NCBI GenBank assembly: GCA_014526335.1
Contig: JACTAT010000040.1
Coordinates: 4,075,582-4,139,581, forward strand
DNA: 64,000 nt
Direction of reading: 5' to 3'
From: Chrysaora quinquecirrha
Taxonomy: Eukaryota > Cnidaria > Scyphozoa > Semaeostomeae > Pelagiidae
This document shows, piece after piece, positions 1-64,000 of this stretch. Position 1 is the stretch's first letter. Each line of letters starts with the position of its first letter. The position numbers were made by a program, and so were the translations under genes. The notes below the pieces were generated by a model, which was not told the origin of the DNA, made no database searches, and saw only the letters and a list, made by a program, of their open reading frames with translations.

Positions 1-169
1 GAGGCTTACTAGGAACCTCTCTGTATTAGCTTTGAAACTCAATGACTTTGAAGAATCATGTAGGCGTAAAGAATTTTGCCGTATTGTATTCTTGAAGGCC
101 TTAAAATTGCTGGGCACTTGAGTAATGGAGGCCCTAAAGAATGCGTCTTGTACTATATCTCATGCCTAA

Positions 170-446
170 GGCCTTGATCAAACATTGTAGGAAAAACATT
201 TGAGATTTGCTTTGGAAGCAATGTCTGACCGTTTGGCCACGTCACAAAACATGGCTTGGCAAGCAAAGTAAGCTAAGTTTATGGTGCAGTGTTTCTGAAA
301 TAATTCGAAAGCATTTTTTGCTTGATGCAACGAAAATATGTTTGACAAGCAATGTTTGCGAGTGGGCCTGGCCAATTGCCAAACAGTTGCTTGGCAAGCA
401 ACCTTCCAATGTTTGACAAACAATGTTTGTTCGTTTGCTCAGGGCC
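170..446. repeat. Harbinger-like MITE, AAACATTG-word family, copy 1
   Basis: The ends read GGCC... and ...GGGCC and are flanked by TAA on both sides (167-169 and 447-449), a TWA-type target duplication as used by PIF/Harbinger transposons. The interior iterates AAACATTG / CAATGTTT in both orientations. Open frames across it are translations of the repeat. Superfamily assignment is inferred from ends and target site only; no transposase is present. Confidence 0.7.
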
Positions 447-652
447 TAATGATTACATTTCAACTGTATAAACATGTACAGAGCTAAAATACGCCAAATA
501 ATTAACAAGCATTGAAAAGTATCACAGTTTTTAACCACGTAACTATGTTAAACACAATACGAAAGTACATAATTAAAACACGTAAAGTAACATACCAAGT
601 CCAAAAGCGAGCGAGTTCCTTTTCTTAACTATTTTCTTTGTTCTTCTTTTTA

Positions 653-12081
<11,429 letters not shown>

Positions 12082-12124
12082 CTGTTCAGAAATAGAAATT
12101 TCAATCAGTAAACCCCGTGTATTT

Positions 12125-12380
12125 CACTCGACAGCGCTCAATTTCAACATTTTATCACTGCATACATGTAGTCTTATTGCCTTCCTCCCACTCTTTCGGA
12201 AACAGCTTCTAACAACAGCAACAACATGCAGCTGTTTCCTCAGAATGGGAGGAAGGTAATAAGTACTATGAAGCAAACAGCAACCTGTTGCTGTGGTTGT
12301 TCGGGTATTTGTTCGTTGCTGTTTGCGAATAATACGACTCATGTAATAAGTCTAGCAAACATGTTAATTAGGAAGCCGGT
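12125..12380. repeat. Dispersed TIR repeat with GTTGTTG words
   Basis: CTTCCTCCCACTCTTTCGGA and AATGGGAGGAAGGTAATAAG flank AACAGC/GCTGTT words. It is related to the compact elements at 31082-31216 and 37052-37187. No coding exon is seen between 12082 and the gap. Confidence 0.45.
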
Positions 12381-12388
12381 TCCATATA

Positions 12389-12727
12389 GGCCGATCTCAA
12401 CTAGACGATTTTCACAACGAACTTCATAAAATTTCGCTGCGAAAAAGTTCTTTCAATCTCCATTTACTTTAGTTCCAAGAACGAAAAAGACAATAGAATC
12501 CAGCAAATGCAGTTCAAAGTTGAATACCACTGGGAAAGATATGCAAAATTGTATAATACTATTGGTTAAACTGCTTGGCGAACCAAATCGTCTGCCGAAA
12601 AGTAGGAACTACTTCTACATTTCGTCAGGCGATTTTTTCGATGCAGCGAACAAAAATTTTCAACTGCGCGGGTGTCGTCGCGAATTTTTCTGACGATCAT
12701 CCTGAAAATCGTCTAGTGGAGATCGGC
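12389..12727. repeat. TIR element GGCCGATCTCAACTAG
   Basis: It begins GGCCGATCTCAACTAGACGA and ends TCGTCTAGTGGAGATCGGC, imperfect inverted repeats of about 30 bp. The flanking GGAAGCCGGTTCCATATA recurs uninterrupted near 12860, which looks like a related sequence without the insert. A relative lies at 62611-62951. Confidence 0.65.
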
Positions 12728-13018
12728 GTTATATTTGCAGTCGGAACTCACATGAATTGTAGCTATATTACAGTGACCCACTTAGTAAAGCCCCGTGTAT
12801 TTCACTCGACAGCACTCAATTTCGATATTTTTATCACTGCAAACATGTTTGAATTAGGAAGCCGGTTCCATATATTTGCAGTCGAAACTCACATGAATTG
12901 TAGCTATGTGACGCATTTATCAAATGTTTCCTTGAGTATTTTCCAACTTGCTCACACAGAGCGTCTTATTTATAATAGTCATGGCACAAAATATGCTGCT
13001 AAAATCAAGCAACTATTA

Positions 13019-13197
13019 GGCCCTGGCCAAAAGATCAAACATTATTGGTCCAACATTTTAAATTTGCTGTACAACAAATGTTTGACCCTTTGGCCACGTC
13101 CAAACACATTGCTTGACAAGCAAACGTAACAAACACAAAACGTTGGACGCCAAACGGTCAAACATTTTTCTTGACAAGCAAATCTCAAATGTTTGTA
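13019..13197. repeat. AAACATTG-word MITE, truncated copy 2
   Basis: It begins GGCCCTGGCCAAAAGATCAA after TTA and contains CAAATGTTTGACC words, but the closing GGGCC end is missing because the adjacent TIR element starts at about 13199. Confidence 0.6.
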
Positions 13198-13198
13198 A

Positions 13199-13595
13199 GG
13201 GAATCCTCTCCGCGTGCAAGAACTTGAATTAACGATCGTTTCAGGAGATGTTGTGCATAAAATTTTACTTCAAATTCACGTTTAATTCGAAGGCTTCAAA
13301 TCCCACCATATCTGCTCAAGGAGACATTTAATGAAGTATTTTCCTGTTCTTGAGTTGCTTGTATCTTGTTTCCTGAATTTCTGCACATATTTTCAACATT
13401 TATTGTTGCAGATTCCTTTACTCTCTTTTTCTTCCATTATTCGTGAGTTTGGAGCAAAATTTGCTGAACTACCTCTCCTAAAACGACCGTAATTCAGTCG
13501 TTGCACACGGAGAGGATTCCCTTACTGGAAATGTCTACCATTTTCCAGAAAAAGTCGCGCCCGACCCAGGCCTCTTTGAAAAGGTCTATTGTCTA
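13199..13595. repeat. TIR element AGGGAATCCTCTCCG, abutting the gap
   Basis: AGGGAATCCTCTCCG near 13201 is mirrored by CGGAGAGGATTCCC ending near 13522, followed by a block with TTTGAAAAGGTCTATTG. The same blocks form the element at 20672-21131. It stops about 20 bp before the N run, so repeats probably caused the assembly break. Confidence 0.6.
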
Positions 13596-13614
13596 GTCAA
13601 TTGTATTCTCCAAA

Positions 13615-14114
13615 NNNNNNNNNNNNNNNNNNNNNNNNNNNNNNNNNNNNNNNNNNNNNNNNNNNNNNNNNNNNNNNNNNNNNNNNNNNNNNNNNNNNNN
13701 NNNNNNNNNNNNNNNNNNNNNNNNNNNNNNNNNNNNNNNNNNNNNNNNNNNNNNNNNNNNNNNNNNNNNNNNNNNNNNNNNNNNNNNNNNNNNNNNNNNN
13801 NNNNNNNNNNNNNNNNNNNNNNNNNNNNNNNNNNNNNNNNNNNNNNNNNNNNNNNNNNNNNNNNNNNNNNNNNNNNNNNNNNNNNNNNNNNNNNNNNNNN
13901 NNNNNNNNNNNNNNNNNNNNNNNNNNNNNNNNNNNNNNNNNNNNNNNNNNNNNNNNNNNNNNNNNNNNNNNNNNNNNNNNNNNNNNNNNNNNNNNNNNNN
14001 NNNNNNNNNNNNNNNNNNNNNNNNNNNNNNNNNNNNNNNNNNNNNNNNNNNNNNNNNNNNNNNNNNNNNNNNNNNNNNNNNNNNNNNNNNNNNNNNNNNN
14101 NNNNNNNNNNNNNN
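13615..14114. other. Assembly gap, exactly 500 N
   Basis: A placeholder-length run of N. Open frames across it are artefacts. The 5' exon(s) of the SLC37-like gene, and possibly the missing exons of the ABC transporter, are hidden here; the real length is unknown. Confidence 0.99.
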
Positions 14115-17100
14115 AAGGGAACATGGAATCCAAATTGCACTGTGAAAGAAGTAAATAACACTTGTGATGCTTGGAAACCATTCAGTAAGTGCTTTTTCCT
14201 CAATATGATGGGGTTAGATGGGGGTGCATATAGCTTATGTTTAAAAACAGTATGCCACTTTGAAAATTGGCTACATTGTAAAACTTCTAATAGCATTGAA
14301 CTTTTTCCTTCAAACTTGATTGACTGATTGACTTATTTTAATTCTAGCTGAAAGAGAGCTCAGCAAAGAGCTTTTTGGTGCTTTGGACTCTGCATTTCTG
14401 TATTCCTATGCCCTTGCCATGCTGTTTAGGTGAGTTTGAGTTTTGTCTGTTTTGTATGGACACCCTGTAATTTTTGTTATTTGGACACCCTATAACTACT
14501 TAATGCTTAATGTTACTCTTGAGGCAATACTCTTGCGTGGTTTACAGAAAAACTCTAGCTTGGTTTACAAAGAGTTGTTTCGATAGCATAAGAATTGATT
14601 AGTTGTTATTTGGACACCCTATGACTATAGGATGCTTTATATTACCCTTGCTTGATTTACAAAAGAGTTATTTCAATAGAATATACAGTGAATTATTGTT
14701 GTTTGGACACCCTATTGCCAGTGATACTTAATACTCTTGCCACGCTAAGTCAAGAACCTGGTGTTAGGCTAACAAAGAATCATTTCAATAGAACCTGCTG
14801 TGATTAATTGTTATTTGGACACCTTATAACGTCTGGGTGCTTACTTCTCTCCCCACACTAGGTCCAGTACCTGGCATACCACAGAGACTCTTGCTAGGCT
14901 TGCCAAGTATAATCTCAATGGCATTAGCTCTGTCTCAGTTCACTTTGTTCATCCTGGTTGATCATGCAGAAAATATGCAGACAAATCGGTCTAATTTGCA
15001 GCAGACAATTTGACTTTCAGGCCTTGTCTACAAGATAACAATGTAGGATTTCCTACAGTATTGGATTATGCAGTAATTACTAAGTGATAAGGCTAAGAGC
15101 CGCTGGTCTGTTGTTTCTTAAACAAAGTCAGCTAATCAGAAAGTTGAAGATATGCCAGGCTACTGTTATTTGATACATGAAGAGTCCTCAGAGGATATAC
15201 AAGATTAACTCAGGCTGCTGTGAAAGGGAAAACAAGGAATCAAGGAATGGGGAATTGGGGATGATAGTACCATCATATTCCCCCCCTTTTCTCAATCTGT
15301 AAGAATAACAACACAAATGATCTTTGCATTCTATCATTCCCTAGAGAATCTGTAAAATTGGAAATCTGTAAAAAAGGAATTCTTGTAGTTTGTGTTGCCA
15401 TTCCCCTTTTTACAGATTACCCCTTTTGCAGATTCTCTAGAGAATCAGATGTTAAGATGAATGAATGGGAATGAGAAGGAAAATAAAGATCATTTGTTGT
15501 TACTCTACCTTTTACAGATTTATTAAAGAGTAAATTTGATGTCATGTTTCCTGATTTCCCATTCCTTGATTCCTCGTTCCCCCTTTACAGATAGCCCATT
15601 AGGCAGATCCTGGGTTGAAACAGAGAACCAGAAATCTAGGATGACAGATCGATGAGAAGATCAATGAAAGTTAATTGAAGAGTCCAAGTGAGAAAAAACA
15701 CAATGCCTACACATTTAAAACACAAGGCCAAATCAGCTTGTCTTTCTGAATGGGTTCATTTCGAGCCACATCTGGGCATAAATTCCGCCTTAGTTTATTG
15801 TTTCGATCTGTTTCTGACGTTCACTGTCAGACGAAAAAAGCTTTTAAGTATGCCCGAAAATGTTTACACTGTTTATCGCAATTTCGAAGTTTTGTACAAC
15901 TCAGAAACTATTTTCTATCTCTGTTTTAGTGGATACATTGCTGAGCATACAAGCTTGAGAGTGTATCTTGGTAGTGGTATGGTGCTGACTGGTGCTTTTA
16001 CTATTGCATTTGGAATGGCATATTTCTTTAATATACACACGTTGGCTTTCTTTGTTGCAATGCAGGTACGTAGCTTTTACTTGCAGTTACTAGTCTTATG
16101 CTAGCAGTGAAAGAAAAGCTTACGAAACTACAGTCTACATCAGAACTGCAGAACTTCATCAAAGATTTCAAAACTACAGACAGAAAAGCGAACGAAAAGA
16201 CATCACAAGCTTGTAAATTGGATAGATGGACTAAAGAAGGGTCTCTTTGAATAGGTCGTAAACTAATCGAGAGAGAGAGAGTCCCCCAAATAAAAGCACA
16301 AAATTAAAACCTTTAAGCTGCGGCTACACGTGATTTAATATATTTTTCGCAGTGTCGCAGCGTGTTGCCGGTTTCTTTGCATTGGCGACGCAACACATTG
16401 TACTGTTTTTGCGCGCTTAACTGGGAATTTTCTGACGTTCATACTCTGAGGAGTGTCAGACGATAAAACTTTTGAATCTGCCCGAAAATGTTACTGCTGT
16501 TTATCTCAATTTTGAAGTTCTGTGCTGTTCAGAAATCATTTACTTTGTTGTCCTTTTTGTTGCTGCTTTTGGTAATTTTTAGCTGTATCCATAATTACTT
16601 TTTTTGTAATATATTTATGATTTTCTTTCAGATTCTCACTGGAATGTTTCAGGTAAATGATCAAATTGTTTTTTAACTGAAGGTCTATTTAGCGCTGAGG
16701 ACATTTAGTTCAAGGATGCGAACCTGGAATGCATGATTTGGGTCCCAATTATTCGAATTCGTAACGTAGAAAACTAACATTTTTAACTACTATGAACTTT
16801 CAATCTGTATTCATTTTTAGGCGAGTGGCTGGCCTTGTGTTGTTGCTGCTGTTGGCAATTGGTTTGGAGAAGGAAGGTATTATCTTAGACTTATTCCACG
16901 TGTCATAGTCCGTGCTAGTGAATTGCATTGCTTGGACGCTCAAACTAATTTGACCAGTTTGAGCAATCTCGTCTTTGGTTGCCTCGGTTTGATGACTGAT
17001 AACTGGGCCCTTGAGAGGCTATTCTTTGATGTATGTATCAGAGAATGAATATCTGCCCCCGTGCACATGCGAACATAAATAACCCACATGACGTCATTTG

Positions 17101-20100
17101 TGCCGAGACATATACACATAGAAATTTCTGTAAGTGGTATTGAACGGATACTTTGCTAAGTATACCTGGATGTAGTCGTAATATTGTGAAAACTATTGGA
17201 ACGTCTTGCCCTCAGTACTGAAGGTTATGAAATCGGTTGAAAGATACATAGGTTATAAAAACAGGCATACATGACCCCAAATGTTGTGGAGACGGTGGAG
17301 TGATAAAAAAATAGGTACCCTGCTCTCTAGACGTCTTCTAAAAGTGATCTGCTTCCATGTACTGGAGTTTTTTTCAAGATTTCTCTTTTTCCCAGGCGTG
17401 GTGTCGTTATGGGAATATGGAATTCTCACGTTTCAGTCGGGAATATTGCAGGCTCAGCAATCGCTGGTGTTTGGGCTGGAGATGTGTGGTATGGCGTTCG
17501 ATTCACTTAATTTGCTTGCCTTTAAAACTAAAAATTTCACGAATGAAATGAAAGTTCTTTGACTTGTATAAAACTTCAGTATTGCAAAAAGGCGGAGACA
17601 TCTTCAAACATACTGTTTCGTCTGACACTCCAAGTATGGCACTGATGAGCTGTGATAGAGGTTGAAACCTATCTTCTGCTGACTGCATCAGCGTCATGTT
17701 CCTCGTCATCATCATCATCATCATCAACATTGTCATCATCATCATCATCAACATTATCATCATCATCAACATTATCATCATCATCAACATTATCATCATT
17801 ATCTTCGTCATCATTGTCGTCAGGTCTGGGCACCACTCATTCGGGCCCTTAGGGCGGTGTCTGGTTTGTGATGCTCGGGGGTTGGGTTGCGGCCCTGTGT
17901 CCTCGTGCATCATTGGTTTGCAGGGTCTTCCTATATGAATAGCTTAAGCGACCGAACAATCAGTGACCTATTGTATTGTTTTGTGTTTTTTGTCCGTCTT
18001 TGTTGTTGTTAATTGTCATTTTTCAACTTGTGGAGATTATTAAAGAAATTGTTAAGTGCCGTCCATAGCCAGAACCAGATGACGTCACGTCTATTTATGC
18101 TATGGGCGGTACAGAATATTGTATTGTATTCTTCTATTTCATTGATATAAAAAAAAATTGTCGTCAGCATCATCATCATCGTCGTCCTTCGGACACTGCG
18201 GCAGCGTCGCTATTTTTTGACATGCTGTATTATTAAAGATAATAATCACCGATCATGACAAGCATTTTCGCATTAAATATGAAATTATTAAATTTGATAC
18301 TTATGGCGTCAACGTTTCGGAAGAGGTCCATCTTCAATCAATCGAGCTATGAAGTCTTTTTCTATTTTTCTTCCAAAAATCCGAGCTGCCATCATTTACG
18401 AGAGTAAATTACGCGAGTAAATAAAGATTTTTCTCATCTTTTCCAGGGGTTGGTCATTCGTTGTTCCTGGTTTGATAATCATATTTGTTGGTTTCTTGAT
18501 ACTGCTGTTTTTAGTTTCACGTGAGTATTTTCAAAAATGCAAATTTCAAATTTTGCTCCACAAACATGAAATATTTGAAAGTTCAAAGTTTGAGTTTGGA
18601 TTTTGAATTCAGACACAATGATGTGTCTCTTGCTGGCAAAACTTCCTTGCTTTTGGACAGAGAATATTTGCCACATTCGTCAGAGCCATTCTGAAAAGAT
18701 TAATTTTTTAACCCTGATCTAGCTTAGTCATAGAACGCTTCATCTCTTTGATGGCTCTCTGTTTTCCTCTAGACTACTGTATTTGTTGTTTCCCGTGCTT
18801 TAATTTTCTTCTTTTTTGTTTTGCAGATCCATCGTACGTTGGAATCAAGATTGAGAAACCTAAGGTTGGTTTTTAATTCTGCCCAATTTAGTGACTGGAG
18901 TGATCTCTCCGTACCTGGAAAATGTAAACAGATGTTCAAGTTAGGCCCTGGCGAAATGATCAAACATTGTTTGTAAAATATTTGCAATCTCTTATCAAGC
19001 AATGTTTGAACCTTTGGCTAGGTCACAAAACATTGCTTTACAAAGCAAAAATAAGCAAACTTTGTTGCATTGTGTTTGAAAAACTTAAAAATATTTTTGC
19101 TTCGTGCAAGCAAAACATTTTTACGAGCAATGTTTTGCGACCTTTTGAAAAACTTTTGCTTGATAATATAATTGTTAATGTTTGACAAACGATGTTTGAT
19201 CGTTTAGTCTGGGCCTAAAGATTTCTTTTTTTCTGCTTCTTGTTGAAAAACTCTCTCCGTAATTATGTTTTACCTATAATAGACAACGTTGCTAGCAATT
19301 TACATACCATAGTAGAGCGAGGAGAGATGCCTATCGCCCCCAGAATTTACTTAAAACCCTTAGTTTAGATTGGGTTGTAGCCCTTGCTTTTTGTTCACTT
19401 CTTGTTTTTAACTTCACTTTCGCCCTGTCTACCGTTTTAAAAACGTTTTGAAGGTTTAAAGTTATTCACTCTAAGGCCCTTGCCAATCGATCAAACATTT
19501 TTTGTCAAGCATTTGATATTTGCTGTTCAAGCGATGATTGAATGTTGGGCCACGTCACAAACATTGTTTTACAAGGAGAATTTGCTGAGCATTGTTTTGA
19601 ATAATTTTACCTTGGAGGGGATTATTTTTGCCTAAGGAGCAGTGTTTAGTGATGTGGCCAACGGTAAAACATTTTACTTAACAAGTAAATTTCAAATGTT
19701 TGACAAACAATGTTTAATCGTTTGGCCAGGGCCTAACAACAGACTTAGGAATATAGTAAGAATGTAGCTTTTTTACTCTCTTCATATCAGGTCAAAGATT
19801 CCACTTTTCTCAGACTAAATGAGGATGTTCCTGACAAATTGATTACAAACAAAGGGCATATTGCGTCTACGTCATCTCTTGTAAGCATATTTATTCATAA
19901 TTTCGTTCAATTTTTTGCTTGTCTTTACGTTCGTATTTCATTGATTTTTGTGATCTTCCCTTTTTTAAATAGTCAACTTCTGTGAGAGGAAAAGAAGGAA
20001 AACCAATTGGCTTTATTGGAGCACTTCTCATACCAGTGAGTTTTGTTTTGATTTATTGAATAAGTCATCGAGTTTTTTGTTTGTTATTGTTTTTCTTTAT

Positions 20101-23100
20101 CTTATTTTTTTTGATCGACTGTTTTTATCTATTCATATATCAGTTGTTTATTTTATTTATTCAATTGTTTATGTATTAAGTTAGTTATTTATTGATTATT
20201 CGTATATTAGTTATTTGTTTATCTAACTATCTATTTATCTTGTTTTTTTAAGTTATTTATTTGCTTTTCTGTCTTTTTTTGTGTTTGATTTTTTTACTTT
20301 TTCATTTACTGTTTTTGATTTGTATTATTATTGTTAATGTTTTAGTTATTTAGTTTTTTATTTATTGGTTTGTTTGTTTGTTTACTTACTCGTGTATTTA
20401 TTTGCCATGCTTTTAATGACTTTGACTTATTGTACCTCACGCTATATTTCAGTTTATTGACTTATTGTTAAATTTGTCTTTTTCAGGGTGTCATAGAGTA
20501 CTCCCTTTGCCTTTTCTTTGCCAAACTTGTTAGCTATACGTTCTTATACTGGCTTCCTTTTTACATCAAGAATACAGGTAAGATTTTATTTCTTCTTATT
20601 AATCTTAGTAATTTGTATTTTTGTATATAGTGTCTTGGATACGAAAATTATCTGGGATAAACACCGTCGTGCAATAGACCTTTTCTAAAACGTCTGGGTC
20701 TGGCAGCATTTCTCTGGAAGATGGTTGACATCTTCAGTAAGGAAATCTCCGCATGCGACGACCCCATTTGCAATCGCTTCAGGGGAGGTAGTGTAGTAAA
20801 TTTTTCTTCAAATTCAAGTTTATTTGAATAACAGTGAAAAAAAGGATTCGAGTGCCAGCTTGTCTGCTCAAGGAGGCATTAAACAAAGTACTTTCATTTT
20901 TTCAATTACTTGCATCTGGTTTCTTGAGTTTTTGCATATATCTTCAAAAAAATTGTCACAAATTCCTTTTCACTCCTTTTCTTCCATTATTCGCGAATTT
21001 GAAGAAAAATCTGCTCCAATACCTCTGGTAGAGGGAACGTGATTCAAGTCGATGCACGTTCTCTTAGTCAAGATGTCCACCGTCTTCCAGAAGAAATTGT
21101 GCGATCCCGGATTTCTTTGAAAAGGTCGTACTATGAAGTAAATGAGTTATCAGATTCTGTGAATTCAGGCAGCACTTTAAGAATGCGCAGATAAGTCTAG
21201 AGTAGTTTAAGACGTATAAAGTAAAAAGACGTGTAAAGTAATCTTTGCAGAAATGAACAACAATATACCGCACATTGATGTCCTTAAATTTTTGTGTGGG
21301 AGACTGTATATAATTGATAAAATCGCCTGAATTGTTTGCTTTGCAAGAATTCTTGAATAGATTGCAGAATAGCAGAAAGGTAGAAATTTTATACAAGTAA
21401 CAGCGAAGAGCCAGATGAAAAAAATTGAATTTGAAGGTCTAAGAACCATAGAAAATATTAAGGATGCTTGACAAAGCCATTAAATTGCACACTACATCGA
21501 AATAAACAAGAAAATTAAGAAAAATACAGTTAAGTAACCTGGTCCATTGGAAACGTCATTTAATCTTACTTTTTCATTTTCCGTTTTTGTTTTTTCACCT
21601 ATAGTTATTGGTGGAAAAGTATATGACAGTGAACAATCAGCAGATTTGGCCATTTATTTTGATGTTGGTGGAATCGTAGGTAAGTGAGCAATAACGAATA
21701 TGCTCTACTGTACCTCCCAGGCGGGTAGTGACCACATTTTCACACGGGGTTGGTGTCTTGAGTTATCTTCTCCCAAAAATATGGGAAGGAAGTTTTATGA
21801 AGAGATGGGCCAGAGGGCTAGGTTGCCGTTCTTGTCATATTTTTATCACAAGTAGAAGAGCTTTGATGTATCATAAGAATAGAACCCGATCGCAGAACTG
21901 AAAATTTTTAACCAAAAATGCTGGGAGGTCTAATTGAAAAATTCTAGACCCCAAAATGGCTTTCAAGCAAAAATTCTGACCCGAAAACATGGCATGCACA
22001 CCCCTGTCTCAAAATGTGGACACCACCCCCTGGTCTCTTCCTACTTAGAAAAATCTATGTTTTCCCTTTGCCCTTTGAATTGATAGTCCAAGAAAATTTT
22101 TTTATCATTCTTCACCAAAGAAGAGTTTTTGTGATGTTTTTTTTTACATTAGGTGGAATCCTTGCTGGCTACATATCTGATAAATCGAAATGCAGTGGAA
22201 TAACATGCTTCACAATGCTTATCTTATCAGCACCTTGTGTAAGTTGTTGTTATCGTTTCTTCAGATAATATTTATACAATCATTAAAAATTTAACTTTAC
22301 CGTATTAAGAAATTTCATGTATTGCAGGTGTTGTTGTGTATTATAAATTATGTGTTCTATATCTTTGCAGCTATTCCTGTATAAATTTCATGGGAATAAA
22401 AGCCTTGCACTAAATATTTGTAAGTCTCCGAAAATATTTTTAAGTAAACAGTAAATATGCTGTTTTTGGGCGATATGAAGCCTCATTGAAAAAGACAGTG
22501 GTTCTCTGATGAAGGCATTGATAGTCAGTGCTGACCATGACATCTTCTTGTACTTGTTTTAGTTTTAACATTCTTTATCAAGTGTAAAACATGTATGAAT
22601 GGCTTGGCAAACTGTGATATCATGATATCTATGTTTAGAAATTTTCGATTTGCAGAATTTGACACTGTTTCAAACTGGAAGATTAAATTTAAACATTTCA
22701 AAATACATTTTTAGTTTTAGTATATGTGACTAGCCCTTGTCCACGACTAGATACAAAATGTTGCCATCTGCGTTTGTACTTTTTAGCTCTTATTAAAAAG
22801 CAAGTGCTATAGAAAATATTCTTAAGCCCCGGCCAAACGTAGTTATTTTTACACCCAACATTGGCCAAAATTCAGGTTGGGCGAAATGTTTGTAGCATTA
22901 GCTAACCTTGTTTGATGAGTAAACATCATATCAGGGGTAATGTTGGCTAAAATTTGTTCAGGGTAAAAAACTTAACTTTTCAACAAATGTTGGCTCCAAA
23001 CGGGCGTATTAGATAAGGCATTAAAATTAAGTGCGGAAAACAAAGCAAAACAGCATTCTCATTCTTAACCCTAATCCTACCAGGGGGGGTGGAATCCACC

Positions 23101-26100
23101 CCCCCCCCTCAAGCTTTTCTTGAAATTGTTTTGTTGTGTGATGGGTGTAAGCTTCCAAACCAGGCTGACTTTAAGCCTATATTTATTAGCTACAATGTGA
23201 TACAAAAAAATTCCCAAAATAATAACAATGGGTCACGTGACATTGCCTTATATGGAAAGCGGTCATGACAAAACCACATATAAATGCCTATTTTTACCAG
23301 TAAATCTTATAGAAATTGACTGATTCTTTGCAAGGTAATAGAAAATAGTTACTAGCAACAAAATGTAAAGAAATTTACGGATTTCTATTGATATTAAGGA
23401 AGGTCGATTTTGACCGACGTCGATAGCATGTTTTGATTATGATGTCACAATGACGTCATAATAGAAGTGGGAGACGCCCAATTTACCAACATTACTCCTA
23501 ATACATTGGCTAATGCCTGTGCCAAGTTTGATTGCTCTAGCTCTACTGGACAACAATTTATGGAGGGGGGTGGAAACCACCCCCCCCCCCCGGCTGTGTT
23601 AGATCAAAAAAAGCCCGGTAGGATTAGGGTTAAAGATTGCAAGTTGCTTTTTAGCGTAGATAATACTTTGAAATGAACCCAACTAAGGAATTTTCGAAAG
23701 GTGTCCTAGGCTTTCAATCAAAACCACTTTTCTGATACGAATGTTGGCTGAAATGTAAGCAACGTTTAGCCAAGGCTTTACAGGAAAAAGACGAGTAAAA
23801 TTTATTAACCAGTATAAGCAATTAATGTGGAGGGAGACTTTCGTCTAAAAAATTTGGCCTGCTGTCTGTACTACTTACCAATGCAAAATACCAATGCAGA
23901 TACAAGTTATGCACGGGATGCTTGCATAAAGTGCCAGTCTTGTACACTATTTTTTTTAATAAGCAACTTGACTTTTGTCCAGCCCTCAAAGTTGCTTAAA
24001 ATTTTAGACATTTCAGCCCTCAAAGTTGCTTAAACGTTGCTTAACATTTTTTGTACCTACTAACTACCCCTGACTTCGCGGGTCAAAATCGTCATCTGTT
24101 AGGCCTATAACATGACTTTTGGGAGACAGTAAGTGCAAAAACGTTAGCTAGCGAACTTCAACATGCAAAACATAAGAACGAAGAACAATTTCCTAACACA
24201 AGAAAGAGAATAAGCTTGGTTGTTTGACTTCTTAGTTGCTTACAGTAATTCAGTTGAGCCCTCAAGTTGCTTAATGTTAAGGTCAGTTCAGCCCCAGTTG
24301 CTTGCTGAGCGGTTGCTTATTAAAAAAAAGTGTAGTTGTAGCTATTATTTTTGGTTATCTGTCAAAATTAACAGTGGTTTTTCTTGTCTTTTAGTATATA
24401 TGATTTTATCTGGAATTTTCGTCAATGGTCCTTACGCATTGATAACGACAGCTGTGTCAGCAACCTTGGTATGATTTTTTTTATCTACTATTTTTTATAT
24501 TTAAAACCGTTTTGATTTCTTAGCTGTACCAAACTTCGAAATTGCAATTACAAGCAGAAAAATTGTAGGGCCTATTTAAAAACTTTTTTGTCAGACACTC
24601 CTCGGAGTATTAAAGTCGGAAACAGGCCGAAAAAATTGACTAAGGGGCGGAATATAAACCAAAATGCGGATTGAAACGCACTAATCGTGTGAAGCTGAAT
24701 AGGTATTGTGTTTTTGAACATGAAATACAGCGGGATTCTTCGATAGAATTAAGTGATGAGTTCAAGCTGGAAAAAGGAACTCTGTCTACACACAGAACCG
24801 GCCTTTTGCTTCTGATGTAGACAGCTTCCAAAATCTGTAAATAAAATTTGCAGAAACTTGAAAAGTTGTAATTTTTGCACAATCTGTTTTTCTAAATAAG
24901 TGTTTTCCTATGGTAGAGTCATGTTCAAGTGTAGATTAAAACATGACCATGTGTTAATTGGGGATAAAAAATTTAAGCAAAGGAATTTTTCTTTGCAACA
25001 CATTGTTCTGGTCAACTTATCTTAACCAGTTAACTGTTAAGCCTCCCTCTATATGGTTTGCATTTACACCCAATGTGATGATTCTTGGGCATTTGTAGTA
25101 TTTTCATGCTCCTTTTTTTCAAGGGCAATCATCAAAGTTTAAAAGGCAATACAAAAGCAATGGCAACGGTTACAGCAATTATCGATGGAACAGGATCGTT
25201 TGGTTTGTATTCCTTTCTACTCTTTAACAATCCTTGATTTTTCCTAGTTGAACGTTATGTGGCTGAATATAATAGCACTAGATTGTTTCTGTGCTCTGCA
25301 ACGTTAGATGGTTTTTGAATGTGTTCATTTTTTTCTCAGGGGCTGCAACGGGACCTCTGATTGCAGGTCTCATTACAACTAATGTAAGTACTATTCTAAA
25401 CGCTCAAAAATCATGCCTTGTTTATGTTAGCATCGAGATAAGTAAACAAATAGAAACAAATAAGTAAAAAAGAGACCCTCAGGTGACTCGTGGGAAAGAA
25501 ATGAAAATAAACATTCATGCACACATGAAGTGTATAACAAAAGTTACACGTTTTTTTTTTTATAAGAAAGTGGTTTATAAGAAAGTAGTGCTCAACATCT
25601 TAAAAACTTAAGAAAGTTCAATACTGGATTCTTGAAATTTAAGAAAGTTCTGTTTCATACTTTCACTCCTAAAGTTCTGAGTGTTATGTTTGCTCTTCTG
25701 TTCAGTCGCTCATCTTGCTATTAAACGAGTCTAATGATTATTTTCTTTGAAAAACGTGGTATTTGTGCAATGTATACAGTGCCTTAAACTGTGCATTCTT
25801 AGAAATACTGTATTCCAAAATTTTTGCTAAGAAAGTTACAAGAAAGTTTTGGTACTGAAAACATGAAATATCTAAGAAAGTTTCAATACTGGCCCAAAAA
25901 AAACTTTCTTATAAAAAAAACGTGTAGTTGAAAGAAATGAACAAAATTATGCTTATTATGAACTAAATTTTATCCATGGTATAATAGATCCATTATGGAT
26001 TGCACCATTTCTTTGAAATGGAGCCAACACCTTGGTTCTGTTATGACGAGCATATTCATAATTCGTAAATTCACAAATTCGTAAAAAAGTTTTTTCCATA

Positions 26101-26661
26101 GTAATTGTGTGTTTTTCTTTGTTACAGGGATGGGATAATGTGTTTTATTTACTGATAGCCGCTGATCTTATAGCAGCAGTTGTAAGCAAACATTTTTCAT
26201 TTTTACAACAATTTCGAAGATTCTATAGTCTAAAGTACATACCATATAGTCTAAAGTACATTACCATATTCCATAAGCTCCCTCCCTTGAGTGAGTACCC
26301 CCTTTCAACTCAGCTGCCCATCAGGTTGGTCCCAGACACTCCTTCAAGGTGTATGTACAAGCTGATGATGGGAGTAATCAAGAAACACTTTTTCATCTAC
26401 TCGGAATCGTTCGGCGTAAATCGGGTCAAAAGCTGAAAGAAAACGTGAAAAGCGAAAAAATGAAATATGAAATAACTTTAAATTTTTTACTTGGATTGTT
26501 TAGGGAAGGGTTCTTTTTAGATGTACGATTCCCACTATTTGTCCTCTAGATTATCAATAAGCTATCGTGTGTAAAATGTAATGTTCCTTTTTCAGTTACT
26601 TTCCAGACAAGTTTTCCACGAATGCATATTTTGTACCAGAGTAATGCAAACCAAACTGTGA
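14115..26661 (+). CDS. SLC37A1/A2-like sugar-phosphate transporter, N-terminus in gap
   Basis: Nineteen exons: 14115-14184, 14348-14429, 15930-16065, 16632-16652, 16821-16876, 17396-17488, 18447-18520, 18827-18864, 19791-19880, 19973-20035, 20487-20577, 21605-21679, 22153-22238, 22371-22419, 24395-24468, 25124-25202, 25340-25383, 26128-26181, 26596-26661 (stop TGA). Phases agree at every junction, giving 446 residues; the family is about 500, so roughly 55 N-terminal residues are lost. Diagnostic blocks are VGNWFGEGRRGVVMGIWNSH, YTFLYWLPFYI, FDVGGIVGGILAGYISD, NGPYALITTAVSA, TVTAIIDGTGSFGAA and GWDNVFYLLIAADL. SLC37 proteins are 12-helix major-facilitator antiporters of the ER membrane exchanging glucose-6-phosphate for phosphate. 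A GTGAGT overlaps the stop codon, so the last exon might splice onward. Exon 16632-16652 is a 21-nt microexon. Introns carry many MITEs. Confidence 0.94.
15225..15597. repeat. TIR element with AATCTGTAAA words
   Basis: GGAATCAAGGAATGGGGAA near 15237 is mirrored by TTCCCATTCCTTGATTCC near 15555-15575. The interior repeats AATCTGTAA / TTACAGATT and AGAGAATC. It lies in an intron of the SLC37-like gene. Confidence 0.7.
17698..17820. repeat. (ATC)n / (GAT)n microsatellite
   Basis: ATCATCATC runs are interrupted by AACATT. Poly-Ile, poly-Ser and poly-Met frames across it are simple-repeat artefacts. Confidence 0.95.
18944..19215. repeat. AAACATTG-word MITE, copy 3
   Basis: Starts GGCCCTGGCGAAATGATCAA and ends GATCGTTTAGTCTGGGCC, with TTA to the left and TAA to the right. 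The interior iterates CAAACATTG / CAATGTTTG. It is inserted in an SLC37-like intron. Confidence 0.75.
19475..19733. repeat. AAACATTG-word MITE, copy 4
   Basis: Starts GGCCCTTGCCAATCGATC and ends TCGTTTGGCCAGGGCC, flanked by TAA on both sides (19472-19474, 19734-19736). It lies only 260 bp from copy 3 in the same intron. Confidence 0.78.
20672..21131. repeat. TIR element ATAGACCTTTTC
   Basis: ATAGACCTTTTCTAAAACG at the left is mirrored by TTTGAAAAGGTC at the right. GGAAGATGGTTGACATCTT and AAGATGTCCACCGTCTTCC are the inner arms. Same family as 13199-13595. Confidence 0.6.
22826..23776. repeat. TIR element GCCCCGGCCAAACG, split by a piggyBac-like insert
   Basis: It begins GCCCCGGCCAAACGT and ends ACGTTTAGCCAAGGC, with repeated ACATTGGC / TGTTGGCT words. 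The element at 23069-23629 is nested inside it, so this one inserted first. Confidence 0.55.
23069..23629. mobile_element. piggyBac-like non-autonomous element
   Basis: CCCTAATCCTACC and GGTAGGATTAGGG form the ends, flanked on both sides by TTAA (23065-23068 and 23630-23633), the piggyBac target. Each end is followed by a G- or C-run. No transposase frame is present. Confidence 0.75.
23945..24332. repeat. TA-target MITE, word TAAGCAAC
   Basis: Starts CACTATTTTTTTTAATAAGC and ends GCTTATTAAAAAAAAGTG with TA on both sides. The iterated word is GTTGCTTA or its complement. It lies about 60 bp upstream of an SLC37-like exon (24395). Confidence 0.8.
25547..25924. repeat. TA-target MITE, word TAAGAAAGT
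   Basis: Starts CACGTTTTTTTTTTTATAAG and ends CTTATAAAAAAAACGTG, flanked by TA on both sides. AAGAAAGT is iterated through the copy. The terminal bases differ (CACG rather than CACT) but co-vary at both ends. Confidence 0.82.
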
Positions 26662-26699
26662 GTATCTGCTTATTTCTCTGTAAAATCTATTGTGAATCT

Positions 26700-27172
26700 T
26701 TATTGGTAGATTGCGTCAAAGCTCTATAGGCCCAGCGGGGAATTTGGGTCACATGGGATACGCCAACGTTGTTTGGGGTAGCCTCTCAAATTCTAGAATA
26801 GAATCCCTACAACGTCTTCAAGACAGAGCTATTTCCATAATAGATACGTCCAGGATAACTAACCAATGGCAAAATAATTTCCTACGTGTCGAACAACTTA
26901 TAGCTTTTGATCGGGCAACTATGGCATATAAGATCATGAACAAACTTTGCCTTGAAAATCTCTGGAGTAAATTCCAACAAAGATCCGAATTCTCCAGGTA
27001 CAACACGCGATTCTGCAGAGATCTCCAGATCCCGAGATTTAATCTAGAATATGCCAAAAAAGGATTCTCTTATTCAGCCCTTAAGATCTGGAATGAAACC
27101 CCGATAAATATCAGGGAGCTTCCCACCTTGCGCCAATTTAAAAAACAAATGAAAACCAATTTGATGAGTTGA
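26700..27172 (+). pseudogene. LINE (CR1/L2-type) reverse-transcriptase C-terminal relic
   Basis: An open frame of 153 codons (26711-27172) encodes the region just C-terminal to the reverse-transcriptase core, with VVWGSLSNSRIESLQRLQDR, RDLQIPRFN, ALKIWNETPINIREL and LRQFKKQMKTNL. This pattern is typical of CR1/L2/Rex-like retrotransposon ORF2 C-termini. The 5' part of the element is absent, as in 5'-truncated LINE copies. It sits just after the stop codon of the SLC37-like gene. Confidence 0.8.
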
Positions 27173-27517
27173 AAATCAACCAAAAACACGACCCCCTGGA
27201 AGAACAACATTTATTTATATATATATTTTTTGTCTCTTGTTAATGAAACGAAGTAATTATGTAGCTAAGTAATGAAACTAACTGTTGAAGGGGTATTGTG
27301 TGAAAAAATGAAAAATGATAAAGTGTACCCAATACTATGTCTTGATACTATAGCTTTCTTTATAAACCAATCTCTTTGTATCATATTTTACACCTTTTCA
27401 AATGAAAAATTAAAATTTTGTCACAGAAATTTGAAAAATTCAGCACCTTTGTTTTAGTGTTTTTTGCAACAATCAGGGTAATGTTATCTTCAAGATTCAA
27501 TTAAATTGCTTTATCCT

Positions 27518-28059
27518 CACGCTAGCGAATCTATAATCACTACTGTGGTGGATAATCACTACTGTGGTGGTACTATTTGCGTACTGTGGTGGTAGTTTCT
27601 GCGTACTGTGGTGGATAATCACTACTTGTGGTGGGTTACTATGCTTGCGGTGGTGGCAGTTTTGGAGTAATGTGGTGGATAATCACTACTTTGGTGGTAC
27701 TATTTGCGTACTGTGGTGGTAGTTTTTGCGTACTGTGGTGGATAATCACTACTTGTGGTGGGTTATAATGCTTTATGTGATGAATACGAATCATAGCAAA
27801 ACTCTATAGATCAAGCAAGAAAAAACCACAAAATCCACCACAGTACGCCAAAACTGCCACCACCGCAAGCATAGTAACCCACCACAAGTAGTGATTATCC
27901 ACCACAGTACGCCAAAACTGCCACCACCGCAAGCATAGTAACCCACCACAAGTAGTGATTATCCACCACAGGACGCAGAAACTACCACCACAGTACGCAA
28001 ATAGTACCACCACAGTAGTGATTATCCACCACAGTAGCGATTATAGATTCGCTAGCGTG
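27518..28059. repeat. CACGCTAGCG-family MITE with GTGGTGG words
   Basis: Perfect ends CACGCTAGCGAATCTATAAT / ATTATAGATTCGCTAGCGTG with a 5-bp duplication ATCCT (27513-27517, 28060-28064). Unit 2 of the tandem duplication (near 34710) has the uninterrupted site TTATCCTTCTATT. The interior iterates TACTGTGGTGG and complement, so it can fold into a long hairpin. Confidence 0.9.
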
Positions 28060-28128
28060 ATCCTTCTATTCTTTCATTTTAAATTGTTTAATTTTATACA
28101 CGTGCATGCAATTTGAAGGTCGGAGCTG

Positions 28129-28474
28129 CACTCTTTTTTTATAAGAACCAGGAAATTTTGATCGAGGCTGGCTGTTCTTAAGTTTTTGCCTTTTTAAAGC
28201 CTGAAATGTTCTTCATCTGTTCTTAATTCCTTGGTTACTGAGACATCTAGATTTTGTCAATGGATGTCTTTAGTGGTAATAGGGTTGTGAGAAAATGGAG
28301 CATGCTTGTCCAGTTCACTGTTTGCTTGATTTTACCTTGTCTGACTGTCGTACTTTCATATTTAGCTGATATTCTCAGGGCTTGTGAAAACGCCCACTCT
28401 CAGCTTGTTCTTAAAATCTGGGCATAATCCAGGCTTGTGTTCTTATAAAATTGTTCTTATAAAAACAAAGAGTG
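28129..28474. repeat. TA-target MITE, word TAAGAAC
   Basis: Starts CACTCTTTTTTTATAAGAAC and ends GTTCTTATAAAAACAAAGAGTG. The right flank is TA; the left is TG. The empty site in unit 2 reads GGAGCTAGTTG (TA at 34780-34781), so the left flank is a mutated TA. The internal word is TGTTCTTA. Confidence 0.88.
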
Positions 28475-28495
28475 TAGTTGTCCCCCAAAATCTGA

Positions 28496-29646
28496 GGCCC
28501 TGGCCAAACGATCTAACATTGTTGGTCACACATTTGAGATTTTGCTTCTCAAACAAAATTTGTAACCGTTGGGCTACGTCCACAAACATTGCTCGTCCCT
28601 ACAAGCATAGGATGTTTTTGAGGTTTTTCAAAACCATTACTGAAGGAATTCTACTTGCCAAGCAATGTTTAGCGACGTGGTCAAACATTTGTTGTAAAGC
28701 AAATTTAAAGGGTTGCACCAACAATGTTTGATCGTTTGGCCACATCGCAAAACATTGCTCGTCCAACATTTTTTGCGTGATACAAGCATAGAATGTTTTT
28801 GAAGTTTTTCAAAACCATTACTGAAGGAATTCTACTTGCCAAGCAATGTTTAGCGACGTGGTCAAACATTTGTTGTAAAGCAAATTTAAAGGGTTGCACC
28901 AACAATGTTTGATCATTTGGCCACATCGCAAAACATTGCTCGTCCAACATTTTTTGCGTGATACAAGCATGGGATGTTTTTGAAGTTTTTCAAAACCATT
29001 ACTGAAGGAATTCTACTTGCCAAGCAATGTTTAGCGACGTGGTCAAACATTTGTTGTAAAGCAAATTTAAAGGGTTGCACCAACAATGTTTGATCGTTTG
29101 GCCACATCGCAAAACATTGCTCGTCCAACATTTTTTGCGTGATACAAGCATAGAATGTTTTTGAAGTTTTTCAAAACCATTACTGAAGGAATTCTACTTG
29201 CCAAGCAATGTTTAGCGACGTGGTCAAACATTTGTTGTAAAGCAAATTTAAAGGGTTGCACCAACAATGTTTGATCGTTTGGCCACATCGCAAAACATTG
29301 CTCGTCCAACATTTTTTGCGTGATACAAGCATAGAATGTTTTTGAAGTTTTTCAAAACCATTACTGAAGGAATTCTACTTGCCAAGCAATGTTTAGCGAC
29401 GTGGTCAAACATTTGTTGTAAAGCAAATTTAAAGGGTTGGACCAACAATGTTTGATCGTTTTGCCACATCACAAAACATTGCTGGTCCAACATTTTTTGC
29501 GTGATACAAGCATAGAATGTTTTTGAAGTTTTTCAAAACCATTACTGAAGGAATTCTACTTGCCAAGCAATGTTTAGCGACGTGGCCAAACATTTTTTGT
29601 AAAGCAAATTTAAAATGGTTGACCAACAGTGTTTGATCATTTGGCA
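28496..29646. repeat. AAACATTG-word MITE expanded as a 181-bp tandem array
   Basis: It begins GGCCCTGGCCAAACGATC and contains about six units of exactly 181 bp, nearly identical, each with AACATTTTTTGCGTGATAC and AAAACCATTACTGAAGGAAT. The matching element in unit 2 (34801-35068) has a single unit, so the array grew after the duplication. The series of 81-residue open frames is the repeat in translation. Confidence 0.92.
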
Positions 29647-29984
29647 AGGAAGGGCTCAAGGACCGCTTGTCAAAAGGCTGCTGAAATGAAGAGCTTTTAT
29701 TTGGAATTTTCGCTACCGCTCGCACTTATTACAATCTTGTTTTGATTGTTTATTGTTTTAAATTCTAGTTTTGCCAGTTTCATTGATAATTTATAACTGT
29801 TTAATTGTAATATCTAGTCATGTATAATAAAATAAACTAATATTTTTATATAGATTTAAAAATAGATAACATTTATAATTATTAACATCTTGGAATTTAA
29901 GGTTCAATTTTATCGTAGCCTTTTGAAATTTAATAGTGGGTTGCACGTCACAATCATGTCTGAAAATTGAATTTTTATGATTAA

Positions 29985-30600
29985 TTTCTTCTCATCTTGG
30001 AAGAATCAATCATTTCTAACCTTGGGAGACTGGGATCTCAAGTTCCAATTGCCTCTTCTTCACTATCTTCGTCTTCTGCACCAATGCTCTCTGCTCTTCT
30101 CAGCTGGAAAGACTGAGAAATCAATCTTTTCTAACCTTGGAAGACTGAGATCTCAAGTTCCCATTGCCTCTTCTTCACTATCTTCATCTTCTTCCCCATT
30201 GCTTCTCTGCTCTTCTCAGTTTTGTAGACTGAGACATCAGTATCTTCTAACCTGGGAAGATTGAGATCTCAAGATTGCTCTTCTCAGCTTGGAAGACTGA
30301 AATATCATTCATTTTTAACCTTTGAAGACTGAGATCTCTAGTTCCGATTGCCTCTTCCTCACCATCTTCGTCTTCTACCCAAATGCGCTTCTGCTCTTCT
30401 CAGCTTTGAAGAATGTGAACAATCTCTTCTAACCTTGGAAGACTGAGATCTCATGTTCAAATTGCCTCTTCGTCGCTATCTTCGTCTTTTGCCCCAATGC
30501 TCTTCTCAGCTTGGAAGAATGGGATATCAATCTCTTCTAACCTTTGAAGATAGAGATCTTAAATTTCACCCGCCCCTTTCGTCATGCCTTCGTCTCCTGC
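29985..30600. repeat. Minisatellite of GGAAGACTGAGATCTCA units with WGRRRR-like segments
   Basis: Units of roughly 60-100 bp carry TTGGAAGACTGAGATCTCA and, on the minus strand, TGGGGCAGAAGACGAAGAT-like cores resembling the end of the peptide genes' terminal exon (for example LGRRRRW at 30362-30382). They lie just downstream of the minus-strand peptide gene. Most units have stops and no splice acceptor, so they look like relics rather than exons. Confidence 0.75.
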
Positions 30601-30604
30601 CCCA
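30584..30604 (-). pseudogene. Relic of the peptide terminal exon (WGRRRRH)
   Basis: On the minus strand this encodes IDWGRRRRHDERGG then a stop, aligning with GVDWGRRRRW of the family-3 gene. It is 3' of the intact terminal exon at 30845-30945 and has no cysteine block or clear acceptor. Confidence 0.45.
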
Positions 30605-30844
30605 GTCGATGCCATTAGTCTTTGAGATGACTTTAAGGCCAGTACTTGTTCGCGTCGACTATTGTTGTTTGAAAAATGGCACATTCGTCGCTTTTTATAT
30701 GGAAGTTACCGCGGGGTATACGATTTGATATCAGAAGACAGAAAAAGAAACTCATTTGATCGTAAGAATATTCTCATGATAAGATCATACATAATAAATG
30801 AATATCACGCATAAAACAGTTATTTGAGATCTTGCTTCACTCCT

Positions 30845-32921
30845 TTACCATCGTCTTCTCCTGCCCCAACGGACACCCCAGTTTGCGCATCGACGACGAC
30901 AGCTTAGGCCGCAAGGGGAACAAAACCCGGGAGACGGTCCGGCATCTGTTGGGAAAGAGAAATTGCATTATTCAATTTCATTAACGATTCGTGATTTTTT
31001 ATATACCGTATTATCATGAAGAAAGCCTCCATTTTTCAACACCCTTTACAAATTTTGAATTATGTAATAATACTCTTCCCATAGACTTATTACATTCGTC
31101 GTAGTCTACGCTCCACACTCAACCACCCCGCTTCAACTACTCTGAGGAAACAGCAATTATGTTGTTGTAGTTGTTAGCAGCTGTTTCCGAAAGAGTGGAG
31201 GAATGTAATAAGTCTACTGTTCCCACCCCCACCTGTTCCAACCCCCCAGCCATTAGGCCCCTAAGAGAAATTTATGCAAACTATTGATTCTACATTAAAA
31301 CATAAAAAAAAATCGGCTTAATAGAGCTAAAATCTAACCAAATATAAATTAAATGAAATTTATTATATCACGCTACAGAGTTGCATACAACATACAACAC
31401 AACGGCTTTAACAATGGAGATATGAAATATTTGATCTTTTGGCCTAGGCCCTAGTGGTGGATCCAGTTTATGAGATTGTTGCCTGCTCTCATCACCGCAG
31501 TTCTAGCCCTCTTCCCGTCTTTGACCACCACCCCGCAAGGATCTCCGCCTTGCAAGGGCCATCACTTATAAAGGACTGTGCATTAAAAATATTAAGAAAG
31601 AGCACCCTATCCCAAGACGTGTACCTCTATATAGGTATTTTATTCTGGTTTTCAGTCCTTAGCTTGGTCAAAGTCAGGAGTGCTGTTCCCTGGTCCTTAT
31701 CCAAGTTCCTGTTTTAGGGTCCCAAGAAAGGTCCTGTCCCTCAGCCCTGTTCCATGATCCTGTTCTCAGTTCCCTCTGAAGGTCCTGTTCCTTGAGCCAA
31801 GTTCAAGGTCCGGTTTCCCAGTCCTAATCCAGGATCCAAATTCCAGGTTCTCGGCCCTGTTCCAAGGTCCTGAAAGCACTGCAGTTTATCCAAGACCCCA
31901 TCTCCGGATCACACGGTATCGGATTCAATTTTAAGCTGTGTTCATATGGCCCCACTCCCTTTCACATCACGTCGCAGCGCCTATTGTTTTAGACGCCACT
32001 GCATAGCAGCCAGAGGTGTTAAAAACTTCTTTTGTACTGAGCTCTCGCTGTCTATTCAAAACAGAAGTGCTGGAATAATGTCGTATCGGATTCGTGTGTT
32101 CAAACGAGCCCCAAAGCGATCCGATACGAAAAATCACTCCGCAAAAACGGTTACGAAGCATATCGGATTCAATCGGAGCCGTGTGAACAGAACGGATCAG
32201 AAATGAATCCGGTATCGTGTGCACGGGGCCTGAAAATTTATCATTGAAACTCACCTTGACGTTCAGTGTCCTCCTCATCCTGAGTTGCTTCAAAATTACT
32301 TTCTGTCTCATCTTTATCTTCTTCGTCATTCGCATCTTAAATCAGAATTTCTGGCATTTAACAACACTAATTTTTTATAGGAAATTTTGTTCCAAAAAAT
32401 AGAGTAAGGTTTTTTTAGGTTTTTGAGATGCATTGAAAACTTTTATATGATTTTGTGAATTTAAACGCCTCCCTAATAATTAGGGTGCTTCAGGGAACAT
32501 GGGAACATGCGAAATAGATCAAGGTAACAAGGGTAATAAGGGAATGTGGCCAAAATGAAGAAGGGAATAAGGGAACATCATCGGGCAACAGGGATCAGGT
32601 AAAATCCAATCCTCCCTATCAGTCTGCTTGACTATCAATTAGAAGTATAATCCTACAAAACTCCAGGGAAAAATGAGATTTTCTCAAGGGAAGAGAGGAA
32701 AATGCACCCTAACCCCCCCTGAACGACCCTGGATAATTTTAAAAAATTACGCGTCGTTCCCCTAAAATCGGTAAAGTCGATTACTTCTTCCATCTTCCAT
32801 AACATAGTCATATAATAAAGATCAAAGAAAATTTAAAAGAGGGGAAAAAATGAAACTTACTGCAAAATACCAATGCAAGCCCAAGAACAAGAACCAAAAG
32901 CAAAGTTGTCTTCATTTTCAT
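30845..32921 (-). CDS. Secreted acidic-pro/Cys-cationic peptide precursor, WGRRRRW family member 2
   Basis: Minus-strand exons: 32921-32861, 32335-32255, 30945-30845 (stop TAA), phase 1-1, predicted 80 residues. Exon 1: signal peptide; the second ATG (32915) gives 18 residues that align one-to-one with member 1. Exon 2: pro-region of 26 full codons, Asp/Glu-rich, ending EEDTERQ. Exon 3: AGPSPGF, then four cysteines in C-x2-C-x3-C-x3-C spacing with RRR before the last, then a Trp-Gly tail ending WGRRRRW. Before the ATG, a T-run and CCGCAG precede GGCTGATCTG, probably the acceptor of a 5' UTR intron. The acidic pro-region and basic mature region nearly balance, as in cationic antimicrobial precursors; four cysteines could make two disulphides. 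TIR elements fill intron 2. No known family recognised. Confidence 0.75.
31082..31216. repeat. Short TIR element TAGACTTATTACATTC
   Basis: TAGACTTATTACATTCGTCG and GGAATGTAATAAGTCTA are inverted ends about 135 bp apart; the interior has GTTGTTGTAGTTG and CTGTTTCC words. It sits in intron 2 of peptide gene 2, with the sister copy at the same place in gene 3. Confidence 0.75.
31655..31880. repeat. Degenerate GGTCCTGTTCC minisatellite
   Basis: Imperfect 12-20 bp units around AGGTCCTGTTCC / CCCTGTTCCA are repeated about ten times. The sister copy is at 37325-37550. No coding signal. Confidence 0.75.
31906..32230. repeat. TIR element with ATCGGATTC words
   Basis: ACACGGTATCGGATTCAATT at the left mirrors GAATCCGGTATCGTGTGCAC at the right. 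The interior repeats CGGATTC / ATCCGATAC. The 86-codon open frame inside (31946-32206) is not supported as a gene; in the sister copy the frame changes after 60 codons. Confidence 0.65.
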
Positions 32922-32988
32922 TCAGATCAGCCCTGCGGTAAAAAAACTTGTGATTTTAAATAATAAATTGAATGGGTATACTTATATG

Positions 32989-33132
32989 CAGTGGTGTAGA
33001 GCTGGAAAATAACTAGGGGGGCTCTGCTGTGAATTTCGTTGAAGAACAATGCCAAAATATGAAAAATGACCTTTTTCCTCATAAACTAGGGGGGCTCAGC
33101 TCCCCCCAGCTCCCCCCAGCTCTACACCCCTG
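32989..33132. mobile_element. Short hAT-like MITE in peptide gene 2 upstream region
   Basis: CAGTGGTGTAGAGCTGG and CCAGCTCTACACCCCTG are the ends. The 8-bp flanks CTTATATG / CTCATATG differ at one base. Unit 2 lacks it, so it inserted after the duplication or was lost there. It lies about 70 bp upstream of the start codon of peptide gene 2. Confidence 0.75.
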
Positions 33133-33244
33133 CTCATATGTACACAAGGACACTTATTTTGCAAAATAACTTTTATCCATAAACTATTGCAAGATTTCTA
33201 AAGTCTGGGCTATTTTATCATAGTAAAGGGTTTTTACAGTTTCT

Positions 33245-33500
33245 TACAGTCAGACAGTCTTATCTATATATAAACCGTACATATATATAAATCTATATAT
33301 AAATATATATAGATTATCTATATATATATATATATAATTATATAAAAGATACTATTTAAGTCGGATGCTAAAAAGAGAAAGCAGACAAAAAAACACGATT
33401 TAATTCAGCACACTGAGGCCTTGCTAGCTAATGCTTTAATCAGAGTGTGATGTATATACATCTTATCTATATATAAATCTATATATAAACCGTACCCCTA
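33245..33500. repeat. TATA-rich simple repeat
   Basis: CTATATATAAA and TATATATATATA runs, partly present at 39180-39210 in the sister unit. No other feature seen. Confidence 0.8.
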
Positions 33501-34289
33501 AGCCTGTAACATAAAATAAATGGCCTGAAGCCCAAATAATCGACGATTCCATTGAGCTCTTTAGCCCAGTGGAAACATCGTTGGTTCTCTCATCACGCAG
33601 GAGTACATGTTTGAACCCCATCTTTTGCGGTATGCCTCTCGGGAAAAACTCTCCCACATAATCGCGTATTTTGAGTGGACAAATAAAAGACCAGTACAAG
33701 ACCAGAAAAAGTTCCTTAAGTTTCAGGATACTACAGTTTCTTTTTATCATTCAAGGGTCGGTTTCTTAAAAAAAATGCGCGTAATGCAACAAAACATACG
33801 TACCTAAACCCAAAAAGTGACGAAGCCAAATGTTTGCAATGCACATGCACAATCAATCTTCAATTCTTTAGCTTATAAAATTGCTATGATATGCTATGTT
33901 TTTATGGTTTTTCCGCTGGGTCTTTAGTGTCCTATTCTTATGGCGGAAGAATTTATTCACTTTGGTTTGCATAATTTCAAAATGAAACGATCTGATTGGA
34001 TGCTGAATTGTATTCAGAATAAGTAATAACAATTGTTTTCCGTTGAGCGGAAGAATTTCTCAAGACCTGCCAATATTGAGTTGGTATGTATAAATTTCTC
34101 TACACTATTTCAGCCACCCTTCTAGAGGCAGACTTGTCTCCAGTCTATTTCTCAATGGTGGACCTTTGGAGAAGGGCATTGAGAAATAGTCCTGGGGCAA
34201 GTCAATCCCACAGGCCGCAGGAACGCGTCGAACAATCATTCGTCTCCCCCCCCCACCCCTTTGAAAGGACAGCATAAATGCGCCTTTTC

Positions 34290-34580
34290 TTCCTGTCTTG
34301 GAAGACTGATATCTCAGTCTTCATTCATCTTGTATTTTTTTTCTTCTTAGCTGCGTATCTTTGAAAGAAAAGGGAGACGTTGTTCCTTCTTCACGCCTTG
34401 GAAGACTGTGCTCTCAGTCTCTTCCTACTTTTCTGTCTTCTTAACTTTCCATCTTTGGAAGAATGAGAACTTTACGTCCTGCTTTCTTTGGAAGACTGAG
34501 ATGTCAGGCTCTTTTCCTCTTACTTTTCTATCTTCCTAAATTTGTATAATTGGAAGAATTCAATCCATTAGGTCTGTTCT
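34290..34580. repeat. Minisatellite of TTGGAAGACTGAG units, upstream array of unit 1
   Basis: Repeated TCTTGGAAGACTGA, CATCTTTGGAAGAATGAGA and CTTTTCTGTCTTC blocks. Unlike the downstream array, no WGRRRR-coding core is present. Confidence 0.7.
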
Positions 34581-34800
34581 TCTCTCCCGAGTTACTTTTC
34601 TGTCTTAGTTTAGTATCTGTGGAATAATATATTAATTAATCCTGAGATAGCTGGCTATGAGTCTGCTACTGATAGAGAATAAATGATTCTTTTGCAACAA
34701 TCAGGGTAATTTATCCTTCTATTCTTTCATTTTAAACTGTTTAATTTTATACGCGTACATGCAATTTGAAGGTCGGAGCTAGTTGTCCCCCAAAATCTGA

Positions 34801-35068
34801 GGCCCTGGCCAAACGATCTAACATGGTTGGTCAAACATTTGACGTTTTACTTCTCAAACAAAATTTGTGACTGTTGGGCCACGTCCACAAACATTGCTCG
34901 TCCAACATTTTTTGCGTGATGTGATGCAAGCATATAGAATGTTTTTTAAGTTTTTCAAAACCATTACTGAAGGAATTCTGCTTGCCAAGCAATGTTTAGC
35001 GACGTGGTCAAACATTTGTTTTAAAGCAAATTTAAAATGGTTGACCAACAGTGTTTGATCATTTTGCA
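34801..35068. repeat. AAACATTG-word MITE, single-unit sister copy
   Basis: Starts GGCCCTGGCCAAACGATC and ends near GTTTGATCATTTTGCAAGG. It is orthologous to the array at 28496-29646 but unexpanded. Confidence 0.85.
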
Positions 35069-35162
35069 AGGAAGGGCTTAAGGACCGCTTGTCGAAAGGC
35101 TGCTGGTATGGAGAGCTTTTATTCTCGCCGAATGAATTTTCGCTACCGCTCGCAATTATTGC

Positions 35163-35385
35163 AATTGAAGACTGAGATCTCTAGTTCCGATTGCCTCTTC
35201 CTCGCCATCTTCGTCTTCTACCCCAATGCGCTTCTACTCTTCTCAGCTTTGAAGAATGGAATATCAATCTCTTCTAACCTTGGAAGACTGAGATCTCATG
35301 TTCAAATTGCCTCTTCGTCGCTATCTTCGTCTTTTGCCCAAATGCTCTTCTCAGCTTTGAAGAATGGGATATCAATCTGGGATAT
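35163..35385. repeat. Minisatellite unit encoding WGRRRRW on the minus strand
   Basis: Positions 35225-35205 on the minus strand read W-G-R-R-R-R-W and differ from the end of peptide gene 1 by one base in 21. The frame continues past it (RGRGNRN, then stop) and lacks the cysteines. Further units follow with GKRRR-like cores. Confidence 0.65.
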
Positions 35386-35777
35386 CAATAGTGAGACATT
35401 TATTGTTCATGAAGGACATTTAAAATTAAAGTCTGCGATGAGATACGGATAGGATTTTCGAATTTACGCAGCAGTAATACTACTAACTTTGCGTCTTAAG
35501 TTGACACCAAAATGTTTGGAATATTCTCAGTAGACCTGGAAATTTGGTGGCAAACAATTTCATTAAGCATTTACCATCGAACTGTTTGACTTTTATTAAG
35601 GCTGTTAATAATAGGATTTTCGAATGCGGACAGGGCATAGAAACGTTGCATTAGAATTCAAGTGGATGGAACACAGTCAGAGATACCCTTAACCTCCGTG
35701 ACTCACCGACTCACTATCCCACCCAAGGTTGTGTTTTATAAAACTTGGCTTATATTTGACCTTCAGCTTTCATATTA

Positions 35778-36066
35778 TAATGATAATGATGATGATGATT
35801 TTGATGACATGAAGATTATGATGATTATGATGATGGTGATGGTGATGATGATTACTATTATGATTTTGATGGCATGATGATGATGATAATGACCTGATGA
35901 TGATTATGATTACGATAATGATGATGATTATGATGATGGTAATGATGATGATGATGATGATGAGGATGATTCTAATGGTGATCCAAATGTAATAGTTGAT
36001 GATGGCGATAATGATAATTTTGACGGTGCTGATAACTATGATGATGATTATGATGATGATGATAAT
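35778..36066. repeat. (GAT)n microsatellite
   Basis: Imperfect GATGATGAT run of about 290 bp. The Ile- and His-rich frames on both strands are artefacts. Confidence 0.95.
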
Positions 36067-36137
36067 GTTCTTTTTTTTGTCCACAGTTTAATACCCTTTT
36101 ATCAATTCTCCTATGTGTTTACCATTACAAGTAGACT

Positions 36138-36460
36138 AGCTTTTTACCTTGGCACCCGCGATGCGGGTGAGATTTTTACCTTGACACCCGCGATGCGGGT
36201 AAATATTAGTACCAGTTTAGCCTTGGCAAGACAAGATACCACTCAGCTGCCTTTTAACTTGCTGCCTTTTAACTTGGAGCCTTCTGAACTTTCGCTAGAG
36301 TCCGGGGAGGTTAGCTCCCCATTGCATCCCACAACCTGCCCGGACTCTAGCGAAAGTTCAGAAGGCTGCAAGTTAAAAGGCAGCTTAGTGGTATCTTGTC
36401 TTGCCAAGGCTAAACTGGTACTAATATTTACCTGCATCGCGGGTGTCAAGGTAAAAAGCT
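36138..36460. repeat. Foldback element with long arms
   Basis: AGCTTTTTACCTTGGCACCC at the left mirrors GTGTCAAGGTAAAAAGCT at the right, and pairing continues inward through TTGGCAAGACAAGATACCAC and CTTTCGCTAGAGTCCGG to a loop of a few tens of bases. The left arm has extra short duplications (ACACCCGCGATGCGGGT; CTGCCTTTTAACTTG). It is absent from unit 1. Confidence 0.85.
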
Positions 36461-36466
36461 TCACTT

Positions 36467-36605
36467 CTAACCTTGGAAGACTGAGATCTCATGTTCAAAT
36501 TGCCTCTTCGTCGCTATCTTCGCCTTTTGCCCCAATGCTCTTCTCGGCTTGGAAGAATGGGATATCAATCCTTTCTAACCTTTGAAGACTGAGATCTTAA
36601 ATTTC
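36467..36605. repeat. Minisatellite with GKRRR-coding core, unit 2
   Basis: TAACCTTGGAAGACTGAGAT repeats plus, on the minus strand, a core reading W-G-K-R-R-R then a stop. It is the sister of the 30420-30560 array. Confidence 0.65.
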
Positions 36606-36621
36606 AACCGCCCCCTTCGTC

Positions 36622-36642
36622 ATACCTTCGTCTCCTGCCCCA
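36622..36642 (-). pseudogene. Relic of the peptide terminal exon (WGRRRRY)
   Basis: On the minus strand GIDWGRRRRYDEGG aligns with the tail of peptide gene 3. It is the sister of the relic at 30584 and lies 3' of the intact exon at 36893-36987. Confidence 0.45.
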
Positions 36643-36892
36643 GTCGATACCATTGGTCTTTGAGATGACTTTAAGGCCAGTACTTGTTCGCGTCGACTAT
36701 TGTTGTTTGAAAAATGGCACATTCGTCGCTTTTAATATGGAAGTTACCACGGGGTATACGATTTGATATTAGAAGACAGAAAAAGAAACTCATTTGATCG
36801 TAAGAATATTCTCATGATAAGATCATACATAATAAATGAATATCATGCATAAAACAGTTATTTGAGATCTTGCTTCAGTCCTTTACCCCCCT

Positions 36893-39017
36893 TTACCATC
36901 GTCTTCTCCTGCCCCAATCGACACCCCAGTAATCGCATCGACGACGACAGCTTTGGCTGCAAATGGAACAGGGAGACGGTCCGGCATCTGTTGGGAAAGA
37001 GAAATTGCATTATTCAATTTCATTAACGATTCGTGATTTTTTATATACCGATAGACTTATTACATTCGTCGTAGTCTACGCTCCACACTCCACCATCCCG
37101 CTCCAACTACTCTGAGGAAACAGCAATTATGTTGTTGTAGTTGTTAGCAGCTGTTTCCGAAAGAGTGGGAGGAATGTAATAAGTCTACCCGTCTTTGACC
37201 ACCACCTCGCAAGGATCTTTGCCTTGTAGGGGCCATCACTTATTAAGGACTGTGCATTAAAAATATTTAGAAAGAGCACCCTATCCCAAGATGTGTACAT
37301 CTATATAGGTATTTTATTCTGGTTGTCAGTCCTTAGCTTGGTCAAAGTGAGGAGTGCTGTTCCCTGGTACTTATCCAAGTTCCTGTTTTAGGGTCCCAAG
37401 AAAGGTCCTGTTCCTCAGCCCTGTTCCATGATCCTGTTCTCAGTTCCCTCTGAAGGTCCTGTTCCTTGATCCAAGTTCAAGGTCCAGTTTCCCAGTCCTA
37501 ATCCAGGATCCAAATTCCAGGTTCTCGGCCCTGTTCTAAGGTCCTGGAAAGCACTGCAGTACATCCAAGACCCCATCTCCGGATCACACGGTATCGGATT
37601 CAATTTTAAGCTGTGTTCACATGGCCCCACTCCCTTTCACAACACGTCGCAGCGCCTATTGTTTTAGACGCCACTGCATAGCAACCAGAGGTGTTAAAAA
37701 CTTCTTTTGTACTGAGCTCTCGCTGTCTATTCAAAACAGAAGTGCTGGAATAATGTCGTATCGGATTCGTGTGTTCAAACGAGCCCCAAAGCGATCGGAT
37801 ACGAGAAGTAATCCGATACGTACCACGGTACCACCTTCAGAGCGGAGTGATTTCACTCCGCAAAAACGGTTACGAAGCATATCGGATTCAATCGGAGCCG
37901 TGTGAACAGAACGGATCAGAAACGAATCCGGTATCGTGTGAACGGGGCCCGGGGGAGGTACTTAGTATAATTTGGGTACGGGTATGTGCCGCCCATATGG
38001 GTGGGTTTTGGGCACTGAAATTCTCTAAACATGGGTATGATTTTAACCAAAACCCCATAGTAGTGGGTGGCAAATTGAATAAAAGTCGAAAGTTTAACTT
38101 TAATTCGGTCAAAAAGTGGCAAAATCGCTTCAAAGATGTTCATAGTACAATATCAAGCAATAAATAGGTCTAGAAAGTCTTATTATTCTCATATTCCGCT
38201 TATTTCTACTCATAAAATAGGGTCTGTTTCTGCAAAGGTTTTCATTATAAGTGGGTGGGTTTCCGAAATCTGGGCGGCACATCCCCGTCCATTCATAAGT
38301 GAAGTACCCCCCCCGGGGGGAACGGGGCCTGAAAATTTATCATTGAAACCCACCATGACGTTCAGTGTCCTCCTCATTCTGAGTTGCTTCAAAACCTCTT
38401 CCTGTCTCATCTTTATCTTCGTCGTCATTCGCATCTTAAATCAGAATTTGTGGCATTTAACAACGCTAATTTTTTATAGGAAATTTTGTTCCAAAAAATA
38501 GAGTGTGGTTTTTTTAGGTTTTTGAGGTGCATTTAAGACTTTATATGATTTTGTGAATTGATGCCTCCCTAATAATGAAGGTGCTTTAGGGAACATGGGA
38601 ACATGCGAAACAGATCAAGGTAACGAGGGTAATAAGGGAATGTGGCCAAAATGAAGAAGGGAATAAGGGAACATCATCGGGCAACAGGGATCAGGTAAAA
38701 TCCAATCCTCCCTATCAGTCTGCTTGACTATCAATTAGAAATATAATCATACAAAACTCCAGGGAAAATGAGATTTTCTCAAGGGAAGAGAGGAAAATGC
38801 ACCCTAACCCCCCTGAACGACCCTGGATAATTTAAAAAAATTACGCGTCGTTCCCCTAAAATCGGTAAAGTCGATTACTTCTTCCATCTTCCATAACATA
38901 GTAAAATCATAACGATCAAAGAAAAGTTTTAAAAGAGGGGGAAACATAAAACTTACTGCAAAATACCAATGCAAGCCCAAGAACAAGAACCAAAAGCAAA
39001 GTTGTCTTCATTTTCAT
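36893..39017 (-). CDS. Secreted acidic-pro/Cys-cationic peptide precursor, WGRRRRW family member 3
   Basis: Minus-strand exons: 39017-38957, 38434-38354, 36987-36893 (stop TAA), phase 1-1, predicted 78 residues. It is the tandem-duplicate paralogue of the gene at 30845-32921. The signal-peptide exon appears identical. The pro-region differs at several codons and ends EEDTERH. The mature region keeps C-x2-C-x3-C-x3-C with RRR before the last cysteine but replaces the loops (SI, SQS) and the segment after it (DYWGVDWG). It is two residues shorter before the first cysteine and keeps the terminal WGRRRRW. The frame stays open despite many changes in the mature exon, which suggests constraint on frame and cysteines. 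The exon 2 donor is GTGGGT. Intron 2 holds four TIR or minisatellite blocks. Function unknown; same interpretation as the other members. Confidence 0.74.
37052..37187. repeat. Short TIR element TAGACTTATTACATTC, sister copy
   Basis: Same element and position as 31082-31216, in intron 2 of peptide gene 3. Confidence 0.75.
37325..37550. repeat. Degenerate GGTCCTGTTCC minisatellite, sister copy
   Basis: Matches 31655-31880. No coding signal. Confidence 0.7.
37582..37949. repeat. TIR element with ATCGGATTC words, sister copy
   Basis: Matches 31906-32230 but retains an extra AATCCGATACGTACC segment in the centre. Its right end was the target of the insertion at 37950. Confidence 0.65.
37950..38320. 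mobile_element. CCCGGGGG-ended element with GGGCGGCACAT arms
   Basis: G/C-run ends enclose TACGGGTATGTGCCGCCC and GGGCGGCACATCCCCGTCC. AACGGGGCC occurs on both sides, and unit 1 has one copy there (empty site), so it inserted after the tandem duplication. Same family as 55299-55681. Confidence 0.82.
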
Positions 39018-40059
39018 TCAGATCAGCCCTGCGGTAAAAAAAGTTCTGATTTGTACACAAGGACACTTATTTTGCAAAATAACTTTTGTCCATAAACTTT
39101 AAACTATTGCAAGATATCTAAAGTCTGGGCTATTTTATCATAGTAAAGGGTTTTTACAGTTTCTCACAGTCAGACAATCTTATCTATATATAAATCTATA
39201 TATAAACCGTACCCCTAAGCCTGTAACATGAAATAAATGGCTTGAAGCCCAAATAATCGACGATTCCATTGAGCTCTTTAGCCCAGTGGAAACATCGTTG
39301 GTTCTCTCATCACGCAGGAGTACATGTTTGAACCCCATCTTTTGTGGTATGCCTCTCGGGAAAAACTCTCCCACATAATCGCGTATTTTGAGAGGACAAA
39401 TAAAAGACCACTGCAAGACTATAAAAAGTTCCTTACGTTTCAGGGCAATCAGTACTATAGTTTCTTTTTATCATTCAAGGGCCGGTTTCTTATAAAATGC
39501 GCGTAATGCAACAAAACATACGTACCTAAACCCAAAAAGTGACGAAGCCAAATGTTTGCAATGCACATACACACTCAATCTTCAGCTTATAAAATTGTTA
39601 TGATATGCTAAGTTTTATGGTTTTTCCGCTGGGTCTTTTGTGTCCCATTCTTTTGGCGGAAGAATTCATTCACTTTGATCCGCATAATTTCAAAACGAAA
39701 TGATCTGATTGGATGCTGTTGTATTCAAAATAACTACTAACAATTGTTTTCCGTTGAGCGGAAGAATTTCTCAAGACCTGCCAATATTTGAGATGGTATT
39801 TATTTCTGTACAGTATTTCAGCCACCCTCCCACAGATAGACTTGTCTGAAGTCTATTTCTCAATATCCTTCTCCAAAGGTCCACCATTCCGTGGAAATCT
39901 CCTGTGTTTCCACGGAATGGTGGACCTTGGAGAAGGGCATAGAGAAATAGACCTGGACAGACCTGGGGCAAGTCAATCCCACAGGCCGCAGGAATGCGTC
40001 GAACAATCATTCGTCTCCCCCCCCACCCCTTTGAAAGGACAGCATAAATGCGCCTTTTC

Positions 40060-40570
40060 TTCCTGTCTTGGAAGACTGATATCTCAGTCTTCATTCATCT
40101 TGTATTTTTTTTCTTCTTAGCTGCGTATCTTTGAAAGAAAAGGATACATTGTTAGTTCTTCATGCCTTGGAAGACTGTGCTCTCAGTCTCTTCCTACTTT
40201 TCTGTCTTCTTAACTTTCCATCTTTGGAAGAATGAAATATTTATGTTTGATTTAGGAAGACTTGAGATTGAGATGTCAGTGTCAGTCTCTATTCTTCCTA
40301 CTTTCCTATATTTTTAACTTTCCATCTTTGGAAGAATGAGAAATTTTACGTCTTGCTTTCTTTGGAAGACTGAGACATCAGTCTCTTTCCTTCCTACATT
40401 TATATGTTTAACTTTCCATCTTTGGAAGAATGAGATCTCTTTACTGGCATCATCACTCTTTTTCTGTTCTGGAAGACTGAAATCCCAGTCTCTTTTCCTC
40501 GTACTTTTCTATCTTCCTAAATTTGTATCATTGGAAGACTTCGACCCTTACTACTGTTCTTCTTTTCTCC
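40060..40570. repeat. Minisatellite of TTGGAAGACTGAG units, upstream array of unit 2
   Basis: Sister of 34290-34580, with more units (CATCTTTGGAAGAATGAGA recurs). Looser related units continue to about 41130. Confidence 0.7.
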
Positions 40571-41199
40571 TTACTTTTCTGTCTTAGGGCGTTTTAGTAA
40601 CCTCCTGATTTTCGCAGATCTTCCAAAATCTGTAAACGGTAGACGTAGCAGGAAAAAGTTTCATGCACCAAAAACACAGCTGCCGAAAACATTAGGCTGA
40701 TCAGAACAAACTCGAACTAAACCATTCATTTTATAGCGAGAACGAGATTCCTTTCGATGTCTGCGGAACCTTCCAGCTTCGAGGACAGAAGGTTTTGGAG
40801 GCCTGCGAAACCTGCCGTTTTCAGGAGACTGTACCAAAGAAATACGCCTCGACTTCTGCTGAGAAGAGAAGGCGTCTGCTGAAAACACAATGTGACCAAA
40901 AAAATACTCCCTTAGTTTGGTATCTTTGCAATAATATATTAATGTCCTTTCCTCTTGCCTTGGAAGACTAAGATCCCAGCAATCGCAATCTTTCATGAAT
41001 CCTGAGAACTCAGTCTCCTTTCTCATAGGAAGAATGCGACCATTATCTCATTTTTCTACAGAATTTTTCTCTGTTCTCCTCTTGAAAAATGATCTAAATT
41101 TGTTCCTTTTCGGAAGACTAAGACAACAATTCTCATTATTTGACCCTGACAGTCGAAGATTTCAGATCTGAAAGGCTAAAAAATAGCGAGGAACGTAAT

Positions 41200-42300
41200 T
41201 ACTTTAATTAACCTGCTTTGCCCTTGATGATTTCAGTCTTTATTCAGATTTTCTGCTAAGAAAAGTAGTGTAGATAGTTAGATACTGTACTACTCTGAGG
41301 AAGAATGAGGTCATCTGGTCACAACATTCCCTTTCTTGTTTTGCACGCTGTTGCTTTGAAAGAAAGATTTAGAGTGACTGGCTTTTAACTTGTAAACAAG
41401 CAATTTGAATTTGTACGATTGCAAGTGAAGACCAAACGATGTATTCAGCGCAGATCGCTAGGATCTCAGAAGTAGAGAAATTAACGAGACCTCGACCATG
41501 CCTTTCAATGTGACGCTACCGTGGCTGGAAACCAGGGAGCGCCGTATTGAAACCCATCTTCGCTGAGCTGCAGACACCAATACGCCACAGCACCTTCAAG
41601 ATGACGCCAAGGTGATTAACTGGTTTTAACATCCAACCTGGCTGTAAAAGTGTAAAGGTTGATTTTGGATAAACATGAATATCTTAAGCCAAGAAGCGAG
41701 GTACTTATAAATGTTCTTTCGTCTTCACTGTTCATTTTTATACTTAATATTAATTTCTTTCCCTCTTTGTAGCAGATAACCCAAGTTATGTGCATGCGTA
41801 TTTTTGTGCCCAAGAGCTCGCAGAAGAGACAGAACAACGATGGTATGATATGATATATTTCTTTTTTGTTAGTTACAACAGATAGTGGTATACACTAATT
41901 CATACTAACATTAAGCAACCATAGGAATTGCATTCATTACCTAATCAACTCATTTACTGTAGTGCAAAAGGAAAACTTGCATTTTTGCAATCAATCAATC
42001 GCGTTTTTGAGAAAAATCGTTTTTCAAAGGATGAATACGGTAATATAATTATCAAAACTAAAAATAAAAAATCATTTAAAACACAACATGAAAAAGCTGC
42101 TATTAGCAATGTTTTGCAACGTATGTAGCTAAACGATCAAACATTGCTTGACAGGCAGAAGACGGTGCGGGGTTGTGGAGTGTGAAGGAGCGTAGACCAC
42201 GACGAATGTAATAAGTCTAGCATTAGGTTACGCCCCCAATACTTATCTCACCAAAAAGCAAATGCAAATGCAAAGCGTCTATCTTTCTTGTTTTAGGATT
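41200..42300. other. Region without a recognised gene
   Basis: Nothing firm is seen. At 41505-41592, minus strand, TGGCGTATTGG and GGGTTTCAATACGG have weak A-box/B-box spacing of a tRNA-derived SINE. At 41928-42128, plus strand, a 66-codon open frame containing SINRVFEKNRFSKDEYGNII looks protein-like but matches nothing I know and runs into an AAACATTG-type MITE fragment. Confidence 0.3.
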
Positions 42301-42739
42301 TCAGCGGAAGTCTGTTTCATCTGAAGGGAAGGGAGCACTTTGTCAAGCATTAAATCTTTTGGCTTTGTAAGTATAGCTTGGGCCAATAAATGTATCGATA
42401 CCAATACGGTACCAATAGCCTCAAATAAATACAGAAGTATGGGAAACTTCACCCCATGTTGTTTTATGATTGAAATATACCCTAGCTGGGCTATTTTTTT
42501 CCTGAAAAATCAACGCCAGATGACAATAAAGTTGCTCCCACTACTGGATTGCAGTGGTGTGGAGAGCTACATAAGAGAGGAACCTGGGGGGATGCCTGCC
42601 CCCAATCGTCATCAATAAGATAGGTTTTCTAAATAAGCAAAATATGATTGTAGCATCCTGCATTCATGTGAACAACCTGTGTTTGTATTAGTGACCTTTG
42701 CACCGTGACCTTTGTACCATAAAGCGGAAGAAAAGATAC

Positions 42740-42870
42740 TCAAATGTGCCAAATAAACGGGGGTGTCCAAATAAACGGGGAGGGGGTGGGAAATTTTTTG
42801 AAAATTTAATAAATGGGGGTCCTAATAAGGTCCAGGGGGTGGGGAAAATTTAATAAATGTAGTTTAATCC
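42740..42870. repeat. Partial AATAAACGGGG-word element
   Basis: GTGCCAAATAAACGGGG followed by repeated TTAATAAATG and GGTCC blocks. A truncated relative of the complete element at 43948-44187. Confidence 0.6.
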
Positions 42871-43947
42871 TTTCCCTCCCCCAGGGTTTGACCCCAGGGA
42901 ACGCTATGTATATTTTGGGTGCTTGGGAAGCAACACCTACAAGGGTATCAATTTGCATGATTTCTGGTATAAGGGGCTGTATCAATGTCCCAATGATTTT
43001 CCAACTTTGATATTTTGGTCCTTTGGTACAAATTTAAGATGTTACAGATATTTTGATATTTGATTCATTGCCTATGCGTTTGCACATTTGCATAAAATTG
43101 GTATTAAGTTTGGTATGTTTTTGAAGCTTGGGTGGACGTCCCTAAGCAAAATCTGGTTAAGTTCATTCCTAATGGGGTTTGAAACACTGCATGGCCAAAA
43201 ATGCATAAAATGCTGATTTGATCTCTTGTATTCTAGGAATTCATCTGGTCTTGGGAGCTGATAATCCAATCATGGAATTCCTGAAAGATGGATTGCAATT
43301 TTTGGCAGAACACTGGGCATTAACAGCATGTCTTACCATAATTTTTTTGGTCTATTGGCATTACGTAAAGACATATACAGCAATCAAAAGGCTTGGTTTT
43401 AAAGGACCAACTCCATGGCCACTCGTTGGAACTTCAGGTTGGCTTCTTCAAGGCAAAGATTTGCATTTGGTATGGGATGAATATTGCAAAAAGTATGGCA
43501 AAGTTTATGGAATGTATTTATTTCAAATGCCAACTCTCATTGTTTCTGATACTGAGGTGCTGAAGAGTATTTTGGTGAAAGATTTTGAGAAGTTTCATGA
43601 CAGACCAGTAAGCTCCATTTTATTTGTTTCCCTGCAGATATAGACTATCCTCCTTTTAATGACATTAGGGACCGTCTTCAAACATTTCATTCAAATTTGT
43701 TTAAGAAATTAGTGTCATTAGACCAATTCTGAAATGAATAGCCTGAAAGATTACACAAATTAGTTTGTTTCAAGTCACTTAAAACTTGAATCAATTTTTA
43801 TCGTATTTGTTCAATTTGGTCCAAATATGTTCCAAGTTTGATCCAATTCCACATTCATACAAATCATTCTGAATATCTCTTAAATATATTCAATTACACA
43901 CTTTTAGGGCCTTTTCATACGAGTCCGCTTACCGTGCAGCCCACTAC

Positions 43948-44187
43948 TCTAAGGTGCCAAATAAACGTGCCCCCCGTTTATTAATTTTGAGTTTTTTCCC
44001 CCACGCCCACGGACCTTATAAGGACCCCCCATTTATTAATTTTGGAAGAAAAAATTTCATTTGTGAAAGGATTAAACCACGTTTATTAAATTTCCCCCAC
44101 CCCTGGACCTTATTAGGACCCCCCGTTTATTAAATTTTTGAAAATCCCCCTTTATTTGGACCCCCCCGTTTATTTGGCACCTTAGAG
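43948..44187. repeat. TIR element ACTCTAAGGTGCCAAATAAA
   Basis: ACTCTAAGGTGCCAAATAAA mirrors TTTATTTGGCACCTTAGAGT. The interior repeats CCCCGTTTATTAA and GGACCTTAT words. It lies in intron 2 of P450 copy 1. Confidence 0.8.
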
Positions 44188-45102
44188 TAAGCAAGACAAA
44201 TTTCAAGTTCTGTTCATATGGGATAAGTCTGCCCCACCTACTGAGATGGAAATTGTTCATTTCGGCAACTTCAAAGCCTTTTGTGGTTTCACAAGCCCGC
44301 CTGCTTAGATCTCACCACTGCTCAAGCAAGACCTCACTTACCCGGCTAGCTCGCTTTCTCATATGGACAGTATTGAATTCTGTATGGAGATTGTGGATTA
44401 GGTGGGATCTTGCTTAGTGGGCTGGCCGGTTAAGCGGCTCATATTAACAGGCCCTTTGAAGGCGTGTTTCTAGGCAATAAGGACTTGGAATAAATTTTAA
44501 AATGAAGAACCCGACGATAAATAACTGCAAATTTGCAATATCCAGTTGATTATATTGACATGAACATTTGTATATAAGACAGTAAACAGCTAAACTTGAC
44601 ATTATCAGTAAGATTTAGACCTCGTTTACACTTAAGAAACTGGATCGGCGCTGGTCCGCTCCAGGGCCAGTTTTGGCTCAAAAACGCCTTCTGTTTACAC
44701 GGGATCTCTTGGATCCGTACCTTTTCACGCTCTGTTTAGAGCCAATTCTGGATCTGTTCAGCAGTAGAGAGAGCCAGCTCGTCTCTGGCTATGTTTAGAT
44801 CCCTTATAAAAACTCTAGATCGGATACAAACTGGTACATATACGAAACGTGACTTAAAGTGAATGAATAAAGCATCATATTTTGGGTACTAGGACATAAG
44901 GTCAAAGGAAATATGGGACGAAAAGTGAAAAAACTGAGAAAATACCTTCAGGTTCTTTATACATCACTCAGAGGTGTCGGAAGAAAGGCAGTGGGGCACC
45001 AGGCAGCGGGGCAAGAAGCAAAAAATTCGGGGCAAACAACAGGAAAATCAACGAATTTCACAATTTTTATGAGGGCAAGGGGGCAATCTGCATTCACTAC
45101 TA

Positions 45103-45581
45103 CACGCAGTTTTTTAAGAGCAACTTCGCTCGGCCCTAGTTGAAAACGATGCTTATTTTTGGACCTTTTTTGGCCACCTTTTAGTAGCAAAAGTTGCTTA
45201 GTCGTTGCTTAATTTCTACTGTATCTTTTTGCCCTAAGAATGGTATAGAGGCTAGAAAAACAGTGCAAAATCTAACATTGCACATAAAATGACTGGAATC
45301 ATTTCTCCCTGCTGATATTGTTACCATTAGAGACTTTGTATTGAAAATTGAATGGAAACCCCCCAATGAAATGCCTCACTTAACGAAAAACACTCCGTTG
45401 ATATGCAAGTTTTTACGACGAAAGAATGGAAATAGCTTCTATGTTAATCAATCCTCGATTGTTTACAGTGATATAAATTATCGAAAATTTAAATAGTTGC
45501 TTAGGTTTTTTGCCTGTGGTACTATACGTTGCTTGAGCTTTAAGGCCTTCTACATCTTAGTTGCTTATTAAAAACTGCGTG
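45103..45581. repeat. TA-target MITE, word TAAGCAAC, CACGCAG ends
   Basis: Starts CACGCAGTTTTTTAAGAGC and ends GTTGCTTATTAAAAACTGCGTG, flanked by TA. The GTTGCTTA word is iterated. It is closely related to the copy at 56398; this copy has the empty site for the insert nested there. Confidence 0.8.
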
Positions 45582-45773
45582 TATTAAAAGTGTCCATAAT
45601 TCTTAAAAATGAGGACTATACACCAAACCCTAGATGAAAAATTTTTATTTCTTTCTTCCTTTCTAAGAGTATGGGCATGAAATTTCCAGAGCCGATAGAC
45701 AGTATGCTTACTTCAGTAACTGGACAAAGATGGAAGGACATCAGAAGTGTGTTGACACCAACCTTCACTTCTG

Positions 45774-46310
45774 ATCTAGGGGAGTCTACAGAACGAAAAC
45801 CGAAGAACGAAGAACTACAAAACGAAGACCGAAGACAATATCCAAATCAAATACAATGAAATACGCTTATACGAAACATGATCAAAGATCAAAACAACAA
45901 GGAAAATAAATTGAATAAACCGCGGGGATGACTAAAGTCAACGTCTTCGTTTCAAAGAAAAATGGCCAAAATCTGTAAAACGAAGACAACTCTATAAAAC
46001 CAAAAAACGCATTCCTTAAACGATTTCTTTGGTTTAGATCATGAATATTTGCATTTATAACGTATTTTCGGTTTCCGTTTTGTAGATTCCCATCTGGTTA
46101 GTCTATCGTTTCTGACAACAATGTTTTTTAAAGAAAACTTCTGCTAAGTATACTGTTTTGCGTTGTCTGAATCTGGGCGGCCTGTCGAAAATGAGAGGCT
46201 ACCAAAATAATGCGCCCTAAGCTCACTGCATCCATATCTAAAATTTAGCTTTCGAAAAGGAGGAAAACTGCTCCTTACCTTTTCTTATATTCTTGTGGAA
46301 AAAAGTTAAA
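45774..46310. other. Foreign segment interrupting P450 copy 1 exon 2
   Basis: Sequence from 45774 has no counterpart in P450 copy 2. It begins ATCTAGGGGAGTCTACAG and runs into purine-rich AACGAAGACC words. From about 46312 the text again matches the copy 2 intron (GTGCTACCCATAGCTACC region, 55130-55215). The insert therefore replaced the end of exon 2 and the start of the intron. Confidence 0.6.
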
Positions 46311-47436
46311 CTAGGTTTCAGGCAAGTGTATAAAAATAGAGATGTGCGCTACCCATAGCCACTCCATCTAACTGCAGTATGTTTAGTTGTCAAAGCTAAA
46401 CTCCGCTGATCTGGTAGCTGACTTCTTCAACAGAAGCATTACTGCTGTCTCTGAGTGAACAATACTTTATCCTTTAAGTCGATTGATGTTCAAAACACAA
46501 TACCAGTCCAGCTTCACTTTCGGATTGAAGCATTTCGATCCACATTTGATTTGGCTTTTTCTTGCATTGTTGAGAAGTGTCACCGTCTTTGGATGTTCCT
46601 TGTTCCCAGTCCTCCCCTGTTCACACGTGCTGGTCACGTTGTGTCCCACGGTGACGTTTTTGGACATTCGCCCGTGTTGAGCAGAGGTCGTACACGGTTG
46701 GTTGACGTGACAGTAAGAGAGAAAACGCAAATATGGAAAGTACCACTTTCGGAATTCTTGTAAATAGTTGCTTGTGTTTGTTAATTGCTATTCACTACGC
46801 ATGTATATCTACTATTTCCTTATAGTAGGTTCCAGTTTTGCTTACATACAAAGTGTCTCTGTATAATAGTCATGACAATGAATGTGCAGTTAAAATTAAG
46901 GAACTATTAAGGAACTTTTGGAACTACAATTCAATCAATAGAGGTCCAAAAATAAGGAACTTTAAGAACTAGGCCTTGAGCTAGGTTCTTTACAAAAAGC
47001 ATGTACTATGTGTCGCATCGATCATGATGTATATCGTTCAACTCTAGGATGTCCTGGGCTTAATGTTGGATTCCCAAAACCCAGAGAATAAAGGACACCA
47101 TCTAACCGAAGAAGAGTTACTTGCTCAGATGGTTCTGTTTATCGCTGCTGGTTATGATACATCAAGTAATACCCTTGGATTAACATGTTATCATTTGGCC
47201 TTATTTCCTGAAATTCAAGATAAACTTGTTGAAGAAATCAATGAAGTCTGTGGTTCAAGTGACCCAGTCACGTATGAGATTATTCAGAAGATGTCTTATC
47301 TGGAAGCGTGTATTTCAGAGACACTACGTTTATATCCACCAGGTATGATGGCCTTTGTTTTCATTTCATTCTTCTCTAGTAATTTTTAGCCTTTGAAGTT
47401 TGAGGTGTACAAAGCTTGCAAGATATAGCGGAAATA

Positions 47437-47840
47437 CGCGCTTTTTTATAAAGAACCACTTTATAAGGAACCTACATGTAGACGGCCCGAAAATTTAAAG
47501 AACTTATACTACTAAAGAGAAAGTCATTAAGGAACTTTTCAATGTTGAATGCTTTTATTGCTGCAAATAATCAAGAATTAAAAAGCCGGTTCCATTCATT
47601 TGCAGTCGAAAATCACAAAAATTGTACGTTAAGCATGTATCAAAAATGTTTCCTTGAGTAGTCTCGAGCTTTGTTTACATGCAATTGTCTCTCTTTTATT
47701 GTTAAGACCACTGTATGTGCAGTTAAAATTAAGAACATATTAAGGAAGTTTTTGAACTACAATTGCCTCAAAAGAGGTCCAAAAATAAGGAACTTTAAGA
47801 ACTAGGCCTTGAGGTAGGTTCCTTATTAACAAAAAGCGTG
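47437..47840. repeat. TA-target MITE, word TAAGGAAC
   Basis: Starts CGCGCTTTTTTATAAAG and ends TTCCTTATTAACAAAAAGCG(TG), flanked by TA. TAAGGAAC and AAAGAACTT words are iterated. It sits in the last intron of P450 copy 1 and is absent from copy 2. Confidence 0.75.
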
Positions 47841-48770
47841 TATCTTTAGACATTGACATTACTTAAAAGCGGTTCGTACATGTTTTTCTAAGCAGCTATA
47901 GAGAGATTTTCATCCTTTATTTTAGGTTTTGCATTGGACAGAGTTGTCAGCCAGTCATGCAACATCAATGGAATCCCATTTGAGAAAGGAACAGCCGTTT
48001 TCGTTCCGGTTTATACACTGCACCGCGACGAAAAATACTGGCCTGAGCCCGAAACATTCAAACCTGAGAGATTTCTTCCGGAAAATAAAGATTCCATTCA
48101 CCAGTTCACTTATTTGCCGTTTGGTGGCGGGCCGAGAAGTTGCATTGGAATGCGGTTCGCTTGGATGGAAATGAAAACAGTTTTGGTTCGAATGCTGCAG
48201 AAGTATCGCCTTGTCAGAGGGCCTGAAACGAGTGTTCCAGTCAAGTTTAGGGTCAGAGGTGTTCTTGTCCCAGCGGGCCCAGCGGAGCCTATTTACGTGC
48301 GCATAGAGAAAAGAGACACATAAATTGTAAGACTTTCAACTTTAATTTTGTGTGTAGGAAAGTCTTCATTGTACAAAAGTTGAAAACGCCGAAAACGTAT
48401 GCATTTCATAAGGATCTCTTTAAGATATTTGTTATAGATGCACTCTTTTTTCAATAAGCAACCGGACTTTTGTCCTGCCCTCAACGTTGCTTTAATTATG
48501 GACATTTTGGTGTTTGACCCTCAAAATTGTTTAAAAGCTGCTTAACAATGTTTGTATTAGCAAACAGGATATATGTCCTTGTGATCCTGAAAATCTTAGA
48601 TTGTAGCTCGTTTCGAGGGGCATTTCACTCTGCAAAAAGGCGTACGAGATTTCCATCAAAACAAAAGGACTTTCAAGGGACTTCAGAGAAAACAATAGAA
48701 CTTCCAGCAAAGGTGTACGAAATTTCAAGGAGTGAATTGCCCCTCATTTCGTTTACTGGACTAGTGAGGC

Positions 48771-49086
48771 CAGGGGCGTATTTATACTTGAAATATTGGG
48801 GGGGGGGGTGTCAATAAATTTGCCCGAATTTTCTCGTTTCCCATAAAAGTCCTGAAAGTTCAATAAATGAGAAATCTGATGAAAACATAACTATGAGTGA
48901 ATAATTAATTTTTTTTAGAGTTTTAACAACATTTTATATCTTAAAAGTGAGTCTGCGTGACTTAGCTCCATATTAATTCCATTATTTAAAAAGATGTTTT
49001 CGAAAATTTGCCCGAATGTTTTCAATATTTTGGAAATATTGGGGGGTGTGACACCCCCCCCACACCCTCCAGTAGCTACGCCCCTG
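48771..49086. mobile_element. hAT-like MITE, CAGGGGCGTA ends
   Basis: CAGGGGCGTA and TACGCCCCTG are flanked by a perfect 8-bp duplication AGTGAGGC (48763-48770, 49087-49094). The interior has AATTTGCCCGAA and ATATTGGGGGG words at both ends. Confidence 0.9.
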
Positions 49087-49574
49087 AGTGAGGCCCCTTA
49101 AAGTATTAGTGATATGTTATATTTGCAGAAAAAATCACAAAGGGATAAGGGATGATTCTTGACAAATTAAAGGGTAGGAGATGTTCTAAATTCTGGGGTA
49201 AAACGGAGAAAGCATACAGGGAAAAGGGATATATTTAGGTGGTCGGGGATATGTAATATTCGGATCCCCTTTAATGGGGGCTCACTAGTCTCTTTGCATC
49301 ATAATTATTGCATGTAGCCAAAAAATAGTTTTTCATACATCATTCAGCATACATCAACTTTTTATATCTATTCACATGCACATGTATATTTTGAAATGAA
49401 TGCTGTAAGGCTGCAGCTTGGTTTCGGTTGGTTGCTTTATTATCTATACTTGCTTGCAGTACAGTAATTCAATTAAGCCCTCAAGTTGCTTAATGATCAA
49501 GTCAATTACTTATGAAAATTATTGGTGTTTTTTGTATTCATTTCTTCGAAGTCATTGGCATTGGCTTCTTAGTA

Positions 49575-49973
49575 CATGCTTTTTTTTATAAAGAACCACT
49601 TTATAAGGAACCTACATGTAGAAAGCCCGAAAATTTAAAGAACTTATACTACTAAAGAGAAAATCATTAAGGAACTTTTCAATGTTGAATGCTTTTATCA
49701 CTGCAAATAATCAAGAATTAGAAAGCCGGTTCTATCTATTTGTAGTCGAATACCACATACATTGTACGTTAAGCATGTGTCAAATGTTTCCGTGAGTAGT
49801 CTCAAGCTTTGCTCACATCTAAGTGTCCCTGTATAGTAGTCATTAAACTGAACATGCAGTTAAAATTAAGGAACTATTAAGGAACTTTTGGAACTAAATC
49901 GTCTCAAAAGAAGTCCAAAAATAAGGAACTTTAAGAACTAGGCCTTGAGCTAGGTTCTTTAAAAAAAAGCGTG
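49575..49973. repeat. TA-target MITE, word TAAGGAAC, second copy
   Basis: Starts CATGCTTTTTTTTATAAAG and ends TTCTTTAAAAAAAAGCGTG, flanked by TA. Nearly collinear with 47437-47840. It is inserted between two TAAGCAAC-type blocks. Confidence 0.82.
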
Positions 49974-50479
49974 TAGTTGCTCACAGTACAGTAATTCAAT
50001 TAAGCCCTCAAGTTGCTTAATGTTCAAGTCAGCTCAGCCCTAGTTTTTTTATTGAGCAGTTGTTTTTATTGGAAAAAGCATTCTCTGAAGAAACTAAGAA
50101 ACTTACAGTGCTCAAAAACCTGAAAATTTTAAAAAAAATTCATTAATGGTACAATGTTTTAGTTTCCTATAAAAAATACGTGAATCGCAGATCTGAACAG
50201 TGCAAGTAGTAGCTAGTGATCGATAACCCATGTAATTTTCAACTTTGATTTTCAGTAAGTAAAGTTTTTTGTATGGTCTGTTTAAGGCAGTTGATTATGA
50301 ATTAAGTGACAACAATTACTTTTGAAAATTATTGGTGTTTCTTGTTTCATTACTTCGATTTGTCGGGAGCATCGAAGTCATTGGCATCGGCGTCTTTGTG
50401 ACCAAGGACAATGTTTCGGAGAAGAGGTAACGCCATGCGTTTCATGTGGCGTTTTCCGTGACCCCCCCCCCCACAAACC

Positions 50480-51190
50480 CCTGTCAGGGGGTTTGTAGTG
50501 GTTAGCATATATTCGCATATATTATCATATTTAATTTATTCATTCTTCAGCACTAGCCATTTTAGGTAACATCCGTAGCATCCACTAGCATAGGCATCCC
50601 CGCATTGCATCACTGCATGCTGCCCTCGTAGGTAATTCCCGCACACTTCTAGGTATTACCTTATTTGTCACAATAGCCTTCGTTATTCATACCATATTTA
50701 GCTAGTTTTTTTTCTCACTGTTTTAGCCTATCGTTTCATTCCTTATATGTAGAAAAATATTGTATATAGTTCACTTAGATTAAGTATAAAAGTAGGTAGA
50801 TTTTAGTTAATAGTCATTCAGATTCAGTTTGTTGGTACGTAGAAAACGCAGATTCAAGTTTCTCTCTCTCTCTCGCTGTTATTCTACTGCTGCACGCAAG
50901 CAAAGACTACCAAAGTTTTGGGTGAGATCATTTCAAATTGTTCTTAGTATATGTATTCTAGTTTAGTTTTATTGGTAATTCGTCAAAACCCACGTTTTAC
51001 CAAAGGTTCAGTTCATATCCAGGCAGCTAGACCTTGTTTGTGCCAATGTTTGCCAAGATTCGAAGGGGGCACCTACATAGCCGGTTAGGGGGAGGGGGCA
51101 CCTTGCCTCAGTCAGCTTCATGGGGTCAACAAAGAATCAAAGTAAGAACAGAAAACAAAACAGTTGAACTGACTTGAAAGCTTGACTTGG
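50480..51190. other. Unassigned spacer between the P450 units
   Basis: Contains AAGTATAAAAGTAGG, a TATA-like motif near 50785, and a CT-run near 50860. It could be part of a solo LTR, but I could not find convincing termini or a target duplication. No coding exon seen. Confidence 0.25.
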
Positions 51191-51234
51191 GGCAAGTCTA
51201 GACAGCTGGTGACTAGTGACTGTAAAACTTATTT

Positions 51235-51510
51235 GCTAAAAATAGTACATTTCGTCATTGGAGAGCTGGTGATTCCTTTCATGCCAAATATGGTGATTGG
51301 AGAGCTGGTCTGAATCTTTGCTTGCTAAAAATAGTATATTTCGTCATTGGAGAGCTTGTGACTAGTGACTGTAAAACTTGTTTGCTAAAAAAAGTAAAAT
51401 AGTACATTTCGTCATTGGAGAGCTGGTGATTCCTTTCATGCCAAATATGGTGATTGGAGAGCTGGTCTGAATCTTTGCTTGCTAAAAATAGTACATTTCG
51501 TCATTGTAGT
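51235..51510. repeat. Tandem repeat with CATTGGAGAGCTGGT
   Basis: ACATTTCGTCATTGGAGAGC recurs at 51247 and 51405 with intervening ATTGGAGAGCTGGTCTGAAT blocks, so about two units of about 158 bp. Confidence 0.75.
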
Positions 51511-51549
51511 GGCAAATAAGAAAGAATCAAGTCAAGTCAAGTCACAAAA

Positions 51550-54500
51550 CAAGACTGTTTCATCTGAAGAGAGCAACTTTGTGAAGCATTAATTCCTTTG
51601 GCTTTGTAAGTATATCTTGGGCCAATAAATGTATCGATACCAATCAATAGCCTCAAATAAATACAGAAGTAATGGGAAACTATAATTTTAAATGCCTTTT
51701 TAAGTCTTTTTTATTTAGGCCTATAGGCCGTAGGGTACCGTCAACCGGGGTGACTTCGGACTGCTGGGTGACTTCGGACGACAATATTGTTTCTACTTTT
51801 TGCTTTTGTGATGGCGCTTGAGAAGCTTAAGAAATCGTGAATTAAGTTTTTTAAAGTTGTTCGAGGGTGAAACTCTTGCTTTGACTGGAAATTTATTAAC
51901 TCAGTCCAGAAACTCTCGAAGAACCGGCTCGCAAATTTATCGCAATAATGGACCTAAATTGAGCGAATTTGTTTTGATGTCTTTCCTCACGAACAGATGG
52001 AACCTTCTGCAAAATTTCTTGCCAGATCTTCTCTTTTTGACTCTTTTGGAAACTTTTTGTAGCTTTTTTCATCTTCGAAATATGTCTTGATTTTTTCAAT
52101 GCGAAAACATTACGTCTGTCCGAAGTCACCCAAGAGTAGGAAGGGTGACTTCGGACGACTTTATCTTTACTATGTCTTTACCGCGAAGGAGATAAGATCG
52201 AGGAAATAACAGACACCACTTTTCAAATTGACTTTGGACCTTTGTTACTTTTATCAAAGAGTTAAAAGAATTATATGATTAGTTTTTGTAATATTCATAG
52301 AAATATACCAAAAAGTGTCCCAAGTTACCCCAGTTGATGGTAGATAGTCCTGCATTTATTTCATTTCATTGTTTAATCAACCTATTACGGTTCTAATAAC
52401 ATAAATGCATGAAATGCCAACGCAGGGTATCGATTGGCATAGAATAGAGTTTCAAACTTTGTTTTGTGTAGATATTGCAGTCCAGGCCCATTTGCTTTGC
52501 AGATTACCCCCGTCTTATGGCTTGGCTTTTTTCAACGAGATCTCGGGTTTGAGAGCCCCTTTCTTTCTATTGTTCAACCCTATTGTAAGCCTATTGTTCT
52601 AATGGAAAACTTGAGAGTGCAAATGCCCAACTCTGCATTATGGAGTCCAGGGGTGTACGGTGCATTCCATGTTGCCAGCACCAGGTCAGAGAATATGCCA
52701 AGAAATCAGGACTTCACCCCATGATGTTTTATGATTGAAATAGGTATACGGGAAATATACCCTAGGCTATTGTTTTTCTGAAAAATCCATGCCAGACGCA
52801 AGTAACGTTTTTTCCCACTGGATTGGAGTGGTGTGGAGAACTAAGGTGGGAGCTGGAGGGGGTGGGGGTGGTTGCCCCCAACAATCACCAAGATAGGATT
52901 TTTGTATAGGCTAAATATGATGTAGAAATGTTGTAGGGTACAACTTGGTTGCTTTTTCTTAAATACACTCCCCAATTTTCCTTGACAATGCATTTTTGTC
53001 CCTCCAGTGTTAGATGTTTGGCTGCAGCACTGGTGTCCTGGCAAAAATTTTTTCAGAAAAAAAATAGCCTAGACTATCTATTATTTTGAAAATAGAGCAA
53101 AAGATATATATTGGTTATTTGATACCCACCATTGTAACACAGAATGTGACCAGACCTGCAGTCCAACCTTGTAAGTGTTTCAAAAGAGTTTGACCCCAGG
53201 GAACATAATGTCTATTTTGAATGTCCCAAAGGTATTCTAACTTTTGGTATTTTGGTCCTTTGGTACAAATTTAAGATATTATAGATATTTTGATATTTGA
53301 TGTATTCAGTATGCTTTTGCATAGAATTGTAATAACATCAAAGTATACTTTTCACAAAATTGATACAAAGTTTGGTTGTTTTCGAAGCTTATGGGTGCAT
53401 GTCCCTGAGAAAAATCTGTTCAAGTGTCCCCTACTGGGGTTTGTGACATAACATGGCTAAAATGCATAAAATGCTGATTTGATCTCTTGTGTTCTAGGAT
53501 TTCATCTGGCCTTGGGAGCTGATAACCCAGTCATGGAATTCCTGAAAGATGGATTGCAATTTTTGGCAGAACACTGGGCATTAACAGCATGTCTTACCAT
53601 AATTTCTCTCGTCTATTGGCATTATGTAAAGACATATACTACAATCAAAAGGCTTGGCTTTAAAGGACCAACTCCATGGCCACTCGTTGGAACTTCAGGT
53701 GGGCTTCTTCTAGGCAAAGAGATGCATTTGGTGTGGGATGAATATTGCAAAAAGTATGGCAAAGTTTTTGGAATGTATGTATTTCAAATGCCTACTGTCA
53801 TTGTTTCTGATACTGAGATGCTGAAAAGTATTTTGGTGAAAGATTTTGAGAAGTTTCATGACAGACCAGTAAGCTCCATTTTATTTGTTTCCCTGCAGAT
53901 ATATCCTCCTTTTAACGACATTAGGGACCGTCTCCAAACAAATAATTCAAATTCCTTTAAAAAATTAGTGTCATTAGACCATTTCTAAATTGTACAAAAA
54001 ATCAAATTCCTAGTCAAATATTAAACCTAAACATCTAAATTTTACATTATCAGTAAGACTTAGACCCTGTTTAGACGAGAGAAACTGGATCAGCTCTGGC
54101 CTGCTCCAGAGCCCGTTTTGGCTCAAAAACGCCTTCTGTTTACAGAGGATCTCTTGGAACCGTACCTTTTCTGGGTCTGTTTAGAGCCAATTCTGGATCT
54201 GTTCAGAAGTAAAGCCAGCTCGTCTCTGGCTATGTTTAAATCCCGTGTAAAATGCTAGATTGGATTCAAACTGGTATCAATACGAAATGTGAGTTAAAGT
54301 GAATGAATGAACCCTACAAGAACACATCATTTTTTGAAGAAAAATCAGTCAAATATTTCTGGATCAGATCAGAACCATCCAGTTCTGCTCGTCTAAACGC
54401 ATTTGAAAAGAGCCAGAACTGACTCTGGATCGGAGCAGAGCTGATCCAGTTTCACTTGTGTAAACAGGGTCTGAAACAGTATGTTAAGAAAAATAAGCAC

Positions 54501-57500
54501 TTGATGAAGACTTATCTATTCAAAGAACAATTTTAATTGCTATAGAATCAGCATCGTAATAGAAGCATAAAATTTGCCGCAACACTTAAAAGAAGGTGCT
54601 GAATTCAAATCTGAAGTCGAAATTTCTTTATGACCTGATTTTCAATTATTTTGAAAACGAGGCCCGTAGTTCAAATGGTCTTTACACCAATACACCAACC
54701 TCTGGATGAAATTTCTTATTTCTTTCTTTGTTTTTCAGACTATGGGCATGAATCTCCCAGAACCGATAGCCAGTATGCTTACTACAGTGACAGGACAAAG
54801 ATGGAAGGACATTAGAAGTGTGCTGTCACCAACTTTCACTTCTGGCAAACTCAAGCAAATGATGTTTATCATGAATGAGGCTTCAGATACCCTCCTTGGA
54901 AAACTTGAAAATGCCGCAAATGAGGGGAAAGTAATAGATATATATGGGTGAGTAGCCTTAATTAGATGTAAATTTATCTGTTCTTTAAATTTTTGCAAAG
55001 CGAATTAGAGATTGGTTGTCAGGGGCAGTTGTTTATGGTTTATGTACAGGCATTGCATTGTGCCATTTTGATTTAGGCAGAGTCAATGCTTCTACCACAC
55101 AGGTCTCTTTGGCCTGAAAAAATTATAAAATTAGGTTCCTTACCATAGGACGTATATCAAGTGCTACCCATAGCTACCCCATTTGGTTGGTGTTACATTT
55201 AGTTCATCTTTCTTAAAAAAGCCTATTGAATCTAAGAGTAGCTGCTCTTTTAAGAGTTGTGTTTGGGTACTATCTGTTCGGATGAGAGCCTGTTTGAACC
55301 CGGGGGCGGTACATGACTTATGAATGGACGGGGATGTGCCGCCCAGATTTCGGAAACCCACCCACTTATAATGTAGACCTTTGCAGAAACAGACCCTATT
55401 TTATGAGTAAAAATAAGCGGAATATGAGAATAATAAGACTTTCTAGATCTTATTATTGCTTGATATTGTTCTACGAACATCTTTGACGTGATTTTACCAC
55501 TTTTCTGACTGAATTAAAGTTAAACTTTCGACTTTTCTTCAATTTGCCACCCACTTTTATGGGGGTGTTGGTTAAAACCATACCCATGTTTAGAGAGTTA
55601 AGGGCCAAAAACCCACCCATATGGGCGGCACATACCCGTACCTAAATTATACTAAGTAACCCCCCCCCGGGTGTTTGAAGCCATTTTGAGAAATGCTCAT
55701 TTTTCATGAATTGAAATAGTGCTTTATCCTTTTAGCTGAGCTATTTTCTGTCATACTCAGTTTTCCGCCTTATTACTGATGAGGAAAGAATAGAGTACCC
55801 AAGTCGTGACGTCACAAATATCTATTTTTAGATTTTCGAAAGTGGCTCTTCATTTTGTGAAAGAGCGTCAAAAATAATGTGTAAACGTGCAAATATCAGT
55901 CAAATATATCAAACATTGGCTGAGATATGGCCATCCGCAGAAATACATTTCAATGGAAAATCACTGTATTTTACGCCTTTTTCAAAACATTATGAACCGA
56001 AGCAAAAATACAGTGAAAAATACAGCAAGGCTTTAAGTTGGGCAGGTGAGTTACAGTTAAATTTTTGACTGTTTGTTTTTAACAGCTGGCAACAGGGTGT
56101 TTCCATGGAAGTGATTCTCTCCTCCGCATTCGGATTGAAGGCTGATTCGCAAACGAACCCTAATGACAAGATAACCGAGATGGCGAAAAAAGTCATGGAC
56201 CCCAGCTTTTTGCCAATCATAGTTATGATGATTCCAGTCATTGGGAAATATTTGTCAACAAAACTTGCAAAATCATCTCGCTTTGGATTTGGTTGGAGCC
56301 CACTTGTTAAAGTAGCAAAAGGTATCATCAAAAAGAGGAGAGAAAGTTCCAAGGATGGTGAGCAGAGAAAGGTGAGTCTAAGGCTCCATTTACGCTACAC
56401 GCAGTTTTTTTTATAAGCAACTTCGCTCAGCCCTAGTTCCAAAAGTTGCTTATTTTTGGACCTTTTGTGGCCACCTTTTAGTAGCAAAAGTTGCTTAATA
56501 GTTGCTTAAAGCAACTTGCTTAATTTTAACTGTATCTTTTTTGCCCTCAGAATAGTATAGAGGCTAAAAAAACAGCAAAATCTAACATTGCACATAAGAT
56601 GACTGGAATTATTTCTCCCTGCTGATATTGTTACCATTTGAGACTTGGTATTGAAAGTTAAACGGAAACCCCTCCATGAAATGTCTCAGACCCCGTTTAC
56701 ACGATATCGGTACCACACCGGTTTGATATGACACCGGTGTCGAATCTTTTGTTTTTAGACGAGCCGTTTACACGATATCGGTACCACACCACGATTTCAT
56801 GTCGGTTTCACTTCGATTGCTTTTAGGATAGGAATTATACTGAAATTTTTTCTTTATTAAATGTTTTTCTGATGTGATATCATGAAAATTAATTTTCCTT
56901 GTCGATTGAAGTAAATTTAGTTGCTTTTTCTCGTCTTACACTTGGCTTTATTCGACATCTGACACGGCATTTTCGTGTATTTTTTATTTACATCGATGAA
57001 ATAATGGCTGGTTGCTAAAATTTGTTTGCCTCGAGCGGTGGGGACTGTTTGCAATTAGGTCTCTTGGTTTATTTTTTGGTTTTGTTCTTTGTTAGAGCTT
57101 AGGCCATAGCCCAAAATCACAAAATTAAGCTCTATGATGTCACAGCCATTGTTTAACCAAAGCGACATGAAATCACACCGGTATCGTGTAAACGGGATGA
57201 TAAAAAACCCACACCGGCATGGTTTCATGCCGGTGTCAAATCGTACCGGTGTGGTACCGATATCGTGTAAACGGGGTCTCACTTAACGAGAACACTCCGT
57301 TTGTATGCGAGTTTTGACGACAAATGAATGGAAGCTTCTATTTTGATCAATCCTTGGTTGCTTGCAATGATATAAATTATAAAAAACTTAATAAGTTGCT
57401 TAGGTTTTTTTCCTCTGGTACTATACGTTGCTTAAATTTTCAGGCCTTCTACATCTTGGTTGCTTAAAAGCGGTTGCTTATAAAAAAAACTGCGTGTATA

Positions 57501-60379
57501 TCTATAGGATAGCTATCGGAGCGCCGCACCTTGCATTAACCTATATCGGATAGGGCAAGTGTTTACATTTTACCGGATATGGCTCATCTTGATTTTCATG
57601 TCGGATAGAGCCATTTACAGTGTACCAGATAATCGAGACAATAGAAAATGCCAATTTATAGGTGGTGTGGCCGAGTGGTCAAGCGCGCTCGTCTCACGAT
57701 CGTAAGATCGTGGGTTCGATTTTCGTCGGGACCACTTTCCACAAGCCTGCAGTCAACGCAGCTGTCCATCCTTCCGAGGTCGGTAAATGAGTACCCTGAT
57801 TTCTGGGGTAATAACTGACAGTGTCCCCAATTGGTAGAAATGCTAAATACCCTGACACTTAAATAAAGTCGATTATTATTATTATTATTAATCGTTAGCT
57901 TATCCCAACTCACAAGAAAATGTCAAGTTTTGGAGCGCTCTGGCATAATGTGGACACAACACTAAGCCCTATCCGATACGAAAGAAAGACCATGACGCTC
58001 CGAAACCTATCCGGTATAGGGTGTAAACGGTCCAGTATGGTGTAAACGGGACCTAAATAATTTCGGTCCGGTTTCTTACGTTGTTTCTTTTTAAGCCAAG
58101 TTCACAAGACCGCAATCTGCAGAAACTGGGAGGACAAAATTCCTTTCATAGGTGTGGCGACAGCTTGTTAAGGACAGTTCTTGACATTTTCGGCCTGCAC
58201 GCAGGCTCAGGCTTTCACAATATTGCATCACAAACTGATGTATATCGTTTAAAGCTTGGTCGTTCGCAACTAGAAACCCGAAAATTTCCGAACCACCATT
58301 ACATTTGGTCATGCCCTTCAGAGCTGTCGAGCCTTCTGTCTAACATAACAAGTTAGCATGATGACCTGTGTTCTGTCATCATAGGAGCAAATCGGGCGAA
58401 TATACACAGGCCCAAATTGCAAGTCCAATTTTCAGCCCAAAGGTTGGGGTTTGGTGAAGAAAAACCTGTTTTTTCCTGCGGGCCTGTGTACAAGGAATGC
58501 CAGAAAGTTATGGCCAGTAACTATCCAGCACACAGCAATGGGAAGGCGGGTGGGAAATTTGCAAACGTGAATGAGAAAGTTCCCAACAATTTTTCAGCCC
58601 TTTATACACATGACAACCTCGAAACAGCACAGAGACCCTGGCAAGAGGACAGCCCACACAGGGAGACCAGAACAACGCTCACTCCTGCTTTGACTCAATT
58701 TAGAATTGCTTTCTAATTTTCATTTAACCCATAGGATGCACTAGGCCTGATGTTGGCGGCCCAAAACCCAGAAAATAAAGGACACCATCTAACCGAAGAA
58801 GAGTTACTTGCTCAGATGGTTCTGTTTATCGCCGCTGGTTATGATACATCAAGTAATACCCTTGGATTAACATGTTATCATCTAGCCTTATTTCCTGAAA
58901 TTCAAGATAAACTTGTTGAAGAAATCAATGAAGTTTGTGGTTTAAGTGACCCAGTCACGTATGAGCTTATTCAGAAGATGCCTTATCTGGAAGCGTGCAT
59001 TTCCGAGACACTACGTTTATATCCACCAGGTATAAAGGTCTTTGTTTTCATTTTAATCATATGCAGTATTATTATATGGTGTTCGAAAATACGGCTTTTC
59101 GGACCGGCAACGGCGCAGTCTGATTGGTTCTTCAACGGTCTGTAAAAGCCGTATTCGACCGTAATGAATTTTAACTAATTTAGACCGCGAATTTTAGGTC
59201 TAATAGTACACAAATTGCCATTGATAAAGCCCAATTCAAACGAAACATTTCATAACTTTATACCGCAATACAATACTACTAAAAACTACAGTGAGATCGG
59301 AAAGCTATAAACTTTTTAGAGCATGCGTTCATTTGCGACTTTTATCTTTTCTGAATTCTATAAAAAGGCTTCATCAGGAAGCAAGCGATTCCCAACCTCG
59401 TCCCAAAGGTGAATAGGCCTCTACGTGAAACTCCGCTGTCCATATTCGGCCTTGTTATAGGCCTTGTCTATTCGCAATTTGATTGGCTGTTCAAACAATA
59501 GAAATTTTAAGTGACGCCACAGTTTCTTCAAAATTTCACACCAAAATAGGCCGAAAACTATGTAACAAACATCTATAAAAACCAAAAAATGATGCTGCAT
59601 GAGATATTGTATCTTGCCTTATAGTTATCAATGAAATTCTTTGCATTTCCTTTCTAAGAACATCTGCTTTCGGAATCTACAACTTGTTTTATGCCTAGGC
59701 CAAAATTGCCAGTATTTTGGCAGATTTTGTGGCCGGTACCAGGGCCAAAATCGATTTGACGGTTAAGATTCGAGGAAATTCGATTTGAAGGGGTGCCTGG
59801 GGACCACAGCAAGTGCAATTTCGCCGATTTTACCGACCAAAACAACCCTGTTTCTCGTTTAATTGTTGACAAAGTGAGGGTTGCGACAATGCCACCCCAA
59901 TGCCACATGCTCCGCAGGGTGTACCTCAGAGTGCATATTAGTATATGCTTTTCTTAACAGCTACAAAGAGATTTTCATCCTTTATTTTAGGTTTTGCTTT
60001 GGACAGAGTTGTCAGCCAGTCATGCACAATCAATGGAGTTCCATTTGAGAAAGGAATGGGCGTTTTCGTTCCGGTTTATACCATGCAGCGGGACGAAAAA
60101 TACTGGCCCGAGCCTGAAACATTCAAACCTGAGAGATTTCTTCCGGAAAATAAAGATTCCATTCACCAGTTCACTTATTTGCCGTTTGGTGATGGTCCGA
60201 GGAATTGCATTGGAATGCGGTTCGCTTTGATGGAAATGAAAACGGTTTTGGTGAGAATGCTGCAGAAGTATCGTCTTGTCAGAGCGCCTGAAACGAGTGT
60301 CCCTATCAAACTGAAGGTCAGAGGTGTTCTTGCCCCTGCGGAGCCTGTTTACGTTCGCATAGAGAAAAGAGACAAATAA
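51550..60379 (+). CDS. CYP3A-like cytochrome P450, copy 2, complete
   Basis: Candidate 5' UTR exon ends at 51605 (donor GTAAGTAT). Exons with coding sequence: 53498-53868 (ATG 53533), 54739-54947, 56086-56371, 58735-59029, 59991-60379 (stop TAA). Phases agree and give 504 residues, the usual length. Order of motifs: N-terminal membrane anchor, hinge GPTPWPLVG, C-helix WKDIRSVLSPTFTSGKL, F-G region, I-helix AAGYDTSSN (proton relay), K-helix ETLRLYPPG (ExxR), FKPERF, heme loop FGDGPRNCIGMRFA with the Cys ligand. The best fit is clan 3 (CYP3/CYP5-like) microsomal monooxygenase acting at the ER with NADPH-P450 reductase; substrate unknown. Start chosen because both copies have this ATG directly before the hydrophobic anchor; the frame is also open upstream to the acceptor. 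It is the tandem paralogue of the broken copy at 42310-48323. Confidence 0.93.
51736..52342. repeat. TIR element TACCGTCAACCGGGGTGACT
   Basis: TACCGTCAACCGGGGTGACT at the left mirrors AAGTTACCCCAGTTGATGGTA at the right. GGTGACTTCGGAC occurs several times in both orientations inside. It lies in the first intron of P450 copy 2 and is absent from copy 1. Confidence 0.78.
54062..54472. repeat. TIR element AGACCCTGTTTA with CTGGATC words
   Basis: AGACCCTGTTTA and TAAACAGGGTCT are the ends; GAAACTGGATCAGCTCTGG and CAGAGCTGATCCAGTTTC are the subterminal arms, with CTCTGG, GGATC and GAGCC words between. A truncated copy at 44616-44870 occupies the same place in P450 copy 1, so the insertion predates the duplication. 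Confidence 0.82.
55299..55681. mobile_element. CCCGGGGG-ended element, 8-bp target duplication
   Basis: CCCGGGGGCGGTAC and a C-run ending CCGGG are flanked by TGTTTGAA on both sides (55291-55298, 55682-55689). GTGCCGCCCA and GGGCGGCACAT form inner arms, and ACCCACCCA is repeated. Same family as 37950-38320. Confidence 0.85.
56398..57496. repeat. TA-target MITE, word TAAGCAAC, CACGCAG ends, with nested insert
   Basis: Starts CACGCAGTTTTTTTTATAAG and ends GCTTATAAAAAAAACTGCGTG, flanked by TA. It begins 27 bp after the donor of P450 exon 3. GTTGCTTA words are iterated. Removing the insert at 56689-57278 leaves a copy collinear with 45103-45581. Confidence 0.85.
56689..57278. repeat. TIR element GACCCCGTTTACACGATATC with ACCGG words
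   Basis: GACCCCGTTTACACGATATC mirrors GATATCGTGTAAACGGGGTC, flanked by TCA on both sides (56686-56688, 57279-57281). The empty site is visible in the sister MITE at about 45375 (GCCTCACTTAACG). The interior repeats CACACCGG / CCGGTGT. Confidence 0.88.
57505..58055. repeat. Element with TATCGGATAGGG words
   Basis: TATATCGGATAGGGCAAGTG at the left and CTATCCGGTATAGGGTGTAAA at the right carry ATCGGATA / TATCCG words in both orientations. Exact ends are unclear. A SINE at 57661 is nested in it. Confidence 0.45.
57661..57892 (+). mobile_element. tRNA-derived SINE with ATT tail
   Basis: The head has an A box TGGCCGAGTGGTC, a CACGATC-GTAA-GATCGTG hairpin and a B box GGGTTCGATTTT, with GTGGT/ACCAC pairing like an acceptor stem. 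The body has TCGGTAAATGAGTACCCTG, and the 3' end is (ATT)n. A real tRNA is unlikely because the body and tail are attached and the anticodon arm is irregular. Confidence 0.75.
59085..59165. repeat. Short palindromic element ATACGGCTTTT
   Basis: TTCGAAAATACGGCTTTTC and AAAAGCCGTATTCGA flank about 40 bp, forming a hairpin in the last intron of P450 copy 2. Confidence 0.55.
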
Positions 60380-61469
60380 CTTTTCAGACTTTCAACTTTA
60401 ATTTTGTGTAATCATGTAGGAAAGTATTCATTTTGCAAAAGTTGAAAATCGCTGAAAGCGTATATACTTCATAAGGATCTCTTTAAGATATTTGTTATAT
60501 TTGTTATGCACTCTTCTTTCAATAAGCAACCGGACTTTTGTCCCGCCCTCAATGTTGTTCAAATTATGGACATTTTGGTGTTCGGCCCTCAAAGTTGTTT
60601 AAAAACTGCTTAACAATTTTCGTAACAGTGTAAAGTACTGATGATTAACAGTAATAATGTTTTTTGTAGTTTATTGTAGGTGGTAACTAATGTACTAACT
60701 TAAATCACGTGGCATTGTATCTTGCGTGCTTTTTATTGTTCTTTTTTTCAACTTGTGATTTTCACTAAGTGAAGTTTTTTGCATGGTTTATTTATGTTAG
60801 GTGATTATGAATCAATAGTGAAGTGAATGCAACTACTTATGGAAATTATTGGTGTTTTTCTGCGATTTGTTGGGAGCATCGGGGTCATTGGCGTCTTTGT
60901 GGCCAAGGGGAATGGTTGGAAGAAGGGGGTAACGCCTGGACACGCCACTACTCCGTGTGCGTTCGCCATGTCATGCGTTTCATGATCATGTGGCGTTTTC
61001 CGTAAGCCCCACAAATCCCCGAAGAAAAATTCCCTCACGAGCAATTTCTAGTTGCTTCGAAAATTTTGAGAATTTGTGGGGGCCTTTTTTCTCAAAAACG
61101 ACATTTAATTAACTTATTTTTATCTAACCAAAGTCAGGGCACGTTTTTCCTTCAATAGATTTCACAATCTTTCCTTTTTACGCACGTTATATGACTGAAC
61201 AGTTTGGTATCTTTCTAACGGAAAGACAAGCTTCGCTTTAACCAATCTATTCTTGAATAACCGCTACAAATAATTCTTCAGAATAAATAAATGATTGACT
61301 TTTAATCTATGACGTAAATCCCTTCTAATGAATGAACTTGGCTATGGTATCTGCACAATTTTTCTTCGGATAAGTATCGGATAGGGTGCCTTCTTATAAA
61401 TTGCGCTAACGAAATATACTATTAGTCAAACTATGACTGACGTCACATTTCAGAGAACAGGGATGCACA

Positions 61470-61790
61470 TGCAAGGAGGGGGGCTTTGGAATTTCAAGGG
61501 TTGCGGGTTTGGCCGATTTTGCCCTCGGGCTTTCGGGTTTTTCCAAAAATTTGTGCGGGTTTTCGGGTCGAGTATATTTAACGGGCAACGTGTTTTGCCA
61601 TTTTTCTAGCTCGGGTTTCGGGTATTGTAGCAAAAATGTGCGGGTTTTCGGGTTTAAACCTCACAAAGGATATCAATGTGTCAAATTCTTAAAATGGTTG
61701 TTTGAATAAGGCAATCCAGGTTTTCGGGTTTGTCCCAATTTTCCTCCGGGTTTTTGGGTTTTGATACCCCCAAAGCCCCCCCCCTTGCAA
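61470..61790. repeat. TIR element with CGGGTTTTCGGG words
   Basis: TGCAAGGAGGGGGGCTTTGG mirrors CAAAGCCCCCCCCCTTGCA. GCGGGTTTTCGGGTT is iterated inside, all in one orientation, unlike the other word-rich elements here. Confidence 0.75.
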
Positions 61791-62243
61791 GTGGTTAAAG
61801 TTCTGCTTGCATTGTTTTATTTTTGGAATATCGTCATTACTTGTTGCTGTAATTCTCAATTTATTTTTCCACCTTGACGCCCTGTGGACACTTGTACCTT
61901 ATTTTGGCTCATACTCTCTGAGTATTGAGCATTAAATTATTCGGAATGTGTTGAAGACAGGAGACTGATTTTCAAATATTAAAATTTGTTATTACTGGAT
62001 ACAATACACACATTCTGATGAAAATTCAACATTCTTTCTCAAAATATCATCTAAAAGCAACAGATTAACTTATTAAAGCTTGATGTCGTTGATGTAAAAA
62101 AAAACGAAAGCAAAGAAACCTGGCGTGACCGTGATTTTTTGACGAGGTTTTAGGCCCAAGAATAAGATATTGAGGACCTTCAGCTTGCTGCATATCAATA
62201 TACAAGACGCATTTTGCTATGTTCAGGCTAAACCTTGTTTAAG

Positions 62244-63131
62244 ATGGCTTTGTCACTTGAAGAAACAGATAAACTTATTGAATGTAAGCATATTTTGTAT
62301 TTCAGAGAGCGAAATTCTCGTTTTAAAAACTTGTAGCAGCTAACTAACTGTAACTGTTAAAATGACTTAGTATGACTTTCACTATTAGCAGTTAGGCCTA
62401 CCCACAGACCACATGCAAGCATGTTTCGTGATATGTCCAGAAGAAATTCAAGCTCCTTGGGTACAGTTATAGTTTTTTAGGGTTAGAGTTGGTTGGTTTT
62501 CAGTTTTTGAAGGGTAGAATAGTTAGTTTAGGGGGTTAAGGATTCATCATTATTAAATACCTGCATTTAAATTTTTGAATATCATGCTACAAAGGTGGAA
62601 CACACCAAAAGGCAGATCTCAACTAGGGGTGATTTTAAGGACGATCTCAATAGAATTCACAACCACACATATTAGAAGTAGTTTCTTCTTTTCGTCAGAC
62701 AATTTTGTTCGCCAAGCAGTTCAACCAATGGCATTGTAGAATGTTATATATCTTTTTCAAAGTTGTATTCAAGCTAAAACATGTCATACAAAAATAACAA
62801 ATTAAGATGCACTTTAAATAACAATTCTATTGTCTTTTTGGTTCATGGTACTGAAGTAAGTCAGAATTGCAAGAAATTTTTGGCAGCAAATTTTCTGATG
62901 ATTATTGTGAAAAATCCTCTAGTGGAAATCGTCCTCAACTGCAGCCGTCTTCCTATTTTATAGATATCCAGCATTCATGTTTTTCTTTATTCTTTTCTAG
63001 TACGAAAGCAACTCCAAAGCCTCAAAGCTAACATTTGTAATGGATGCAAAAAGAATTTTGAACTTGAAAAAGAAGTTCGTTTCTTTGATCAAAGAATTGC
63101 ACTTTTAATCAACCACAGGATATCAGTACAG
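62244..63131 (+). CDS. First two coding exons of an IQGAP-flank-like gene
   Basis: Exon 1 62244-62283 (MALSLEETDKLIE, phase 1), donor GTAAGC. Exon 2 63001-63131 begins after TTTTCTAG and ends CAG before GTACAT, 43 codons after completing the split codon. It encodes an amphipathic, Lys-rich segment with CNGCKKNFELEKEV and FFDQRIALLINHRISVQ. The last block resembles the segment just N-terminal to the RasGAP-related domain of IQGAP proteins (pattern LEN..L..D.KIGLLV.N.ITLQ). The start codon is plausible but an upstream exon is possible. The rest of the gene lies beyond the window. Assignment is by remembered pattern only. Confidence 0.5.
62611..62951. repeat. TIR element, relative of 12389-12727
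   Basis: GGCAGATCTCAACTAGGGGT and AAAATCCTCTAGTGGAAATCG are imperfect inverted ends. It lies in the intron between the two exons of the IQGAP-flank-like gene. Confidence 0.55.
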
Positions 63132-63474
63132 GTACATTTTAAAAGTCTTTATTTTGTTAGGGACAATTCACTCCTTCCAAACCTAGTACCCCCTTGAAAA
63201 CTTATTATTTTCACAGAATTCCCTTGGAAATCCTTTTGCTTGAGTCAAAATCTAGTAGGCGTTTCTGAAGAGTGAATTGTCCCTTGGTATTTTGGACATA
63301 AAGTTTAGTCATTTTAAAAGTGTAGAGTTTGTAGGAGCTAAAATCATATTCTTTTGATGCTGCTGTACAAAAAACAATAGACTTCACTGCCATCCATTTC
63401 TTGAAACTTTTTTTTACAAAAATCAGTTCTTTTAGTAATTCTATTTTTGGTAGAATAGATCACTTTGGTAGGAC

Positions 63475-63960
63475 TGAAATTTTTCGAAATTACAAGATAT
63501 CATTTTTTTATGCGAAAATTGTATAAAGCACCCATAAATTAGTCTAGGTGCAAAGTTTTACTATCTTGGCGCTTGCATTATTGATTTAACGAGCGTTCAA
63601 AGTTCGTGATTTTATAGGGGGTCCAGAAGCCGCGAAACCGCAAAAAATCAGCTTGAAGCCGCAATCCCTTGTCAAATAAATGGCAAAGCTGCTGCTCATT
63701 AACATCACCCATGGAAATAACACTGACGGCTCCAATAGCTTGTCAAGCGACATTTATCCGGTTGCTTGTTTGCCTGATTGCTTGGTTACTTTTACTACTT
63801 TGTTTTCTAGCGCTACAGGTCCTTCTTCACGCATATTCCTTGTGAAATTCAGAATGTATGTGGCCTTTTTTCCGCTCATAAGCCGCAGCCGCATGCACAA
63901 TGCTGCAAACCGACGTCAATACACATCCAAAACATAGGGGCCCTATGGGCATGTTCGAAG
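63475..63960. repeat. Dispersed repeat shared with the 6061-6444 element
   Basis: TTAGTCTAGGTGCAAAGTTT and AACGAGCGTTCAAAGTTC recur from 6145-6215. After about 63620 nothing recognisable is seen; the 85-codon frame at 63680 has no family resemblance. Confidence 0.5.
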
Positions 63961-64000
63961 AACGACTCTGGTTGAATATAGCTATTTCGGTCAAATGATG

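Follow-up and report, generated by a model that had tools for sequence, protein, structure and literature searches.

The window, the 64,000-nucleotide stretch of DNA analysed here, contains three related genes, termed m1, m2 and m3, each of which was re-derived from the window sequence as an intact three-exon model encoding a short precursor with a signal peptide (70, 80 and 78 amino acids, respectively). All nine exons, together with their phases and stop codons, lie where a preliminary description had placed them, and its observations that the three precursors end in an identical WGRRRRW, and that m1 has two cysteines whereas m2 and m3 share the pattern C-x2-C-x3-C-x3-C, were likewise reproduced. 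Both junctions are of phase 1 in all three genes. The precursors are not readable as one open frame, which bears out the earlier remark that single-frame ORF calling misses them. The features are as follows, with exon 1 being hydrophobic in each gene and called a signal peptide by inspection:

5667..5668, plus strand: candidate acceptor of a non-coding 5' exon of m1, CACTGCAG/GGTTGATCAGAG..ATG; putative, m2 and m3 being similar
5694..5748, plus strand: m1 exon 1, signal peptide of 18 residues judged by its hydrophobic core, ending in phase 1
5898..5987, plus strand: m1 exon 2, acidic pro-region, charge -12, last residues ..DNERK
6769..6836, plus strand: m1 exon 3, 22 residues and a stop, with C-x4-C
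6813..6833, plus strand: WGRRRRW codons of m1, 5 of 21 bases changed relative to m2 and m3, all silently
32933..32934, minus strand: candidate acceptor of a non-coding 5' exon of m2, TTTTTTTACCGCAG/GGCTGATCTGA ATG; putative
32861..32921, minus strand: m2 exon 1, signal peptide MKMKTTLLLVLVLGLALVFC
32255..32335, minus strand: m2 exon 2, acidic pro-region, charge -11, last residues ..DTERQ
30845..30945, minus strand: m2 exon 3, DAGPSPGFCSPCGLSCRRRCANWGVRWGRRRRW and a stop
30848..30868, minus strand: WGRRRRW codons of m2
39029..39030, minus strand: candidate acceptor of a non-coding 5' exon of m3; putative
38957..39017, minus strand: m3 exon 1, signal peptide, 61 of 61 bases as in m2
38354..38434, minus strand: m3 exon 2, acidic pro-region, charge -8, last residues ..DTERH; weaker donor atg/GTGGGT
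36893..36987, minus strand: m3 exon 3, DAGPSPCSICSQSCRRRCDYWGVDWGRRRRW and a stop
36896..36916, minus strand: WGRRRRW codons of m3, DNA the same as in m2

The exons are predicted to be spliced as listed. All six introns are of the GT-AG type (donors GTAAGT in three, GTATAT, GTGAGT and the weaker GTGGGT after m3 exon 2), and the intron-1 acceptors of m1 and m2 agree at 13 of 15 bases. An acceptor-like GCAG/GG site 11 nt upstream of the ATG in m2 and m3, and 25 nt upstream in m1, suggests a non-coding 5' exon for all three genes. In a search within the window the signal exon of m2 retrieves that of m1 at E 4e-4. The observed signal-exon score was reached in 0/200 dinucleotide shuffles of the window, the tail score alone in 2/200, and both scores, with the two parts on the same strand, correctly ordered and no more than 2.5 kb apart, in 0/200. 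The signal-exon match and the shuffles with both parts indicate that the likeness of the genes is not due to chance.

The opposition of charge between pro-region and mature region noted earlier holds at the level of the exons, with exon 3 carrying +3, +7 and +4 in m1, m2 and m3 against the acidic exon 2. It does not survive removal of the GRRRRW tail in m1 and m3, where the remaining side-chain charge is -1 and 0; their cationic charge therefore depends on keeping the RRRR tail.

Local repeats and divergence of the genes

Two of the genes, m2 and m3, lie inside one segmental duplication, so that the three genes represent two independent lineages and not three; m1 is the diverged member. A 114-nt repeat that includes tail-like codons is scattered around them:

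30423..34477: copy A of the segmental duplication, with m2; approximate limits
36461..40246: copy B of the segmental duplication, with m3; approximate limits
30007..30606, minus strand: array of the 114-nt repeat 3' of m2, units with decayed tail codons and 3' UTR
36458..36644, minus strand: 114-nt repeat 3' of m3, DWGRRRRY unit first
35149..35378, minus strand: further 114-nt units, one of which reads HWGRRRRWRG..

Ungapped blocks of copies A and B are 91-100% identical (among 20 of 24 repeat families listed). The end of m1 exon 3 aligns with the 114-nt repeat at 79% identity across 47 nt; this exon matches several units and is detected by the repeat profile at E 0.0018. In the case of m3 exon 3 there are three weak matches (E 0.001, 0.077 and 0.56), and m2 exon 3 matches no unit at E<=1. 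The tail copies within the repeat vary, with the last Trp replaced by His or Tyr, Arg by Lys and Gly by Cys, and with stops; this shows that the sequence changes where it lies outside a gene. The repeats were rejected as peptide-coding on account of stops in that frame.

Within the genes the tail behaves differently. Between m1 and m2 five of its 21 bases have changed and none of its residues, an outcome seen in a fraction of 0.0002 of 200,000 trials of five random substitutions. Between m2 and m3 exon 3 differs at 9 of 95 aligned bases and the tail at 0 of 21, making it the best conserved part of this exon. The tail is constrained at the protein level, whereas the sequence upstream of it changes faster: ahead of the tail only one Pro, two Cys and one Gly are invariant in exon 3. 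The Trp beside the putative amide-donor Gly is also invariant, and all three precursors share the final Trp.

A different alignment, made by eye, explains the silent tail changes by one substitution and two 3-base indels and so by fewer events.

The dN/dS comparison of m2 with m3 suggested in the preliminary description was run here. The signal exon differs at 0/61 bases, exons 2 and 3 at 16/176 and the introns at 54/1460 (Fisher p 0.002), and 15.5 of the 16 coding changes are non-synonymous (non-synonymous sites against introns, p 0.0002). When clustering of changes is allowed for, the excess is 10 clusters in 176 against 43 in 1460 (p 0.07), while block resampling gives p 0.002-0.009; a divergence of 10% is also seen in a 100-base stretch of intron 1. 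We downgraded positive selection from a strong reading because the block and cluster controls weakened it, and regard it as suggestive, not conclusive. The only indel between the exons of m2 and m3 is of 6 bases and in frame.

Similarity searches and genomic context

The m2 precursor matched nothing at E<=1 in a set of 5.8 billion proteins (2 candidates), and the three-member alignment nothing at E<=10 (30 candidates), the candidates being sequences of 0.55-1.75 of the query length with shared 5-residue words, such that CL390, discussed below, would be skipped if longer. Within these word and length limits no homologue of the family was recovered, in line with its earlier characterization as undescribed. 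With m2 alone as query, the PDB gave six weak matches (best E 0.2). Ten viral contig stretches gave none. Matches of m2 to the Pfam conotoxin and frog skin peptide families remained below threshold (17.8 against 25.1 and 15.9 against 27 bits); m3 scored below m2, and m1 matched no family. No Rfam family at the gathering score and no ARAGORN prediction was found. In the openly licensed literature (CC0/CC BY/CC BY-SA) GRRRRW occurs in three papers, one of them on an ascidian antimicrobial candidate. The family was not noticed among the matches listed there for this motif and related topics, and it appears to be undescribed in the sense of being absent from the protein searches and the literature so covered.

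Among 98 genome-contig stretches searched with m2 two apparent relatives turned up, and neither was upheld: in one the Cys motif belongs to an ORF reading like a cytidine deaminase, and the other lies on the strand opposite a long ORF that looks like a transporter, both ORFs having been named by eye.

A neighbouring P450 gene, joined by hand, offers an indirect guide to the host. Among the 120 matches listed, its product is 57-60% identical to proteins of the jellyfish Rhopilema and 36-44% to those of anthozoans (8 of the 120), and the listed eukprot proteins without an organism name reach 56-65% (best two, 65 and 64%). Thus, among the named cnidarian matches listed the P450 is nearest to jellyfish, and the gene family probably sits in a jellyfish-type (medusozoan) genome. 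An origin from a coral or from Hydra was set aside on this evidence. The comparisons with the literature made below draw on passages of PMC7523074, PMC9545775, PMC6909153, PMC4306955, PMC10945409, PMC5744923, PMC10433978, PMC4334923, PMC6441219, PMC8222990, PMC9156746, PMC7270403, PMC6410321 and PMC7387483.

Possible roles of the Trp-Arg tail

The encoded peptides could be novel signals for metamorphosis or could serve in defence. Our leading reading, held tentatively, is that m1-m3 are CL390-like Trp-Arg signal precursors. CL390 of Aurelia is described as the precursor of the strobilation inducer, a secreted arginine-repeat protein whose active heptapeptide, WSRRRWL, is said to trigger strobilation, the polyp-to-medusa metamorphosis. 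Fuchs et al. 2014 is referred to here through papers citing it. We favor this reading because of the intact models, the conserved phases and acceptor, the 0/200 shuffles, the protein-level constraint on the tail, its resemblance to WSRRRWL and the jellyfish-like P450. The resemblance consists of W-x-R3/4-W only and was sought post hoc.

By this scheme exon 1 would supply the signal peptide, exon 2 the acidic pro-region, and exon 3 a Cys segment ending in WGRRRRW. The working part would be the conserved tail, with its two tryptophans and the glycine and four arginines between them. The acidic pro-region would hold it inactive within the precursor, and once secreted it would serve as a signal carrying Trp/indole, much as WSRRRWL is reported to do; signal cleavage, tail release and the use in the life cycle are what we infer from this layout. 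Compared by published description, CL390 and CL631 of Aurelia share with m1-m3 a jellyfish host (probable for m1-m3), a signal peptide, arginine repeats (RRRR in all three of our genes and additionally RRR in m2 and m3), a short Trp-Arg-Trp motif and a reported lineage restriction. They differ in that the exact WSRRRWL is not present in m1-m3, with WGRRRRW in its place, and in the Cys pairs of m1-m3, which go unmentioned in the CL390 descriptions.

CL390 is reported to be absent from other published cnidarians and has been proposed to be Aurelia-specific. A CL390-like protein of Red Sea Aurelia is without WSRRRWL but carries an additional C-terminal Trp, a point in favor of the CL390-like reading. 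The absence of WSRRRWL from that strain and the reported inactivity of the published heptapeptide in other Aurelia lines tell against this reading, as does a tail that doubles as an amidation/convertase site, use of which would discard it. Indoles, thought to mimic the heptapeptide, are described as inducers of metamorphosis in every discomedusan tested and in one cubozoan; their action makes an endogenous Trp-bearing signal outside Aurelia plausible. Their reported lack of effect in a coronate and two hydrozoans counts against the reading. Staurozoan polyps, which by these accounts transform at the apex and remain attached, are a case to which strobilation is not applicable.

The endogenous inducer is of interest here, as indoles act widely, yet CL390 was suggested to be Aurelia-specific and its heptapeptide is missing in some Aurelia strains. 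A constrained Trp-Arg-Trp tail in what appears to be another jellyfish offers a concrete, synthesizable candidate. It is conceivable, if rather doubtful, that m1-m3 are the first Trp-Arg metamorphosis hormone precursors outside Aurelia and represent the endogenous Trp-bearing signal mimicked by synthetic indoles throughout jellyfish; in that case the Arg-flanked Trp pair would be conserved and the remainder would have evolved fast enough to escape similarity searches. Were they host-defence or amidated peptides instead, the family would still appear undescribed and missed by single-frame ORF calling.

W-G-R-R-R-R is a textbook amidation/convertase signal; neither this nor the likeness to the Aurelia heptapeptide had been remarked upon in the preliminary description. 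It raises an alternative that we consider unlikely, namely that m1-m3 are precursors of amidated disulfide-ring peptides acting as neuropeptides or hormones of the cnidarian Wamide kind. A convertase would cut within RRRR, a carboxypeptidase would trim the arginines and the Gly would become the amide, yielding ..CPWTGW-NH2 (m1), ..WGVRW-NH2 (m2) and ..WGVDW-NH2 (m3), with the N-terminus at the exon 2/3 border (..ERK/E, ..ER/Q and ..ER/H, respectively). All three have the Gly followed by basic residues (G-RRRR), and the Gln after Arg in m2 could turn into pyroglutamate. Published accounts describe medusozoan precursors cut at GR, GKR, GKKR and GKRR sites; pQPPGVWamides are found among them, as are cyclic peptides whose C-x4-C ring has the size of that in m1. 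Wamides are further described as regulating life-cycle transitions. The cyclic FRamides of Scyphozoa and Cubozoa resemble our peptides in the six-residue C-x4-C ring (m1), a Trp near the ring and a Gly-Arg processing site, but end in WFR(X)amide rather than Trp. Moreover, the medusozoan neuropeptide precursors described there hold several copies each, whereas m1-m3 have one C-terminal copy. Anthozoan LRWamides do come from single-copy precursors, as do Antho-RWamides, and ..GVRWamide would come from m2; however, these peptides directly follow the signal, away from the C-terminus, whereas those of m1-m3 are C-terminal with Cys, and m1 and m3 have no Arg before the Trp. Amidation would also make waste of the last Trp, which is identical in all three, while the presumed ligand before the Gly varies and a conserved peptide ahead of it is not present.

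We hold it equally improbable that m1-m3 encode defence peptides on the damicornin plan. The acidic pro-region would then neutralise a peptide rich in Trp, Arg and Cys, which upon its release would disrupt the membranes of microbes. The coral damicornin precursor is described as comprising a signal peptide, an acidic pro-region, a cationic C-terminal Cys peptide and a Gly amidation signal, a layout that m1-m3 share (m1 and m3 only with the tail retained), including a possible amide-donor Gly. At the border of pro-region and peptide, where damicornin and aurelin are cut at a dibasic site, there is RK in m1 and a single Arg in m2 and m3. The Hydra arminins and periculins are, by description, likewise clusters of paralogues with bipartite charge and a lineage-restricted occurrence, and are reported as Hydra-only; an ascidian peptide with GRRRRW has been put to an antimicrobial test. 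The mostly non-synonymous excess of exons 2 and 3 over introns would suit host defence, but is weaker with clustering and has its counterpart in the intron 1 stretch. Against it also stand the charges of m1 and m3 without the tail, the sub-threshold Pfam toxin and antimicrobial matches of m2 and m3 with none for m1, and the cysteines: damicornin (40 residues, anthozoan) and aurelin are described with six cysteines in three disulfides, m1-m3 have two or four with a Trp-Arg tail in a jellyfish-type setting. The coral and Hydra comparison drawn in the preliminary description fits poorly for the same reasons of cysteine count and the jellyfish-like P450.

Finally, it is very improbable that m1-m3 are non-expressed, non-functional copies with the tail as a spread piece of the 114-nt repeat, as the shared tail codons and the weak donor of m3 exon 2 might suggest, given three intact frames, conserved splice sites, silent tail changes between m1 and m2, and an in-frame m2/m3 indel where the repeat units carry stops.

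Gene models and predicted splicing of the three precursors

The preliminary description had proposed three genes sharing a three-exon plan (signal peptide, acidic pro-region and Cys-containing segment) and a common C-terminal heptapeptide, and this is reproduced exactly by models rebuilt from the window sequence:

5694-6836 (+), m1: exon lengths 55/90/68, phase 1-1, 70 residues
30845-32921 (-), m2: exon lengths 61/81/101, phase 1-1, 80 residues
36893-39017 (-), m3: exon lengths 61/81/95, phase 1-1, 78 residues

On translation, all three products terminate in WGRRRRW (the tail), and GT-AG borders flank 6/6 introns, whose predicted junctions are 5748/5898 and 5987/6769 (m1), 32861/32335 and 32255/30945 (m2), and 38957/38434 and 38354/36987 (m3). 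When the m2 signal exon is used as a query within the window, that of m1 is retrieved with an E-value of 4e-4, a score matched in 0/200 dinucleotide shuffles of the window; the score of the tail alone is matched in 2/200, and a correctly ordered signal exon and tail no more than 2.5 kb apart in none of the 200. The intron-1 acceptors of m1 and m2 are identical at 13 of 15 bases despite intron lengths of 149 and 525, the conservation that a genuine splice site would show; splicing of the three genes is predicted from sequence. A non-coding first exon is likely in each, because GCAG/GG followed by a similar TGATC(A/T)GA is present shortly upstream of every ATG, which would place its junctions at 5669, 32932 and 39028. 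The exon-2 donor of m3 at 38348-38356 (-) reads atg/GTGGGT, as against aag/GTGAGT in m2, and may weaken the splicing of m3.

No homologue was recovered from a set of 5.8 billion proteins among candidates of 0.55-1.75 query length sharing 5-residue words. Likewise, among the matches listed from excerpts of the open-licence literature no similar peptide family was noticed, though the string GRRRRW occurs there in three papers. The genes belong to a known class, the secreted cnidarian peptide precursors, but the family itself appears to be undescribed.

Duplication, divergence and repeats

As m2 and m3 lie within one segmental duplication (~30423-34477, copy A, and ~36461-40246, copy B; ungapped blocks 91-100% identical), the family represents two independent lineages. 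Between m1 and m2 the tail differs at 5/21 bases and at no residue; with five random substitutions in the tail, all residues were kept in a fraction of 0.0002 of 200,000 trials. A by-eye alignment with two 3-base indels requires only one substitution, which makes the number of events uncertain, but the predicted protein sequence of the tail is preserved between m1 and m2 whichever alignment applies. Upstream of it, the exon-3 residues common to all three genes are limited to one Pro, one Gly and two Cys: the tail is invariant and the middle of exon 3 is free to vary.

A dN/dS comparison of m2 and m3 had been proposed for exon 3, and its outcome is suggestive only. The signal exon is unchanged (0/61 bases), while exons 2 and 3 together differ at 16/176 bases, plus an in-frame 6-base indel, and the introns at 54/1460; by the site counts, 15.5 of these 16 coding differences are non-synonymous. 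The exonic excess over the introns is significant by Fisher's test (p 0.002) and block resampling (p 0.002-0.009), but merging adjacent changes raises p to 0.07, the silent/replacement split alone gives p of 0.03 to 0.13, and a 100-base segment within intron 1 is equally diverged (10/97). The pattern is suggestive of diversifying selection, short of proof.

A 114-nt tandem repeat contains decayed copies of the WGRRRRW codons together with peptide-gene 3' UTR. Its tail-bearing arrays are:

30007-30606 (-), 3' of m2
36458-36644 (-), 3' of m3
35149-35378 (-), further units

The units read DWGRRRRH, DWGRRRRY, HWGRRRRWRG and HLGRRRRW-stop, plus forms further decayed, and in copy B about 1.1 kb with an Asp-rich frame interrupts the repeat. 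Four units match the exon-3 end and 3' UTR of m1 at 78-80% over 44-47 nt; a window search with m1 exon 3 found no equal-scoring stretch beyond the array and m1 itself. Exon 3 of m3 gives weak matches to three units, and that of m2 matched none at E<=1. The units look like copies of an m1-type exon-3 end, although events may have run in the reverse order.

In their second introns, m2 and m3 each contain an element of ~135 bp bounded by perfect terminal inverted repeats of 16 bp (TAGACTTATTACATTC / GAATGTAATAAGTCTA; 31082-31216 and 37052-37187), with a lone further end at 42204; it resembles a small transposon probably present prior to the duplication. A 181-nt tandem repeat (families D2, D3) occurs near the duplicated units at 29000-29701 and 34934-35123.

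Candidate roles of the tail

The tail itself would be the working part of the precursor, a reading we favor because it is fixed while the peptide upstream is variable. One rival is an amidated Cys-ring Trp-amide, in which W-G-RRRR would be merely an amidation/convertase site. In excerpts of published accounts, Gly-basic sites are a feature of medusozoan precursors, among which are those for C-x4-C cyclic peptides and for GVWamides, and the m2 product would end in ..GVRWamide, close to the anthozoan LRWamides described there. The computed [M+H]+ values are 1072.602 for WGRRRRW; 1729.746 (m1), 3061.366 or, with pyroGlu, 3044.340 (m2) and 2979.229 (m3) for the amidated cores; and 2598.235, 3929.855 and 3847.718 for the respective products that keep the tail, taking the exon 2/3 border as N-terminus and all disulfides as closed. 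However, under the amidation reading the last Trp would be waste and the pre-Gly peptide the conserved ligand, the opposite of what is observed: the pre-Gly peptide varies while the last Trp stays constant. Another rival, a host-defence peptide from a damicornin-like precursor as initially suggested, retains the likeness in precursor layout and fits the clustered, fast-changing Hydra AMP families of the literature excerpts, but the six Cys of damicornin and aurelin are absent, and the cationic mature region holds in all three only with the tail kept, the side-chain charge without GRRRRW being -1 in m1, +3 in m2 and 0 in m3.

With the tail as the putative working part, our tentative judgement, held with rather less than even confidence, is that the genes may act most like CL390, the Aurelia strobilation-inducer precursor with the active heptapeptide WSRRRWL. 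In the published excerpts, a Red Sea CL390-like protein (GenBank KM587721) 68% identical to it is without the heptapeptide and has an extra C-terminal Trp, and synthetic indoles are active in all discomedusans tested and a cubozoan, and inactive in a coronate and two hydrozoans. Together these make a precursor with W-G-R4-W at its stop codon, in what is probably another jellyfish, a promising candidate for the endogenous signal that is still missing. Against this, the heptapeptide is described in the same kind of excerpts as inactive in other Aurelia lines, and the likeness of the tail to WSRRRWL was sought after the fact, with CL390 compared by its published description. The three genes are filed under none of the known families: not CL390, as the exact heptapeptide is absent from all three and the likeness was judged from published descriptions; not damicornin or aurelin, given their six Cys; and not the known neuropeptide families, from which copy number and peptide position differ.

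Neighbouring genes and other window features

A 500-N run at 13615-14114 is an assembly gap or masked stretch. A 158-aa frame at 26696-27172 (+) resembles by eye the terminal part of a non-LTR retrotransposon protein, and a Pfam search returned no family for it. Two tandem cytochrome P450 genes of several exons each lie at 43209-48323 (+) and 53470-60379 (+), the last exon of the former scoring 143.8 bits to PF00067. With hand-joined exon pieces of the latter as query, 3533 of 8000 candidates scored passed E 0.001, and the best 120 of these were considered. Of the matches listed, two eukprot proteins rank first (65 and 64%), followed by one labelled GoldUCD, which we take to be Aurelia (60%), Rhopilema esculentum (57%, and 60% across 76% of the query) and a further eukprot protein (56%). 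Eight anthozoan rows among the best 120 of 3533 (Oculina x3, Pocillopora x2, Orbicella, Exaiptasia and Actinostola) reach 36-44%, about the level of vertebrate P450s. By these identities the locus most probably belongs to a jellyfish-type genome. Among the named matches listed, the second P450 is closest to jellyfish proteins named P450 3A.
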